Shown: positions 1 to 64,000 of the stretch, in pieces
Numbering within the stretch: position 1 is the first letter of the stretch
How the letters are laid out: each line of letters starts with the position of its first letter
Source: an uncultured Prevotella sp.
GTDB taxonomy: Bacteria; Bacteroidota; Bacteroidia; Bacteroidales; Bacteroidaceae
DNA: 64,000 nucleotides
Assembly (NCBI GenBank): GCA_947170725.1
Contig: CAMVUM010000002.1
Location: 124,001-188,000, forward strand
Direction: 5' to 3'
Notes under the pieces: model-generated
Databases searched by the model: none
What the model was told of the DNA's origin: nothing
What the model saw: only the letters and a program-made list of their open reading frames with translations
Translations under genes and position numbers: made by a program

Positions 1-115
1 CGTAGCTCGTGCTCGAGACCGAAGAAACGCCGCCCGCGCTCGCATAAACGAGACCGCCATTCGCATTCGCGTTGTTGTGCGCACGGCCAACGACACGGCA
101 CCGGCCATTAGAATA
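1..115 (-). other. Putative DGR variable region (VR) at the fibre C-terminus
   Basis: The final visible codons encode an Asn/Ala/Ser/Gly-rich string typical of DGR variable regions (NNANANGGLVYA, then SAGGVSSVSST). Near-fixed GCG, TCG and ACG codons alternate with AAC, AAT, AGC, GGC and GTC codons. These are what adenine-directed mutagenesis of AAC/AAT template codons would leave: positions 1 and 2 vary and the pyrimidine in position 3 is kept. The block is also richer in GC than the DNA just upstream in the gene. Extent is approximate, and the template repeat and reverse transcriptase are not in the window. Confidence 0.7.
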
Positions 116-3100
116 CTCCCATTTGTCGGAGTAATTCTGATTCCAAGCCGAGTTGTCATTTGAGCATTTACCCGGAACGACATCCATATATCGGCCGAAG
201 CGTACACGGCTGATACAATAGCCAGAACCTTGCGGTGTGGCTTGTACGGAACGTTCGGTGTCAGTCACCACATCATAGATATGGAAGCGGGTATCCAACG
301 GATAAGAACCCTCATCGGTCGGGCATTTCTTCGCTTTCCAATCCTTGAATGAAGTCACATTCATAGCCACATGTGCCAACCACTCAAAGTTACAACCGAC
401 AAACTCTTGGATACCGAACATAAGGTTGCCCACGTTTCCTGCGCTGTGGATTAGCGTTATATTGCCGTAGGCGTTGATGTTCTTTCCGCTGATAGTCTGT
501 GTTCCGGTGGTGTAACCTGCGCTGTTGCCACGTCCGCATATTGCCTGTATGTCGCGTGTACCTGTCAACTCCATGATGATATTGGCAAGGTTCTTCGACT
601 GCTCATAGCTGATAGCATGATAACCCTCGCCTCGCATTTCGCAGAGGTTGATACAGTCCTGCCTTGTGCGGTTCAGTCCCGTGGGTACGGATAGGTTTGT
701 TACCTTGCCGTTCTCATCATACGTCCATGCCGGAGAGGTGGTTGCCGTGCCTGTCCCGACAACAGCCTTTGTGCCGGAGATTGAGCGTGCACGGTTCAGT
801 CCGTCCTGCCCCATGCCGTAGATACCCACAAGGAACTCCTTGCAGAATACCCAGTCGGGTTCAATGGCTTCAAGCGATGCGCTGTCAACGGCTATCGCCT
901 CTTGGTCGTCACAACCTATCTGCGAAGTGAACATGAACTTGGCAGCTCCGCTCGGTACGTTGGTAAAGATGTAGTCCTCGCCGACGATAAAGTCAAACTG
1001 GGCGTTGGAGATAGCCATTTGGAATATCTCTATAATCTTACCGTTAGCGTCAAGGAACGCACACCCGACCTCTGCCGAGTTGACACCGGGCCACCTTACC
1101 TGCTTCATGCCCTCAACGTCTATGGCATATACACTCATGTTGCCGTTGATGTTGCGCACAGGCTCGCTTCCCACCTGCAACTGCGACAGCACAAGCGCGG
1201 AGTTGGCTTCCACAAGCAAATCCGAGAGTTTGCTTCGGTTTGTCATGCTTGCCGTAGAGAGTGGCTCGGCTTTATTGATCGAGCGGAAACCATGCTTCTG
1301 TTGGTTCTTGAAGTCGTTAACTCCCTTATACCAGTTGTCGGTAACATCCTTGAAATAGTCATAGCCGAGACCGCTTGCATCGGTAAGGTCTATGCTCGTT
1401 CCGTCTGCCAGGAAGTTATAGTCGTTGTCGTCAAGTTCCTCAACCATCATGGCTTTCTCAACGCTGTCATACATACCGCGCACACCGTGGCTCAATTCTT
1501 CAAGTCGCTTGAAGTGTCCGCTCGCCACATACTTGTTGCCGTAGAGATAGCCGGTCTTGTTTTCGGGGTTCGATATATTCTCCGGGTCGTCTGCGGTATC
1601 GGTGTATGTCACCATTGAGAACTGGGCGTTGTGCAGCTCCAATTGAGGGAAGTATTTGCCGAGGTCGTTGAGGGTGCTGTCCTCTATGAGGTCCTCACAA
1701 ATCCAACGGCCTGTGATACCCGAACACTGGTTCTTTTCCTCATAGGCTGCACCATCGGAGTCAAGACCGACCGCACCACTGGCTTTCAGTGTAGTCAGTA
1801 TTGACGAGGGGGCGGTGATGTTCACGTCCGGCAGTCGGATATACTGGATGCTTGACGAATTGATGATACCGTTGATTAACGACATCGGGTCAACGTGCGG
1901 ACATCCCGACAGCATCAGTCGGTTCACTCGCGTCATGCTCTCGATTGTCAGTCCTCCGGGGAAAGTCAGCATCGGCAGGTTCACAAGGTCAAGCCTCGTT
2001 ATAGTGCCGGGCAGTTGCAGGGTACTGATTGGTGAGGTCTGCGCCACGTCCAATTCCTCAAGTTGCGTTCCTCCTGCGAGAAGTTGTTCCAGTCGCGGAC
2101 ATCCCGATGCATCCACTTTCTTGGCAGGAGTGTTGCGTATGTCAAGCACTCGCAGGAACGGCAGTTTGGAAAGGTTGTATTGCGTCAGCGGATTGTAGCC
2201 GATATTGTATTGCTTGTAGTTCTCGCCACCGACAATAATCTTCTCTGCAAGTGTCATCTTGGAGAAGTCAAAGTTGTCGGAGAGCGACACATCAACAAAC
2301 TCGATCTCTCTGATGCGGTCTGACTGATAGATGTAAAGCAACGCGCCCTGCTGATGAGAGAATTGCGTGAAGATGTATTCCTCTCCCTCTTCAAGATACA
2401 CCGCGCCATCGGCCGACAATGAGCCGGACGAGTCGTTACCCATTCCGAAATATCCGCTCTTGGCGGCTACTATACGGATTGACGGATTGTCACCGCAAGC
2501 GATACGGCCGGATATTACTCCGCTGAAGAAACCGCCTGTCTTATAGAAGCCGTCACGGAATCGCCAACGCTGTTCTATGAACTGCGCGAGTGCGGCAAGT
2601 CCCAGGCCCTGCAATGCGTAGAAGTACAGAGCATCCGATGTGGCGGTGTACTGGATATACTTGCGTATGCCGTCATAACTCGACACAACCTTAGGCCATT
2701 TCTTCAAGTGTTGGTCTATGAAGTAGTATTTCGCACCTTCGGGCGAGAATGGATTGATGGTGCGTCCGTCCGGCAGTGTCACCTGCACACTGCGCATGGC
2801 AGCCACTATCTTTTGGTATTCTACCATTCCTCCGTTCTCGTCCGACACCATTGCCATGTCCTGCCCCTTTGTGGCGAGGTATCCGCGCCAAGGTATTGCG
2901 CCCCAACCTGCCCACGGATTTGCATAACCAGTCTCCTTGTCGCTCGGCTTGGTCAGGTCGGCTTCGGGTTGCCCGGTGTCGCCTCCATCGTTGTCCGACA
3001 AATACGCTCCGTCAATATCATACTTCTTGTTGGCCTGCTGTATGATTGGCTGACGGGTCAATACGAACTCACAGTTGAAGCCTGTCGGAGATGTCGCCCC

Positions 3101-6100
3101 TGTCTTGGCAGGGTCATAAACTCCGTTGACAACGTTATGCCCCTCCAGTAAGAAGTGCATCGGCTGATGGTTCTTTGAGAGTGAATCGAACTCATTCTGA
3201 TAGTCGGCATCGGCAAGATACACCATATCGGCACGGATATTGCGGAACTGATAGGCATTCTGCGCCCAACGCTTCACCCATTCTTCGGGATACTTGTCAT
3301 AGTCGCAGTAATCGCAGAAGCGGAGCTGCACATACAACTCAAATGGAACGATTCTGCCCATCGCAAGGTCGGCTTGTAGTGCATCGTTGTCAACCATGCA
3401 CTCAAAGTAGTATGTCCATGCCGGGAACTCGTCACCTGTTACACCATACTGCGGTTTATCGTCAATAAGTTTCTGAACCCATTTTGCAATATTCTTTGAG
3501 GGGCGCATCATATCTTCTACCGAAGCAACGCCTTTCCACCAGTCAAGTGCCTCATAGGTCAGCAACTCAAAACCGCCCACAGGGTTCAGTACATCACCTT
3601 GTATCACTGGCTTGTTTCCGTTCCACGTCCACGACCCGGTACTGTTCTTCCACTGACCGCCTTGATAGCGCATGAAGCGGTAGTTGCGTGAGCAATACGG
3701 TTGAAGCAGATACGGCATTGAGGTGTCAAGCCCCTCCATTGTCTTGAATCGTACTTCCATCTGATCGAGAGTTTCCCCCGGTGTTCCGCACACCCAGTTG
3801 AAAGTCTCGTCTTGGAAATTAAGACACCCCATGTTGTAGCCGGGAACATCTTTGAAACCGAGTGCCACCTGCTCGCCCTTATCTTCCTTCCAATTACCTT
3901 TGGACTCAAACCACACGTTCTGCAACGTGTCCGAATTACTTCGGAACACGGCTATCGGATGATTGGCTGTGGAGTGGTTCATCTGCAACCCAGTCAGTTT
4001 CACATCACCCTTGCTCCATGTGCCATCATAGCAACGCTGGGCAGGAGTAAGGAAGTCACAGCCCAAAGCGCGGTAGGTGGCGTTCACCATGTCGCACACC
4101 GAGCAGTCGTTAGCACCGCCGGAGTTGGAGTAGTCCACCTTGATTGTGATTACATCTACCGGGATTGAGTTCTCGGTAACACGCACTTTCTTCAAAGCGA
4201 ACAGTGCGTAGGTTGTCAGAGCATCCTCATTTGTGTAGTCGGGATAGAGCGGTATGACTTCCGTAGCTTTCTTGATGTAGATGCGGTAGTTCTTCTTCGG
4301 TCGCTTGGCCGAGGTCGTGCCTTGTCTGCGTATCTCGCAGTTTACAGCCTTGAACGAACGCCACGGCATGGTCGGATGATAGTAATAAACCGTCATCTTG
4401 AACTTGTCCGAGGTTGATGTGCCATCGTCACCCTCGCCTTTGCCCAAGTCAAACTGATTGTGCGTTTCATCATCACATACGAACACGCAATAAGGCATAC
4501 CACCTGCAAACAGCAGAGGTGCGCTCGGACGCATGGAGGTAGTCCCCTCAGCGTTCTGCGACACAAGCACATTCTCACGGTTGTATTCAGCAATCATCGC
4601 ATCTGTGTCTGATAGTTTCACAACATAGTTGCGGAACGCCTGACTCCAGTCGTAGTAACTCTGATAGGCAAGTATGTAATAAAGGTAGAGGTCACCCTCT
4701 GTACCGTTCATCTCGATAGTGCGTGTGTTCAGTAATCGGCTTCCTCCGGGATTGTAGCCGATCGCGCCAACAAGTTCTCCGTCAAGATACAGACGCATGG
4801 TTGCCCATTCCGTTCCGTTTCGGTTGATGGAGATTGTTGAGGGTTCTACAACCACGGCCATTGTGTGCATTTCTCCGCAGGGGAAGCGTCTCTCTATGAG
4901 AGCCGGTGAGCCGGACTTGCAGCTTAACCCGACTTTGTTGCCCTTGATGTAGAATCCTGCACCGCTGTCGGGGTCAATGCAGCTCAGCAGGAGTGCGTCT
5001 GCCTCCTTGATATTGTCGGTGGCGAACATGCACTGCCACACCATACCTGTCGCTTCTATGGTGCGAGAGGCAAAAGGCGCATGGTTCAATGTGCCTTTCA
5101 CATTCTCGGCTATCTTGGCGCAGTTCTGCCCAAGGTAGTTGGCAAAACCGTTGGTACTCCAGTTCGCACCTTGAATGTCTATACGGAAGTCCCCATCCTC
5201 TATCTCATGGCTCGGTTCGTTGTTGCTTCGCCCGGAGAAGTCAAACGAATACAATGCTCCGTCCATAAGAGAGGCATCAATCGCGCTTCCCTTGATTGTA
5301 AGTGTGACTGTGCCGGATGTGGCAAGTGTGGTGTCTCCTTTGTAAGCCTGTGCCACAAGGTTCATCTTCTCGCTTCCGTCATTCTTATAGCCGGACACCT
5401 GCATTTCTGCCGTCTCCGTTTGGCTTGCACCAAGTTCGTATCGTCCAAGTATGCGGTTGTCCGCCTTGACCACGACTGGGGTTGTAAGCACTTTCGGGTC
5501 GGGATTGTATGCCGCCACCTCAACCTTGATACGGTCATAGAGGCGCACGGTGCCGCCCGATGTGTCGTTGTATCGCATGGCGACTACGGGAACTGTGCTG
5601 TTCGGGTCTATGCACATCACGGCTGTGTAGAGGGTATTGCCCTCCACTCCGTTTGCAACGTCTCTGCCATGGATTCGCAGGGGATATGCTCCGTGCTGCA
5701 TCTTCTCTCCACCTCCGAAAAGGTTGCTCGGATTGAACTGCGCACTGTTGCTATATGCGTCAAAGTGTGTAGGAGGTGTTGCCGTGAGTGGCTTCCACGC
5801 GCCTTCCCACCATATTTCTATAAAGGCTTGTATTCCTTTCTCGCTGACATTCTGCGGAAACTTGTAGAGCGGAACATTCACGGCCCTTGTACCACCGTAG
5901 GGTATCACATAGTCCGAAGTGTAGTTCAGTACCTGTGTACTCTCTATGGTCGCGTCAATTGCTGTCACCTGTATGTTTCGGCTTCCACTGTGGTCGGTAT
6001 CGTCCGTGGCTTCCAGTCTGAATCTGCGCTGACCTGCTCCATCAAACATTCCATTGAATGGAATTTCAAAGTTATACTCGTCCTCGTCCGATGAGCGGCT

Positions 6101-8446
6101 GTTTACGTTCCACTCGCGCACAGCCACGTTGGTGTCACGGTCAACAAGACGTAGCGATGTAATGGAGTTGAGTTGCTCCTTGTCGCCAAGTTTGGTGATC
6201 GAGCGTATGCAAGCCCAGCCGATGATGTCCTTACCGACCGCACCATACAAGGGTGAATCCTTGAATGTGATGCTTACGATTGTTCCGCTTACCTCACCTC
6301 CACCGCCTTGCGATGCAAAGAACTGGATTGGCTCTCCTATATCTTCTTCATCCTCGTTCTGAAGTTGGATGGTGACTGTGCCGTCCTCCTGTGTTACCTT
6401 GTTCTTTGTAGGCAGGTGTTTGTATGCGCCACCCGTGCTGAAAGCATCTTTGCCTCCGGCTGCTGGGTCGTCTTTGGCTTCAATCTCGGTTTTGCCACCG
6501 CCTCCGAATGGTATCCACGGCTTTTCATCGGCCGCATTGATGTCAGCCGCCTCACGTGTGAACTGGTAAGCTGCCCACACAGGGTTGTTCTTGGCATCTT
6601 TCTCTGCGGTCTTGTAGGTAAGCACTATACCCGGCTTGAAATACTTGATGCCAGTGGCGGTCTCCTTGTCCTGCACTGCTTTGATGGCTGTGCTTAATGT
6701 GTACTCTATGTTTCCGCACAGAGCATTGACATTGATGAACGGCTCTGACCCTGCCGACATTCCTGCAAGGTCAATCCAATTGTCGGGATTGTAGAACGCA
6801 CCGTTGTTAGGCTCTAACGATGTGCCGACATACTGATACGTTTTCCATGAGCCCTTGGCTATAGCAAAGGTTATCTGCATACCGAGAGTAGCTTTACCCT
6901 GCGCATATACAACCTTGGGAGCATTGTAACGGTCATCCTCGCAGTCTATGGCATAGAACAGCCTTTCGGGGTCTGACAGCGGAACATCATTGGTGAGATT
7001 GTAGGTATTGCCTACGGCTGCGCCTCCCATTTTGCTCATGCGCCCATTGTCGTCAAGTCGGTAAAGTTCATAGGCGCAGACAAAGATGTGATTGCTGTTG
7101 GCGGTCATGTCGCTGTTATAATTCTCCTCGGCAAAGCCGTAAAAGTCGGTTGAGCCGAAACTGCGGAACATCACCCAGTCCTCTCCATTGGGACAAAGCC
7201 ATACGCCATGTGTCGGGGCATCACCTTGACCGTCCCATTCTCCGTCAAAAGGCAATGGGTTGAGTATTCCTATGGTTCGGGCATTTTCTCCAATTAAATT
7301 TGAGTGCTGACGCGAGACCTCTTCAAGTGCGGCTCCTGCATCGCCGGGAAAGGCTGTACCTGCTGTGCGGCCTAATGCAAGGTCAGAGCCGATTGTTATC
7401 AGTTCCGAACCGCTCCATCGTGATGTGGTGTTGACGGATGTGCAGGTGTAGATTTTACCTGCTTCGGGAATACGCCCGTCAGCTGAAGTTTCTCCGAAGT
7501 TATCTGCATCCAACCAGTTGTTGTAATAGGTGAATACACCGACAATCAAGGAAAGATGTTCATCTTGGGTTGCCCAGTAATCGGATACTTGAACCTCGTT
7601 TGCTTCTGCTCCGACTATTGCAGGGGTTATGACACGTTGCGGACGCAGTATTGATTCCCAACCCGAATCTGCTGCTATACTGCGGTTCGACACAGCAAGG
7701 ACAAAGCAATTGGTGTCCGCATTATAGACCACCATACACCCGGCATCGGTGGAATAATGGTTTGCGGATGCGGCAAGTGTGTTGACACCTGTCACAAATG
7801 CGTTGAACTCTATGACATCATCAACGAAACTGGGCAATTGCGATGCAGGTACTTTGCCACTGCCGTCAAGCGTGGCAAGTCCGTTCGGCTGTCCCTTGCT
7901 GTTTTTGAGGGTGGTTACTTCCGTACCTAAAGTTGTTATTCGGCTGTTGATGTCCGTGTCGGCTTGCTTCAACTGCTCTATGGCGGTGGTGTGAGTATTG
8001 ACGGTCGCGCCAATTGTGTCAATCTGCGTCCGTATGCTCTTTATGTCCGCTTTGTTGGTGCTTACCTCTCCTGCCAACGCTTTAAGGTCTGCATCAAGTG
8101 CTGCTACCGCTTCATTATACTGTTGGCTGTCAATGGTCGGGTTTCCTGCCATCTCGTTGGTGTTGACCCATGCGCCTCCGTCTGTTATGTAGAGAGGGGC
8201 AGGGAGCGTGTTGCCCACCAACGCCCACCATCCGTCATGCGGTAGCGGATATGCCTCACGCAGTTTCTCAGCCGTGAGGAATATACCTTTGTTCGGGCCT
8301 TTGATGTTCTTCGCATCAAGCCATCCCTCAACCTTTAGGTTCTTCTTCACGGTAGTGTTGCCCTGCACGGTGGCATTACCGCCTATGGTCGAGTGTCTGC
8401 CGACAGCCACATCGCCCTCTATTTCGGTCGTTTTTATCTGGCTCAT
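1..8446 (-). CDS. Giant tail-fibre / receptor-binding protein with DGR-type C-terminus (3' end cut off)
   Basis: The reading frame is open from the ATG at 8446 to the window edge: 2815 codons with no stop. The start overlaps the stop of the upstream gene as ATGA, suggesting coupled translation. An N-terminal beta-rich repeat and helical segment lead to a phage-fibre motif, GLATLDGSGKVPASQLPS (about residue 190). Jelly-roll or lectin-like stretches and many aromatic residues follow. A leucine-rich-repeat-like segment lies at about 2095-2205 (LRVLDIRN, LEELDVAQ, TRLDLVNLP). The last about 215 visible residues resemble the formylglycine-enzyme/C-type-lectin fold of DGR variable proteins (RTRQDCINLCEMRGEGYHA, then GRAHNNANANGGLVYA). 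The likely role is host receptor recognition at the virion tip. Family assignment rests on motifs; the size is exceptional for one fibre. Confidence 0.85.
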   Translation of the reverse strand, partial: MSQIKTTEIEGDVAVGRHSTIGGNATVQGNTTVKKNLKVEGWLDAKNIKGPNKGIFLTAEKLREAYPLPHDGWWALVGNTLPAPLYITDGGAWVNTNEMAGNPTIDSQQYNEAVAALDADLKALAGEVSTNKADIKSIRTQIDTIGATVNTHTTAIEQLKQADTDINSRITTLGTEVTTLKNSKGQPNGLATLDGSGKVPASQLPSFVDDVIEFNAFVTGVNTLAASANHYSTDAGCMVVYNADTNCFVLAVSNRSIAADSGWESILRPQRVITPAIVGAEANEVQVSDYWATQDEHLSLIVGVFTYYNNWLDADNFGETSADGRIPEAGKIYTCTSVNTTSRWSGSELITIGSDLALGRTAGTAFPGDAGAALEEVSRQHSNLIGENARTIGILNPLPFDGEWDGQGDAPTHGVWLCPNGEDWVMFRSFGSTDFYGFAEENYNSDMTANSNHIFVCAYELYRLDDNGRMSKMGGAAVGNTYNLTNDVPLSDPERLFYAIDCEDDRYNAPKVVYAQGKATLGMQITFAIAKGSWKTYQYVGTSLEPNNGAFYNPDNWIDLAGMSAGSEPFINVNALCGNIEYTLSTAIKAVQDKETATGIKYFKPGIVLTYKTAEKDAKNNPVWAAYQFTREAADINAADEKPWIPFGGGGKTEIEAKDDPAAGGKDAFSTGGAYKHLPTKNKVTQEDGTVTIQLQNEDEEDIGEPIQFFASQGGGGEVSGTIVSITFKDSPLYGAVGKDIIGWACIRSITKLGDKEQLNSITSLRLVDRDTNVAVREWNVNSRSSDEDEYNFEIPFNGMFDGAGQRRFRLEATDDTDHSGSRNIQVTAIDATIESTQVLNYTSDYVIPYGGTRAVNVPLYKFPQNVSEKGIQAFIEIWWEGAWKPLTATPPTHFDAYSNSAQFNPSNLFGGGEKMQHGAYPLRIHGRDVANGVEGNTLYTAVMCIDPNSTVPVVAMRYNDTSGGTVRLYDRIKVEVAAYNPDPKVLTTPVVVKADNRILGRYELGASQTETAEMQVSGYKNDGSEKMNLVAQAYKGDTTLATSGTVTLTIKGSAIDASLMDGALYSFDFSGRSNNEPSHEIEDGDFRIDIQGANWSTNGFANYLGQNCAKIAENVKGTLNHAPFASRTIEATGMVWQCMFATDNIKEADALLLSCIDPDSGAGFYIKGNKVGLSCKSGSPALIERRFPCGEMHTMAVVVEPSTISINRNGTEWATMRLYLDGELVGAIGYNPGGSRLLNTRTIEMNGTEGDLYLYYILAYQSYYDWSQAFRNYVVKLSDTDAMIAEYNRENVLVSQNAEGTTSMRPSAPLLFAGGMPYCVFVCDDETHNQFDLGKGEGDDGTSTSDKFKMTVYYYHPTMPWRSFKAVNCEIRRQGTTSAKRPKKNYRIYIKKATEVIPLYPDYTNEDALTTYALFALKKVRVTENSIPVDVITIKVDYSNSGGANDCSVCDMVNATYRALGCDFLTPAQRCYDGTWSKGDVKLTGLQMNHSTANHPIAVFRSNSDTLQNVWFESKGNWKEDKGEQVALGFKDVPGYNMGCLNFQDETFNWVCGTPGETLDQMEVRFKTMEGLDTSMPYLLQPYCSRNYRFMRYQGGQWKNSTGSWTWNGNKPVIQGDVLNPVGGFELLTYEALDWWKGVASVEDMMRPSKNIAKWVQKLIDDKPQYGVTGDEFPAWTYYFECMVDNDALQADLAMGRIVPFELYVQLRFCDYCDYDKYPEEWVKRWAQNAYQFRNIRADMVYLADADYQNEFDSLSKNHQPMHFLLEGHNVVNGVYDPAKTGATSPTGFNCEFVLTRQPIIQQANKKYDIDGAYLSDNDGGDTGQPEADLTKPSDKETGYANPWAGWGAIPWRGYLATKGQDMAMVSDENGGMVEYQKIVAAMRSVQVTLPDGRTINPFSPEGAKYYFIDQHLKKWPKVVSSYDGIRKYIQYTATSDALYFYALQGLGLAALAQFIEQRWRFRDGFYKTGGFFSGVISGRIACGDNPSIRIVAAKSGYFGMGNDSSGSLSADGAVYLEEGEEYIFTQFSHQQGALLYIYQSDRIREIEFVDVSLSDNFDFSKMTLAEKIIVGGENYKQYNIGYNPLTQYNLSKLPFLRVLDIRNTPAKKVDASGCPRLEQLLAGGTQLEELDVAQTSPISTLQLPGTITRLDLVNLPMLTFPGGLTIESMTRVNRLMLSGCPHVDPMSLINGIINSSSIQYIRLPDVNITAPSSILTTLKASGAVGLDSDGAAYEEKNQCSGITGRWICEDLIEDSTLNDLGKYFPQLELHNAQFSMVTYTDTADDPENISNPENKTGYLYGNKYVASGHFKRLEELSHGVRGMYDSVEKAMMVEELDDNDYNFLADGTSIDLTDASGLGYDYFKDVTDNWYKGVNDFKNQQKHGFRSINKAEPLSTASMTNRSKLSDLLVEANSALVLSQLQVGSEPVRNINGNMSVYAIDVEGMKQVRWPGVNSAEVGCAFLDANGKIIEIFQMAISNAQFDFIVGEDYIFTNVPSGAAKFMFTSQIGCDDQEAIAVDSASLEAIEPDWVFCKEFLVGIYGMGQDGLNRARSISGTKAVVGTGTATTSPAWTYDENGKVTNLSVPTGLNRTRQDCINLCEMRGEGYHAISYEQSKNLANIIMELTGTRDIQAICGRGNSAGYTTGTQTISGKNINAYGNITLIHSAGNVGNLMFGIQEFVGCNFEWLAHVAMNVTSFKDWKAKKCPTDEGSYPLDTRFHIYDVVTDTERSVQATPQGSGYCISRVRFGRYMDVVPGKCSNDNSAWNQNYSDKWEYSNGRCRVVGRAHNNANANGGLVYASAGGVSSVSSTSY

Positions 8447-9075
8447 ATTAAAAGTTGTTTACTTAATTCTGACATGGTTGATGATAGGGCGTTACCTATG
8501 GTCGCAAGTACAAGCGAGGCTGCTTCATAGACCACCGACATATAGCACCGTTCGGGTATGTTGATACCTCCGTCACAATCCACCTTTGGCAGTGGGATAT
8601 ATACAGCTTGCTCTACTGTCGCGTTTTGGCTCTTGCACGAAAATAGCTCAAGCGCACGACCCTCAGCACGGCTCACAATCGCCACGACTGGCTTCTGCGG
8701 ATTGCCACGCAGACCTTTGTAACGTGAGAATTGCAGCTGATACTGAGGGTCGGCTGCTGTGATTGGCTCATACACTGGTCGCTCCCAATCGCTCATCTTG
8801 AAAATCACAAGTCGCATGAAATCTTCGGGTAGGAGTGTCCAACCCGAACATTGGCTTCGCCAAAAGATTGCATCACCGAAAGGCTCGCCACCGTCAAGCA
8901 GATGGGTTGGTGCTTCGGTAACTACCCGGCGCACTGCCTCTACGATTTTGGAGCGCACAATATCTTCCAACGAAAGGGTGTCAATATCCTCATCGGCTAT
9001 CAACTGTTCGCTCGTTTTGTTCTCATCTATGGCGACACGCACATCACGCGCTATCCGTTGGAGTTTATAGATCAT
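8443..9075 (-). CDS. Putative head-tail connector / adaptor protein, 210 aa
   Basis: This is a phage gene between the capsid-side genes and the giant fibre gene, with 15 bases to the upstream gene and an ATGA overlap with the fibre start. The first half is helical and acidic (a repeated pattern around SLEDIVRSKIVEAVRRVV). The second half is beta-rich (AIVSRAEGRALELFS, QAVYIPLPKVD) and ends in a small helical segment. No catalytic motif or signal peptide is visible. Position and size fit a head-completion or connector protein, but this is inferred from context, not from a recognised family. Confidence 0.6.
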   Translation of the reverse strand: MIYKLQRIARDVRVAIDENKTSEQLIADEDIDTLSLEDIVRSKIVEAVRRVVTEAPTHLLDGGEPFGDAIFWRSQCSGWTLLPEDFMRLVIFKMSDWERPVYEPITAADPQYQLQFSRYKGLRGNPQKPVVAIVSRAEGRALELFSCKSQNATVEQAVYIPLPKVDCDGGINIPERCYMSVVYEAASLVLATIGNALSSTMSELSKQLLI

Positions 9076-9090
9076 GTCGCGGACGTGGGT

Positions 9091-9654
9091 TTATGAAAAA
9101 CTGATGGCGATGTTGTGAGCCTCTCCTGCGGCCACGATGTCAGCACGGTTGCGCAGCTTGGAGCGGACATAACCGAACTTGGTTTCAAGGAAGTCCCTTG
9201 CATCATCGTTGTTGTCAAACTCCATTTCGGTAATTTCTTTGGTCATCTCCATGGGAGTGGACACAGGTGCAGGTGCTTCCTCGGCCTGGGATTCCACGTT
9301 GTCAGCTTCTGCCGACTCGGCTACCTCGGTATTCTCCACACCTACACATTTTTCGGGTGCAGGAGTGGACACAGGTGCAGGTGCTTCCTCACGCTTGGGA
9401 TTGCGGTCAATGTGAACATCCTCGTCAAGAGGAACTGTTCTGACGATATGGATGCGTCCGCGCTTGAAATGGTCGCTGTTCTCGATAGCGTGCTGAACCA
9501 TAAGGCTGTCGGTTGTATATGTTGCAGGATTCATACCCATTGCGTTCATAGAGCCGTCTGTAAACAGCACTTTCATTGCCGACCTCCCTATCTTGATGAT
9601 GGCTTGAAATTCCATCATGCCGGATACGCCGTAGGTTATTAGTTTCTTTTTCAT
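9091..9654 (-). CDS. Phage structural protein of unknown function with internal repeat, 187 aa
   Basis: The N-terminal part is compact (about 1-85). A Pro/Ala/Glu-rich linker follows with the segment EEAPAPVSTP present twice, about 37 residues apart; the repeat is also nearly exact at DNA level (around 9255-9283 and 9366-9394). The last about 45 residues form a short helical domain (DDARDFLETKFGYVRSKL) that resembles HeH/LEM-like modules seen in phage head-region proteins. The gene lies between the capsid terminator hairpin and the connector-like gene. The linker duplication suggests a flexible tether, for example between capsid and another component. No function can be assigned. Confidence 0.6.
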   Translation of the reverse strand: MKKKLITYGVSGMMEFQAIIKIGRSAMKVLFTDGSMNAMGMNPATYTTDSLMVQHAIENSDHFKRGRIHIVRTVPLDEDVHIDRNPKREEAPAPVSTPAPEKCVGVENTEVAESAEADNVESQAEEAPAPVSTPMEMTKEITEMEFDNNDDARDFLETKFGYVRSKLRNRADIVAAGEAHNIAISFS

Positions 9655-9670
9655 TGCTGTTATTGTGGTT

Positions 9671-9711
9671 AAAAAGGGGCGGACGGCATTACTACACCTG
9701 TCCGCCCCTTT
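9671..9711 (-). terminator. Hairpin terminator after the major capsid gene
   Basis: A perfect 12-bp inverted repeat (9673-9684 with 9700-9711, core GGGGCGGAC) is followed on the minus strand by a run of five T. It sits 32 bases after the capsid stop and 17 bases before the next gene. It could lower expression of the downstream connector and fibre genes relative to capsid. Confidence 0.75.
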
Positions 9712-9742
9712 GGTTAATCAATTTGAATGTGTGATTGATGAT

Positions 9743-11281
9743 TTACTCTGCCATTACATCTCCAGCGTATTCAACCCAAGAGGTGCTTTCACCACCTCCC
9801 TTGGCCTGCCAAAGTGTGCCTTTTACTGCTGTTTCACCGATGCCGGGGCAGTCGGTGAGCAGATAGAACACACATCCGTCAGCAGGATTTTCGGGGGCTT
9901 CCTCTCCTTCATAGAGATGGTAGTGTACGGCTTCGGTGTTGATGTTGCCGTCTGCCGATGTCGCCTCACCGTTAATCCACACATGGCATGAGCCTTTCAG
10001 TGCGAGTGCATCCCATACGAGGATTGCTTCGCGTGTGGCTTCCTCGCCCTCCATGCGGTCACGGCTTGAATGCTCAGCCGAATACTGGTAGTGTACCAGT
10101 CGGTCGGGAGCGACGATGAACGCGGAGTTACTCCACTTCAAGCGGTCAAGTGTCGGGTCGTGCTTGAATTCGAGGTCTCCGAACACGGTATGGAAGTTCG
10201 TGACAACCCAGCCTACGGGATTGGTCTTGGTGGTAATCTGAATCTCCGGGTGCTTGGAGTAGTCGATGCACTGGATGTTCTCAAGGAAGTTCTTACCTGC
10301 AAGACAGATTACACTCTTCGGAACGTCCTCCCCGGTGAATACCATCTTGGCAAGGGCGATGATTTGCTCAACTGTCCACTTCCCTGCATGCTGAAGTTCT
10401 TTCTTTACCTGATAGCGCACACCCTCGGAGCAGTAGATGGTCTGAACACCTGCCTTGGGGGTCTGTACCGAGAACTTAGCCTTGCGTCCGGCATAAAGTG
10501 TTCGGTTGCCGCGAACCTTGAAGTTTGTGATGGCGGCTTCTGCGATGACAGCCTTGCCGAACGGAATACGCTTCTTCTGCGCTTCGTAGTAGTCAGATAC
10601 AATCTGATTCATGCCGCGCTTCTGAAGATACACCGTCTGAGCCTGCGGAACGATGAGGTCGGGGTCAACTTCTTTCTGTGTCTCGTAGAGCGCATTGGAA
10701 AGAATGATGAGGGTTGTTCCGGCAGGAATGGCAGGAGTGGTGCAGAACTCGTCCGATGTCTGCTGCTTCGGGCCGTTCACTGCGCGGACAATCGGGTTGC
10801 CCGATGCGGTGTCGTGACCTACTACGAAAAGCATCACATCCTTGCCCGGTGTCTTGGTCTTGCCGTCCTCGGCATAGCCGTCAACGCCCTTGACAAGCAG
10901 TGTGCCGTAGGGACGGGGGATGCTTGCATCGTTGGCAGGAAGAGGCAGGATGAACTGCTGTTGGCTACTTGCGGTCACGGCTGTAGTAGTGACTACGCTT
11001 GAACGAGGCTCGTCAATCATATAGTGGTCAACCTCCGGGCTGTTGACTTTGACTTTCTTCGCTTTGAGCATAAGCTGCATAAGCGGTGTGTCGTCACTCT
11101 TGAACTTGAAAAGTTCTTGGTCAAGGTCGCTCTGAACAAGGTTGCCCGGTCCTATGCCACCAGTCGCGTCTGCAACTGAACTGACGGTTGTGGGCGTGCC
11201 GGGAACTTGCGACTGCACTCCGGCTGTGCCGGGTGCCGGGGTGGGATTCTGCCCACCTACATTTACGGTTTCTCCGTCCAT
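9743..11281 (-). CDS. Major capsid protein
   Basis: This 512-residue protein lies directly after a scaffold-like gene and before connector-type genes, the usual place of the major capsid protein. The first about 45 residues are Pro/Gly/Thr-rich and flexible, ending in ATGGIGPGNLVQSDLDQELF. A mixed alpha/beta body follows, with a phage-capsid-like mid section (DLIVPQAQTVYLQKRGMNQI, VSDYYEAQKKRIPFGKAVIA). The C-terminal about 80 residues (from about EATREAILVWDALALKGSC) look like an extra beta domain. An HK97 fold is expected for tailed phages but cannot be proved by reading. The flexible N-terminus is nearly repeated in the small upstream gene at 11306-11476. Confidence 0.8.
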   Translation of the reverse strand: MDGETVNVGGQNPTPAPGTAGVQSQVPGTPTTVSSVADATGGIGPGNLVQSDLDQELFKFKSDDTPLMQLMLKAKKVKVNSPEVDHYMIDEPRSSVVTTTAVTASSQQQFILPLPANDASIPRPYGTLLVKGVDGYAEDGKTKTPGKDVMLFVVGHDTASGNPIVRAVNGPKQQTSDEFCTTPAIPAGTTLIILSNALYETQKEVDPDLIVPQAQTVYLQKRGMNQIVSDYYEAQKKRIPFGKAVIAEAAITNFKVRGNRTLYAGRKAKFSVQTPKAGVQTIYCSEGVRYQVKKELQHAGKWTVEQIIALAKMVFTGEDVPKSVICLAGKNFLENIQCIDYSKHPEIQITTKTNPVGWVVTNFHTVFGDLEFKHDPTLDRLKWSNSAFIVAPDRLVHYQYSAEHSSRDRMEGEEATREAILVWDALALKGSCHVWINGEATSADGNINTEAVHYHLYEGEEAPENPADGCVFYLLTDCPGIGETAVKGTLWQAKGGGESTSWVEYAGDVMAE

Positions 11282-11305
11282 GTCTTTAATTTTTTTGGTT
11301 GATTA

Positions 11306-11476
11306 TTACTTGGTATCGCGTTGTGCGAGGTTGCCCGGCCCTATGCCTCCGGTCGCGCTCGCGAGGTTGCTTACTGATGCCATTGCGCCGGGGACTTGCG
11401 TCCGTAACCCTGCGCTTCCTTTACTTGGCGTGATATGGCTGCTCACGACTTTCACTTTAACCCCATCCATAATCAT
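11306..11476 (-). CDS. 56-residue protein resembling the N-terminus of the major capsid protein
   Basis: The ATG at 11476 overlaps the scaffold stop as ATGA, so translation is probably coupled. The product reads MIMDGVKVKVV, then TPSKGSAGLRTQVPG, and ends ATGGIGPGNLAQRDTK. It lines up with the first about 52 residues of the capsid protein: MDG at the start, TP..G.AG...QVPG in the middle, ATGGIGPGNL.Q.D at the end. It then stops where the capsid protein continues. This is either a duplicated capsid arm kept as a separate gene or a remnant of a tandem capsid duplication. The intact frame, coupled start and amino-acid-level conservation argue for a functional mini-protein. Confidence 0.7.
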   Translation of the reverse strand: MIMDGVKVKVVSSHITPSKGSAGLRTQVPGAMASVSNLASATGGIGPGNLAQRDTK

Positions 11477-12213
11477 GCTTCACTGGCGAGGTCAAAGATT
11501 GATTGGCTCTTAGGTGCGCTACCGCCTCCAGCCTGTCCGTTCTTGCCGTTCAGAGGTGCTGTGCCGTCACCCTTATTGCTTTTGCGGTGTTGCTCGACAA
11601 TCTTACTGTTACGTCCTGCCACTTCGCCCTCTTCACTGGCATTGGCTACGTCCTCATCATGGTTTATTGCCTTGCAGGCCATGTCAAGCGTCTCCGCACT
11701 GAACTTGCCCATCACTCCGTCTTTCACTACTCCGAGCAGGAAATCCATCACAGCGTCAATCTGTTCATCGCTCATTCCACGCTCGGCCTGGAACTGACGT
11801 AACGTGTCAAGGGTTACGTCCATATTCTTGTCGTATTCCTCATCCAGTTTCTTGGATTTGGCGATACGCTCTACATACTCTTTATTGGCTTCGGCTATCT
11901 TGTCCTGCATTTCGGGATTGTCAAGTACATCCTTGATTTCCAGACCGAATGTGCGTACAAGTCCTACCACTGGGTCTTGTCCGTTGCGCCAGTCGTTGAG
12001 AAACTGCGCACTGCGCTCATCGGCTGCAAACATATCCGACAAAGTCTTTTCCCTGTCGCGGTAGCCTCCGAGTTCCTGCTCGTATTGGTCGTAATCATCG
12101 GAAATCGTGCCGTAGATTTCCTCGTCATCCTCGAATTTCTTTTCGGGATATTTCTTGCGCAGTCGTTCCAAATGTTGGTCGCGTCTGCTTTTAACTTCTT
12201 CTTTATCAGCCAT
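11473..12213 (-). CDS. Putative capsid scaffold protein, 246 aa
   Basis: The protein is strongly charged and helical throughout, with long Glu/Lys/Arg/Asp-rich coiled-coil stretches (EVKSRRDQHLERLRKKYPEK; DKIAEANKEYVERIAKSKKL) and a basic, Gly/Asn-rich tail. This composition, and the place directly before the capsid genes, is typical of phage scaffolding proteins. The start was set at the ATG at 12213 because an upstream in-frame GTG (12249) would place the N-terminus almost on the -7 promoter element at 12252-12259. It shares an ATGA overlap with the following mini-gene. Confidence 0.7.
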   Translation of the reverse strand: MADKEEVKSRRDQHLERLRKKYPEKKFEDDEEIYGTISDDYDQYEQELGGYRDREKTLSDMFAADERSAQFLNDWRNGQDPVVGLVRTFGLEIKDVLDNPEMQDKIAEANKEYVERIAKSKKLDEEYDKNMDVTLDTLRQFQAERGMSDEQIDAVMDFLLGVVKDGVMGKFSAETLDMACKAINHDEDVANASEEGEVAGRNSKIVEQHRKSNKGDGTAPLNGKNGQAGGGSAPKSQSIFDLASEA

Positions 12214-12251
12214 TATTTTGAAAATCTTATGGTTGGGGTTATAACTCACTG

Positions 12252-12259
12252 CAAAAATA
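12252..12259 (-). promoter_or_regulatory. -7 promoter element for the head/fibre operon
   Basis: On the minus strand this reads TATTTTTG, matching the Bacteroidetes -7 consensus TAnnTTTG, 39 bases before the scaffold start. No clear -33 element is seen at the usual 19-21 base distance, so phage-specific activation is possible. Confidence 0.5.
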
Positions 12260-12307
12260 GTCCTTACTTTGGGGAACTGACTTTTAACTTTTGTGACGCA
12301 TTTTTAG

Positions 12308-12315
12308 TAACTTTG
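12308..12315 (+). promoter_or_regulatory. -7 promoter element for the terminase genes
   Basis: TAACTTTG followed by C matches the TAnnTTTG consensus, 30 bases before the ATG of the first terminase-pair gene. It is divergent from the head-operon element 50 bases away. A well-spaced -33 element is not obvious. Confidence 0.5.
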
Positions 12316-12345
12316 CATTGAACCAATTAGACTGCAGTGCAATGG

Positions 12346-12795
12346 ATGGCTAAGTATTTCGGCTCTATAATGGATTTCACCCAAGAACGCAACGATGACA
12401 TCATGCGTGCCTATCGGGTGCAACTCGCCAAGGCGAACTACATTGTCATGCCCGAAATATTCCGTCTTGTCGCTGAATCCCCGGCTTCGCGTTTTTGGGT
12501 TTCCGAGGAACGTGCCGCGGTTGAGGTATCAAGAATGTTGGTCGGCAAACCTTTCTCTCGCATGAGAGCCAACAAGCGTGAGATGTTTGAGGAGATATAC
12601 CGAAGATACCTGTTGCTTCGCGAGAAGCATCCCGATAAATCTGTCTATGAATTGGTCTCAAAGGTTGTGCGCCAACCTGCTCCAAAGTTCTATCTGACAC
12701 CTCGCACTGTCGGAGAATTTATTTATCGCATTCGCAATGGATGGTATGACAAGCAATACAACCGATATAGGGATATTGAAAAACTTATCGACTGA
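12346..12795 (+). CDS. Putative small terminase subunit / DNA-packaging protein, 149 aa
   Basis: This small, basic, helical gene lies directly before the large terminase and overlaps it by up to 59 bases. The ATG at 12346 (MAKYFGSIMDFTQERND) was chosen; an in-frame GTG nine bases upstream is less likely. The protein holds helix-turn-helix-like stretches (SPASRFWVSEERAAVEVSRM; PRTVGEFIYRIRNGWY) and many Arg/Tyr residues, fitting a DNA-binding packaging factor. No family is recognised with certainty. The gene at 37229-37606 carries a terminase-like motif as well, so which of the two is the functional small subunit is open. Confidence 0.55.
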   Translation: MAKYFGSIMDFTQERNDDIMRAYRVQLAKANYIVMPEIFRLVAESPASRFWVSEERAAVEVSRMLVGKPFSRMRANKREMFEEIYRRYLLLREKHPDKSVYELVSKVVRQPAPKFYLTPRTVGEFIYRIRNGWYDKQYNRYRDIEKLID

Positions 12796-14908
12796 CAAGG
12801 CTATCTGCTCCGCTGTGAAAAATATGCTTGCAGAGAATGACAGACGTAATGAGCGGATGTATGCGCCTTTCAATCCAATCTCCGGGCAAGGCTCAATCGG
12901 AGAGCGGAAACATGTTGTCATATCCGATTTTGCCATAAAGGAGCAATGGCTACCTATTGACATGTTCAACATTCCTTTCGTGCGCAAACTTGTCAAAGCA
13001 GGGTCGATCCACAAATTTCTTTCTGATGTTCTCCATGTAGAGCCAAATGAGGCTGACCACAGCAAGGTGGCACAGAAACTCATTAGGCTACGCTATCGCC
13101 ATGACTTCCCTTTTTGGGCGGCTACACTTGTTTGGATTCATAACAAGGACGCTGGCTCTGATGTACTTTTCCGGCTCCGTTATCCTCAACGCATATTGGT
13201 TTCGCGGTTTGAGGAGAAGCGCAGGGCAGGTATGCCTATACGTCTTATCTTGCTCAAAGCGCGTCAGTGGGGTGGCTCTACAACTACGCAACTCTATATG
13301 GCGTGGTTGCAATTCCTCCACAAACGCGGTCTCAATTCTCTTATTATCGCTCATCAAGGTGCGGCCTCCGATGAAATCAAGGATATGTTTGACACTATGA
13401 TTAAGGAATATCCACTTGAGATGCTTCACGAAATGGGCGAGCAATACAACGAGAATGAGCCGAAGATGATAGGTGTTGGTAAGTCCGGCTCCACACATCG
13501 TGTTCCTCAACGCAACTGCAAGATTAAGATTGGCACTGCCGAACGCCCCGATGGTTGCCGTGGCGGTGCTTACTCGCTCGTCCATCTTTCCGAGGTCGGC
13601 ATTTGGAAAAAGACCGAGGGTAAATCTCCCGAAGATATTGTGCGCTCTGCATGTTCGGGTATTCTGCTCAAACCTTACACCATGATTGTGATGGAATCTA
13701 CAGCCAACGGCACAGGCAATTTCTTCCATACTGAATACTCAGCGGCTGCTGACCCCAAGATACCATCCCAATATGATGCCCTTTTCATTGCTTGGTTTGA
13801 CATTGAGCAATACTCACTGCCTTTTGAGAACTCCCAAGCATTACGCGCATTTGCAACCGGTCTGTATGCAAACCGCGAGAACGATAATGTGATGTCCACT
13901 CGCGAAGAATGCGGTCGTTATTTATGGTGGCTGTGGGAAAAAGGAGCGTCACTTGAAGCTATAAATTGGTATGTGCAGGAACGTAGCGGTAAGAACGACC
14001 ACGGGGTTATGGCTTCCGAGTACCCTTCAGATGATGTTGAGGCTTTCGTTCATTCCGGGTCAATGGTGTTCGACAAATACCAAGTTGAGGAGTTCGAGAA
14101 AGGTTGTCGTCCTCCGCGTTTCATCGGGGATGTATATGCCGACCGTGACGAGGGCAAGGACGCTCTGAAAAATCTCCGCTTCCATGAGGATAGGCAGGGA
14201 CAGTTATGGGTATGGGCGAAGCCGGAAACGGATGATGAATACGACATCCCCAACCGCTACCTTACGATTGTTGACGTTGGCGGTCGATCTGCTAAAGCTG
14301 ACTGGTCTGTTATCCTCGTGATTGACCGCATCAACATGATGGATGATAATGGCCGCCCTGCCGTTGTCGCCCAATGGTACGGACATTGTGACATTGACCG
14401 TCTTGCTTGGAAAGCTGCGCAGGTAGCCGCTTACTACGACAACTCTCTGCTCGTGATTGAGTCCAACACACTGGAGACACATGACCGTGAAAGGCAGGTT
14501 GAGGGCGGCGACCAGTCGTTGTATATCCTCAATCAGATTTCAAGCATATATCCAAATCTCTATGCCCGGCGTCAGTCCGAAGATGAAATTAGGCAGGGCA
14601 TACCGCGAAAATACGGCTTCCACACCAACATCGCCACAAAGCCAATGATTATCTCAACGCTCATCAAATGTATCCGTGAACATCTTTATACTGAACGCGA
14701 CAAGCGTTGCCTTGATGAATATCTTGTATATGAGCGGAAACAGAACGGCTCTTACGGTGCGATTGTAGGCAAGCATGACGACTTGTTGATGACACGCGCC
14801 ATTGGTCTGCATATATGTTTCTACGAAATGGATATGCCTCGTCTTGTCCTGCGGGGGCAGTCAAGGGTGAGCAAAAGAAAAGGCCCCGTTTCCGAGGCCG
14901 TTTTCTGA
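12737..14908 (+). CDS. Large terminase subunit (ATPase-nuclease DNA-packaging motor)
   Basis: This 723-residue packaging motor translocates phage DNA into the procapsid and cuts it. The ATPase half has a Walker A-like motif KARQWGGST at about residue 180, a Walker B-like YSLVHLSEVG and the coupling motif MESTANG. The RNase H-like nuclease half has its metal-binding acidic residues in TIVDVGGRSAKADWS, VIESNTLE and GKHDDLLMTRAIG. The length is somewhat above the usual 450-700. The frame begins within the preceding gene; a later in-frame ATG at 12824 (MLAENDRRNERMY) avoids the overlap and is a real alternative. The gene converges on the portal gene with only 12 bases between stops, so the two transcripts probably overlap. 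Confidence 0.9.
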   Translation: MDGMTSNTTDIGILKNLSTDKAICSAVKNMLAENDRRNERMYAPFNPISGQGSIGERKHVVISDFAIKEQWLPIDMFNIPFVRKLVKAGSIHKFLSDVLHVEPNEADHSKVAQKLIRLRYRHDFPFWAATLVWIHNKDAGSDVLFRLRYPQRILVSRFEEKRRAGMPIRLILLKARQWGGSTTTQLYMAWLQFLHKRGLNSLIIAHQGAASDEIKDMFDTMIKEYPLEMLHEMGEQYNENEPKMIGVGKSGSTHRVPQRNCKIKIGTAERPDGCRGGAYSLVHLSEVGIWKKTEGKSPEDIVRSACSGILLKPYTMIVMESTANGTGNFFHTEYSAAADPKIPSQYDALFIAWFDIEQYSLPFENSQALRAFATGLYANRENDNVMSTREECGRYLWWLWEKGASLEAINWYVQERSGKNDHGVMASEYPSDDVEAFVHSGSMVFDKYQVEEFEKGCRPPRFIGDVYADRDEGKDALKNLRFHEDRQGQLWVWAKPETDDEYDIPNRYLTIVDVGGRSAKADWSVILVIDRINMMDDNGRPAVVAQWYGHCDIDRLAWKAAQVAAYYDNSLLVIESNTLETHDRERQVEGGDQSLYILNQISSIYPNLYARRQSEDEIRQGIPRKYGFHTNIATKPMIISTLIKCIREHLYTERDKRCLDEYLVYERKQNGSYGAIVGKHDDLLMTRAIGLHICFYEMDMPRLVLRGQSRVSKRKGPVSEAVF

Positions 14909-14920
14909 TTGCTGTGTCTG

Positions 14921-16879
14921 CTATGCTGCACGAAGCATATTTTCTGCTTGCTGTACTGCTTCCATGTTTGCACCCTGCTGTGCTTGCTGTATGAGTTCGG
15001 GCGACAAGCCATCGGGCATCCGTCCCTGCTCCAGTTGCTCGCGTTGGCTCTTGATGCTCTGCAACAGTTCGTCCGCAAATGGGAAATCGCCATGCTCCAG
15101 TAGTTGCTCCACACTGATTGCCTTTGCTTTCCACAACTGCATGAGCATGTCGTTGGACATTGCCCGGTACGCCGGGGTAGCAGTGCTTTCCACGATGGAA
15201 AGGTCAAACTCGACATCGCGGATTTTCCGTGGGTCATATTCCACAATCGCGCTGTTCTTACCTGCGATGTTGAATACTCGCGGTGTGTCGTAGAACTGCT
15301 GTATATTCTTGACATCCTTATATGCTCCGTCACGGATGAATGAGGAGAACGAATCAAGCAGGTCAAGCAACGAGGTCGTGGCGTTCTGCGCCTGTTGGTT
15401 GTAAAGGCTTGCCGACATTCCCGAATATCCGGGTTTGCCCTGCAACGCTCCGTTCACACCCGATATGTCCTCAAAGAATTTCAGCTGCATGTTCAGCAAC
15501 TCCGATATTCCTATTTGAGTGCAGTTATTGGCTATCTGCTGTGGAATGGTACGTCCGTCCTTGGGAGACTTCATTACGATTACTCCATTGAACCGTGCCC
15601 ATTCATCCGCAATATCATCCATACTCATGCCATCGGGCAGACATTCTTCGGGGAAGAGTAGCACACCTTTTGCGCTCGCCCTCATTATCCAGTCATACAT
15701 CGTGATGAGGCGGTTGGTGTACCGCTGTTGGTCGATCACGTTGCTGACAAACGAATGAATCTCTCCGTCTATAAACGGATATGCCTTGAATACATAAGGG
15801 TGGCTCTTGTGTTCGTATGGCGTCTCCCCCTCGTCCAATATGTCGCCAAAGGGAGTGAGGTAGTAGTAATACCAGTATGAGTCCATGAACCACTCATGCT
15901 TTATCAGAGGCACTTCGCTTTCATCCATACCCATTTCGGCTGCCATCTGCAAGCGGTGGCGGTTCTCACTGCCGACAAATTCCTCAAAATCCTCAATGTC
16001 TATCTTGAAAACATCGCCATTGTTCACATCGTGGCATCGGTATCGTGGTTTGCTCTCTTTGCGCCAAACCTCAATCACGCGACATCGGGTCGTGTCTCTC
16101 GGCACAAGGAAATCGTAATAGCCTTGCAGGGGATAACCGAAATCGTCATAGGCAGAACCTAACACGTTGCGGTCTCTTGCATACTTGTATATTTCAGCAA
16201 GTCGGGAATAGTCCGCAGGTTGATGTGCGAAGCGTCCGCAAAGTTCCTCAAACGAAATGTCATGTACCTCACCGAGGCAACTCACATCCCAACCTCGGAA
16301 GTCGCGCATGTTGTTGTCGATGAAAAAATTGTTCGGCTGAACATAATCCGTCCAGCAGTCCAGTTTATTATCGCGCCAACCATACCATTTCCTCTGCACC
16401 ACAAAGCCGGAGATTAGGAACTCCTCCATGCATCGGGCGTTAATCTCGGTCATTCGGTTGAGCTGCATATTGCACTGGAGTACGGTTGACATGGTTTCGC
16501 CATACTTCTGCTCGTCTCGGTCTCTGGCCGTGCAGGTAGGCTCTTTAGCCTGACTGCGATAGACACCAAGGACAGCCTGCACCATTCGCCGGATAAGGTT
16601 ATTCTTCAGCGGAATGTTACCCTGCGACTTGATGTAGTCCTCCTCTTTCATCATCTTGCCCTCAACGCATATCACATCATCCCACTGCTTGCCGTAGGTG
16701 TAATTCTTGTTGCGTTCTCGGTCGGTTCTGAATGTCTCCATAGCCATCCAGTAGGTCTGCGCTTCCCACAATACGTCAAAGGCGCGGCTGTTGCCAAGCA
16801 TCTGCTTCGCGTGTCTCACGCTGTCAAGTTCGCTCTTGGGGAGTACACGGCTGACCTTATGTAGTTTCTTTGTTGCCAT
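14921..16879 (-). CDS. Portal protein
   Basis: This 652-residue protein has portal features: an N-terminal region beginning after a short basic segment, and a conserved early helix-rich core (NLIRRMVQAVLGVYRSQAKE). A central beta-rich clip/stem region follows, including WFMDSYWYYYYLTPFGD and YVFKAYPFIDGEIHSFVSNV. A Gln-rich helical C-terminus (QAQQGANMEAVQQAENML) fits a barrel or crown. Length and layout suggest the P22-type portals of podoviruses (inference). The portal forms the dodecameric DNA gate at one capsid vertex. It is the last gene of the leftward block that includes the giant polyvalent gene, separated from it by a hairpin. Confidence 0.8.
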   Translation of the reverse strand: MATKKLHKVSRVLPKSELDSVRHAKQMLGNSRAFDVLWEAQTYWMAMETFRTDRERNKNYTYGKQWDDVICVEGKMMKEEDYIKSQGNIPLKNNLIRRMVQAVLGVYRSQAKEPTCTARDRDEQKYGETMSTVLQCNMQLNRMTEINARCMEEFLISGFVVQRKWYGWRDNKLDCWTDYVQPNNFFIDNNMRDFRGWDVSCLGEVHDISFEELCGRFAHQPADYSRLAEIYKYARDRNVLGSAYDDFGYPLQGYYDFLVPRDTTRCRVIEVWRKESKPRYRCHDVNNGDVFKIDIEDFEEFVGSENRHRLQMAAEMGMDESEVPLIKHEWFMDSYWYYYYLTPFGDILDEGETPYEHKSHPYVFKAYPFIDGEIHSFVSNVIDQQRYTNRLITMYDWIMRASAKGVLLFPEECLPDGMSMDDIADEWARFNGVIVMKSPKDGRTIPQQIANNCTQIGISELLNMQLKFFEDISGVNGALQGKPGYSGMSASLYNQQAQNATTSLLDLLDSFSSFIRDGAYKDVKNIQQFYDTPRVFNIAGKNSAIVEYDPRKIRDVEFDLSIVESTATPAYRAMSNDMLMQLWKAKAISVEQLLEHGDFPFADELLQSIKSQREQLEQGRMPDGLSPELIQQAQQGANMEAVQQAENMLRAA

Positions 16880-16894
16880 ATTGTCTGTTTAATG

Positions 16895-16930
16895 GGGGAC
16901 GATGCAAAGTTAATCACTCACATCGTCCCC
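16895..16930 (-). promoter_or_regulatory. Hairpin with promoter-like loop between the giant gene and portal
   Basis: A perfect 10-bp inverted repeat (GGGGACGATG at 16895-16904, CATCGTCCCC at 16921-16930) encloses a 16-base loop. On the minus strand the loop and right arm carry TAACTTTGC, a match to the -7 consensus. The element could end or attenuate the long giant-gene transcript while starting a separate portal transcript. Confidence 0.5.
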
Positions 16931-16940
16931 GGTCGTTTAA

Positions 16941-19900
16941 CTATTGTTGCGCGTTTAGTTCCTCAACCATACTTTTTTTGAGACTGACTATTGCTCTCAC
17001 AAGGCTGTCACGCTGTGCAGGGGTCGCTGACCTAAGCCATTCCTTGGTCGCTTCGTCTATGTCGTGCTTGTACGATTTGACTATTTCGTACCGCTCATAT
17101 TCGGGTGTCTGCTCCAAGTCTGCCAGTTGGTCATAGTAAGCATCCTCATCGGTATCTTTCAGTTTGCGGATTTCCGAAACACGCTTCTTTGTTGCGTTAT
17201 ATTCCTCGATCCATTGTCCGATGTTCGGTGTGGACAGTTCATCGGTCTGTCGTCCGAGCCGCTCTTTGGCAAGAGTGTTGCTCTTTTTGCGATGCTTCTC
17301 CATCTGCTTCTCACGACCCTCATCTGAGTATGCCCACCCGGTGAGTGGTGCGTTGCGTCTTGTCTTGTATCGGGCGTATCGTTCTGCGATTTCCTGCGGT
17401 GTCATCCGGCTTGCCTCATCTCCACTCGCACCCAACTCGTCAAAATATATCTTGTCAAGCTGACTTTGCGGACAGTTGATTACACGGCTTATCAACAATG
17501 CACATTCTCTCTGTGAGTTCGCGTCATCACCACACGCATCTATCACGGCTACCACGGCATCGGTCAGTGATTGCGGATTCACACCCAATGCCGACTGCGC
17601 AAGTAGGTTCACCACATCATTCATCGCGGCTACATTATCCTTACCCATCTTGCGGTAGATGGTAGCGAGGTCTCCGGCAAGGGGCATTTCCTTTGTAAGA
17701 TTGCTCCAGTTGTCGTCTCCATTGAGCCACATCTGTCCGGCTGCACTATATACGTCACCGCCAGTCAGACCCTCTACGCTTCCGAAGTAAGTGTGGTTGA
17801 AAATATCATCCCACATTTTGTCCTTTTCTTCTTCATCGTCTCCGAGGAGAAGGTAGGGAAGATATGCGCCCATGTTCCATGCGAGTTGCAGGATAAAGCC
17901 GAATACAGCCACACGCGCCAAGTCGCGCACAATTCCTCTGCGATATTCGCGTTTGGCTTCTTTGTCTGCTGTGTCGGGGTCTATGCCGTCTCTGCGCATC
18001 TGCTTTGCCATGAACTCCTCACTCAATCCCTCATATCCCGATTGAAGTCTCCGGGAGAGATTGCGGATTGCGTCAAACTGCTGTCGTGTGTATGACATAG
18101 ATGAGTTGCGGAACACAGTAAACAGCACACTCAACCAAGAGCGGTCAACTTGAATAGTCGAGAGGAACGCACCCTCGCTTGACTGTTGTGTCTGATTGAA
18201 TAGGATTGTCGCATCCTGTCTGGCCCGCTTGTCGGCTTCTGCTTCATTCATACCCCAACGAAGATATTTCTTCTTCTTGGTCTGATACATCGAGTGTGCG
18301 CCTATTGATACCGTCAGCGCATCTACAAATGCGTTAGGCGACATACCTACACGCGATGCCAACTGCACAACTTTACTTCGCCATGCTTTCCAGTCCATTT
18401 CAGATTTCAGCAGACGCGGGTCTCCTGCCATGCGGCTTGTCCATCGTTTCTCAAACAATGGCAGATTTTCCATGCTCCAGTTCCATGCTTTCCACGGAGT
18501 GGCGATATTCTCTGCGAGATACAGAGGATTGCTGTCTGAAAGATAGGCTGGCATGGAGAGGAACTGCTTCAATGCGGTGAACACACGGAAACTTACCTTT
18601 GCGGCTGTCACACCCTTGGCGATGTTCACTGCGGCCTTGTCAAGAGCTGCAATCGGTGGGCGGTATGCACCTGCGGCCATACTGCACACATTGCGGAAGT
18701 TGTTCCACAGCGTCTTGCCTCCACCATACATACTGCTCATGTTCATCACTTGGTTTCTGAATCGCTTGTATGACAGCAGGGTGTTGAGGTCGCGGTTGAA
18801 CTCTGCGAACGCTGCCCACCGTTCCATCTGCTGAAGGTGGTCAAGTATCACGCTGAACGCATTGGCACCGGTCACGTCAAGGGCGAGGTTATTGCGTCTG
18901 CGCTTGATGATGCTCCCTGTTGAGGTGGCAGGGAGGGCGGTATCAGTAGTATCGTCTGCTACGTCCACCTCCTCCAATCGGGCATTGGCAAGTATCTTCA
19001 ATGGGAAGTAGTTCTCTATTGCGGCCATACTCGCACCGAACATTCGCTTGTGTACCTCGTTATATTCGTTACGCTTCTCAACCAAGAACTCCTCCTGCAT
19101 CCAGTCGGCAAGTTCAAGGAAGTGTGGATCGAGGAAATTCCTGATGTTCTCAATATCACTCTCGGTGATGCCCATCTTGCGCAGTTTCATACGTCCGTCC
19201 GACATCTTGTCAGCCATATAGATATAGAGCAGGTTACCTTGCGTCAGTTCGTGGTCTTTAGGCTCGCCTCCGTCCCAAAAGCGTACATTTGCTTTCGGAA
19301 ACTTGCGGTCGATAGTAAACAGGTCTCCCCATTTCATGTTGCGCCCATATACTTCACTGACTTTCTCGTCAAGGCGTTTCAATGCATCGCGGTAGCCTGT
19401 GTACTCCCTTTCGGTAGCATCTACCCATCCACGCATGTAACGGTTCCACAGATAACCCTCTCCACGCACATTCTTCTGCCCGAACATTCTCAGCATCTGG
19501 TCAAATGTGCCGAGAGGTGCAAGCAGGAAGCGCACCGCACTGTTGTTGACGAGTTTCTGAATACGGTCATTCTTGTGGTGTTCGTCCGTGGGTCTGCCCT
19601 GCATATCAGAGTTGGCGTTGTGGTGGATGGCCTCAACACGCTCTTTCTCTGCCTCGCGCCAAGCCTTGGCTCGCTCTATACTCTCCGACATAACGCCACC
19701 GACCTGCTCCACAAGTTCGTGGTAGGCTTCGGCTCGCTCTATCTTATTCTGTCTGATTGCGTCCTCGGTCGCGATGACATACTGCTTGTAGGCCGCATCG
19801 TCCATCTGACCTGCATCCTTGTCGGCTTTGGCTTGTCTGATGCTTTCTCGCAGTGCTTTTTCTTCGGCTTTGCTCTCTGTGACATTCTCAACAAACTGAC

Positions 19901-22900
19901 GGGCCAACTGCAATCCGGCATACTCTATTGTAGCTTCGTCTGCAATTGCGGTGTCGGTACTGCTCATGCGGTCAATAGCATCAGCAATGAGATTGTCAAT
20001 TTCATCTTTTGGTAGGGAAGTTGATTTCCTCACCACCTTGGCAACAGCCACGCCCTCCGGGTCAAGTTCTCCTTGCACCTCGATACCTCGCGCATCCACA
20101 CGGCTACCCTTTATGGTGAGCAACTTTCCGAGAGCATTAGCACCCATGCGCAGTTGGTTATCAACCATTATGTCCATTACTTTCTGAACATACTGGCTAA
20201 CGTCCTGCTTCCCGACAACATTATTGATTGTGCCGAGTATCCGCTTGGTCTCATACTTGCTCAAATCATCAAGCAGTCCTGCGTCAAGCATAGTCTTGGC
20301 AAGGTCGCTTATACTCTTTACCGTGGTAAGGTCATATTCCCTCTGTCGTGCCATTGCGCTACGCAGGTGATTGAGGTTGCCACCGATGGCTCGCATCGCA
20401 TCTCGCTTGGCTTGTAGATTGTCGCTGTTGGCTTGAGCTGCCTCTACTTTCATTTTGGTGATGGCTTCTTCAAGTCCCAGGCCACCGTCACGGAATTTCG
20501 TTGCAGGGTCTGAATCATAACCTGTCTTTCTGCGCATGGCTATATCCTCGGCTTTGGCAAACACTCCGTTCTCGCGCTTATGCTTCCATGCCTTGTAGAG
20601 AATATATGCAAGGTCTTTGTCGGTCAGTCGGATGCTCTTGGCTATTTTCAGTCCGCGAAGGAACTTGTTAAGGAACTGCTGAACCTTGGCCTTGATTTTG
20701 CCCCAAAGGGTCTGCTCCTCTTGGCTCATCTTCTCAAATCCCTTGTCGCCAATCTCTCCGGCCATATCTGCCATATACTCCTTGGTGGCTTCACGCTGAT
20801 AGTGACCATCACGTTTTTTGGCATTTGCCTCAACGGTGGCATCGGCTTTTGCAAACACACCGCCACCTTTCTGCCGGGTCATGCGGTCTATGTCATCGGA
20901 ATACTCCTTGTCGGCTCTCGCATCAATCTTTTTCTTGATACCCTGTCCGGCATGGTCATAAACCTCCGACACAAACTCATCCATACGTTCCGGCCCAATC
21001 ATAGCCTCCAATCCATCATGTCCCACAATCTCATGCACAACCGTGTTCTCGATGTCCGCAACATCAGTGTTGTTTGGAACAACGATTACAATTTCTCCAC
21101 CTGAAGTTATCCAACCTTTGGCATGACGCTGACGGCTTGTAGGCAGCATGCCTATTTCATCCGCAGAGGTTATAAGTGTAATGGGCGTGTTGAGTTTCCC
21201 TGCAAGTTCAACGGCACGAGCTTCCTTTTCAGTGCTTGGTTCGGCCTCATATTCATCTATATCATCATCTATCTCTCTGAACTTGGTCTTATCGCCATTA
21301 GTTTCTGATGGAGTCTCGTCCTCATCCGTGAGTTCTACATTGGAAGCTGCCTCAACGCCCTTGTCAATTTCGGCATACTTCTTCTCTTTTTCCATCATTT
21401 CCTCACGCATCTTCTCTGTGTATTCCTCCAGTCGCTCCTCGGCTACTTGCAACTCTTTACTGAATGGGAACTCCTTACCATAACGCGCTTCCATCTGCGA
21501 CAACTGTTCCGTGTGGTTGCTAAGGCTATACTGGGCATCTTTCAATAATTTCTGTGAACGTGCGCCCGTAGCGATGTCCTCGGCTATAATCTTCATAGCC
21601 TCCTTCAGTCGCATGTAGGGTACATCCTCTTTAATGCTCAGTTCCTCACACTCCAGTGTCATAGATGTGGATGTGTCAAACGCTATTTGTCCGTTACTCG
21701 ACACAACACGCTCTATATCGGTAGTGACAACGAAGTCAAGACCGTTAACATTGACGGTGAGAGTGCTGTGGTATGCTTCCCCGGCTCCCTGCACGTTATC
21801 CGCGGCTTCTTTCTTCTTGGCGTTCTGTTCCTTGAAGAAGTCCTCCATTGCCTCGACACTGTCAAAGGAGAGTTTACCGATGGTGATTTTGTCTATCTTG
21901 CCATCGGGGAAGTGCTTACCTATGGTTTCAAGGTTGGCTGTCTCGATCTTGATTCTGCGTTCTGCCCCTGCGATGAAGCCTTTCTCTTTCGGAATTGAGT
22001 TGTGGAGATAGATTTGGTCTATCTCATGCTGTTTGAGTTTGGAAGTAAGACTGCGCACCTCGCGTTCAGCTTGGTTCTTCAGTATGGCATACTGGCTTCC
22101 CGACAACTGGGCGGTCATGTCACCAAACTGGTCCTCCTCTTCTTCAAGCACTCGGTTTTCCATAGAGTTCTGCATCATCTTTGAGCCGTTCATAATGGAG
22201 TCCGCTATCGCGCCTTTGGTTTTCAGTCGCTGATATGCGGTCACATCAAGGCTGTCCTCGACACCAAAACGGAGGACACGGACAGGTATGCCCATGTCTT
22301 TATGCAGGTTTCCTTGTCGCAGGATACGTCCGTTGCGCTGTGTGTAGTCCATCGGGCGGTTGGGTGCGTCCACATGGATTGCGGTATGCAGTCGCTCTTG
22401 GATATTCACACCTGTGCCGAGGGTAAAGGTTGAACCCATTACCACGCGGATTTCTCCGGCGTTGACTTTCTCGAATATGTCCAGTTTCTTCTTGATAGTC
22501 ATGCCCGACTTGATGATTACAATCTGTTCTTCGGGGACACCTGCCTTGATAAGTTTCGCCTTGATGTCCTCGTAGAGATTGAATCCACTGCGCTTGTTCT
22601 GATAGTTATCGGCAAAGATGGCAACAGAGCCTTTATACTTCTTGCTGTCCTCCAGTGAACGCAGGGTCTCACGCACGGCTGCATTGGTCTTGCTGTTGGG
22701 GTCGTCCTCAGCATCTGAAATGACAAGACGAGCATCAACGGCTGCGGCCTTTGCTATGCCATACATCGTAAGAGGGATATGGCTGTTCTCTTTCTTTTCC
22801 TTGCCAGTCATATCCTCATAGCGTTGCAATTCTTTCTTCACAAACTTCATTACGCTTCGCAGGGCGCGTGTCTGTGGCAGGAAGATGTCTTGCGCCTTAC

Positions 22901-25900
22901 CTCCCTCAATATCGGGTATCTTGTCGCTGACACCTCCTGCCTCACGAGTGAGAACGGTATCGGATACCCCGCTCCATATTCTGACGAGTTCCGGCAGATT
23001 GACATATCCGGCAAAGCGGTTTACCTCGTCAAACTTGCCACTGGTCTTGAACTCAACCATTTGGGAGATATTGCCGAAGTTGCGCACGAAATCATCAAAG
23101 TAGTAGATGCCATACTCCTTCATCGTGTCGGCTGGCATAAGATAGCGCATGAACGTCCATATCTCGGCCGCAGTGTTGGAGATTGGCGTACCGGTGGCGA
23201 ACACAACGTTACGTCCGTGGTTGCGCTCCAGTACGGCTTGCGTCTTTAGGAACACACCCTGCGACTTCTTGGAGTATGATGGGTCAACACCTTTCACGCC
23301 ACGTTGCATTGCCGTAGCAAAGCCGAGGTGCTTGTATTCGTGTGCTTCATCCACAAGGATAGCATCAATACCCATATCATCAAAGTTCTCCACATCGTCC
23401 ACATCACGGTCAAGCATTTCCATTGCCCTTACCTCCGCGTTCTGACGTGTGGTGGCTTCTTTCTTCTCGTCACGCTTCTTGCCCTGCTTCCTTTCTCGCT
23501 TTTCTTCCAACGCCTTTGTGATGTCGGCAAGTTCAGCCTCACGGTCGGCAAGTTCTTTCTCTGCCTGACGTACAATAGGGTTTCGTCCGTCCGTATCATC
23601 GGATTCGCGCATAGCTTCCAACACCATCATCTTCTCTTCGATGATGTTCTTGATATATGCCATTTGTCGTTCCTCGCTGTCGGGGATGCGCTCAAACACC
23701 GACTGAGGTACTACAATCATATCCCAGTCGTTGTATTTGATTTTGGCGTAGAAGTTCTTACGACCCTCTGCCGTGCGGTCGGCTTCCTCAATGGTCAGCA
23801 CTTTAGCATTAGGGTATATCTCCTTTGCGCTCTCCACAAACTGACCGACTGTTGCGTTCTGCACAACTATCATCGGTTTTCGTGCCGTGCCAAGTCTGCG
23901 CATCTCCATAGCGGTGGTGATGAGCGTAAAGGTCTTGCCTGTTCCCACTTCATGAGCAAGCAGGACAGGCTCTGTTGTGCCACGCACCACGGCTTTACCT
24001 TGATGTGGACGCAGGGCAAACGGACGACCGTGCAATTCGCTTACCTGCCCACCGAAATGAGTAGGCACAAACTCATCGGGGATTGACATAGGAACATAGT
24101 TGTTGAACCTCTCGTTGTAAGTATGCTCAATCAGTGCTGACATTTCCGGGTCAGTCTGCATCTTGCCTCGCGCCCAGTCCTTGAACTCCGAGCGTATCTC
24201 GTCAACTTTGGTAGAGCAAGCGTTGGTTGCTTCGCGGTCGGTTATGGTCTCGGTCGTGCCGTCCCATTTCTTTGTGGTTCTGCTGACAGTGATAGAGCGG
24301 TTGGTCATCGCAGCTTCTATCAGTTCGTGTCCCATGATGGTCTTGTCACAGAGTTTGCTGACTACTGCCATAGCACGGTTCTTCTCATTGGAGATGTTCC
24401 ACGGAGTTTTCATAAACCATGTGCCACCGACATTTGTCAGCTGCACTCTGATTCCTGTCTTTTCCGCCACAAAGTCCTCATATAGTTTTGGATCGATCCA
24501 AGATGAACCGATTGAAAATTCTATGAGGTGGGCAGGGATTGTCATAGGCAACGCTCTTTCCAGTGCGGTGATGTTCGCATCATAGCGACCATCCTCGTTA
24601 TTCTCCTGCGCGATGTGCAGTTTCTCACGCACATTGCCCGAAAGATACTGGTACGATACTTCCATCATGCCGTTGGCCGGGTTCTCAAAACCCAGTCCAC
24701 TTTCAACAATCTCACGTCTCACTTCCTCGGTCGGTTTGCCAAGTGCATCTGCGATGTAGTCAACATCCACACCGCCGTTCTTGTAGAGGCTTGCAAGGAT
24801 ACCGTCTTTGATTGTTGTAGGCTGAGGCTCTTTCTCGGTCTCAATTACGCGTCGGGTGAAGATGTCGGTTTTTCCGACACGTACAACCTTGTTGCCATTC
24901 TTGTCTCCCTTCTCTGAATAGGTTTCAAGAGCGAGAATACTTGAAAAGTCAACATCGTTGCGCAGGAATGAGATTGCGGTATTCTTGTGCAGGTTGCCAT
25001 AAGTGCGTGTGAATGAATCAAACGCATGGTTCAACTCTGTCAACAGCGGCTCCAGTCCGGCATTGTCCTCGTGTGTTGACTGGTATTCCAGTACATCCGA
25101 CAATGCTTTCTTGATGGCGGTGTATGCCTTGAAGCACTCTGCCTTGGTGTGACCCTTGACTTTGTTCTTATTGAGTCCGAGGGGAACAGCTTCACCCATT
25201 CTTGCCATGCAGAGTTCTCCCTGCGAGTTCAACACCATGCTTCCCTCCTTGACACCCTCGCCAAGCTGCTCGTTGATTTTGCTTGCTGTGTCCTCTATAC
25301 TCTCGGTAGCCTGTGCTTCCTCAACCATGTCGCTGAAACGGCTTGCCCACTGTTTCAACATTTCGCTCTGCGGTTTGCCCTTGGCAGGGAACAGAGCCTT
25401 GCTTGTCGGCTGATAGGTTTCGCCACGCTCAAAGTTGAACATCATTTCTCCGGCCATGTTTTCGGGATGTTCAGCAAAATATTTGTTGAACTCCAAACTC
25501 ATGCGCTTGATGATGGGAACTTCCTGACCTTTGACCTTGCGAGTGTCCCCAGTATTATATTCAACCACACGCACACCTGTCACATCGGTGATGTCTATGG
25601 CATTGGGTGATACACGACCGTTTACGCGCTTGCGTACCACAATGATGTCCGAAGTCGCCCCGGTGCCTCCGAATGTCTTGTTGTGCATACGGAATGCTCC
25701 GACAACATCAGCGTTACCCTCGTTGGTTATCCATGCACGGAGGCGAGCGGAGTTGTCCATCGTTCCGCTTGACGTGATGAATATACCGATACCACCCTCA
25801 CGCAGTTTACGTATATTCTTCGCTATGCAGAAGTCATGGATGTCGTGGAATTTGGTAGAGAGGTCTTTGTCGCCAGTATGGTCAAACACTTTGAGGCCTG

Positions 25901-28900
25901 TTACGAACGGCACATTGGTGATGGCAAGGTCGATGCTGTTATTACGCACCTTTACATCTTGGAAGCCTTGTATATCCACCTTTGCATCAGGATAGAGCAA
26001 CGAGAGGATACCGCCTGTTGTGCTGTCTATCTCAACAGCATGGATATTACTGCGGTCGCTGAACTCGCGTGGCATCAATCCGAGAATATTGCCGATACCT
26101 GCCGAGCCTTCAAGAATGTTGCCACCCTTGAAACCCATAGCCTTGACTATATCCCACATGGTGTCTATGACCTCCGCAGGTGTATAGTAGGCCGACCTGC
26201 GGCTGTCTATGGCATCTTGGAAACCTTGCTCTCCAAGCAGTTTAGTCAAGACATTGCGCAGGTAGGTTGTAGTGCCGTCTGCATTGTACGCTCCATAGGT
26301 GTCCTCTTTGAAAGCCTTGCCAAGTCCACCCCAACCGCTGAACTTGCGCAGGATGGTCATCTGCTTGGGCGTAGCCTCGTCTCCGCTTTCAAGGAGTTGC
26401 TGTGCTAAACGGATTGCTTCAAGGTTTGCCTTGATTCGAGCCTCATCACCCTTGGGCGCATAGTCTGTACCTCGCTCTGCATGGTTGTTGCGCGAGTTCT
26501 TACGTTCGCCCTCTGCGAGTGGAGTTAAGCGTTCTGCGCTCTCATGTGATCGAGATACGCCTCCGCTTCGCTCTGCGTCAGACACAGAATGGCTGACACC
26601 ACGTCCACCCATTCCTCGTCCGTCAGTTCGTTCAGCTTCATTCCGCTGGCTCTTTCCCAACGGTTCATTCTGTTGAGGTTCGTGTCCTCTTTCTCGCTCG
26701 GTAGAGCCGGAGCGAGATTGTACGTCAGTTTTCTGCTCATTGTCTATCGCTTCATCGAACAGTCCGCTGAATAGGTCGCCAATCGGCTGTTCGGGTTTAA
26801 CTTCGGGTTGTTTCTTCTTTGAGGGCGCGGGGTTCTTTGCCTCACGTTTCGCTTTCGCTTGTTCGGCTATATGAGCGGCTTCCTCAAAGATGTTTTTGGA
26901 TTGGGGTGTCTGCGGCTCCTGCTTTTCAATCTGCGACCACTCGCAAGACTCATACATCACCGGGGCCATGCCAGTGTCAAGTGTTACATCAGCACCGCCA
27001 CCGAAGTCAACAATGGTCGCAAGTTCACGCTTGCCCTTGCCGTCATTCCGGGTGTACCATACTTTTTCACCAACCTTAAAACCGTTCTTTTCGGGTTCGG
27101 TGATTTCGTGACGGTCCCAATATCCACCTGCATCATACGGCTCTGCCTCGGATTTGCGCTGTTCGGCTAATTGTGCCTCGACTTCGGGTGTGACAGTATA
27201 TGGCGACTCTCCACGCTCCATACGCTCTGCCATCTCCTTGACAAACTCTGCCGACGACTGCTCCTGCTTCGGCAGATAGTCTTTGGCTTCACGCTTGACG
27301 AGGTCGAGCAATTTTGCATAAGTCACGTCCTTGTCTGCATAACAATTGTGTCCATAGCGTTCCATGCCACTGCCGTTAGGATTTTCCACGCGATACATTA
27401 TGCTATCGTTAACAGCAAGGTTGTCTCCACGTTTCCATGTTCCTCTCTCGGCTACTGGGTCAAGTCCTATGTAGATACACAGCTCACGTCCCTCCTGCAA
27501 GGGTAGTGCAATAGTGATGTCGCCACCTGCCGGGGCGAGGTTTGCCCTTACCGCAGTGCCTTTCTTCACTTTCTTACGACCGAGGGGAGTTGTCGCTCCT
27601 GTTACCTTGATGTCAAGACCGAGGTCATTGACCAACTGCTTGGCAAGATTGGTGGCATCTGTCACGGCTTTCTTTTCTGCCGTCAGCATGTACCCATAAC
27701 TCTCATGGAACTTGGAATCGTCCATGTCGGCTTCATAATACCCAAGCAGTGCCAACTGCTCGTTCACTTCGTCAAGTGTATCGTCTATTTCTTCTGCGGC
27801 TCGGTTGAGTTCGTCTCGATCTGCTGAAGTTTCTGCGACACTTTCCGCTTTGCTTGCAACAGCCTCTGCTTTTTCTCCAAGAGCTGCTGTACCTGCTTCT
27901 GTTTGCTTGTCATGCTCCTTACGTTTTTGGTTTCGGGTTTCAATTACTTCTTTTTCGGCCTGGGATGTTGCCTCCTTTGCCTTGCGCTCCGCAACAATCA
28001 TCTCGGCCTGTTTCAGTGCGTCTGCACTCGGTTTGTCAAAGTTGGCTATGTCAAAGCGGTCTATCTCCGCATCGGAGGTAAACTGCATATCCTCATAGCC
28101 GGGGACAATGGTAGCGTTCTTGTACATTGCCTTTATCCACGGCTTGATTTTCTCGCCAACCATACCTACCATGACTTTGGCCACTGTCGGAAAATCGGTC
28201 TTGCCTTGGTCAAACAGACGCATAGTGAGGTCTATGCCAAGCATGACGAGTTTGCGCTTCTGTTCCGGCTTCAGTTCGTCCGGGTCACGGAAATGTACAC
28301 CGCCTATCTCGCTGTCATCAACACCCAAGATGTCACGCATCTGCTTGGCGATGTCCTCCATCTCGTCAGTTATCTGCACCTCCGACTTAGCCTCTATCGG
28401 CTCCGCATGGTCGCTCAACTTGATTTCACCTTTCTGTCGCAGACTTTCTGCCAAGTCCTCAACACTTACACGGTTGATTGGTGCTTTCTTCGGCTTGCTT
28501 GCAGGAGCAACAGCCTTACTGATGTCCTCACGACTTAATGGCTGTGCGTCTGCCACCGCTTCCTCATTGCCAATAAGGTCTCCTGCCTTACGCGCATCCT
28601 CCTCCGTGCGGAACAGCCACTCAGAAAAAGTGTCTTTGTCAGAACACCAACCACGGGACTTCCTGCCATCCGTCTTTTCACGTGCAAAAGAGGCCAACGC
28701 CTTGCGCTGTTCATAGGTGGGTGGCGTTGTGAACTGCAAGGAGTGCATCGGTGTTGTCTTACCTGCCTTGTTGGTGTAAGATGATGGTACGATAGTATAG
28801 GGTACAGACTGGGTCGCAGGTACAACCTTTTCGGCAGTTGACGGAGCAACCTCCGTAACATCAACGGCTTTCACATTCTTGTACTCCTTGAAAGGCTTTG

Positions 28901-31900
28901 TCTTGCGCTTGCTTGACTGAATCCACTTCTTGAACTCATCCTTGCTTACGCCAGTCACATCCAGTCTCCTTGTCTGCTCCCATCCCTGCTCATAGTTGGC
29001 GAGGTACGCATTAAGGGCAGCCTTGCTGTCAGCAAAGCCATACATCACTTTATGCTCGTCAAACGACCCATCGGGATTGTACTGGTCAACCACAAACACA
29101 TCGCCCTGCTCCGGCGTGTCGGAGAGGAACACGTCTATGTGGTCACCATCGACACCCTCTGTGCCACGGATATATCCGTAGTCGCTGTGCATCTCCGATT
29201 CCCATTCCGTGCCATTGGCATCCTTGCCTCTGCGGATCGAACCTTTTTCATTTTCAATGCTGATGTCATAGCCGTCTATGCGGACGTGCTTCATTTTGTA
29301 GTTCCCGGCTTTCTTCTGTGCCTCAGTCGGTTCTGCGGCAGGAGCATCAATGTGATTCACGATTTCGGCAATGTCACCAAAACGCTTGCCTTCATACTCA
29401 AAGTATGAGCCAGTATAATGACCGTCTGTGTCCGGCTCATCAACCTGCACCGCATTGTGCTTGCCATCAATGATGATGGTGCGCTTGTATGTCGGGCGTT
29501 TTTCGTCACCCTCCGTCCAATCATCTTCGCTGACTTCCACACGGGCCGCGATAGCCTGTTCTTCGGGTGTTAGGTCGGATTCTGTTCCTGCTGAGGGTTG
29601 TTGAGGCTCTGCACTGCGTTGAATAGCATCCGCAGCTTGTTCACCTGCTTGGTCTCCTCCACGTTGTTCTGCCTCGGCTTCGGCTCTTGCCTTGCGCTCC
29701 GCAATGGCAGCGTCCACGAGTGCTTGCTGTTCTCTTGGGGTTGCATTTTTGAAATGTTCGTTAATATTGGTGAGTATTTCTTCTTTAGTCGGGATTGAGC
29801 CGGAGAACATATCTATCTGTCCGTTGGCTGATGATGAAGCCTCGTTGTTGTAAGAGGTCAGCACCTTGCGTATGTCGCTCGGCTTGCCGCTGTTCAACAG
29901 GTCGGCAAGCAGGAGGGTAGCACCATCGGTCACACGGCTGTCGCCAAACTCATCATCAAACAATCCCTGCATACGTCCGAAAGGTGATACTGGCATACCA
30001 TCGGTATATACATCCGGCATTGCGCTCTTGGCTCTGTACACAAGGTCAACGGCATCGCCAAGTTCCTTTGATAAGTCGTAACCCTGCTTGGCAAGTGTGC
30101 GGTTTCCTGCAATCTCGTTCAATCCCATCACGATTGACTGACGCAGTGTCGGCATGGATATAATTTGACGCACGGCATCGGGCGAGGTTTGGAACACCTT
30201 GCCGATTAGAGTATTCTCAATAAGTTCTTTTCCTGCGGCCGACAATGCTGTCCCGGTCCGCATTTCGGGCATCTGCTTATCGTTGATAACTCCGGCCTGC
30301 ATCAATGCGCCCAGTGCGTGTGCAACGGCTTTCTCATCCCCGTAGTAGTCGCTCAGTCTGTCGTAACGCGCGATGTCGCCAACAATGTTGTTGAAAACAT
30401 CATCGGGAACAATCTTGCCGAGTTTCACTGCGGCTTCGGGTTTTGACTGCGACTTCATCTCTTGCGCGTTGAAGCGTGAGAATGTAGTGGCATCGTAGGG
30501 AAGTGTTTCATCAGGAACAAAGACAAGACGTGGGTTCTTCATGCCCTGCACCTGCTCCGGCGTGAAACCATACTTTGCTCCGAACTCTCGCAGATAGTCC
30601 ACATAAGCCTTGTCTGTTCCCTGACGCGCGGCGAGGTCGCCCGACATGGTGCGGTTGTTGCCCGAAAGCACAACACCGTCCTTGCTGACGATGACTGGAG
30701 TCTGCAACGCCCGGTTGTCGTATGCTCCTGCCATCTGTTCAACAATGCGCTGTGCGTCCTTGTCGCGCTCATAGTCGCGGTCATTCACACTCTGTCCGTT
30801 CTCATCAATCGGGAAACCCTCGGTAGGCATATAGGCGTTGCCCACATCATGGCTTGCAGATGCGGCTCCTGCTTCGGTCAGAACATAACGTCCACGGATA
30901 GACGAGCCATCGGGGAGTGTGATTGCATCGGGATTTCCCTCCAACTTCGGTGCTGAATCCCAACGTGCCTTTATCTTCGGATTGACCGAATGTGTGCCTA
31001 TCGCTTCCTGCTCGGCCTGCTTCTCTGCCTTGATTCGCTGTTCCTCCTCAAACCTTGCCACGGCTTCATCGTGCGCCTGTGCGTCACGCGCTCTGCGTTC
31101 CGCTTCCTCCTGCGCACGTCTCTCGGCATTGCGTGAGGTATAGACACCCATGATGCCGTTCCACGCACTCTGACGACCCTCAGCCTCGGCTAACTGATTC
31201 TGATAGTCAGCCATTGCCCTCTGATGCGCTTCGTTGGCTTCGCGCTTGGCTTGTGCCATAGCCATAGGAGAGCCTTTGAGTTTTGGTGCTTTCAGCGTGG
31301 GTGGCTTCTTCTTCAAGGCTTCAAGGTCGGTCGATGCTTGCTCGATCTGCGCCATAGCAATATCGACTGCATCCTTTTCTCCGCCGACAGCCTCAACAAG
31401 TCCATCCCAGGCCGTATCCTTGTCCACAGCCTCAAACATCGGCTCTCCTGTTTCGGTATGGAGTGGTATGCGCTGGAGTGCGGTCTGCTGTCCGTTTTCT
31501 ACGGTTGAGACCGTTTCGGACACGTTTTTTGCATCTAAAACCGCATTTTCCGTAGGATTGGGAACGTTTTCTTCGGTTTTGGGAACGGCAGCTCCTGCGC
31601 GGTTTTGCTGAACAAACTCCAGTGCTTCCAGTCGTCCACGGATATAATCATCCACGCGACCATTCTCCTGCATCTGCTTTTGCGCTCCCTCACGCAGAAC
31701 ATCTACATAATGGTCAAGACGTTCATCGGATAGGTTCTGCGCTTCCTCTATGGCATCGCCATAACCTTTGTCGTATTCCTCAACATTGACCACTGGAATA
31801 TTTTCACCCTCGTTGTTGCCATCTGTTGGAATATTTTCAGATGTGGTGTCCGGCTCTGTTACCTCGGTGGGAAATACGTTGCGACCTGCCTCAACCTCGG

Positions 31901-34900
31901 CAAGAGCGTTGGTAAGTTCGGTCTGCGGATCGACCGCTTCACCAATCTTGAAGATTTGGTCGGGAGAGGTAAATTCAATCTCGCCTTTCTGTGGGTCAAG
32001 TATCACAACGCTTTGGTCGGAGTTGCGCACGTCAACACCGGTCCCGTCCTCAAACATCGTCACATTGCCCTTGACAATATACACCTGTCGGTCGTCAACT
32101 TTCATCGTGGCAGGTATCACCACACCTGCATCCTTGTGGGTGCGGTCATCAACTGCCTTGGTCACCGCCTCGCGCTTGCGGTCGGCTGATTCATTGGCCG
32201 CATCCTGCACTCCGTCAAGAGCTGCCCTTGAATTGATATAGTAGAGAACAGCATCCTGTTGGTCAACGGTCAGTTCGGGATTGGTCAGCAAATCCCACGG
32301 ATTTTCGTGTATTTCTGCCATCCGTGCTTCTGCATCCGTACCGAAAGCATCCTCAATGCCCTCCAATGCCTCGCGGTAGCGCAGAGCGATAGCGTCCATG
32401 TCGGCTCTTGCCTCGGCTTGCTCCTCCGGCGTTCCCTCCTCAAACCGTCCATGAAGAAGTCGTCCCTCATCATAATTCCGCTCTGCCTCCTGCTGTTCGG
32501 GAGTTGGCATAGGCTCATCGGGCGTGTTGCCATCATTGAACTTTTCGCGGAACTCTTCGGGGTATAGTCGCTCCATGTAGGTCTGCACTGCTTCTTGCTC
32601 CTCCTTGGTGCGGTCGTGAGGTTGCTTGCGCAGAGCTGCGTCAACGTCAACACCAGTCTCATTCTTAATTTCAGAGCGCAATGTTTCGGGGCGCACGTCA
32701 TTACCTGCTCCTGCGTTGCGGTCAATAGCCTCATCAAGCAACTCGGCCAATGCCCTCTGCGATTCGGTCACGTCATTGTCGCCACGCTTCACCTTGTCGT
32801 AGATTTCCTTGATGGTGGCGTGGTCTGCTCCGGGAGACACTGCATTGACAGCGGCTTCAAAAACCTTGCCGTCCGCTTCGGCCTCGCGGTATTGCTCGCC
32901 AATATCAATGGTGTTCAGTTCGGCTTGTCGCTGAATACGGCTCATTTCGGCATCTGCCTCCTGCTGATTCTTGAACTTACGGCTCGTCACTACACCACCT
33001 TGTGCGTTCATGGAGTTGACGATTATAGAACCGTCCTGCCCGTTGGTGATGGAGTTCCAACCGACAACGCTTGACATCGGAAGCATACGCCCGGTGAGAA
33101 GATAATACATCTTGGCGCGTGTCGCTTCGCTCACGCGTCCATCCTCCATCAACCGCTCCATTGTCGAATAGCCGTCAAACTCCGCTTTGCGGTTCGGGTC
33201 TGCTATCTCCTCGGCTTCCACGCGTTCGGCTCTGACCTCTATAGCTCCGTCCTCTGCCTTGGCTGTCGGTTTTGCTTCGGACATAGGCTTATCCTTGCCG
33301 AACAGGTCAGCGAGTTCGCCATAACCTGCCCGGCGCAGTTCCTCACGTTCATCAGTGGAAACTGAAAGCACTGTCGGGGATGTATCAAGGCTGTTGCGAA
33401 GACGTTCCACAAAACTCTGTCGGTTGTGGTTGCGTTCTGCTTGGGTCTTGGGTTCTTTGATTGGTCGCAGTCCGGCAATGACCCTCGGTGCGCTTTTCAG
33501 TCCGTGTTGAGCCTTGAAGCCTGCCATCATCGCAATGTTGTCAGTCCACACGTCAAAAGCGTCTCCCTCTCCGTTTATCCATTCGGGGATAGAGAACACC
33601 GTACCCTCGGCAAGCGTTGACACTGCAACCTCACCGAAGCGCACACCTGCTTTCCCTGCGGTGCTTGTGGTCGCCTTGACGGTCTTGTCAGCGACATTGC
33701 CAATGAGTGGCGAGAACGTACCTGTCACACCGCCCATCACAAGACCGTGACCACCTGCTTTGAGGACATCTCCTGCGGAATAGTCACCGACCTCAAGAGT
33801 TTCGGGATTGAGGACACCGCCATACACAAACTGGCGTTCACCCTCCTTCATCATTTCATAGGTTGCAAAGTTGGTCGCGCCTCCTGCGGCTCCAGTAATG
33901 ACACGACCACCAAGTGAAGATGTAAAAAGACGTGAGCCAACCTGCCGTGTCATTCCGTTGGCGGCTCTGCTTGCCACGATGCGCCCTCCGACATTGGTAG
34001 CGGTCTTTGCTCCTAATGAGCCGACACCGCCCGAAATCCAAGTTGTGGGGTCAAGAGCCATACCGACAACAGTACCGCCAACCTGCGCCACGCGGTGGTT
34101 CTTGCCGTATTCACCCATTGCAGCTTCGTATGCAGGGAGGTCACCAATCTTGTCTCCTGCGCCCATTCGGGTAATACCTTTGCTTAGGGAGTTTATAAGG
34201 TTCATGTCTGCAACCTGCCTACCGAAATACTCCAATGTGCTTTTGGGGGTATTCTTCTTAACAGCATACTGATACACCGCATTGTCCGACAACGACCGAG
34301 CCATCTGCGTAGCCATTGTATGCATGGCAATCGGGTCATCATTGGGGTTTTGACGCGACAAAGTTGCATAGAACTCGCGTATGAGTTGGTCTTGCCCTGC
34401 CTCGCCCAATCGCTCCCATGTGTTATCCATCATGGTTTGCAGGTCAAAACGTGTCAGATGCGACTTCTCGCGGTCATATCGGTCAGCAGCCGTGGTAACA
34501 ATGCGCATTTCACGACCTCCACACATAGACGCATAACTATCCCAATGCTTCTTCGCGCTCTTCTCAACATCAGCAGCGTGTTTCTCCTCGGCTTCTTGCC
34601 ACAACTCTGCAACATGTTTGTAGATGGGTGCTTGCATATCCATCTGTGCTTGTTGCTGAACATCCTGCGGTTTGCTCGGATCGAGACCATTCTCTTTCAT
34701 CCTGCCGATGAACTGATGTTCCAGTCGGTTACCACGAGCCACAAATTCCGCTTGGTCGGCTTCAATTAGGTTGGTGGTAAGCCGTCCATCGGGCAACAAC
34801 CATTCTGTCACACGCTTTCCGTTCACAATCTTCGTTCCGTATGGAACTGGAGACTGCAAACTCTTCACTGGCTTTGGCTGTTCGCCTCCCTCGTTCTGTT

Positions 34901-35450
34901 CTCCCTCGTTCGCAGGTGCTTGAACTGGAGGGGTGAGACCCATGACCGATGTGGGTGTACCCGCAAGCTGCGCTTGAAACTTACCCAATTTCAGTCTCTT
35001 TCGTCCCTCCGGGGTGAAGTGGTCGGTCATGCGCTTGACGCGGTCAACAGTTTCTTGCCCACGCCTCTTTGAATCCTGCACCATTTGGTTGAGTTCATAA
35101 CTCATCCGTATCTTTTCCTGCTCGGTCGGTTGCCAAGTAGGTTGTGCCGGGGCGATGGGTTGCACGTCCTGTTCGGTTGTAGGCTCAACTTGCGGAGTTT
35201 CAGCCGTAAGTGTTGTATGTGCGTTGTCCTGCGGTGTGGCGTTTTGTGCCGGGGTCACAGGTTTGGCAAAGCCGATATTGCTCTCAAACTGGTCATACGC
35301 CTCCATGTCGTAGCCGTCATTAACCAGTGCGTCATAAGCGGCTCTGCGCTTCTTGGGGTCTTGGAGGTTCTTGCGGAACTCTGCTTCTGACTCCATCGCA
35401 TAGCCGTTCTTCTTGAAGGTGTTGTATAGGTTGGTGACTTTATCTGCCAT
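16941..35450 (-). CDS. 6169-residue phage polyvalent protein (ParB-like, InPase-like, methylase, SNF2 helicase, zincin-like)
   Basis: One uninterrupted 18.5-kb frame. Approximate residue positions: N-terminal module 1-60 (LYNTFKKNGY, AAYDALVNDGYDM); hydrophobic Gly/Ala-rich segment 455-650; DdrB-like ParB domain near 1600 (VVLSGNNRTMSG); InPase-like polyvalent domain near 2100 (GTEGVDGDHIDVFLSD); N6-adenine methylase fold near 3115 (GSAGIGN) with motif IV as NVPF instead of NPPF near 3175; SNF2/DEAH helicase 3800-4480 (HEVGTGKTFT, VDEAHEY, FATGTPISN, QRNGRILRQG); zincin-like HEIVGH near 4807; a long helical tail with a hydrophobic segment near 5857. Related fusions (phage P1 DarB, conjugative polyvalent proteins) enter the new host with the DNA and protect it. 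Position among ejection-type genes and portal suggests virion packaging, but this is inference. Confidence 0.9.
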   Translation of the reverse strand: MADKVTNLYNTFKKNGYAMESEAEFRKNLQDPKKRRAAYDALVNDGYDMEAYDQFESNIGFAKPVTPAQNATPQDNAHTTLTAETPQVEPTTEQDVQPIAPAQPTWQPTEQEKIRMSYELNQMVQDSKRRGQETVDRVKRMTDHFTPEGRKRLKLGKFQAQLAGTPTSVMGLTPPVQAPANEGEQNEGGEQPKPVKSLQSPVPYGTKIVNGKRVTEWLLPDGRLTTNLIEADQAEFVARGNRLEHQFIGRMKENGLDPSKPQDVQQQAQMDMQAPIYKHVAELWQEAEEKHAADVEKSAKKHWDSYASMCGGREMRIVTTAADRYDREKSHLTRFDLQTMMDNTWERLGEAGQDQLIREFYATLSRQNPNDDPIAMHTMATQMARSLSDNAVYQYAVKKNTPKSTLEYFGRQVADMNLINSLSKGITRMGAGDKIGDLPAYEAAMGEYGKNHRVAQVGGTVVGMALDPTTWISGGVGSLGAKTATNVGGRIVASRAANGMTRQVGSRLFTSSLGGRVITGAAGGATNFATYEMMKEGERQFVYGGVLNPETLEVGDYSAGDVLKAGGHGLVMGGVTGTFSPLIGNVADKTVKATTSTAGKAGVRFGEVAVSTLAEGTVFSIPEWINGEGDAFDVWTDNIAMMAGFKAQHGLKSAPRVIAGLRPIKEPKTQAERNHNRQSFVERLRNSLDTSPTVLSVSTDEREELRRAGYGELADLFGKDKPMSEAKPTAKAEDGAIEVRAERVEAEEIADPNRKAEFDGYSTMERLMEDGRVSEATRAKMYYLLTGRMLPMSSVVGWNSITNGQDGSIIVNSMNAQGGVVTSRKFKNQQEADAEMSRIQRQAELNTIDIGEQYREAEADGKVFEAAVNAVSPGADHATIKEIYDKVKRGDNDVTESQRALAELLDEAIDRNAGAGNDVRPETLRSEIKNETGVDVDAALRKQPHDRTKEEQEAVQTYMERLYPEEFREKFNDGNTPDEPMPTPEQQEAERNYDEGRLLHGRFEEGTPEEQAEARADMDAIALRYREALEGIEDAFGTDAEARMAEIHENPWDLLTNPELTVDQQDAVLYYINSRAALDGVQDAANESADRKREAVTKAVDDRTHKDAGVVIPATMKVDDRQVYIVKGNVTMFEDGTGVDVRNSDQSVVILDPQKGEIEFTSPDQIFKIGEAVDPQTELTNALAEVEAGRNVFPTEVTEPDTTSENIPTDGNNEGENIPVVNVEEYDKGYGDAIEEAQNLSDERLDHYVDVLREGAQKQMQENGRVDDYIRGRLEALEFVQQNRAGAAVPKTEENVPNPTENAVLDAKNVSETVSTVENGQQTALQRIPLHTETGEPMFEAVDKDTAWDGLVEAVGGEKDAVDIAMAQIEQASTDLEALKKKPPTLKAPKLKGSPMAMAQAKREANEAHQRAMADYQNQLAEAEGRQSAWNGIMGVYTSRNAERRAQEEAERRARDAQAHDEAVARFEEEQRIKAEKQAEQEAIGTHSVNPKIKARWDSAPKLEGNPDAITLPDGSSIRGRYVLTEAGAASASHDVGNAYMPTEGFPIDENGQSVNDRDYERDKDAQRIVEQMAGAYDNRALQTPVIVSKDGVVLSGNNRTMSGDLAARQGTDKAYVDYLREFGAKYGFTPEQVQGMKNPRLVFVPDETLPYDATTFSRFNAQEMKSQSKPEAAVKLGKIVPDDVFNNIVGDIARYDRLSDYYGDEKAVAHALGALMQAGVINDKQMPEMRTGTALSAAGKELIENTLIGKVFQTSPDAVRQIISMPTLRQSIVMGLNEIAGNRTLAKQGYDLSKELGDAVDLVYRAKSAMPDVYTDGMPVSPFGRMQGLFDDEFGDSRVTDGATLLLADLLNSGKPSDIRKVLTSYNNEASSSANGQIDMFSGSIPTKEEILTNINEHFKNATPREQQALVDAAIAERKARAEAEAEQRGGDQAGEQAADAIQRSAEPQQPSAGTESDLTPEEQAIAARVEVSEDDWTEGDEKRPTYKRTIIIDGKHNAVQVDEPDTDGHYTGSYFEYEGKRFGDIAEIVNHIDAPAAEPTEAQKKAGNYKMKHVRIDGYDISIENEKGSIRRGKDANGTEWESEMHSDYGYIRGTEGVDGDHIDVFLSDTPEQGDVFVVDQYNPDGSFDEHKVMYGFADSKAALNAYLANYEQGWEQTRRLDVTGVSKDEFKKWIQSSKRKTKPFKEYKNVKAVDVTEVAPSTAEKVVPATQSVPYTIVPSSYTNKAGKTTPMHSLQFTTPPTYEQRKALASFAREKTDGRKSRGWCSDKDTFSEWLFRTEEDARKAGDLIGNEEAVADAQPLSREDISKAVAPASKPKKAPINRVSVEDLAESLRQKGEIKLSDHAEPIEAKSEVQITDEMEDIAKQMRDILGVDDSEIGGVHFRDPDELKPEQKRKLVMLGIDLTMRLFDQGKTDFPTVAKVMVGMVGEKIKPWIKAMYKNATIVPGYEDMQFTSDAEIDRFDIANFDKPSADALKQAEMIVAERKAKEATSQAEKEVIETRNQKRKEHDKQTEAGTAALGEKAEAVASKAESVAETSADRDELNRAAEEIDDTLDEVNEQLALLGYYEADMDDSKFHESYGYMLTAEKKAVTDATNLAKQLVNDLGLDIKVTGATTPLGRKKVKKGTAVRANLAPAGGDITIALPLQEGRELCIYIGLDPVAERGTWKRGDNLAVNDSIMYRVENPNGSGMERYGHNCYADKDVTYAKLLDLVKREAKDYLPKQEQSSAEFVKEMAERMERGESPYTVTPEVEAQLAEQRKSEAEPYDAGGYWDRHEITEPEKNGFKVGEKVWYTRNDGKGKRELATIVDFGGGADVTLDTGMAPVMYESCEWSQIEKQEPQTPQSKNIFEEAAHIAEQAKAKREAKNPAPSKKKQPEVKPEQPIGDLFSGLFDEAIDNEQKTDVQSRSGSTERERGHEPQQNEPLGKSQRNEAERTDGRGMGGRGVSHSVSDAERSGGVSRSHESAERLTPLAEGERKNSRNNHAERGTDYAPKGDEARIKANLEAIRLAQQLLESGDEATPKQMTILRKFSGWGGLGKAFKEDTYGAYNADGTTTYLRNVLTKLLGEQGFQDAIDSRRSAYYTPAEVIDTMWDIVKAMGFKGGNILEGSAGIGNILGLMPREFSDRSNIHAVEIDSTTGGILSLLYPDAKVDIQGFQDVKVRNNSIDLAITNVPFVTGLKVFDHTGDKDLSTKFHDIHDFCIAKNIRKLREGGIGIFITSSGTMDNSARLRAWITNEGNADVVGAFRMHNKTFGGTGATSDIIVVRKRVNGRVSPNAIDITDVTGVRVVEYNTGDTRKVKGQEVPIIKRMSLEFNKYFAEHPENMAGEMMFNFERGETYQPTSKALFPAKGKPQSEMLKQWASRFSDMVEEAQATESIEDTASKINEQLGEGVKEGSMVLNSQGELCMARMGEAVPLGLNKNKVKGHTKAECFKAYTAIKKALSDVLEYQSTHEDNAGLEPLLTELNHAFDSFTRTYGNLHKNTAISFLRNDVDFSSILALETYSEKGDKNGNKVVRVGKTDIFTRRVIETEKEPQPTTIKDGILASLYKNGGVDVDYIADALGKPTEEVRREIVESGLGFENPANGMMEVSYQYLSGNVREKLHIAQENNEDGRYDANITALERALPMTIPAHLIEFSIGSSWIDPKLYEDFVAEKTGIRVQLTNVGGTWFMKTPWNISNEKNRAMAVVSKLCDKTIMGHELIEAAMTNRSITVSRTTKKWDGTTETITDREATNACSTKVDEIRSEFKDWARGKMQTDPEMSALIEHTYNERFNNYVPMSIPDEFVPTHFGGQVSELHGRPFALRPHQGKAVVRGTTEPVLLAHEVGTGKTFTLITTAMEMRRLGTARKPMIVVQNATVGQFVESAKEIYPNAKVLTIEEADRTAEGRKNFYAKIKYNDWDMIVVPQSVFERIPDSEERQMAYIKNIIEEKMMVLEAMRESDDTDGRNPIVRQAEKELADREAELADITKALEEKRERKQGKKRDEKKEATTRQNAEVRAMEMLDRDVDDVENFDDMGIDAILVDEAHEYKHLGFATAMQRGVKGVDPSYSKKSQGVFLKTQAVLERNHGRNVVFATGTPISNTAAEIWTFMRYLMPADTMKEYGIYYFDDFVRNFGNISQMVEFKTSGKFDEVNRFAGYVNLPELVRIWSGVSDTVLTREAGGVSDKIPDIEGGKAQDIFLPQTRALRSVMKFVKKELQRYEDMTGKEKKENSHIPLTMYGIAKAAAVDARLVISDAEDDPNSKTNAAVRETLRSLEDSKKYKGSVAIFADNYQNKRSGFNLYEDIKAKLIKAGVPEEQIVIIKSGMTIKKKLDIFEKVNAGEIRVVMGSTFTLGTGVNIQERLHTAIHVDAPNRPMDYTQRNGRILRQGNLHKDMGIPVRVLRFGVEDSLDVTAYQRLKTKGAIADSIMNGSKMMQNSMENRVLEEEEDQFGDMTAQLSGSQYAILKNQAEREVRSLTSKLKQHEIDQIYLHNSIPKEKGFIAGAERRIKIETANLETIGKHFPDGKIDKITIGKLSFDSVEAMEDFFKEQNAKKKEAADNVQGAGEAYHSTLTVNVNGLDFVVTTDIERVVSSNGQIAFDTSTSMTLECEELSIKEDVPYMRLKEAMKIIAEDIATGARSQKLLKDAQYSLSNHTEQLSQMEARYGKEFPFSKELQVAEERLEEYTEKMREEMMEKEKKYAEIDKGVEAASNVELTDEDETPSETNGDKTKFREIDDDIDEYEAEPSTEKEARAVELAGKLNTPITLITSADEIGMLPTSRQRHAKGWITSGGEIVIVVPNNTDVADIENTVVHEIVGHDGLEAMIGPERMDEFVSEVYDHAGQGIKKKIDARADKEYSDDIDRMTRQKGGGVFAKADATVEANAKKRDGHYQREATKEYMADMAGEIGDKGFEKMSQEEQTLWGKIKAKVQQFLNKFLRGLKIAKSIRLTDKDLAYILYKAWKHKRENGVFAKAEDIAMRRKTGYDSDPATKFRDGGLGLEEAITKMKVEAAQANSDNLQAKRDAMRAIGGNLNHLRSAMARQREYDLTTVKSISDLAKTMLDAGLLDDLSKYETKRILGTINNVVGKQDVSQYVQKVMDIMVDNQLRMGANALGKLLTIKGSRVDARGIEVQGELDPEGVAVAKVVRKSTSLPKDEIDNLIADAIDRMSSTDTAIADEATIEYAGLQLARQFVENVTESKAEEKALRESIRQAKADKDAGQMDDAAYKQYVIATEDAIRQNKIERAEAYHELVEQVGGVMSESIERAKAWREAEKERVEAIHHNANSDMQGRPTDEHHKNDRIQKLVNNSAVRFLLAPLGTFDQMLRMFGQKNVRGEGYLWNRYMRGWVDATEREYTGYRDALKRLDEKVSEVYGRNMKWGDLFTIDRKFPKANVRFWDGGEPKDHELTQGNLLYIYMADKMSDGRMKLRKMGITESDIENIRNFLDPHFLELADWMQEEFLVEKRNEYNEVHKRMFGASMAAIENYFPLKILANARLEEVDVADDTTDTALPATSTGSIIKRRRNNLALDVTGANAFSVILDHLQQMERWAAFAEFNRDLNTLLSYKRFRNQVMNMSSMYGGGKTLWNNFRNVCSMAAGAYRPPIAALDKAAVNIAKGVTAAKVSFRVFTALKQFLSMPAYLSDSNPLYLAENIATPWKAWNWSMENLPLFEKRWTSRMAGDPRLLKSEMDWKAWRSKVVQLASRVGMSPNAFVDALTVSIGAHSMYQTKKKKYLRWGMNEAEADKRARQDATILFNQTQQSSEGAFLSTIQVDRSWLSVLFTVFRNSSMSYTRQQFDAIRNLSRRLQSGYEGLSEEFMAKQMRRDGIDPDTADKEAKREYRRGIVRDLARVAVFGFILQLAWNMGAYLPYLLLGDDEEEKDKMWDDIFNHTYFGSVEGLTGGDVYSAAGQMWLNGDDNWSNLTKEMPLAGDLATIYRKMGKDNVAAMNDVVNLLAQSALGVNPQSLTDAVVAVIDACGDDANSQRECALLISRVINCPQSQLDKIYFDELGASGDEASRMTPQEIAERYARYKTRRNAPLTGWAYSDEGREKQMEKHRKKSNTLAKERLGRQTDELSTPNIGQWIEEYNATKKRVSEIRKLKDTDEDAYYDQLADLEQTPEYERYEIVKSYKHDIDEATKEWLRSATPAQRDSLVRAIVSLKKSMVEELNAQQ
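26525..26740 (-). CDS. Candidate overprinted 71-residue ORF nested in the giant gene
   Basis: A complete ATG-to-TAA frame on the same strand, shifted by one base relative to the giant frame. The product has a balanced, helical, acidic composition (NRMNRWERASGMKLNELTDE; SEAEAYLDHMRAQNA) and codons of the kind used in neighbouring phage genes (CTG, GTG, ACG, GAG, AAC). The giant frame over the same bases (residues about 2904-2975) reads as a low-complexity Arg/Ser/Gly/Glu string rich in CGA codons, as expected for a linker shaped by another frame. It lies between the InPase-like part and the methylase. The function is unknown. Confidence 0.5.
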   Translation of the reverse strand: MSRKLTYNLAPALPSEKEDTNLNRMNRWERASGMKLNELTDEEWVDVVSAILCLTQSEAEAYLDHMRAQNA

Positions 35451-35462
35451 AATGTTTCATTG

Positions 35463-36632
35463 TTATGCGGTTGGACTTGGTTTTCCCCCGGTTGGACTTG
35501 GTTTCCCTGCGTAACCGCCTTTCTTCTTCTTGGTTGAGGTTCGGGTTTGCGGTTTGGATTCGGGTGTACGTTTGGTTTCGGTTGTTGTCGTTTCCTCCTC
35601 GTCCGTCTCATTCCATGTGCCGTGCTGACGTGCAAATGCTTCTGCGGCGGCTGCGGTCTTGAACTTGTGTTCTTTCCCACGCTCATCCCACGCACTGAAC
35701 TCCGACACATTTGAGCGTCCGTGTGCGGCTGCTGATGCACGGCTGTTGGCCGCTGACGCTTGGTAAGAACCCTTCCGAGCCTTTTCAGTCTCCAGTTTGG
35801 CCTGTTGCAATGCAGGGGCATTGTCGGCTTCGGCTTGCGCTGTCCGTGCTTTCTGCTCGGCTGTGTCGGCCTTTCCTGCCTGTTCCCTTTGAATATCGGG
35901 TTGCAGGGCGGCTTTCCATCCGTGGGCCTCCGCATCGCGTTCTGCTTTCTCCCTTGCCAGTTTCCTGCGTTCCTGCTCGGCTTCAATCTCACGCGCTGTC
36001 TTGGCTCGTTCATTCTCTGCATCACCGAGAGCGAGTGCAAAGCGAAGATATTTGTCAGCATTAGCCTCGCGGTCTTTCCGCGCTTTCTCAATAGCGGCAT
36101 TCTGCGCGTTCAACTGACTGCCCTTTTCATGGTTATACATATTCGGGGCATACTGCGATGTGAAATAGAGATTGCTCATAGCCATTAGGCCGTCACTGAC
36201 AGCCGAAATAATCTTGGCTGACTTCTCCCTGCGCTCACGTTTCTTGCGCTGTTCGGGAGTCTCCGGCGGCTCCAACGTGTCAAGTATGTCCTGCAAGGTC
36301 TTAATCTTGCGGTCACTTCCTGACGTGTCAGTAGGGACAGCCGTCCCTCCCTGCTGTTGAGCAGTGACCACTGGAGGATTGTCAGTGTCTGTTGATGTCG
36401 TAGCACCCGGTGTCTCAACATCGGTTGACACCTTTGCTTCGGATGGCACGGCCGTAGATTGGACAGCAGGAGCGGTTGGATCTGCGTTTACCTGCCCCGA
36501 CCACTCCTTGCTTCCCTTGGGCGCATCAGTGGATGGCGTTCCACCTCCACGTTGCTGTTGCTCATACCATTCCTGCGAACCTTTCGGAGGAGTGGTAGTA
36601 GAGCCTCGCTCTTCATATTCATTTGGCATCAT
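35463..36632 (-). CDS. Putative virion/ejection protein with coiled coil and short repeats, 389 aa
   Basis: The N-terminus is unstructured, with a repeated motif (PPKGSQEWYEQ and APKGSKEWSGQ) and Thr/Pro-rich spacers. A region at about residues 120-190 contains a short hydrophobic stretch (IISAVSDGLMAMSNLYF). A long Ala/Glu/Lys/Arg coiled coil follows to about residue 310. The C-terminus is basic and ends in the repeat GGKPSPTGGKPSPTA, mirrored by a near-exact DNA repeat at 35470-35510. It lies 12 bases from both neighbours, between the 165-residue protein and the giant gene. Composition and place recall podovirus internal ejection proteins; no direct homology is claimed. Confidence 0.6.
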   Translation of the reverse strand: MMPNEYEERGSTTTPPKGSQEWYEQQQRGGGTPSTDAPKGSKEWSGQVNADPTAPAVQSTAVPSEAKVSTDVETPGATTSTDTDNPPVVTAQQQGGTAVPTDTSGSDRKIKTLQDILDTLEPPETPEQRKKRERREKSAKIISAVSDGLMAMSNLYFTSQYAPNMYNHEKGSQLNAQNAAIEKARKDREANADKYLRFALALGDAENERAKTAREIEAEQERRKLAREKAERDAEAHGWKAALQPDIQREQAGKADTAEQKARTAQAEADNAPALQQAKLETEKARKGSYQASAANSRASAAAHGRSNVSEFSAWDERGKEHKFKTAAAAEAFARQHGTWNETDEEETTTTETKRTPESKPQTRTSTKKKKGGYAGKPSPTGGKPSPTA

Positions 36633-36644
36633 AGCGGTGTGGAT

Positions 36645-37142
36645 TTAGAAAGCACCTGCCATACCGCCCACGGATGAGGCCACACCCTGCACGGCAGAAC
36701 TGATGGCTTGTGCTTTGTTTATTTCAAGATTGTTCAGAGCATCGTCTATCTGAGCGTCTTTCTGCTGATACTGCTGTTCGATCTGGTCTTTACGCGCCTC
36801 GGCATTAACAGCTATGTTGGTCGTGGCTTGGGCAAGAGCCTCGTTGTTGGCGGCTTTGGCGGCTGCAACACTCTCCTCCGTGCCACCCATCACCGCTTGC
36901 GCCCCTGCGGCCTGCTTGTTACGATTCTTGATACTCTCCTCTGTTCGGGTGAGTATCGCCTGTGCATCGGCTCGCTGTGTAGCGTCCTCGTTATACCTGC
37001 GGTCATACCAGTCTTGATTTGCCTTTTTCTGCGCTTGCAGGTTCTTCTTCACTTTCTTCATCGCCTTGCTTGCCGAGATACCTCCGAAGATGCTCCCGAC
37101 AGCTCCAAGTGCGCCACCTGCTATGCTTCCGAATAAACCCAT
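36645..37142 (-). CDS. Small Gly/Ala-rich virion protein, possible ejection protein, 165 aa
   Basis: The protein starts with a hydrophobic Gly/Ala/Ile segment (LFGSIAGGALGAVGSIFGGI). A long charged, Gln/Ala-rich helical body follows (about 30-140), then a second Gly/Ala/Val-rich end (AVQGVASSVGGMAGAF). This amphipathic layout is shared by small podovirus ejection proteins such as those of P22 and T7, which insert into the cell envelope; the comparison is by pattern only. It is the first gene of the leftward block including the 389-residue protein, the giant polyvalent gene and the portal gene. Confidence 0.6.
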   Translation of the reverse strand: MGLFGSIAGGALGAVGSIFGGISASKAMKKVKKNLQAQKKANQDWYDRRYNEDATQRADAQAILTRTEESIKNRNKQAAGAQAVMGGTEESVAAAKAANNEALAQATTNIAVNAEARKDQIEQQYQQKDAQIDDALNNLEINKAQAISSAVQGVASSVGGMAGAF

Positions 37143-37193
37143 ATTATGTTGTTGTGTTTCAAAAGTTATAATTCGGGTGCTAAGTTAACTCCT

Positions 37194-37201
37194 TATATTT
37201 G
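37194..37201 (+). promoter_or_regulatory. -7 promoter element for the gene at 37229
   Basis: TATATTTG followed by C, an exact match to the Bacteroidetes -7 consensus, 28 bases before the ATG. No well-placed TTG -33 element is seen. Confidence 0.5.
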
Positions 37202-37228
37202 CAGTGGACTTTTAAGTTTTGTAGCACA

Positions 37229-37606
37229 ATGGCATTAGGTAAGAAAACAGGAGGGCGACAGAAAGGTACGCCCAACAAGGAAAACCCACTCAAAGGGTAT
37301 CTACGCGCTCATAGTCTTGCATACTTTGAGCCGAAACGACAACTCAACGCCAAGGGTGGCCCGATAGAGGTTGACGGAGAACCGCTCCTCAATCCCGATG
37401 GAACGCCACTTGTAGCGTCAGATTTTGAAATGGATATGATGCAACTTGCCCCCGATGACCGCGTGGCGGCTGAGTTGCGTCTGCTTGAGTTCCACACACC
37501 CAAGATGAAATCCGTTGACGTGGATATGGACATCCATGGCACAGTGCATACTATCGAGGATAGGCTGAAAGAACTTTGCGGAGAAACAGGAGAGGACGAG
37601 GATTAA
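37229..37606 (+). CDS. Terminase-small-subunit-like phage protein, 125 aa
   Basis: The N-terminus carries GKKTGGRQKGTPNK, the basic GxPKGTPNK-type motif common at the start of phage DNA-packaging and small-terminase-like proteins. The C-terminus has RVAAELRLLEFHTPKMKSVD and a very acidic end (GETGEDED). Both halves recall small terminase subunits, yet the gene lies 24 kb from the large terminase, divergent from the leftward ejection block. The ATG at 37229 was chosen over an upstream TTG that overlaps the -7 element. It could be the true small terminase, with the gene at 12346 being an extra packaging factor, or a paralogue with a regulatory role. Confidence 0.55.
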   Translation: MALGKKTGGRQKGTPNKENPLKGYLRAHSLAYFEPKRQLNAKGGPIEVDGEPLLNPDGTPLVASDFEMDMMQLAPDDRVAAELRLLEFHTPKMKSVDVDMDIHGTVHTIEDRLKELCGETGEDED

Positions 37607-37726
37607 CCACGGCCTCTCCTGCGGTCTATTTCATCTATTTTTAGACCCTGCACATTCCAACCATAGGTTTTTATTTATACATAATCCTTTATCCTTTGAG
37701 CGGCCCATCTGTGAAGATTGGTCGCT

Positions 37727-37759
37727 CATTTCACTATCCAAAATCAAACCAAAGTGTAA
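37727..37759 (+). repeat. 33-bp direct repeat, copy 1
   Basis: Identical to 37827-37859, exactly 100 bp away. It begins CATTTCACTATCC and ends CCAAAGTGTAA. Confidence 0.9.
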
Positions 37760-37826
37760 CCAAACGCAAACCAAAACTAAACCAAACAACAACCTAAAAT
37801 CAACCTATGGTTTGTAGCAACAACGA

Positions 37827-37859
37827 CATTTCACTATCCAAAATCAAACCAAAGTGTAA
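37827..37859 (+). repeat. 33-bp direct repeat, copy 2
   Basis: Perfect second copy of 37727-37759, starting exactly 100 bp later. Confidence 0.9.
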
Positions 37860-37903
37860 GGTTCACGCGTGCGCGTAAGGATAATCCTATACGGATAAAG
37901 GAC

Positions 37904-37929
37904 GTATTATATTAAGTCGAATATAATAC
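37904..37929. repeat. AT-rich perfect inverted repeat
   Basis: GTATTATATT (37904-37913) and AATATAATAC (37920-37929) are perfect inverted repeats with a 6-base spacer. It may be an operator or an unwinding element; it lies between two ACGGATAAAGGA copies. Confidence 0.7.
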
Positions 37930-37942
37930 TACGGATAAAGGA

Positions 37943-37967
37943 AGAAAAACTTAACCGAAGTTTTTCT
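37943..37967. terminator. Hairpin, possible terminator
   Basis: AGAAAAACTT (37943-37952) and AAGTTTTTCT (37958-37967) form a perfect 10-bp stem with a 5-base loop. T-rich on either strand, so it may stop transcription from both sides. Confidence 0.45.
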
Positions 37968-38119
37968 ATGGAGATGGAGTATAATGCGCTTCGCGCTTCC
38001 GACAACGACGACATTAAAAATATTTTTTGAAATTTTTTCTCTTCAGGTTGACGCGCTCCAAACGTCCGCCTCAGACGCGACAAATGAGAAAAAGAAAAAG
38101 TTGCGCGAAAAAGAAAAAA

Positions 38120-38149
38120 CACCCGGCTCTGAAAAATCAAAGTCGGGTG
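38120..38149 (-). terminator. Rho-independent terminator of the integrase gene
   Basis: On the minus strand a 9-bp stem (CACCCGACT with AGCCGGGTG, one G-T pair) is followed by TTTTTTCTTTTT. It lies 63 bases after the integrase stop. Confidence 0.85.
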
Positions 38150-38212
38150 GAACGATTTTTAATAAAAGAGGGGCCGCGAAATTTTGGTCACAACATTAGT
38201 GTCGGGAGCAAA

Positions 38213-39706
38213 TCAGAAACCTTTCCCCTTGGTGCGCTCATATACCACCTCGCGGTCAGTGTCAAGATTCTTAATGCGGAACTGCACCGCACACTTGTCG
38301 GGGATTGTGTCAGGAAGTTGCCTCGCCAGTCGGTCTATAACCTCATCCACGTTGCTGAAACCGATGTCGCTCACCTCCGCAAGAACCTCACCACGGAAAT
38401 ACGCCCTTGCATAGACCATCATCTTGGGTGAGAGCCGGAACAACTTGTCTTTCGGCTCGTCAACATCCCGCGCCCCTCCCTGCTTGCTCTTGGCGTTGGA
38501 GAAGAATATAAAGTCAATGACCTTGGCGTTCAACTCCCATGCAGGAGTGAAGTCAATCTTGATGTAGCCTCGTGTGACGGTGTGTCCGTGGCTGTGATTC
38601 ATCCCGAATGCCACCTCGGCAATGGTTGCGGCGCAGTCATTCTGCGCTATCGTACCCCAAGTATGCCGGAACGTATAGGCGCAATACCGCTCATGCTTTG
38701 GTATTTCCATCGCCTTGCACACCTGCTTTATGCCCGTGTTCACATTGGCGTTGAAGCTGTCCGAGTCACAGAACCGCTTATGGAATGTGAACAGATACGG
38801 GTCAGCCTCATCTGCGAGATACTTATCAACTATCGGCTGTATTATCGGCTCAACCCTCATCTCGATATACGCATCATCCGTCCGTGCCTTGCGTGTCTTG
38901 GCTCTGCGGTAACCGATAACACCATCATGGTAGTCTTTCTTCTTCAGTTCGTAGAGGTCAACCGTGTTGATACCTGCAAGGCATAGTATCAACTTAGCCA
39001 CATCACGCCCCAGTTCGGGAAGAGGGTCAATCATCCTCGTCTGTGGCAGGGGAGCGGAAAAGAACGCCCGGCAATCCTCCGCACTGATGGCTTTCTTCTC
39101 GGCTCGATCCGCTTGCGGTATTTTCACCTTGCCCCACGGATTGGTCTTGATTCTGATGATGCCGTTGTCATAATCGTTCATCTCGTCAACCGCAGCTCTG
39201 AACACCTGCCTCATGCACACTGGGTACATCTCCTTCGCCCGGTGCGTACCCTCCAACGACTTTATCCATCGGTTCATCTGCATGGAGGTCAGATGCCCGA
39301 ACATGATTTGTGTTGTGCCAAAGAACCGCTCCATGTGTTGCAGAGCCAGTTTGTAGTTCTTGGAGTTCCTCAACTGCCCATTGTCAATCATGCGGTCAAT
39401 GTGCTTACGTGCATAGTCGCTGAAACTGATGTCCTCGTTACCTTTCAGCAGATAGTCCACAACCTCAGCGACAGTCCACTTGCTGATGTCCTTTCTGTTC
39501 AACCGCTCGTTGTACTGCATAATCCGCTCCGTGCAGTAGTTCATCACGAACGGGTCTTTAATCTCATTGGTCTTGGTCAGTTCCTTTCGGGTCACCATCT
39601 TGTCAGTCTTGATGTATCCGTGACGCTTGCTGTGCGTCACACGGATATAGACTTGCAAGAAACCATCCTTGCGCTCACCGCGCACAGTTGCTTTGAATGT
39701 TGCCAT
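38213..39706 (-). CDS. Tyrosine recombinase / phage integrase, 497 aa
   Basis: This site-specific recombinase integrates the prophage. An N-terminal arm-binding-type domain (about 1-90) and a SAM-like core-binding domain (about 95-200) lead to the catalytic domain. The second-Arg box is YTFRHTWGT; the C-terminal box is NHSHGHTVTRGYIK with the nucleophile Tyr near residue 380. The first-Arg box reads LAGINTVDLYEL, without Arg at the usual place, and the HxxR His is a Tyr. Such changes occur in some Bacteroidetes integrases but may affect activity. A C-terminal extension of about 115 residues follows the nucleophile, longer than usual. The gene is followed by a strong terminator and faces the ppdK 3' end. 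Confidence 0.9.
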   Translation of the reverse strand: MATFKATVRGERKDGFLQVYIRVTHSKRHGYIKTDKMVTRKELTKTNEIKDPFVMNYCTERIMQYNERLNRKDISKWTVAEVVDYLLKGNEDISFSDYARKHIDRMIDNGQLRNSKNYKLALQHMERFFGTTQIMFGHLTSMQMNRWIKSLEGTHRAKEMYPVCMRQVFRAAVDEMNDYDNGIIRIKTNPWGKVKIPQADRAEKKAISAEDCRAFFSAPLPQTRMIDPLPELGRDVAKLILCLAGINTVDLYELKKKDYHDGVIGYRRAKTRKARTDDAYIEMRVEPIIQPIVDKYLADEADPYLFTFHKRFCDSDSFNANVNTGIKQVCKAMEIPKHERYCAYTFRHTWGTIAQNDCAATIAEVAFGMNHSHGHTVTRGYIKIDFTPAWELNAKVIDFIFFSNAKSKQGGARDVDEPKDKLFRLSPKMMVYARAYFRGEVLAEVSDIGFSNVDEVIDRLARQLPDTIPDKCAVQFRIKNLDTDREVVYERTKGKGF

Positions 39707-39785
39707 TTCTTCCGTGTTCCTATTGATTGTTATTTTTGAATTGTTGAAAAATCTCTATCAGCCGATAACTCCGCGAGTTGCAATC

Positions 39786-39847
39786 TGTACACCGACTTGT
39801 ACACCGTTGTACACCTCCCCGAAAAAAGTGTGTACACATTTGTACAT
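39786..39847 (+). repeat. Cluster of five TGTACA sites upstream of the integrase
   Basis: TGTACA occurs at 39786, 39798, 39808, 39831 and 39841; the first three extend to TGTACACC. Spacings of 12, 10, 23 and 10 bases are close to helical turns. They lie 80-140 bases upstream of the integrase start, next to the expected attachment site. Arm-type integrase sites or a repressor operator are the likely roles. Confidence 0.65.
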
Positions 39848-39908
39848 TTTACCGCGCAGTTGGCTACACAAAGTGATGCCAAGTGAACGAACCGCCCAAG
39901 AATACAAT

Positions 39909-39945
39909 AGGCTGTAACGCCCTTTTTATCGGAGCATTACAGCCT
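39909..39945 (-). terminator. Hairpin after ppdK
   Basis: AGGCTGTAA (39909-39917) and TTACAGCCT (39937-39945) form a perfect 9-bp stem with a 19-base loop, 27 bases after the ppdK stop. No strong T-run follows. It probably ends ppdK transcription and marks the host side of the prophage junction. Confidence 0.6.
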
Positions 39946-39972
39946 AAGTGTCTGTCAGTGTTAATTATTCGC

Positions 39973-42693
39973 TTACTCTTCGATGGCAGCCTGCGCCGCA
40001 GCCAGACGAGCGATAGGCACACGGAACGGAGAACATGAAGCATAGTTCATGCCGACCTTTGCACAGAACTTCACTGAGCTGGGTTCACCACCGTGCTCAC
40101 CGCAGATACCGGTACGCATGCCCGGACGGACAGCGCGTCCCTTCTCTACAGCCATCTTAATGAGCTGACCCACACCATTTTGGTCGAGCACCTGGAACGG
40201 GTCAACCTTCAGGATTTTCTTGTCCAGATAAGCGGGCAGGAAGCTGGCGATATCGTCACGAGAATAGCCGAAGGTCATCTGAGTCAGGTCGTTTGTTCCG
40301 AACGAGAAGTACTCTGCTTCTGAAGCGATACGGTCTGCTGTGAGTGCCGCACGCGGTATTTCTATCATCGTACCAACTTCAAATTCAACCTCAACGCCTT
40401 CCTCGGCAAACACTTCCTTGGCGGTCTTCATGATGATTTCCTTCTGCTGCTTGAACTCATAGAGAATACCAATCAGCGGAACCATGATTTCCGGAATGGG
40501 GTTCTTGCCTTCCTTCTTCAACTCGCAAGCCGCACCGAGGATGGCACGTGTCTGCATTTCAGTGATTTCGGGGAACGTGATACCCAAACGACAGCCGCGA
40601 TGACCCAACATCGGGTTGTTCTCGGCCAGACTGGCAACACGCTTCTGAATTTCGTCAACGCTAACGCCCATCTCTTCTGCCATGGTCTGCTGGCCCTTCA
40701 AATCGTGGGGAACAAACTCGTGGAGTGGCGGATCAAGCAGACGGATGTTGACAGGACAGCCGTCCATAGCGTCAAGGATACCCTTGAAGTCAGCCTTCTG
40801 ATAAGGCAGCAACTTTGCAAGAGCCTTCTTGCGGCCTTCAACAGAGTCGGCCAAAATCATCTCACGCATAGCCACAATCTTCTGATCCTCGAAGAACATG
40901 TGTTCCGTACGTGTCAGTCCGATACCTTTCGCACCGAAAGCACGTGCTACGCGAGCGTCGTGGGGAGTATCGGCGTTCGTACGAACCTGAAGTTTGGTGT
41001 ACTTGTCGCAGAGGTCCATCAAATCCTTGAAGTCACCAGACAACTCGGCTGCCTTTGTCGGAATCTCACCGGCATAAACCTGACCTGTTGATCCGTTGAG
41101 CGAGATATAGTCACCCTCTTTATATACGACACCCTCTACCTCGACTGTCTTATCCTTGTAGTTGACATTGATTGCACCTGCACCTGAAACACAGCACTTA
41201 CCCATACCGCGGGCAACAACGGCTGCGTGAGACGTCATACCGCCACGGGCTGTCAGAATACCCTCGGCTGCCGACATTCCGGCGAGGTCTTCAGGTGAAG
41301 TCTCTATGCGGACCATAATCACACGATGGCCATCAGCGCGCCATGCCTGAGCGTCGTCTGCGTGGAAGACAATCTGTCCGCAAGCAGCGCCAGGAGAGGC
41401 GGGAAGACCCTGTGTGATGACCTTGGCCTTCTTCAGGGCGTCCTTGTCGAATACCGGATGCAACAGCTCGTCGAGCTTCTGAGGCTCGCAGCGCAGCAAT
41501 GCGGTTTTCTCGTCAATCTCGCCTTCACGCAAAAGATCCATGGCAATCTTCACCATCGCCGTACCCGTGCGTTTTCCGTTGCGGGTCTGGAGGAACCATA
41601 GTTTACCCTCCTGTACGGTGAATTCCATATCCTGCATATCGTGGTAGTGCTTCTCAAGCTTGTTCTGCAGTTCGTCGAGAGTCTTGTATATCTCCGGCAT
41701 AGCCTCCTCCATAGAGGGGTATTTGCTTGCGCGCTCTTCCTCGCTGATGCCCTGCAGAGCTGCCCAACGGCGTGAGCCTTCCTTGGTGATCTGCTGCGGT
41801 GTGCGAATACCGGCGACAACGTCCTCACCCTGTGCGTTCACAAGATACTCACCGTTGAAAAGGTTCTCACCCGTAGCGGCGTCACGGCTGAAACATACGC
41901 CTGTAGCCGAAGTATCACCCATGTTACCGAAGACCATGGCCTGAACATTCACGGCCGTACCCCACTCTGCGGGAATACCTTCCATCTTGCGATAGAGAAT
42001 GGCGCGCTCGTTCATCCAAGAGTCGAACACAGCACAGATGGCGCCCCAAAGCTGCTCCATGGGGTCTGTCGGGAAGTCCTTGCCGGTCTGCTCCTTGATG
42101 GCAGCCTTGAACTCAGCCACAAGCTGCTTCAGTTCGTCGATGGTCAGTTCATTGTCAAGTTTGATTCCACGCTGTTCCTTCACTTTCTCAATGATGGCCT
42201 CGAACGGGTCGATGTCCTCTTTGTTGACAGGTTTCATACCGAGCACGACATCACCGTACATCTGTACGAAACGACGGTAGCTGTCATAAACGAAACGCTC
42301 GTTTCCTGTCTTCTTGGCCAATCCGGCTGCAACCTCGTCATTGAGACCGAGATTGAGGATGGTATCCATCATTCCGGGCATAGAGGCGCGGGCACCGGAA
42401 CGCACGCTGACGAGCAACGGGTTCTCTACGTTACCGAACTTGCTGTTCATCAGACCTTCAATATGAGCAACGGCGTTGTTTACGTCTTCTTTCAAAAGCC
42501 CAACAACGTCTTCCTTACCTTTCTCAAAGTATTCATTACATACGTCTGTAGTAATAGTGAATCCCGGGGGGACAGGCACTCCGATAAGGTTCATTTCCGC
42601 CAAATTGGCACCTTTACCTCCGAGAAGGTTTCTCATGTCAGCCTTACCCTCTGCCTTACCATTGCCGAAGGTATAAACTCTTTTCTCACTCAT
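39973..42693 (-). CDS. ppdK: Pyruvate, phosphate dikinase
   Basis: This cytoplasmic enzyme interconverts pyruvate + ATP + phosphate with phosphoenolpyruvate + AMP + pyrophosphate. The N-terminal ATP-grasp half starts with GNGKAEGKADMRNLLGGKGA. The phosphohistidine domain carries GGMTSHAAVVARGMGKCC, whose His carries the phosphate. The C-terminal PEP-binding barrel has FGTNDLTQMTFGYSRDD and GICGEHGGEP with the acid/base Cys. The length of 906 residues matches bacterial PPDKs. It is a single-gene unit with its own promoter (42750-42782) and terminator, and is the first host gene beside the prophage. With pyk nearby it makes PEP/pyruvate exchange reversible, as in many anaerobes. Confidence 0.97.
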   Translation of the reverse strand: MSEKRVYTFGNGKAEGKADMRNLLGGKGANLAEMNLIGVPVPPGFTITTDVCNEYFEKGKEDVVGLLKEDVNNAVAHIEGLMNSKFGNVENPLLVSVRSGARASMPGMMDTILNLGLNDEVAAGLAKKTGNERFVYDSYRRFVQMYGDVVLGMKPVNKEDIDPFEAIIEKVKEQRGIKLDNELTIDELKQLVAEFKAAIKEQTGKDFPTDPMEQLWGAICAVFDSWMNERAILYRKMEGIPAEWGTAVNVQAMVFGNMGDTSATGVCFSRDAATGENLFNGEYLVNAQGEDVVAGIRTPQQITKEGSRRWAALQGISEEERASKYPSMEEAMPEIYKTLDELQNKLEKHYHDMQDMEFTVQEGKLWFLQTRNGKRTGTAMVKIAMDLLREGEIDEKTALLRCEPQKLDELLHPVFDKDALKKAKVITQGLPASPGAACGQIVFHADDAQAWRADGHRVIMVRIETSPEDLAGMSAAEGILTARGGMTSHAAVVARGMGKCCVSGAGAINVNYKDKTVEVEGVVYKEGDYISLNGSTGQVYAGEIPTKAAELSGDFKDLMDLCDKYTKLQVRTNADTPHDARVARAFGAKGIGLTRTEHMFFEDQKIVAMREMILADSVEGRKKALAKLLPYQKADFKGILDAMDGCPVNIRLLDPPLHEFVPHDLKGQQTMAEEMGVSVDEIQKRVASLAENNPMLGHRGCRLGITFPEITEMQTRAILGAACELKKEGKNPIPEIMVPLIGILYEFKQQKEIIMKTAKEVFAEEGVEVEFEVGTMIEIPRAALTADRIASEAEYFSFGTNDLTQMTFGYSRDDIASFLPAYLDKKILKVDPFQVLDQNGVGQLIKMAVEKGRAVRPGMRTGICGEHGGEPSSVKFCAKVGMNYASCSPFRVPIARLAAAQAAIEE

Positions 42694-42749
42694 AAGTTAG
42701 TTGTTTTATTTACGATTAACACTATTATTATTATCTTAATTTATGTTTT

Positions 42750-42782
42750 GCAAATATAATTCATTTATATTTCTTATCCAAA
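42750..42782 (-). promoter_or_regulatory. ppdK promoter
   Basis: On the minus strand TTTGG and TATATTTGC are separated by 19 bases, an excellent match to the Bacteroidetes -33/-7 pair. It lies about 60 bases before the ppdK start. Confidence 0.8.
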
Positions 42783-42785
42783 AAA

Positions 42786-43759
42786 AATACAGAAAATTTG
42801 CAATGCCAATATTACATTTCTGCGATTCCTACAATTACGAATCCTTTCTCTGCCGTATTTTTTCATAAAAGCTCGACCTACGGCCCTTACCTCGTCCCCT
42901 GGATGTGCAACCCAAATACAGATACTGCGATCTGAAACCGATATCAGAACCGTATCTGAAGACGAAACTCAGACAAAACAACCGCTCCGGAAAATAAATT
43001 CCACTCTCTTCACACGCGCTAATAATATATAATGTGTGTAACTTTACGCCATATCAATTCCAATAAGTCACCCGCGGAATATATGGGATTAAACGGGTGA
43101 GAGAGGACGGGTGAGAAAGAACAGCAAAAACGGGTTGAATGAAGAGTTATGAAAGTATAGAAGTTAATTACGCAGAAAGTTCACGGAGTGAGTCTCTGCA
43201 ATTCCTTTAAAATAGGAGGGGAATTCTTTTGTGGAATTGAGGTTTTAATTGTTAAAAACTCGGAATTTAACGGACAAACACCTCAAAATCCTTGCGATTT
43301 TCTGAAATAAAAAACATTTGGCCGCAAATTCTCGAGTTTTACGCGTGCATGTCTTATCACCAGAATGACAGCACGTTACAACAAGAAAAACAAAAGTGTG
43401 CAATAAAATCAGCGAGAAAGTTTTGCCGCAAGGGCCTTACGACCTTGCAACAAGGCTCTTGTTGCATTGCAACGGAGCCGCCGTCAGCACGCAACGGAGC
43501 CGCTTTTGCAGCCCCGTAAGACCCTTACGGGGCTGCGGCAACGGAAAAACGAGAGGACGACGGCAACAAAATGTCATTATTTCGGAGTCGACACGTTCCA
43601 GAATTAAAATTTTCAAGTGTTAAATTCCATGATATTATCATTACAGCATTTCATCTCATTCAATGCACCGGCCAATTAATTCATCGGCCGGACAAATGCG
43701 TGACTACGACATAGACAGAAAATTATCATCAACAAATAGCTTATCTGACAGGAAATTAT
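42786..43759. other. Long intergenic region between ppdK and rlmD
   Basis: About 1 kb between divergent genes with no convincing coding sequence. Apart from the GC-rich palindromic element near 43430-43540 and AT-rich promoter-like DNA at both ends, nothing specific was recognised. Confidence 0.6.
43430..43540. repeat. GC-rich palindromic repeat element, copy A
   Basis: A stretch with GCCGCAAGGGCCTTACGA at its left end, two copies of GCAACGGAGCCGC, and a tight 13-bp hairpin at 43508-43536 (GCAGCCCCGTAAG with CTTACGGGGCTGC, loop of 3). It shares its left-end motif and word content with the element at 58854-58962, so both belong to one dispersed family. Confidence 0.65.
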
Positions 43760-43767
43760 TAATTTTG
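43760..43767 (+). promoter_or_regulatory. -7 promoter element for rlmD
   Basis: TAATTTTG followed by C matches the TAnnTTTG consensus, 72 bases before the rlmD start. The -33 element is weak. Confidence 0.5.
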
Positions 43768-43839
43768 CAGACGATTGACGGAAAACCACAATTTTCATAA
43801 AATCAGAATAAATAGAGAATAAACAACAAAGACATATAA

Positions 43840-45291
43840 ATGAGCAGAAAGAAAAAAACATTGCCGATACTTGAGAATGTGACCATCACGGACGTGGCCG
43901 CCGAAGGCAAGTCGCTGGCAAGAGTTGACGATAAGGTCATTTTCGTGCCGTTCACGGTTCCGGGCGACGTCGTAGACCTTCAGATAAGAAAGAAGAAGCA
44001 CAGCTACTGTGAGGCGGAGGTCGTTCGCTTCCGTGAATACAGCAAAGTGCGCGAGACCCCGATGTGCAGCCACTTCGGGGTTTGCGGCGGATGTAAGTGG
44101 CAGAACCTCCCGTACGAGGAACAGCTCAAGGCTAAGCAGAAGCAGGTTCATGACCAGTTGCGCCGCATCGGAAAGGTTGAACTTCCGGAGTTCAGGCCGA
44201 TTCTCGGTTCGGTGAAGACAAGCGAATACCGCAACAAACTCGAATTCGGATGTTCCAACAGACGTTGGATGACGAAAGAAGAGATAGCCACACTCCCGAA
44301 AGAGGATGAAGCCAGAGCGGACATCGAACGCAACGCGATCGGATTCCATATCACCGGTGCCTTTGACAAGATCCTGCCCATTGAAAAGTGCTGGCTGATG
44401 GACAATCTGCACAACCGCATACGCAACACCATCCGCGACTATGCCATTGCAACCGAAATGACATTCTTCGACCTCAGGGCACAGAAGGGACTGTTGCGCG
44501 ACATCATTATCCGCAACTCCAACACGGGCGAATGGATGGTCATCATCCAGTTCCACTATGACGAGGAGGGCGACGACGAACGCGCAAAGGCACTGCTGCA
44601 GCACGTGGCCGACACATTCCCCGAGATCACGTCGCTGATGTATCTCGACAATCAGAAGTGCAACGACACAATCGGCGATCAGAATATTCTGACTTTCCGA
44701 GGTAACGACCACATCTTCGAGAAGATGGAGGAGCTGCGCTTCAAGGTCGGGCCGAAGAGCTTCTATCAGACGAACACCGAGCAGGCATATCATCTCTATG
44801 CCGTGGCACGCGAGTTTGCCGCTCTCACGGGAGACGAGCTTGTCTACGACCTATACACAGGAACGGGAACCATCGCAAACTTCGTGGCGCGCAATGCCCG
44901 CAAGGTTATCGGCATCGAATATGTTCCCGAGGCCATTGAGGACGCAAAGATAAACTCTGATATAAACGGCATTGGGAACACGCTGTTCTATGCCGGCGAC
45001 ATGAAGGACATCCTCAACGACAACTTCATTGCTGACCACGGACGTCCCGACGTCATCATCACCGACCCGCCACGCGCCGGCATGCACGCCGATGTCATCA
45101 GCACAATCCTACGCGCCGCACCAAAGCGCATCGTCTACGTGAGCTGCAATCCCGCCACGCAGGCCCGCGATTTGGCCGCACTGGACGCTGACTACAAGGT
45201 CATGCAGGTTCAACCGGTGGACATGTTCCCCCATACACCCCATGTAGAGAATGTCGTCTTGCTCGAAAGAAGGAAGGAAGCCAAAGCGTGA
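43840..45291 (+). CDS. rlmD: 23S rRNA (uracil-5-)-methyltransferase, RlmD/RumA family
   Basis: This SAM-dependent enzyme methylates a uridine at C5 in 23S rRNA. An N-terminal TRAM domain (about 1-65, FVPFTVPGDVVDLQIRKKK) precedes iron-sulfur-type cysteines at C76, C82 and C85 (CSHFGVCGGC), with a further Cys in EKCWLMD near 186. The methyltransferase domain has the SAM motif YDLYTGTGTIANFVA, the substrate loop ITDPPRAGMH and the catalytic Cys in YVSCNPAT. The length of 483 is usual. The tRNA enzyme TrmA is less likely because of the TRAM domain and FeS cysteines. In Bacteroidetes a single member may serve more than one rRNA site, so the exact target is not certain. Confidence 0.9.
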   Translation: MSRKKKTLPILENVTITDVAAEGKSLARVDDKVIFVPFTVPGDVVDLQIRKKKHSYCEAEVVRFREYSKVRETPMCSHFGVCGGCKWQNLPYEEQLKAKQKQVHDQLRRIGKVELPEFRPILGSVKTSEYRNKLEFGCSNRRWMTKEEIATLPKEDEARADIERNAIGFHITGAFDKILPIEKCWLMDNLHNRIRNTIRDYAIATEMTFFDLRAQKGLLRDIIIRNSNTGEWMVIIQFHYDEEGDDERAKALLQHVADTFPEITSLMYLDNQKCNDTIGDQNILTFRGNDHIFEKMEELRFKVGPKSFYQTNTEQAYHLYAVAREFAALTGDELVYDLYTGTGTIANFVARNARKVIGIEYVPEAIEDAKINSDINGIGNTLFYAGDMKDILNDNFIADHGRPDVIITDPPRAGMHADVISTILRAAPKRIVYVSCNPATQARDLAALDADYKVMQVQPVDMFPHTPHVENVVLLERRKEAKA

Positions 45292-45525
45292 AACGGATGC
45301 ACGGAGACACTGCGGACGTAGCCATGACAACAAATCAGCTATCCATCTGATTGATATTCATCTCCGTACATGTATGCTCCCGGTATATCCAAAATCCGGA
45401 ATATCGGTTATCGGGATAGGACTGTAGGTATGTCACAGGGTGTATATCACTCCAAAGTGGCGTTATCAACAGTGAGAATGAATACGTTATGCGCCACACA
45501 CACATTACTAATTATGTATATCACT

Positions 45526-45612
45526 GTAAACGCTAAGACGCGAAAGCGCAATGTATTATCATTGTAATTGAATAACCACGCGGGCTCTGAGCTTTTGCGT
45601 CTTAGCGTTTAC
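45526..45612. repeat. Perfect 16-bp inverted repeat upstream of the porin gene
   Basis: GTAAACGCTAAGACGC (45526-45541) and GCGTCTTAGCGTTTAC (45597-45612) are perfect inverted repeats. The stem extends through GAAAGC/GCTTTT with a small mismatch, and the loop is about 43 bases. It lies 45 bases before the porin start: either an mRNA leader structure or a small palindromic mobile repeat. Confidence 0.75.
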
Positions 45613-45656
45613 GGTATACAAACCGATATTGAAGACTTATTTTTATATATAAAGCA

Positions 45657-46772
45657 ATGAACAGACTGTTTATCACTGCTGCCCTACTCCTCGGCTCCGT
45701 TGCCGCCAACGCCCAGAAGAGCGGAAATATCGTCAGCAAACCGCAGTTCAGCGGCTATTTTCTCGGCCAGTATCAAGCGACACTGAAGGACGGAGACAAC
45801 AGCAATTCGTTCAACCTCCGCATGGCACGACTTTCGGTTGGCGGACGGATTATGGACGATTTTGAATATAAGATACAGGGACAAATCAACGGCAACACAT
45901 CCACACAGGGCAGCAGCCCTCGACTGGTCGACCTCTTCGTGGAATGGCAGAAGTACAGTTTCCTGAAAATAAAGGCCGGTCAGTTCAAACGGCCGTTCAC
46001 GTTCGAAAACCCGATGAACCCGATCGACCAGGGATTCATGGGCTATGCACAGGTGGTCAACAGCCTGTCCGGCTTCAGCGACCGCACTGGCGAACACTCC
46101 AGCAACGGACGCGACATCGGTGTCCAGATTCAGGGTGACTTTCTCAACGGCGCTTCGGGACGCCCGCTGGTTCACTATCAGGCGGGTGTATTCAATGGAC
46201 AGGGAATAAACGTAAAGGACGTGGACAACCGGAAGGACATCATAGGCGGCCTTTGGGTCATGCCAGCGAAGGGAGTGCGCGTCGGTGCGTTCGGCTGGGT
46301 AGGTTCTCACGCACGCAACGGTTCGTGGACTGACACCGACGGGCGGACGATATCCGGCGTGAGAAGTCTGAGTCAATACCGCTATGCCATCAGCGCGGAA
46401 TATAAGGATGCCGACTGGCAGATTCGCTCGGAATATATTCACTCTACGGGCTACGGATTCAAGACGACATATCAGCAGTCGGCCAATCTGAAAGATGCCG
46501 AGGTTAACACCGCGGCCGGCAACAAGGCCGACGGAATCTACGCGCTCTGCATTGCTCCCATCATCCGTGGCAAGCTGCGCGCCAAAGCACGCTACGACCT
46601 ATACCGCCCTACGGCGAAATGGAGCGGAGCACGCACCCAATATGAGGCTGGCCTCAACTATCTGATACACAAAAATCTAGAAATTCAGGCGGAATACGCT
46701 CTCATTAACGACCGCACGCTCGACAAACACAACTACAGCATGGTTGACGTGGAGTTCTGCGTGAGATTTTAG
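45657..46772 (+). CDS. Phosphate-selective porin O/P (OprP) family outer-membrane protein
   Basis: A 371-residue outer-membrane beta-barrel with a clear signal peptide (MNRLFITAALLLGSVAANA, cleavage before QKSG). The mature part shows alternating beta strands rich in Tyr and Gly (FSGYFLGQYQ, MARLSVGGRIMDDFEYKIQG) and OprP-family features: an early FNLRMARL, the FKRPFTFENPMNP strand-loop, and a terminal aromatic strand ending in CVRF. These porins take up phosphate or polyphosphate; the true substrate in this organism is inferred from the family only. No TonB box or SusD partner is near. Confidence 0.9.
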   Translation: MNRLFITAALLLGSVAANAQKSGNIVSKPQFSGYFLGQYQATLKDGDNSNSFNLRMARLSVGGRIMDDFEYKIQGQINGNTSTQGSSPRLVDLFVEWQKYSFLKIKAGQFKRPFTFENPMNPIDQGFMGYAQVVNSLSGFSDRTGEHSSNGRDIGVQIQGDFLNGASGRPLVHYQAGVFNGQGINVKDVDNRKDIIGGLWVMPAKGVRVGAFGWVGSHARNGSWTDTDGRTISGVRSLSQYRYAISAEYKDADWQIRSEYIHSTGYGFKTTYQQSANLKDAEVNTAAGNKADGIYALCIAPIIRGKLRAKARYDLYRPTAKWSGARTQYEAGLNYLIHKNLEIQAEYALINDRTLDKHNYSMVDVEFCVRF

Positions 46773-46779
46773 TTTAAGT

Positions 46780-47118
46780 CAGAATGAGGAGTGAGGAGGT
46801 ATGAGGTATGAGTGAAGAGTGAAGAGCGATGAGTGATGAGTGAAGAGGTATGAGTGAAGAGTGATGAGGTGTGATTACTCTTCATGGTTGAACTGATTTG
46901 AATCTTTTATAGGGATATATTCTTGTATTTGCCCTACAAAGGATTCAAATCAACCACTCATAAGAAACAAAAAAACGAAGAGGTATGACTACTCCGTTGG
47001 TTAAATCCAACAAGAGTAATCATACCTCTTCACTCTTGACTCTTACTTCTGAACTAAAAGGTAATCATACCTCTTCACTCATAACTCTTACTTCTGAACT
47101 AAAAGGTAATCATACCTC
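46780..47118. repeat. Low-complexity and 45-bp tandem repeat region between the porin and pyk genes
   Basis: The left part (46780-46880) is a degenerate array of GAGTGA/GATGAG words. The right part holds GTAATCATACCTCTT at 47016, 47061 and 47106, a 45-bp tandem repeat whose third copy runs into the pyk stop region. The two parts are imperfect inverted relatives of each other. Between them TGATTTGAATC (46894-46904) and GATTCAAATCA (46942-46952) form a stem that may end porin transcription. Confidence 0.75.
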
Positions 47119-48555
47119 TTACTTAGGTAAGTGGAACTCATACGAGCGGTCGAAGACTTCCTTAACCGTATTGATTTCAAGGAACGTAGTACTGCCGCCC
47201 TCTGCGAAACTACCACTGAGATATGCAATCTTGTCATCCATTTCAAGATAACCCTTCTGACGGAGCATACGCAAAGCAGCCATAAACTGCTCCTGACGGC
47301 CAATCTGCTCATGCTGGGCAACCGGAATGACACCGTAGCTCAGAGCCAGCCAACGCTGCACCTTCTCCTTATAGCAAACGGCCAGCACCGGATTCGGACC
47401 ACGGAATGCGGCAAGATGGCGTGCCGTGCGGCCTGTCTTACTGTCAGTGATGATACCTTTTACGCCAAGACGCTCGGTAGCCTCGATGGCATTGTGGGCG
47501 AGGAACGCCGGAACATCACAGTCGTCGGGCAACGGAACACTGTTGACATGCTCACGATACTTGTCTTTCTCGGCCTGCTCGGCTATCTGCGCCATTGTCT
47601 CAACAGCCTCTACGGGATATTTACCGCTGGCCGTCTCGCCACTAAGCATCAGTGCGTCGGTACTGTAGTAGATAGCGTTGGCAATGTCAGTAACCTCCGC
47701 ACGTGTGGGACGCGGATTATCGATCATCGTGTGGAGCATCTGCGTGGCCACGATGACTGGCTTGCGTGCATGAACACACTTGCGGATGATGTTACGCTGG
47801 ATGCCAGGAATGCGCTCTATCGGCACCTCAATGCCAAGGTCACCGCGGGCAATCATGATACCGTAGGAAGCCTCGATGATTTCGTCGATATTGTCTACAC
47901 CCTCTTGATTCTCTATCTTTGAGATGATCTTTATGTCGCTGCCGCGGCTGTCAAGTATATCCTGAACGGCACGCACGTCGCCTGCGTTGCGTACGAAAGA
48001 ATGGGCAATGAAGTCAATGTCCTCGTCTATGGCAAGATTGATGTTCTTCACGTCCTTATCGGTGAGCGACGGCAGGTCTATATGGACACCCGGGACGTTA
48101 ACGCTCTTGCGCGAACCGAGCTTTCCATCATTCTGGACCTGCGCTATGACGGCGGGACCATTGATACCAATCACCTTCATGTCAATCGCACCGTCGTCGA
48201 AAAGGATGTGGTCGCCTTCGTGGACATCATTGGCAAAATTGACGTATGTGAGATTGATTATATCGTGCTGGGTTTCCATCTCCGGACGTCCGAAAATCTT
48301 GACTACATCGCCCGTCTTATATTCGATAGGAGACTCGCATCCTGTCGTACGTATCTCAGGACCTTTTGTATCTATCATAATACCGATGTGGCTTGACACA
48401 CTACGCGTATTGCATATAATCTCTTTAAGACCTTCGGCCGAGGCATGGGCCGTGTTCATCCTGACAACATTCATTCCTGCATAAAAGAGCTGACGGATAA
48501 AGTCAACGTCACATCTCCTGTCGCTGATGGAAGCTACAATCTTTGTCTGTTTCAT
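47119..48555 (-). CDS. pyk: Pyruvate kinase
   Basis: This enzyme catalyses phosphoenolpyruvate + ADP to pyruvate + ATP, the last glycolytic step. It carries IMIDTKGPEIRTTG near the N-terminus, the active-site segment MIARGDLGIEVPIERIP and LSGETASGKYPVEAV. The barrel, B domain (about 75-160) and C-terminal allosteric domain are all present. The length of 478 is usual. The gene is monocistronic on the minus strand with a promoter about 125 bases upstream, implying a long 5' leader. Its 3' end abuts the 45-bp tandem repeats, so a clear terminator is not visible. Confidence 0.97.
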   Translation of the reverse strand: MKQTKIVASISDRRCDVDFIRQLFYAGMNVVRMNTAHASAEGLKEIICNTRSVSSHIGIMIDTKGPEIRTTGCESPIEYKTGDVVKIFGRPEMETQHDIINLTYVNFANDVHEGDHILFDDGAIDMKVIGINGPAVIAQVQNDGKLGSRKSVNVPGVHIDLPSLTDKDVKNINLAIDEDIDFIAHSFVRNAGDVRAVQDILDSRGSDIKIISKIENQEGVDNIDEIIEASYGIMIARGDLGIEVPIERIPGIQRNIIRKCVHARKPVIVATQMLHTMIDNPRPTRAEVTDIANAIYYSTDALMLSGETASGKYPVEAVETMAQIAEQAEKDKYREHVNSVPLPDDCDVPAFLAHNAIEATERLGVKGIITDSKTGRTARHLAAFRGPNPVLAVCYKEKVQRWLALSYGVIPVAQHEQIGRQEQFMAALRMLRQKGYLEMDDKIAYLSGSFAEGGSTTFLEINTVKEVFDRSYEFHLPK

Positions 48556-48679
48556 TGTATGTTCGCTGTATTATTATATAATGTACGTAGAGGAGAACAT
48601 TCTGACGCTTCTGCTGTTGTCGTGTCAACTGAGAAGACACGGATACCTCCGCAAATTACAGAATGCCGCTTATCTTCTG

Positions 48680-48710
48680 CAAAGGTACGGTAATTTTACG
48701 AAACTACAAA
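48680..48710 (-). promoter_or_regulatory. pyk promoter
   Basis: On the minus strand TTTG and TACCTTTGC are exactly 19 bases apart, an excellent consensus match. It lies about 125 bases before the pyk ATG, so the transcript carries a leader of roughly 120 bases. Confidence 0.75.
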
Positions 48711-48966
48711 ATTATTTGCACAGGAGAAACAGTCAAAGACTCTGTACGAATGCAAAAACAGTCACACTTCCCGAGACACACAATTGGACTGTTGCACGAC
48801 ATACTTTCAATATCACTCGTATATCTTTACATACACATTCAAAGAACGCTCATCGTCATAACAGCCTTATACCTAATATATATATAATGTCACAACATTC
48901 ATAGAGGCCGGACAATGGGACGTAACCGACTTTTATCCGCTTTTTTCTAAAAAAAGTCTGAAATAA

Positions 48967-48999
48967 TTTCCGTTTACCGTTGAAAATCAGTATATTTGC
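48967..48999 (+). promoter_or_regulatory. Promoter of the HU-family gene
   Basis: TTTC (48967-48970) and TATATTTGC (48991-48999) are separated by 20 bases. The -7 is a full consensus match, about 55 bases before the start codon. Confidence 0.65.
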
Positions 49000-49053
49000 A
49001 CTCCGAATAAACGGAATAAAACAAATTTTCACAACAAATATCATATACGAAAG

Positions 49054-49329
49054 ATGACTAAAGCGGATATTATCAACAAAATCGTAGAAGATACGGGGCT
49101 TGCCAAGAGAGACGTGGCTGCGACAATTGAGGCTTTTATGGAAGAAATCAGAGTCAGCCTTGCCACAAACAAGGAAGACGTTTTTCTGCGTGGATTCGGT
49201 AGCTTCATCGTAAAACACCGCGCCCAAAAGACAGCACGCAATATATCCAAGAATACAACAATCATGATTGACGCTCATGATTATCCGGGATTCAAACCGG
49301 CAAAGAGTTTTATTGCAAAGATGAAATAA
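49054..49329 (+). CDS. HU/IHF-family DNA-binding protein
   Basis: A 91-residue nucleoid-associated protein that bends DNA as a dimer. It shows the HU pattern: N-terminal helices (MTKADIINKIVEDTGL, VAATIEAFMEEIRVSLA), then DVFLRGFGSFIVKHRAQKTARN leading into the DNA-binding arms, and PGFKPAKSFIAKMK at the end. Proline at the arm tip is not obvious (ISKNTTIMIDAHDYPGFKP), so arm details differ from classic HU. The HU-versus-IHF choice cannot be made from sequence alone. It has its own strong promoter and is followed by a tiny ribosomal-protein-like gene. Confidence 0.93.
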   Translation: MTKADIINKIVEDTGLAKRDVAATIEAFMEEIRVSLATNKEDVFLRGFGSFIVKHRAQKTARNISKNTTIMIDAHDYPGFKPAKSFIAKMK

Positions 49330-49367
49330 TCAACATAATATATAAATCAAATTAAAGTCTTATAGCT

Positions 49368-49457
49368 ATGCCAAACGGTAAAAAAAAGAAGGGCCACAAG
49401 ATGGCTACTCACAAGCGTAAAAAAAGATTAAGAAAGAACAGACATAAGAGCAAGTAA
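49368..49457 (+). CDS. 29-residue AURKAIP1/COX24-like ribosomal mini-protein
   Basis: An ATG-to-TAA frame encoding MPNGKKKKGHKMATHKRKKR and ending RLRKNRHKSK, almost wholly Lys/Arg/His. This is the pattern of the AURKAIP1/COX24 domain, related to mitochondrial small-subunit protein mS38 and common as a tiny conserved gene in Bacteroidetes. It lies 38 bases after the HU-family gene and before a hairpin, so the two are probably cotranscribed. A role on the small ribosomal subunit is inferred from the family. Confidence 0.75.
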   Translation: MPNGKKKKGHKMATHKRKKRLRKNRHKSK

Positions 49458-49505
49458 GCAATTACAGCCCCTTAATTAAGGAAGTTCTGTTCAGAAAAAG
49501 AAATG

Positions 49506-49553
49506 AAAGGAGTGTGTCAATAAAGTCCTTCCGGGGACTGTGGCACACCCTTT
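49506..49553 (+). terminator. Terminator-like hairpin before rng
   Basis: AAAGGAGTGTG and CACACCCTTT form the outer stem (with mismatches), around an inner AGTCC/GGACT hairpin. TTTCTATTT follows. It probably separates the HU and mini-protein transcript from rng. Confidence 0.6.
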
Positions 49554-49593
49554 CTATTTAAACAAACAACTAAGAAAACAGAAACTGTAAGGA

Positions 49594-51168
49594 ATGACAA
49601 GCGAAGTTATTATTGACGTCCGGCCCAAGGACATAGCGATAGCGTTGCTGGAGGACAAAAGTCTGGTTGAATACCAGAACGAACCACGCTCCGCATCTTT
49701 CTCCGTGGGTAACATCTATGTAGCAAAGGTCAGAAAACTTATGCCCGGACTGAATGCGTGTTTCGTTGATGTCGGGTTCGAGAAGGACGCCTTCTTGCAT
49801 TATCTGGATTTAGGTTCTCAGTTTAACTCTTACGAGAAGTATCTCAAACAGGTACAAAGCGACAGGAAGAAGCTCTTCCCTATATCAAAGGCATCACGCC
49901 TGCCCGAAATGAAGAAAGACGGAAGCGTGCAGACAACCCTAAAGGTCGGTCAGGAAGTGATGGTGCAGATTGTGAAGGAACCGATATCGACAAAAGGTCC
50001 CAGATTGACGTGCGAGCTGAGTTTTGCCGGACGTTATCTGGTACTGATTCCATTCAACGACAAGGTGTCGGTTTCTTCAAAAGTAAGAAAGAGCGAGGAA
50101 AGGACAAGGCTTAAACAGCTCATACAGAGCATAAAACCCAAAAACTTCGGAGTCATCGTGCGTACTTCGGCCGAAGGAAAAAGAGTGGCCGAACTGGACA
50201 TGGAGCTGAAAATTCTGTTAAAGCGATGGGAGGACGCTATCACAAAGGTACAGAAAACTACAGCACGCCCACAGGTGATATTTGAAGAAACCGGACGCGC
50301 CGTAGCACTGCTGAGAGATCTTTTCAACCCAACGTACGACGGTATCTACATCAACGACGATGAAATCTTCGGTCAAGTGAAAGACTATGTCGGGCTGATT
50401 GCACCGGAAAAGGTAAACATAGTCAAAAAGTACACAGGACAGGTGCCCATTTTCGATAACTTCAACGTCACCAAGCAGATTAAGTCGGCATTCGGAAAGA
50501 CGGTGAACTATAAGCGCGGCGCCTATCTCATCATCGAACACACGGAAGCGCTCCATGTAGTTGACGTGAACAGCGGTAACCGAACACGCTCTGAAAACGG
50601 ACAGGAAGCTAACGCACTTGAAGTCAACCTCGGAGCGGCTGACGAGTTGGCAAGACAACTGAGACTACGCGACATGGGAGGCATTATTGTTGTCGACTTC
50701 ATTGACATGAACCTTGCCGAAGACCGTCAACTGCTCTACGAACGTATGTGCAAGAACATGCAGAAAGACAGAGCGCGCCACAACATCCTGCCGTTGAGCA
50801 AATTCGGTTTGATGCAGATTACACGCCAAAGGGTCCGTCCGGCAATGGATGTAAACGTGGAAGAAACATGTCCAACATGTTTCGGACGCGGTAAAATCAA
50901 GTCAAGCATTCTGTTCACCGACCAACTCGAGAGTAAAATTGACCAACTGGTAAACAAGATTGGCATTAAGAAATTCTATCTTCATGTACACCCCTATGTT
51001 GCAGCCTACATCAATCAGGGACTGATGTCGCTGAAACGCAAGTGGCAGCTGAAATACGGACTCGGCATCAACATCGTCTCTTCACAGAAGATGGCTTTCC
51101 TGCAATACGAGATTTACGACAGGAAAGGTAATTACATCGATATGAAAGAAGAGATAGAGACAAAATGA
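49594..51168 (+). CDS. rng: Ribonuclease E/G family endoribonuclease
   Basis: A 524-residue endonuclease that processes rRNA and decays mRNA by cutting single-stranded A/U-rich sites. The N-terminal S1 domain (about 35-125, GNIYVAKVRKLMPGLNACFV) is interrupted as in the family. The catalytic DNase-I-like part has the two metal-binding Asp in VVDVNSGNR and GGIIVVDFIDM. The zinc-link CPTCFGRGKI joins subunits. It lacks the long RNase E degradosome scaffold, so RNase G is the better name. It ends right before a strong terminator. The start at 49594 (MTSEVIIDVRPKDIAIALLE) matches family starts. Confidence 0.93.
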   Translation: MTSEVIIDVRPKDIAIALLEDKSLVEYQNEPRSASFSVGNIYVAKVRKLMPGLNACFVDVGFEKDAFLHYLDLGSQFNSYEKYLKQVQSDRKKLFPISKASRLPEMKKDGSVQTTLKVGQEVMVQIVKEPISTKGPRLTCELSFAGRYLVLIPFNDKVSVSSKVRKSEERTRLKQLIQSIKPKNFGVIVRTSAEGKRVAELDMELKILLKRWEDAITKVQKTTARPQVIFEETGRAVALLRDLFNPTYDGIYINDDEIFGQVKDYVGLIAPEKVNIVKKYTGQVPIFDNFNVTKQIKSAFGKTVNYKRGAYLIIEHTEALHVVDVNSGNRTRSENGQEANALEVNLGAADELARQLRLRDMGGIIVVDFIDMNLAEDRQLLYERMCKNMQKDRARHNILPLSKFGLMQITRQRVRPAMDVNVEETCPTCFGRGKIKSSILFTDQLESKIDQLVNKIGIKKFYLHVHPYVAAYINQGLMSLKRKWQLKYGLGINIVSSQKMAFLQYEIYDRKGNYIDMKEEIETK

Positions 51169-51171
51169 ACG

Positions 51172-51203
51172 AAAGCGGGAATGTTGGAAAATATTCCCGC
51201 TTT
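51172..51203 (+). terminator. Rho-independent terminator after rng
   Basis: A perfect 11-bp stem (AAAGCGGGAAT with ATTCCCGCTTT, loop of 10) followed by TTTTGTTTTG. It starts four bases after the rng stop. Confidence 0.9.
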
Positions 51204-51206
51204 TGT

Positions 51207-51237
51207 TTTGTACATACAGTTTTTTTTTGTTACTTTG
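51207..51237 (+). promoter_or_regulatory. Promoter of the glycosyltransferase gene
   Basis: TTTG (51207-51210) and TTACTTTGC (51230-51238) are 19 bases apart, one mismatch from the -7 consensus. It sits just after the rng terminator and supports the ATG at 51268 rather than the upstream in-frame ATG at 51181 inside the terminator. Confidence 0.65.
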
Positions 51238-51267
51238 CAAGCATATTCACATATACAATACTACCTA

Positions 51268-52449
51268 ATGACTACTATTGAAACAATATTCTGGTTGTGC
51301 GTAGCTGTCATATTCTATACTTATATAGGATATGGTATTGTTTTATATACCGTTGTATTGCTCAAAAGAGCCTTTTCTCACAAAAAACATGCCGAAAAAA
51401 CTCCAGACGACAGTTTGTTACCTGAAGTCACAATAGTTATATGTGCCTATAATGAACAAGATGTTGTCGACATGAAGATGGAAAACACCCGCGCTTTGGA
51501 TTATCCCAAGGACAAACTGAACGTGATGTGGGTGACCGACGGCAGCAATGACGCCACAGGAAACATGTTGGCACGCTATCCGGAAGTAATCGTTGAGCAC
51601 AAACCGGAACGGCGCGGCAAAACGGCAGCCGTCAACAGAGCCATGACAATTGTCAAGACAGAAATAGTTGTGATGACAGATGCAAACACGATGATTAATC
51701 CCGGGGCCATCCGCGAGGTTGTCCGACTTTTCAAAGACCTGACCGTAGGATGCGTGGCCGGAGAAAAACGTGTTGCCGCACGCCATGACGGCCAGACCGC
51801 GGCAGAAGGCGAAGGACTTTATTGGAAATACGAAAGCACATTGAAACGGCTGGACAGCGAACTCTATTCGGCCATGGGAGCCGCCGGAGAATTGTGCGCC
51901 GTCAGAAAAGAGCTGTACCGAGCCATCCCTGAAGACTCACTGCTGGACGACTTCATCATCTCAATGAACATGGTTGCGGAAGGCTATCGCATAGCGTATG
52001 CATCCGAAGCATACGCCATGGAATACGGTTCGGCCGATCTGACAGAGGAAGGCAAGCGCAAACGCAGGATTGCAGCTGGAGGATTGCAAAGTATCTGGAG
52101 ATTGAGACGACTGATGAATCCTTTACGCCATCCGGTTGTATCATTCCAATTCATATCCCACCGTGTTCTCCGCTGGAGCATCACTCCGATTGCTATGATG
52201 GCGCTTATCCCTCTCAACGTTGTCTTGGTCATGGCCAAAGCCGGCCCGGTCTACACAATAATATGGCTTTTGCAGATATGTTTCTACGCTGCAGCATGGG
52301 TTGGATATGAACTCGACAAGAAAGGCAAGAGAAACAAGTTACTATATATTCCCTACTATTTCCTTTTCATGAACATCAATGTCTTTAGAGGCATGCAATA
52401 CCTCTGCAACCACAGGAGCGGAGTATGGGAAAAGGCCAAAAGAGGATAA
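51268..52449 (+). CDS. Membrane glycosyltransferase, GT2 family
   Basis: A 393-residue processive-type GT2. One N-terminal membrane segment (IFWLCVAVIFYTYIGYGIVL) is followed by the cytoplasmic GT-A domain: VTIVICAYNEQDVV for nucleotide-sugar binding, VTDGSNDAT, the DxD-type MTDANTMI and the acceptor-side DDFIISMN. At least two C-terminal membrane segments follow (from about ITPIAMMALIPLNVVL). The pattern resembles poly-N-acetylglucosamine or cellulose-type synthases and many exopolysaccharide transferases; donor and product cannot be told from sequence. The start was set by the promoter at 51207. The kinase and EEP genes downstream may share its transcript. Confidence 0.9.
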   Translation: MTTIETIFWLCVAVIFYTYIGYGIVLYTVVLLKRAFSHKKHAEKTPDDSLLPEVTIVICAYNEQDVVDMKMENTRALDYPKDKLNVMWVTDGSNDATGNMLARYPEVIVEHKPERRGKTAAVNRAMTIVKTEIVVMTDANTMINPGAIREVVRLFKDLTVGCVAGEKRVAARHDGQTAAEGEGLYWKYESTLKRLDSELYSAMGAAGELCAVRKELYRAIPEDSLLDDFIISMNMVAEGYRIAYASEAYAMEYGSADLTEEGKRKRRIAAGGLQSIWRLRRLMNPLRHPVVSFQFISHRVLRWSITPIAMMALIPLNVVLVMAKAGPVYTIIWLLQICFYAAAWVGYELDKKGKRNKLLYIPYYFLFMNINVFRGMQYLCNHRSGVWEKAKRG

Positions 52450-52521
52450 TGCCACTTTGAAGAGACTTAGTTTGAATATGTTTTCTATACAACAGGCTGT
52501 TGCCAGCACTATATCCGAGAG

Positions 52522-53769
52522 ATGAAACAGGACGAACGCGAAATACTATTAAGCAAACTTGCGGAAGCAAGCAGACTCGTCAATATCGTTAAAAGAGAAC
52601 GTGACGAGGCCTACATGAAGCTGGAAGAATGTGAAAAGAAAATCCGTCAAGTCGAAACAGCAGACAGAATGAAGTCATTCTTCCTCGCCGGCATGAGCCA
52701 TGAGATACGCACGCCGCTAAATGCGATAGAAGGTTTTTCAAGAATCATAGCCGAAACAGAGTCACAGGAAGAACGCATGAAGTTTCTCGAAATAATAGAG
52801 AACAACAGTGCAAGGCTCAACTGTCTCATCACCGACATACTTGACTTGTCACGAATGGAGTCGGGAGAAATCAGCATAAGGAAACAAGAGACAAATCTCA
52901 GCAAACTATGCCACGACGTTAAGAAGATTTTCAAGTTCAAGTGTCCGGACAGTGTAAAACTCATTTGCTCTGAACCGACAATATCGGTAATGCTCAACAC
53001 CGACACGAACAGACTCACACAGATTCTCTCAAACCTGATAAACAACGCTTTGAAACATACCGTAAAGGGTAGCATCACGTTCGGTTATCGTCTCATCAAC
53101 CAAAGCCAGTATGTGGAATTCTATGTCGCAGACACAGGAACAGGTATCTCGCCGAATGACATTAACGATATTTTCAGCCTATACACATCCAAGGATGCGG
53201 AAACTCTCAACAACGGTCACGGCCTTGGATTGACTATCTGTAAGATTATCGTGGAGAAACTTGGTGGCCAGATTGAAGTAGAATCGACCCTTGGTGAAGG
53301 TTCTACGTTCAGGTTCACACTGCCGTTCGACGGTTCATTGGGCGGAAAAAGCAGACCGTTTGGAACAACAACGGGATCACACACGCTGAGAATGATGGCA
53401 TCCGGAGGCCACATGAAACTCATAATGGTAGTTGAAGACGAAGACAGCAACTACGAACTATTGAAGAATGTTTTGGCCAAGCGTTATCGCCTTGTAAGGG
53501 CAAAGAACGGCATAGAGGCCGTTACCATGAACGAAGATGAGAAACCAGACCTTATTCTGATGGACATCCGAATGCCGGAGATGAATGGTTTGGACGCCAC
53601 ACGAATAATAAAAGAGGTCAATAGCACTACTCCAATCATCGCGCTGAGCGCATACGCATTCGACACAAACATCATGGAAGCAAAGGCAGCTGGATGCGAC
53701 GAGTTCATGACCAAACCGATACAGATAAAAGATCTGACGGATATGATTAGCAAATACCTGAACGAATAG
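52522..53769 (+). CDS. Soluble hybrid sensor kinase (HisKA-HATPase-REC)
   Basis: A 415-residue signalling protein with no membrane segment or sensor domain. A short coiled coil (about 1-50) leads to HisKA with His60 in AGMSHEIRTPLN. HATPase motifs follow: N-box NLINNALKHT, ADTGTGIS and GHGLGLTICKIIVEKLGG. A C-terminal receiver domain (about 295-415) has the phospho-Asp in LILMDIRMPEMNG near 347 and the Lys in FMTKPIQ. The coiled coil probably pairs it with another sensor. It starts 72 bases after the glycosyltransferase stop and 6 bases before the next gene, so cotranscription is likely. Confidence 0.93.
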   Translation: MKQDEREILLSKLAEASRLVNIVKRERDEAYMKLEECEKKIRQVETADRMKSFFLAGMSHEIRTPLNAIEGFSRIIAETESQEERMKFLEIIENNSARLNCLITDILDLSRMESGEISIRKQETNLSKLCHDVKKIFKFKCPDSVKLICSEPTISVMLNTDTNRLTQILSNLINNALKHTVKGSITFGYRLINQSQYVEFYVADTGTGISPNDINDIFSLYTSKDAETLNNGHGLGLTICKIIVEKLGGQIEVESTLGEGSTFRFTLPFDGSLGGKSRPFGTTTGSHTLRMMASGGHMKLIMVVEDEDSNYELLKNVLAKRYRLVRAKNGIEAVTMNEDEKPDLILMDIRMPEMNGLDATRIIKEVNSTTPIIALSAYAFDTNIMEAKAAGCDEFMTKPIQIKDLTDMISKYLNE

Positions 53770-53775
53770 CATAGT

Positions 53776-54831
53776 ATGGGAAAGTTAGCAGTACACAAGT
53801 ATTTTCTTATGATGTTCCTCATCATACAGATTGTCACCTCTATTTTTACTTTCGTAGGCCTTTGGGGAGGCAGTAAGTCTCCCGTTGGAAACACGGTACA
53901 GGCCATGACGGTCTATGTCCTGCCGCTGCTTATCATGGCCAATGTGATTCTGTTGGCCTACTGGGTGATAAGACGCAGATGGATTTTCTCCGCCATCCCC
54001 ACCCTGACCATACTCTCCTGCATACCCTACATCGGCACAATATATCAGTTGCGCAGCCTCCCGGAGGATACAGACGGACGTTACGGCGTCAAAATAGCAA
54101 CATACAACGTCGCTTTGTTCGGCCGCGAAACATCCGGATTTATGGCTCAAGACATCCTGTCGGAAATGAAGAAGCAGAAGGTTGACGTGCTCTGTATGCA
54201 GGAATATTCAGACATCTGCGGCGACAAGCGCAACTCAAACAGCTATAAAGAGTATTTCCCGTATATGTCAACGGGTAACAACGACATGGTCGTTTACAGC
54301 AAATATCCTATCCGCGGCTACAAAAATATCCCATTTGAAGAGAGCAACAACAGCGCTATGTGGGTAGACATTGACGTCAACGGCAAAATGCTTCGTATCT
54401 TCAACGTTCATCTAGAAACCACCGGATTCAACCGGACACTGCGCAGCGCGGCAAAAATGGAGATGAAGGGACTGCATGTTGAGCGCAATTCACTGATAAG
54501 CGCAATATACGACAACTATACGCTTGGCATGATAATACGCGCCGGACAAGCCGCTACCGTAGCCAACGAAAGACACAATTCTCCTGTTCCGGCTATTGTA
54601 TGCGGTGACTTCAACGACGTCCCCTACTCATACGTATATAACACCATGCTCGGCAACATGACCGACGGATTCAAGGAATGTGGCAGCGGATGGATGCGGA
54701 CGTACAAGAACAAGAAACCGGTGCGTATCGACTACATCTTCCACGACAAATCGCTGAACGGAATTACATACTACAGGAAATCACTTACATATTCCGACCA
54801 CGACCCTGTTTTCATGAAAATAGCATTATAA
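53776..54831 (+). CDS. Membrane-anchored endonuclease/exonuclease/phosphatase (EEP) family protein
   Basis: A 351-residue protein. Three N-terminal membrane segments (about 12-30, 40-65, 70-90) are followed by a Mg-dependent EEP domain with TYNVALFGRE, VLCMQEYSD, IFNVHLETTGF, VCGDFNDVPYSY and a terminal SDHDPVF. These supply the catalytic Glu, Asp, Asn and His. The family cuts phosphodiesters in DNA, lipids or nucleotides. The orientation of the catalytic domain and the substrate are unknown. It is translated 6 bases after the hybrid kinase, suggesting linked expression, and is followed by a large hairpin shared with the convergent gene. Confidence 0.88.
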   Translation: MGKLAVHKYFLMMFLIIQIVTSIFTFVGLWGGSKSPVGNTVQAMTVYVLPLLIMANVILLAYWVIRRRWIFSAIPTLTILSCIPYIGTIYQLRSLPEDTDGRYGVKIATYNVALFGRETSGFMAQDILSEMKKQKVDVLCMQEYSDICGDKRNSNSYKEYFPYMSTGNNDMVVYSKYPIRGYKNIPFEESNNSAMWVDIDVNGKMLRIFNVHLETTGFNRTLRSAAKMEMKGLHVERNSLISAIYDNYTLGMIIRAGQAATVANERHNSPVPAIVCGDFNDVPYSYVYNTMLGNMTDGFKECGSGWMRTYKNKKPVRIDYIFHDKSLNGITYYRKSLTYSDHDPVFMKIAL

Positions 54832-54835
54832 AGAA

Positions 54836-54910
54836 ACGTCAAGTGCCGGCCGGAAGGTCTGACCAGCCCCAAAACAGGCACAGTCAAGCCTTCCGGCCGG
54901 CACTTGACGT
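54836..54910. terminator. Bidirectional terminator (22-bp perfect inverted repeat)
   Basis: Perfect 22-bp arms at 54836-54857 and 54889-54910, GC-rich in the middle (GTGCCGGCCGGAAGG), with a 31-base loop. It lies between the convergent EEP (+) and AlaX-like (-) genes. Confidence 0.85.
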
Positions 54911-54933
54911 CTCCACAGAATACACCCTACGGA

Positions 54934-55434
54934 CTATTGGATGACCTTAAAGCGAATCCGGAACGAGCGGTTCATCTCGTCCCAGTTCGTTCCAAGCATC
55001 TCAAAGCGCCCAATCTGCGCCGTAGAACGGACATGACGGCCTATACACGGACACACATCATAATCACCGATACGCACGAGGCGGATTGTTTCGGAGGCGT
55101 CGTCCGGCAGTTTGTCGAGCGAAACTCCGGCATAACGTCCGCCGGAAGCCGTAGTCTCTGCCGTCAGGTCCGCACGCGAAACAAACTCAAACGTCACCGG
55201 CAAGTCCTCCGCAATCAGTTCGTTCATGCGGTCCTCAATCGCCTTTTCCTCTTTCCGGTCCGGCTTATGGTCAAGTATATAACTGATCTTACTCTTCTTC
55301 CGTTCTATGTGGGCATTGCGCGAACGCTCGCATCCGAACATGCGGATCATCGTCTGGTTGAGCAGATGTTCCGCCGTGTGGCTTGGAGGAAACTCCTCCT
55401 TGTTGTGCTCATTCAATATCGGTTCCTGTTCCAT
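54934..55434 (-). CDS. AlaX-like alanyl-tRNA editing domain protein
   Basis: A 166-residue free-standing relative of the alanyl-tRNA synthetase editing (SAD) domain, which removes misloaded amino acids from tRNA-Ala. Zinc-binding residues are in SHTAEHLLNQ near the start and CPCIGRHVRSTAQIGRFEML near 130. Basic and acidic helices lie between them. It is shorter than full AlaX-L proteins and has no oligomerisation or aminoacylation part. The substrate (Ser, Gly or D-aa on tRNA) is inferred from the family. It converges on the EEP gene across a strong terminator. Confidence 0.85.
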   Translation of the reverse strand: MEQEPILNEHNKEEFPPSHTAEHLLNQTMIRMFGCERSRNAHIERKKSKISYILDHKPDRKEEKAIEDRMNELIAEDLPVTFEFVSRADLTAETTASGGRYAGVSLDKLPDDASETIRLVRIGDYDVCPCIGRHVRSTAQIGRFEMLGTNWDEMNRSFRIRFKVIQ

Positions 55435-55485
55435 TGTGCATCACAATATATAATATAACATTTCAGCAATTACCGCCTCCCTGTG

Positions 55486-57150
55486 TCAAACAGTCATCTT
55501 CCAAACCCGTCCGCCATACGCCGGAACATCCATCTTCAGGCCACCGTCGGCTTTCAGCTCCATCACACACTTATCACCGCTGAGCAAATCCTTCGCCTCA
55601 CGCAAGCCTTCGCCCATCTGCAGATATTCAAAGGCATGGCGCGGGATGACCACGTCACAGTCCGTTGCGTCGCCTGAGAAGTTCGCTGCCACGAGAAGCA
55701 GCTCGCTGCCGCATTTGCGGATTAGCGCATAAACGCTGCCGCCGATATGTCCGTTGACATACATGAGGTCATAGAAACAGCCGTCAGACACGGCCTTTTC
55801 CGTGCAGGCGATATTAAGCACCCGGGAATAGACAGACTCAAGAGACATCTCCTCACGCGTCATCTTCCTACGGTCGAAATATCCGCGCCGCAGCGTGCCA
55901 ACAGCCCAATAGTCGAAGATTGTCGTCCGGCCGTCACGTCCGCTGAATCCCTCTTCGTCCATACCGCGCTCTCCAAACTCCTGTCCGGCATAGAGCATGA
56001 ACGGGTTCTGCTGCATCAGAACACTGACGATAAGCCCGGGAACGCCACGGCGTCCGTCGCCGGCAAAGAAGTCACTGCCTATGCGCTGTTCGTCATGGTT
56101 CTCAAGGAAATAGAGCATGTGGTCGCGGATGTCGTCCGTCGACTGCCAGTGGCGCGTGATGTCCGAAGCAGGCCGGCGGCCGCACGTCACGTCACGCACA
56201 CAGTCGTACATTCCGACCTTGTCGTAAAGCCAGTCGAAACCCGCACCAATATAGTTGCGATACTGCGATGGATCATAGACCTCGCCGATGAACCTGATTT
56301 CCGGATAGCGGTATTTCACCTTGTCCGTTGCCCAGGCCCAGAACGCGGCCGGAACCATCTCCGCCATGTCGCAGCGGAAAGCGTCGACACCCTTTGAGGC
56401 CCAGAAAAGCAGGATGTCCGTCATCTTGTTCCACGTATCAGGAATAGGACTGAAATGTTCCGAACGCCCGCCTGCGTCGCAGTAGTCGATACCGTAGTTC
56501 AGCTTGACCGTCTCATACCAGTCATTCCGTCCGGGGCAGTTACTGAAATTGTCATTTCCCGTCGCACGTGCAGGATTCTCCGAATAAGCCTCTGCCTCTT
56601 CTCCGCGAAGGTCGAAATCGGGAGCGAACGGCTGGCCCCAACAATAATAGAAATTGTTCGACGTAGAGAAGTGCATGTCGCGGTTGTCGTTCTCCCCGAG
56701 GTCACGGACTCCATCCGGCTTGCACACCGAACGGTACTGTCGGGCCACATGATTTGGTACGAAGTCGATAATGACCTTCATGCCGGCCTGGTGAGTGCGC
56801 TTCACCAGCGCCTCAAACTCAGCCATTCTCCTGTCTACATTGTCGGCTATGTCCGGATCAATGTCATAATAGTCGGTGATGGCATATGGCGAACCCGCCC
56901 TACCCTTCACCACTGCCGGATGCTGGCGCGGTATGCCGTGGGCCGTATAGTCCGTCGTCGTGGCATGACGGATAACACCCGTGTACCATACGTGCGTCAC
57001 TCCGAGAGCCTTTATACGCTTCAGCGTCATCGCCGTGAAGGCACTCATCTTTCCGCAACCGTTTTCTTCCAGCGTGCCGTTCTTGCGGCATGTCTCACGG
57101 CAGTTGCCGAAAAGGCGTGTGAATATCTGATAGATTATTACTTTCTGCAT
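55486..57150 (-). CDS. GH13 alpha-amylase family enzyme, cytoplasmic
   Basis: A 554-residue (alpha/beta)8-barrel glycosidase acting on alpha-1,4/1,6-glucans. The four GH13 regions are visible: DFVPNHV (I), VDAFRCDMAEMV with the nucleophile Asp (II), FIGEVYD with the acid/base Glu (III) and FLENHDEQR with the stabilising Asp (IV). An extra C-terminal beta domain starts near 470. No signal peptide is present, so it works inside the cell, for example on glycogen or imported maltooligosaccharides. Subfamily and exact linkage are not assigned. The gene is monocistronic on the minus strand; the hairpin at 57186-57234 separates it from fabD. Confidence 0.93.
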   Translation of the reverse strand: MQKVIIYQIFTRLFGNCRETCRKNGTLEENGCGKMSAFTAMTLKRIKALGVTHVWYTGVIRHATTTDYTAHGIPRQHPAVVKGRAGSPYAITDYYDIDPDIADNVDRRMAEFEALVKRTHQAGMKVIIDFVPNHVARQYRSVCKPDGVRDLGENDNRDMHFSTSNNFYYCWGQPFAPDFDLRGEEAEAYSENPARATGNDNFSNCPGRNDWYETVKLNYGIDYCDAGGRSEHFSPIPDTWNKMTDILLFWASKGVDAFRCDMAEMVPAAFWAWATDKVKYRYPEIRFIGEVYDPSQYRNYIGAGFDWLYDKVGMYDCVRDVTCGRRPASDITRHWQSTDDIRDHMLYFLENHDEQRIGSDFFAGDGRRGVPGLIVSVLMQQNPFMLYAGQEFGERGMDEEGFSGRDGRTTIFDYWAVGTLRRGYFDRRKMTREEMSLESVYSRVLNIACTEKAVSDGCFYDLMYVNGHIGGSVYALIRKCGSELLLVAANFSGDATDCDVVIPRHAFEYLQMGEGLREAKDLLSGDKCVMELKADGGLKMDVPAYGGRVWKMTV

Positions 57151-57185
57151 TTAATATTCCAGATTTGTCATATACGTGAAAAAGC

Positions 57186-57234
57186 AAAAGCCCGCCCGCC
57201 ATCCTTTTTTCGGGGGATGTGCGCGACGGGCTTG
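57186..57234 (-). terminator. fabD terminator
   Basis: On the minus strand AAGCCCG and CGGGCTT pair around an inner CATCC/GGATG stem. TTTTGCTTTTT follows. It lies 73 bases after the fabD stop and before the GH13 gene. Confidence 0.75.
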
Positions 57235-57306
57235 CCGTTTTATCTTTTCATATAACCTGTCATAAGTGAATATTGTTTCTATCGTGTATATGACAGGCAT
57301 ATACTT

Positions 57307-58194
57307 TTATGCTATTCCGTGGGCAGCTACGTTCTTGTCGATACGTCCGATCATACCCTGCAGAGCCTTGCCCGGACCGCACTCCGTGAAGTCATCAGCA
57401 CCGTCGGCAATCATGTTCTGAACGCTTTCGGTCCAGCGCACGCTGCTCGTCAGCTGTGCTATGAGGTTAGCCTTTATGTCAGAGGGGTCTGTGTGGGGCT
57501 TACCGTCAACATTCTGATAGACGGGACACTTGGGAGCGGCAAACTCCGTAGCCTCTATGGCTGCCTGCAACTCATCCTTGGCGGGCTGCATCAGCGGAGA
57601 GTGGAACGCACCACCCACCTTCAGCGGCAGAGCACGCTTTGCGCCGGCGGCCTTCAGCTTCTCGCAAGCCTCATTGATGGCCTCGATGTTGCCTGAGATG
57701 ACCAGCTGGCCGGGACAGTTGTAGTTGGCCGGAACGACAACATGGCCTTCTTTGTTGACCTCTGCACAAATCTCTGCAATCTTCTCGTCGGGCAGACCGA
57801 CGATAGCCGCCATCGTAGACGGAGCGACGTCGCAAGCCTTCTGCATGGCCATAGCACGTGCATAGACCAGCTTCAGTCCGTCCTCGAAGCTCAGTGCGCC
57901 TACAGCAACCAGAGCCGAGAACTCACCCAGCGAGTGACCGGCAGCCATGGCGGGCTGGAAAGCGTCGCCCATGCAAAGAGCCGAAATAACACTGTGGAGG
58001 AATACGGCGGGCTGTGTAACCTTTGTCTGCTTCAGCTCATCATCAGTGCCGCTGAACATAATGTCTGTTATTCTGTAACCGAGAATGTCGTTTGCTTTCT
58101 CAAAAAGTTCCTTTGCCAATGGATTGTTGTCATACAGGTCTTTGCCCATACCGACAAACTGTGCTCCCTGACCGGGAAAAACAAATGCTTTCAT
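57307..58194 (-). CDS. fabD: Malonyl-CoA:ACP transacylase
   Basis: This 295-residue enzyme loads malonyl groups onto acyl carrier protein for fatty-acid synthesis. It begins MKAFVFPGQGAQFVGMGKDL, with the GQGAQ oxyanion motif. The nucleophile is Ser88 in AAGHSLGEFSAL. The conserved Arg is in YARAMAMQKA and the catalytic His in VGGAFHSPLM. The start was moved downstream of an in-frame ATG at 58251 because the promoter (58232-58262) overlaps that site. The length is usual. No other fab gene lies beside it. Confidence 0.95.
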   Translation of the reverse strand: MKAFVFPGQGAQFVGMGKDLYDNNPLAKELFEKANDILGYRITDIMFSGTDDELKQTKVTQPAVFLHSVISALCMGDAFQPAMAAGHSLGEFSALVAVGALSFEDGLKLVYARAMAMQKACDVAPSTMAAIVGLPDEKIAEICAEVNKEGHVVVPANYNCPGQLVISGNIEAINEACEKLKAAGAKRALPLKVGGAFHSPLMQPAKDELQAAIEATEFAAPKCPVYQNVDGKPHTDPSDIKANLIAQLTSSVRWTESVQNMIADGADDFTECGPGKALQGMIGRIDKNVAAHGIA

Positions 58195-58231
58195 ATCTAC
58201 TAAAAAGTTTATAATAAATGTATTACGTTTG

Positions 58232-58262
58232 CAAAGGTAACACTTTTTCACAACACTGACAA
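58232..58262 (-). promoter_or_regulatory. fabD promoter
   Basis: On the minus strand TTG and TACCTTTGC are separated by 20 bases, a good match to the Bacteroidetes pair. The ATG at 58194 is 38 bases downstream of the -7 element. Confidence 0.75.
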
Positions 58263-59220
58263 GAAAATGGGCTTAAAAGCGCACGGGATTGGAATGAGAA
58301 TATTTAAATCTCATCAAGATACTTTTCTACTTGGATACGCAACGGAACGATATTGCCAATTGCAGTTTACCACAAATTCCAGATTCTGACTTGGACATAT
58401 CCATGAACAAGGATGTGTCTCATTGCCGCAATCTTGGGCCATGGCTATTCTTTCTGCCAAAGATTCAAGTAGTATGTCAAAGAATATTGTCAGAATTTGC
58501 TTGCGGACAAATACAAGACGATTTGTTGAGCATAGCGAAAATATGTCTCCATCCAACGGAGGAGCATGCGGATGTATCACCCCGAATTCCCGATGGTCCG
58601 TATTTTGTTCTATCTGAAAAAGAGGCGGTCATATATCAGAAAGCAATTGACAAAAAGCCTCAAAAATACCATCTAAACAGCATCAGGAATGGCCACTTTT
58701 AAAAATATTCCACCCTGCTATACAAATTCAAAAGTTTCACGTGTGCAAGTATAAGTGTCTGTAATTCAAGCGAATGCCATGTCTTTTCGGGATATGTGCA
58801 ATTTCAGGACGCCGAAAAAGCGCTTTTCCGATGCAAAAAGCGATGATTTTTTCTGCCGTAAGGGCCTCCCGAGGTTGCAACGGGGCCGCTTTCATCATGC
58901 AGCGGCAGCCCCGTTGGAATGTGACAAGGGCCCCGTTGCAACCTTGGGAGGCCCTTACGGCAAAACCATGGCTGTTCAACCATACTTCCGGTGTCTTTCC
59001 GGCGCTCTAAAACAGTTTTTTCATTTGTCACTGTTTTTCGTGCAACGATATTTACAAACGCAACGACACATACTCTCGTTTTTGTAATGTCGTGGAATAA
59101 ACTTATTTGGAGCCATCAATCAAACCATGGCCTAAATGCTCAGATAAAACAATAATTATATCTCTTTAAATTAACGAAAAACGGCACATAACTGCAATTA
59201 TATTAAACCGGAAATTTTAT
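58263..59220. other. Intergenic region between fabD and the REC-HK kinase
   Basis: About 950 bases. The left half has short open frames on both strands without recognisable domains, possibly gene remnants. The right half holds the large palindromic repeat at 58854-58962. No promoter or RNA gene was recognised with confidence. Confidence 0.6.
58854..58962. repeat. GC-rich palindromic repeat element, copy B
   Basis: 34-base arms (58854-58887 and 58929-58962) pair perfectly except for one G-T pair, around a 41-base loop. The arms start TGCCGTAAGGGCC and end CGGGGCC. They share GCCGyAAGGGCCT and TTGCAACG-GG words with the element near 43430, so both belong to one dispersed palindromic family. 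Confidence 0.75.
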
Positions 59221-60369
59221 CTACCCTTCCGCAACCAACGGTACGAGCACGCTGAAGGTTGAGCCTTCGCCATGGACGGACTCAACCTCTACGTCGCCTC
59301 CGTTCTTGACGGCAAAGTCCTTGCAGAGTTGCAGACCGAGGCCGCTGCCTTCCTCGTTTTTGGTTCCGTAGGTTGTCGTGCCACTACAGAACAGGCTGGC
59401 AAGGCGGTCTTCGCTGATACCTACCCCATGGTCACGGACGCTGATGCGGGCGAAATCGCCGCTACGCTCCACGGTGATGTCGATGGTGCTGTTCTCGTTG
59501 CTGAACTTGATAGCGTTGCTAATGAAGTTGCGTATCACGGTATTGAGCATGTCCGTGTCGGCATGAACCTTCAGGTTTTCCGTTCCGAGATTGCAGTTTA
59601 GCCGGATATGTTTCGTCTCTGCGATTATGACGAATATATCCACTACACCGAGAACGACGTCGTTGATTTCAAAATCCTGATAGACAACGTTGAGGCGTCC
59701 CGTCTGGCTCTTGGTCCATTTCAGGAGATTGTCCAACAGACTGTGTGTCTCTTCGGACTCTCGATTGGCCTTGTCTATCAGGTCGTAAAGCTCCCGGCCT
59801 ATCATGTCTGGCGAGACAGCACTGACAAAAAGGTTGAGCACCATGCGGATGCTGGCCATAGGGGAACGGAGGTCATGGGCTATCACGGAATACATCTTGT
59901 CGCGGTTGCTGATCGTGTGGCGCAACTCTTCGTTCTGCTCCATGATTATGCGGCGTGCGGCAACAAGCGAAATCTGCTGCATGACGCGCACGATGAGTTC
60001 TTCTTTATTGAAAGGTTTGGTGAGAAAATCGCTCGCACCGACCTTGAATCCCTGCACAAGGTCGGACGGAGTGTTGAGCGCGGTGAGAAATATTATGGGG
60101 ACGTTTGCCGTCTCCGGGTCATTCTTTAGAATTACGGCTGTGTCGAAGCCGTTGAGATCCGGCATCATGACATCAAGAAGAATCAGGTCAGGGCGCTCTG
60201 ATTTTGTCTTTTCGACACACTCGCGACCGTTTGACGCCGTACATATCTGAAACTTCTCATTTGTCAACAATATCTTGAGCAAAAGGACATTACTCACCAC
60301 GTCATCGACAATGAGTATTTTATAATCGCTTCGGTTAATCTTGGATTCAAGCATTCCACTGCTTCCCAT
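59221..60369 (-). CDS. Soluble REC-HisKA-HATPase signalling protein
   Basis: A 382-residue protein with an N-terminal receiver (phospho-Asp66 in LILLDVMMPDLNG, Lys in LTKPFNKEEL). A coiled linker leads to HisKA with His165 in VIAHDLRSPMA, then HATPase motifs (NFISNAIKFS, RDHGVGIS, GSGLGLQLCKDFA). There is no membrane segment or output domain. This is the reverse order of the hybrid kinase at 52522, which ends in a receiver. The layout fits a kinase whose activity is set by an incoming phosphate, as in phosphorelay or crosstalk systems. It has its own promoter at 60397 and is divergent from no close partner. Confidence 0.93.
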   Translation of the reverse strand: MGSSGMLESKINRSDYKILIVDDVVSNVLLLKILLTNEKFQICTASNGRECVEKTKSERPDLILLDVMMPDLNGFDTAVILKNDPETANVPIIFLTALNTPSDLVQGFKVGASDFLTKPFNKEELIVRVMQQISLVAARRIIMEQNEELRHTISNRDKMYSVIAHDLRSPMASIRMVLNLFVSAVSPDMIGRELYDLIDKANRESEETHSLLDNLLKWTKSQTGRLNVVYQDFEINDVVLGVVDIFVIIAETKHIRLNCNLGTENLKVHADTDMLNTVIRNFISNAIKFSNENSTIDITVERSGDFARISVRDHGVGISEDRLASLFCSGTTTYGTKNEEGSGLGLQLCKDFAVKNGGDVEVESVHGEGSTFSVLVPLVAEG

Positions 60370-60396
60370 AGTTTTCAGTTATTAGTTATTTAGTTG

Positions 60397-60427
60397 CAAA
60401 TATACACTAAATATTCCGAAACGACAA
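60397..60427 (-). promoter_or_regulatory. Promoter of the REC-HK gene
   Basis: On the minus strand TTG and TATATTTGC are 20 bases apart, an excellent consensus match, 28 bases before the start codon. Confidence 0.8.
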
Positions 60428-60484
60428 TTTTTAATAATGTTTTTTGAACGTCGCCATACGATTAATATGCCGTCAAGATAAATA

Positions 60485-60540
60485 CAAAAGAGGCGGAAAC
60501 ACGGTCGGCATATTGCAGTCCGACCGGTTTCCGCCTCTTG
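60485..60540 (-). terminator. carB terminator
   Basis: A 13-bp stem (AAGAGGCGGAAAC with GTTTCCGCCTCTT) continues as an inner GGTCGG/CCGACC helix. It begins about 30 bases after the carB stop on the minus strand. Confidence 0.8.
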
Positions 60541-60567
60541 GAAATGATATCAAGCGTGTATGTTTTT

Positions 60568-63500
60568 TTACTTATACTCCGACCAGCTCTTGATGGCGAT
60601 GCCCTCTATCGGCATGTTGCAGAAGGCGCTGATGAAAGCACTGGCAAGGCGGCTGTTCGTGATGAGCGGAACATTGAGGTCAATGGCGGCACGACGTATC
60701 TTGTAGCCATTGGTCAACTCGCCGGCAGAAAGATCCTTCGGGATGTTGACAACCATGTCGATCTCGTGGTTGTGGAGCATGTCGAGGGCCTGCGGCTGAC
60801 AGTCTTCCGACGGCCAGTAGACGATGGTGTTGTCCACACCGTTCTCGGTGAGAAATCTTGAGGTGCCGCCGGTGGCATACAGCTTATAGCCGTGGGCCAC
60901 AAGCATACGGGCAGCGTCAAGCATCTCAGCTTTCTGCTTGGCCGAACCGGTGGAGAGCAGAATGGTCTTCTCGGGGATGCGATGGCCAACGGAAAGCATG
61001 CTCTTCAGCAACGCACAGCTGGTGTCCTCGCCGATACAGCCGACCTCACCGGTTGAAGCCATATCGACACCGAGCACGGGGTCTGCCTTCTGCAAACGGT
61101 TGAAAGAGAACTGGCTGGCCTTGATTCCCACGTAGTCGAGGTCGAAAAGGCTCTTGTGGGGCTTCTCGACAGGCAGTCCGAGCATGACCTTGGTGGCAAT
61201 CTCAATGAGATTTATCTTCAGAACCTTGCTCACAAACGGGAATGAACGCGAGGCGCGCAAGTTACACTCGATGACAAGGATGTCGTTGTCTCGGGCCATG
61301 AACTGAATATTGAACGGGCCACTGATATGAAGTTCCTTGGCTATCTGGCGACTCACGCGCTTGATCCGGCGCACGGTCTCGACATAAAGTTTCTGCGGCG
61401 GGAACTGGATGGTGGCATCACCGGAATGGACTCCGGCAAACTCGATGTGCTCAGAAATGGCGTAGGCAATGATTTCGCCGTTCTTTGCCACGGCGTCCAT
61501 CTCGATTTCCTTAGCATGCTCGATGAAGCGGCTTACCACGACGGGATGATCTTCCGAAACATTTGCAGCCAGCTTCAGGAACCGGTCAAGTTCCTCGGCG
61601 TTTGAACATACGTTCATGGCCGCACCTGAGAGAACGTATGACGGACGGACAAGGACCGGGAAGCCTACACGGTCGATGAACTTATTGATATCGTCCATCG
61701 AAGTCAAGGCGCTCCACTCTGGCTGGTTGATGCCGTTGCGGGTGAGCATGGACGAGAACTTGGCGCGGTCTTCGGCGTTGTCAATGTCCTTGGCCGATGT
61801 TCCGAGGATGGGCACGCGCTGTTCGTCAAGACGTATGGCGAGGTTGTTGGGAATCTGGCCGCCGGTAGACACGATTACGCCATGGGGATTCTCCATTTCG
61901 ATGATGTCCATGACACGCTCGAAGGTGAGTTCGTCGAAGTAGAGACGGTCACACATGTCGTAGTCGGTCGACACGGTCTCAGGGTTGTAGTTGATCATAA
62001 CCGAGCGGTAACCCTCCTTGCGGATGGTCTGCAACGCCTGGACGCCACACCAGTCGAACTCAACGGAAGAGCCGATACGGTAGGCTCCTGAGCCGAGAAC
62101 GATGATGGAACGCTTGTCGCCAAGGAAATTGATGTCGTGGGCGACAGCCGAATAAGTGATGTAGAGATAGTTTGTCTGTGCGGGATATTCGGCCGCCAGC
62201 GTATCAATCTGCTTGACATACGGCAATATACCGTAGCTCTTGCGCAGATTCCGGACCACGAGACCGGCCTTGGCCATGCTCTTCAGTTCGGCCTCAAGAC
62301 CGACGGCACGGGCTATCTGGAAATCTGTGAAACCATAGATTTTCGCTTCACGCAGCAGTTCTTTGCCGAGGTTGTTGATGCTCTTGAGAGCCTTCATGCG
62401 CTCGTCAATGTCGATGATGTGCTTGAGCTTCTGGAGGAACCACTTGTCAATCTTGGTCAGGTCGTGTATCTGGTCGATGGTATAGCCCTTGTGCATGGCC
62501 TTCGATATGATGAAAACGCGCTTGTCGGTGGGTTCGCGCAGAGCGGCGTCGATGTCGTCGATTTCAAGTTCCTTGTTCTCTACGAAGCCGTGCATGCCTT
62601 GTCCTATCATACGCAAACCCTTCTGGATAGCTTCCTCGAAATTGCGGCCGATGGCCATAACCTCGCCGACTGACTTCATCGACGAACCGAGTTCCTTGTC
62701 TACGCCGCGGAACTTGCTGAGATCCCAACGCGGAATCTTGCAGACTACATAGTCAAGAGCGGGTTCAAAGAAAGCACTGGTGGTTTTGGTTACGGAATTC
62801 TTCAACTCAAAAAGTCCGTAGCCCATGCCGAGCTTGGCGGCTACAAAAGCCAATGGATAGCCCGTTGCCTTGGATGCGAGAGCCGACGAGCGGCTGAGAC
62901 GGGCGTTGACCTCAATGACACGATAGTCCTCGCTCTTTGGGTCGAAAGCATACTGGACGTTACACTCGCCAACGATGCCGATGTGGCGTACAATCTTGAT
63001 CGCAAGGGCGCGGAGCTTGTGATACTCGCTGTTGGTCAGTGTCTGTGAGGGAGCTATGACGATACTCTCGCCGGTATGGATTCCGAGCGGGTCGAAGTTC
63101 TCCATGTTGCAAACCGTTATACAGTTGTCGTAACGGTCGCGCACCACCTCATATTCTATCTCCTTCCAGCCTTTCAGACTCTTCTCAACGAGTACTTGGG
63201 GAGAGAAAGAGAATGCCTTTTCGGCCAGTTTGTCAAGCTCTTCCTCATTGTCGCAGAAGCCGCTGCCGAGACCACCGAGCGCATAGGCTGCACGCAGGAT
63301 GACGGGATAGCCCAACGTTGCGGCAGCCTTACGGGCCTGTGCTATGGTTTCGCAAGCCTCACTCTTTATTGTCTTGACATCTATTTCATTGAGCTTGTCC
63401 ACAAAAAGCTCACGGTCTTCGGTGTCCATGATTGCCTGTACGGGAGTTCCTAACACACGGACATTGTACTTTTCAAGCACACCACTCTTGTAGAGTTCAA

Positions 63501-63795
63501 CTCCGCAGTTGAGGGCCGTCTGACCGCCAAATGCAAGCAGAATTCCATCGGGACGCTCTTTCTCGATTACGCGCTCAACGAAATAAGGCTGAACGGGAAG
63601 GAAATAGATTTGGTCGGCCACACCCTCAGAGGTCTGCACCGTGGCAATGTTGGGGTTGATAAGCACTGTGTAGACACCTTCCTCACGCAGAGCCTTCAAC
63701 GCCTGAGAACCTGAATAATCGAACTCACCGGCCTCTCCAATCTTCAATGCGCCCGAACCGAGCAGCAGGACTTTCTTTATATTCTCGTCTTTCAT
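60568..63795 (-). CDS. carB: Carbamoyl-phosphate synthase large subunit
   Basis: The 1075-residue synthetase subunit makes carbamoyl phosphate from bicarbonate, ammonia (from CarA) and two ATP, for pyrimidine and arginine synthesis. It has two homologous ATP-grasp halves: GSGALKIGEAGEFDYSGSQA near residue 12 and LGSGAYRIGSSVEFDWCG near 575. The oligomerisation region lies between them (about 400-550), and the C-terminal MGS-like regulatory domain is at about 940-1075 (LLSTGSAKQKAEM to WSEYK). All signature segments are present and the length is usual. It lies 7 bases after the carA stop, so the two form an operon. Confidence 0.97.
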   Translation of the reverse strand: MKDENIKKVLLLGSGALKIGEAGEFDYSGSQALKALREEGVYTVLINPNIATVQTSEGVADQIYFLPVQPYFVERVIEKERPDGILLAFGGQTALNCGVELYKSGVLEKYNVRVLGTPVQAIMDTEDRELFVDKLNEIDVKTIKSEACETIAQARKAAATLGYPVILRAAYALGGLGSGFCDNEEELDKLAEKAFSFSPQVLVEKSLKGWKEIEYEVVRDRYDNCITVCNMENFDPLGIHTGESIVIAPSQTLTNSEYHKLRALAIKIVRHIGIVGECNVQYAFDPKSEDYRVIEVNARLSRSSALASKATGYPLAFVAAKLGMGYGLFELKNSVTKTTSAFFEPALDYVVCKIPRWDLSKFRGVDKELGSSMKSVGEVMAIGRNFEEAIQKGLRMIGQGMHGFVENKELEIDDIDAALREPTDKRVFIISKAMHKGYTIDQIHDLTKIDKWFLQKLKHIIDIDERMKALKSINNLGKELLREAKIYGFTDFQIARAVGLEAELKSMAKAGLVVRNLRKSYGILPYVKQIDTLAAEYPAQTNYLYITYSAVAHDINFLGDKRSIIVLGSGAYRIGSSVEFDWCGVQALQTIRKEGYRSVMINYNPETVSTDYDMCDRLYFDELTFERVMDIIEMENPHGVIVSTGGQIPNNLAIRLDEQRVPILGTSAKDIDNAEDRAKFSSMLTRNGINQPEWSALTSMDDINKFIDRVGFPVLVRPSYVLSGAAMNVCSNAEELDRFLKLAANVSEDHPVVVSRFIEHAKEIEMDAVAKNGEIIAYAISEHIEFAGVHSGDATIQFPPQKLYVETVRRIKRVSRQIAKELHISGPFNIQFMARDNDILVIECNLRASRSFPFVSKVLKINLIEIATKVMLGLPVEKPHKSLFDLDYVGIKASQFSFNRLQKADPVLGVDMASTGEVGCIGEDTSCALLKSMLSVGHRIPEKTILLSTGSAKQKAEMLDAARMLVAHGYKLYATGGTSRFLTENGVDNTIVYWPSEDCQPQALDMLHNHEIDMVVNIPKDLSAGELTNGYKIRRAAIDLNVPLITNSRLASAFISAFCNMPIEGIAIKSWSEYK

Positions 63796-63802
63796 CTTTT
63801 TC

Positions 63803-64000
63803 TTACTTCAGTTTTTCAACAAAACGGTCAAACATAAACTCTGTGTCAACAGGACCGGAACAAGCCTCCGGGTGGAACTGGCTCGTGAACCAAGGATTCT
63901 CAACGTGGCATACGCCCTCGTTGGAACCGTCGTTCATATTGACGAACAGCTCGCGCCAATCCTTGCCAAGCGTACTGGCATCGACTGCATAGCCATGGTT
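63803..64000 (-). CDS. carA: Carbamoyl-phosphate synthase small subunit (C-terminal end only)
   Basis: Only the last 65 codons and the stop are in the window; the 5' end lies beyond base 64000. The visible part starts NHGYAVDASTLGKDW, typical of the CarA class-I glutamine amidotransferase, and includes the catalytic His/Glu segment QFHPEACSGP. It ends MFDRFVEKLK. CarA feeds ammonia from glutamine to CarB. The 7-base gap to carB supports a carAB operon. Confidence 0.95.
   Translation of the reverse strand, partial: NHGYAVDASTLGKDWRELFVNMNDGSNEGVCHVENPWFTSQFHPEACSGPVDTEFMFDRFVEKLK

Follow-up and report, generated by a model that had tools for sequence, protein, structure and literature searches.

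A prophage diversity-generating retroelement that likely rewrites the tip of a giant fibre-like protein, and a possible role for RT-3 RNA

Does the left end of this DNA, where a giant fibre-like gene is cut off, carry the target of a diversity-generating retroelement (DGR)? The window, i.e. the whole stretch of 64,000 nucleotides that was analysed (G000:C2:124001-188000), begins within the last codons of this gene, and an earlier note had proposed, from one copy of the variable repeat (VR) alone, that they are a DGR target within a prophage. Following the contig leftward (L004 = C2:112001-132000; window coordinate = L004 coordinate - 12000), we found a complete DGR cassette consisting of VR, template repeat (TR), a match to the RNA family RT-3 and a reverse transcriptase (RT) gene. 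Our main reading, to which we assign a probability of roughly 0.92, is that the window begins inside the VR of a prophage DGR likely to rewrite the tip of the giant fibre by adenine-mutagenic reverse transcription of an invariant template. The cassette lies on a single (minus) strand in the order fibre (with VR), TR, RT-3, RT and DUF4376 gene; in the following list, negative positions lie to the left of the window.

8446 down to -76 (stop), minus strand: fibre-like target gene, 2840 aa; open frame with the VR at its C-terminus
-18..104 (L004 11982-12104; 1..104 inside the window), minus strand: VR, a 123-nt repeat of the TR (89%)
-122..-97, minus strand: candidate hairpin, read from the sequence
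-324..-202 (L004 11676-11798), minus strand: TR, 123 nt, direct repeat of the VR
-466..-356, minus strand: RT-3 RNA (RF03068), Rfam match of 54.9 bits versus a gathering score of 40.5
-2153..-477 (L004 9847-11523), minus strand: RT, 558 aa; open reading frame with profile and fold matches
-2667..-2164, minus strand: DUF4376 gene, Pfam match of 41.6 bits
-25285..-25272: inferred left attachment core, 14-bp identity in the duplicated ppdK end
38213..39706, minus strand: phage integrase (PF13102, 3.6e-6; PHROGs integrase, 7.4e-18)
39986..39999: inferred right attachment core at the 3' end of ppdK, 14-bp identity in the duplicated ppdK end

Template, variable repeat and prophage

TR and VR were 89% identical over 123 nt. 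Within a core of 115 nt, all 11 differences fell on adenines of the template (26 A in the TR core), an outcome with a probability of approximately 1.1e-8 given independent sites. At the codon level, AAC of the TR was changed to CAC, AGC, GGC, GTC or TAC; GCG, TCG and ACG codons stayed constant, as the earlier note had said, and all 11 altered bases were located within window positions 4-79. Three extra adenine differences just past the core at its 3' end were identical in our prophage and in the loci L012, L013, L015 and L018, and were excluded from the mutagenesis count because they recur in all five loci compared. We read this constant three-base difference as a putative IMH/IMH* boundary. 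The last 19 bases of the VR, comprising this IMH-like end, lie left of the window, whose edge indeed cuts through the variable region as anticipated. Read in the fibre frame, the core comprises 12 Asn codons plus a TAT and an ACG; randomisation of all its adenines would, as computed, give approximately 4.5e15 codon versions and 2.1e15 protein versions with zero stop codons. A third TR/VR copy was not found in the genome, and the TR has one VR; four other matches to the TR (14-22 bases, E over 1) were set aside as chance. The candidate hairpin between VR and TR has the same form in L012 and L013 and not in L015 and L018.

Variation at adenine positions in related genomes, as foreseen by the earlier note, was evident at two levels. 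The IMG/VR locus L012 has an RT 96% identical to that of our prophage and a TR identical across 123 nt. Between its VR and ours there are 13 core differences, every one at a template adenine (approximately 2e-10). Elsewhere, the two loci differ at 31 of 896 bases of the neighbouring fibre DNA, at 66 of 1677 bases of the RT gene and at 1 of 152 bases of the TR-RT spacer. Adenine-biased TR/VR pairs were also present in L013 (11 A, 1 C), L015 (7 A), L017 (7 A) and L018 (13 A), counts which include boundary differences where these fall in the scanned stretch. A search with the fibre C-terminus yielded 468 relatives, of which the 120 listed were aligned and the 53 closest (our own protein included) measured. 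Among these 53, mean entropy was 2.71 bits for the 12 template-Asn columns, versus 0.39 for the 26 other VR columns and 0.69 for 300 other columns (Mann-Whitney, 3e-7 and 2e-9, respectively). Some of the other VR columns were variable too (361, 380, 381, 388 and 392 in alignment numbering; 1.1-1.4 bits). Separately, a repeat near 166-188 on the minus strand of L083, a 44-kb viral contig that yielded no RT, combines an upstream flank resembling a TR with a 3' end resembling a VR, and has T or C at several template-A sites.

The fibre-like gene product matched a PHROGs family of unknown function (2229.7 bits) and is homologous to the hankyphage DGR target through the VR. A C-type lectin fold is common, though not universal, among DGR variable domains. 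A PDB sequence search with the L012 fibre C-terminal domain had no match up to E 1, the matches to a profile built from 21 fibres were all weak (E 0.04 or more) and none lay at the C-terminus, and four-sequence AlphaFold prediction of the L012 fibre C-terminus (pLDDT 30.5) gave no usable model. For the hankyphage target, a C-type lectin domain has been reported (PMC6199706).

The assignment to a prophage also held. Matches to portal, terminase, endolysin and holin surround the cassette, and the integrase on the right abuts the host gene ppdK. A second copy of the ppdK 3' end lies at C2:98605-98728 and shares a fully identical core of 14 bp; from this duplication we infer a prophage of approximately 65.3 kb. 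An empty-site comparison with nine same-genus loci found ppdK flanks unlike the left flank of the prophage, so the placement of the prophage boundaries relies on the integrase together with the duplication at ppdK. A single open reading frame of 6169 aa occupies window positions 16941-35450 on the minus strand; one half has matches to DarB-like antirestriction, DNA methyltransferase and helicase families, and the other half contains a short segment with similarity to that DarB-like family and to further ones.

A DGR formerly active in the lineage and now silent in this prophage, owing to a missing factor or to decay of the phage, would leave the VR as a frozen variant. The absence of any Avd profile match on the contig would be compatible with such a history. 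However, RT, TR, RT-3 and fibre are all intact open features, the IMG/VR relative with the identical TR has a different VR, and the fibre C-terminus has 468 relatives, so that we consider silence unlikely. On our preferred reading, the prophage is likely to keep altering a fibre tip that is predicted to bind hosts.

RT-3 RNA between template and reverse transcriptase

The RT-n motifs were reportedly described by Weinberg in 2017. In the interval L004 11200-12300, RF03068 (RT-3) was the sole Rfam match at E up to 1. The match spans the first to the last model position minus 43 positions near the 3' end; it starts 31 nt past the TR and stops 10 nt short of the RT start codon. Energy folding of the spacer revealed no excess stability (z -0.34). 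The Rfam entry types RF03068 only as a small-RNA gene, whereas here it is located inside a DGR. Eight additional covarying pairs have been reported for RT-3 in the Rfam 15 paper (PMC11701678), and the available passages of that paper and of PMC7657543 deal with the structure of RF03068 only. In the literature searched we found no function for RT-3 and no link of RT-3 to DGRs, although either may stand in the original RT-n description or in the Rfam entry; the terms 'Rfam' and 'RNA structure' are absent from the available text of a large DGR survey (PMC8144416). The BPP-1 spacer, located between TR and brt, is a folding RNA to which the RT-Avd complex is recruited, and one of its internal adenines serves as the primer for the cDNA (PMC12875486).

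Among RT-bearing viral, phage and genome loci, RT-3 was detected in 23 of the 26 searched (L069 was left out). Of the three misses, L019 and L026 start inside the RT match or near it. The third, L033, carries a related RT (29%) and an adenine-only TR/VR pair, and nothing in it reached the RT-3 gathering score; its spacer may have diverged too far or may be of a different type. In the host family, 23 of 399 genomes contained RT-3, at 32 places (31 above the cut-off), 30 of which were taken as loci, our own included. A TR/VR pair with RT-3 behind it was present in 23 of these 30 loci, and the best 60-nt segment had zero non-A mismatches in 22 of the 23 and two in L103; the remaining seven loci had 13-18 non-A mismatches. 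Wider stretches of these seven revealed no VR, and by eye a TR-like repeat stood directly upstream in all seven (that of L108 being identical to the L105 repeat, that of L129 weak). Adding 10 viral or phage loci, TR/VR pair and RT-3 occurred together in 30 of 40 loci, and a related RT followed RT-3 in 39 of 40, the exception (L120) stopping at a contig end.

Twenty further or repeated loci had a nearby VR in L025 and L033 only. When 10 records were searched with a TR, the TR was recovered in 10/10 and a second adenine-biased copy elsewhere in 4/10. In G843 (10/11 differences at A), G846 (15/17) and G850 (9/9) this copy shared the contig of the TR at a distance of approximately 26 kb, and in G849 (12/12) it was on another contig. 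The pairs L141/L150, L147/L152 and L142/L149 are DGR loci of this lineage with VR and TR approximately 26 kb apart on one contig; three further copies, L153, L154 and L155, were not adenine-biased. Altogether a VR was found for 34 of 53 RT-3 loci (the 30 above, L025, and L024, L029 and L068) and none for 19 of 53, many of them on short contigs. These counts do not represent independent events because several loci are near copies of one another. A search of 393 genomes for RT-2 (RF03077) gave zero matches, controls included, and is thus uninformative on other RT-n RNAs.

With an RT behind RT-3 in 39 of 40 loci and an adenine-biased VR recovered for 34 of 53, RT-3 is likely the spacer RNA of this DGR lineage; the unremarkable folding energy of our own spacer is a point against it. 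Its spacer role is inferred from its place, which is that of the BPP-1 spacer, and from its being a curated structured RNA; by the same analogy, RT-3 is likely the part where copying starts. Alternatively, RT-3 could lie outside the template RNA and act as a leader controlling how the RT gene is transcribed or translated. Its end 10 nt ahead of the RT start codon is a position compatible with both roles, and L033 combines an adenine-only TR/VR pair and a related RT with the lack of an RT-3 above cut-off. Several points speak against the leader, which we regard as rather improbable: at the corresponding position in BPP-1, the spacer folds, brings in the RT complex and acts as primer for the cDNA (PMC12875486), RT-3 begins 31 nt past the TR, and the spacer differs from that of L012 at 1/152 bases compared with 66/1677 in the RT gene.

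With RT-3 as spacer RNA, the cycle may proceed as follows. The TR-RT transcript would fold into the RT-3 structure and be bound by the RT, and cDNA synthesis would begin where TR and RT-3 meet, in line with what has been reported for BPP-1. Random errors would arise in copying the template adenines, the cDNA would replace the VR up to the IMH-like end, and every new fibre C-terminus would alter what the virion can attach to.

Reverse transcriptase and accessory proteins

Both the RT gene and the TR had been expected to the left of the window. The 558-aa RT gene begins 477 bp to the left on the same contig, and the adenine-biased repeat lies 202-324 bp to the left; together with the independent VR versions, they confirm the fibre C-terminus as a DGR target. 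The best match of the RT, both by profile and by the fold of the RT model, was the BPP-1 DGR RT, whose structure has been solved (8ub7), a fold comparison that barely covered the C-terminal domain; retron RTs ranked below it by both methods. The RT carries YCDD and GLRASQ, the latter of which we take to be the GxxxSQ motif of DGR-type RTs. Matches of the RT to PADLOC DRT profiles were dismissed as weak cross-matches. An origin of the RT from a retron, a group II intron or a defence RT, with unrelated repeats, would account for weak cross-matches to such profiles and is nonetheless extremely improbable, the repeat differences being adenine-only, a DGR RT ranking top by profile and fold, and L004 11200-12300 containing no intron RNA.

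RT residues ~417-558 (window about -2153..-1725) form an extra C-terminal domain, predicted as beta-alpha-beta-beta-alpha-beta, with invariant positions among 33 relatives. Named relatives of RT and fibre came mostly from Bacteroides phages, Prevotellaceae and Muribaculaceae, with one MAG record each under the names Kiritimatiellae and Lachnospiraceae. The genome's two remaining RT matches (L001 379-2568 and L002 949-2403; G000:C1, about 252.5-256.1 kb) are an adjacent Drt3b and Drt3a pair, which PADLOC assigns to an anti-phage defence system.

Not every DGR has an accessory protein. The Avd profiles PF05635 and PF22296 had no match on the contig of the prophage and matched on other contigs only. 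On the cassette strand between fibre stop and RT (open reading frames of 20 aa or more), none reached 60 aa, and no avd gene was found between VR and TR. All seven loci inspected (our own, L012, L013, L015, L018, L099 and L100) have a similar small gene behind the RT; Pfam DUF4376 scored above its cut-off in five of them and under it in L100, and had no match in L013. This neighbour could be an unrelated helper; if the Avd or Avd-like frame of hankyphage is its DUF4376 gene, our locus has one too. In the BPP-1 system, Avd is required (PMC12875486), and the lack of an Avd profile match on our contig is a point against our main reading.

A broader proposal, which we advance tentatively and rate at somewhat below an even chance, is that RT-3 is the RNA core of a whole DGR lineage of Bacteroidales phages, a counterpart of the BPP-1 spacer that carries the template and starts the cDNA. 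Our branch would have shrunk to a short form working without a classical Avd, for which the RT C-terminal domain or the DUF4376 neighbour would substitute.

Significance and comparison with known systems

A guess from one cut-off repeat has become a complete, testable prophage DGR with a giant fibre-like protein. The part likeliest to interest specialists is the RT-3 assignment, which suggests what this RNA family, lacking a function in the literature we searched, may do. RT-3 can also mark DGRs of this lineage even where the variable gene is far off (~26 kb, three records), and a natural DGR with no recognisable Avd provides a setting in which to ask why Avd is needed.

DGRs are already known in Bacteroides phages such as hankyphage, and the present element adds another to these. 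Hankyphage (Bacteroides phage p00, BK010646) shares the order target with VR, TR, RT-3, RT and DUF4376 gene, a homologous target (26% over 939 aa), a 32% identical RT and adenine-only repeat differences. Its DGR has been reported to be active in culture (PMC12135933), and a small Avd-like open reading frame near the RT has been reported (PMC6199706). Hankyphage differs in being a transposable phage (PMC12135933), whereas our prophage has an integrase; in its RT-3, which scores 146.6 bits compared with 54.9 for our short form; and in an Avd, which is marked in a figure legend (PMC12135933) and has no counterpart by profile at our locus.

Bordetella phage BPP-1 has the RT closest to ours by profile and fold (8ub7) and a structured spacer between TR and RT (PMC12875486), where our RT-3 is similarly placed. 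In contrast, its RT comprises 328 aa versus 558 aa with an extra C-terminal domain in our prophage, and no avd gene was found between our VR and TR. Bacteroides phage BS-TP4 (PQ571277) differs from our prophage by a RelE-like toxin gene and an XRE regulator gene between VR and TR (L100 4968-5628), and shares with it RT-3, a 38% identical RT, 10 adenine-only repeat differences and a fibre 47% identical over 1656 aa.
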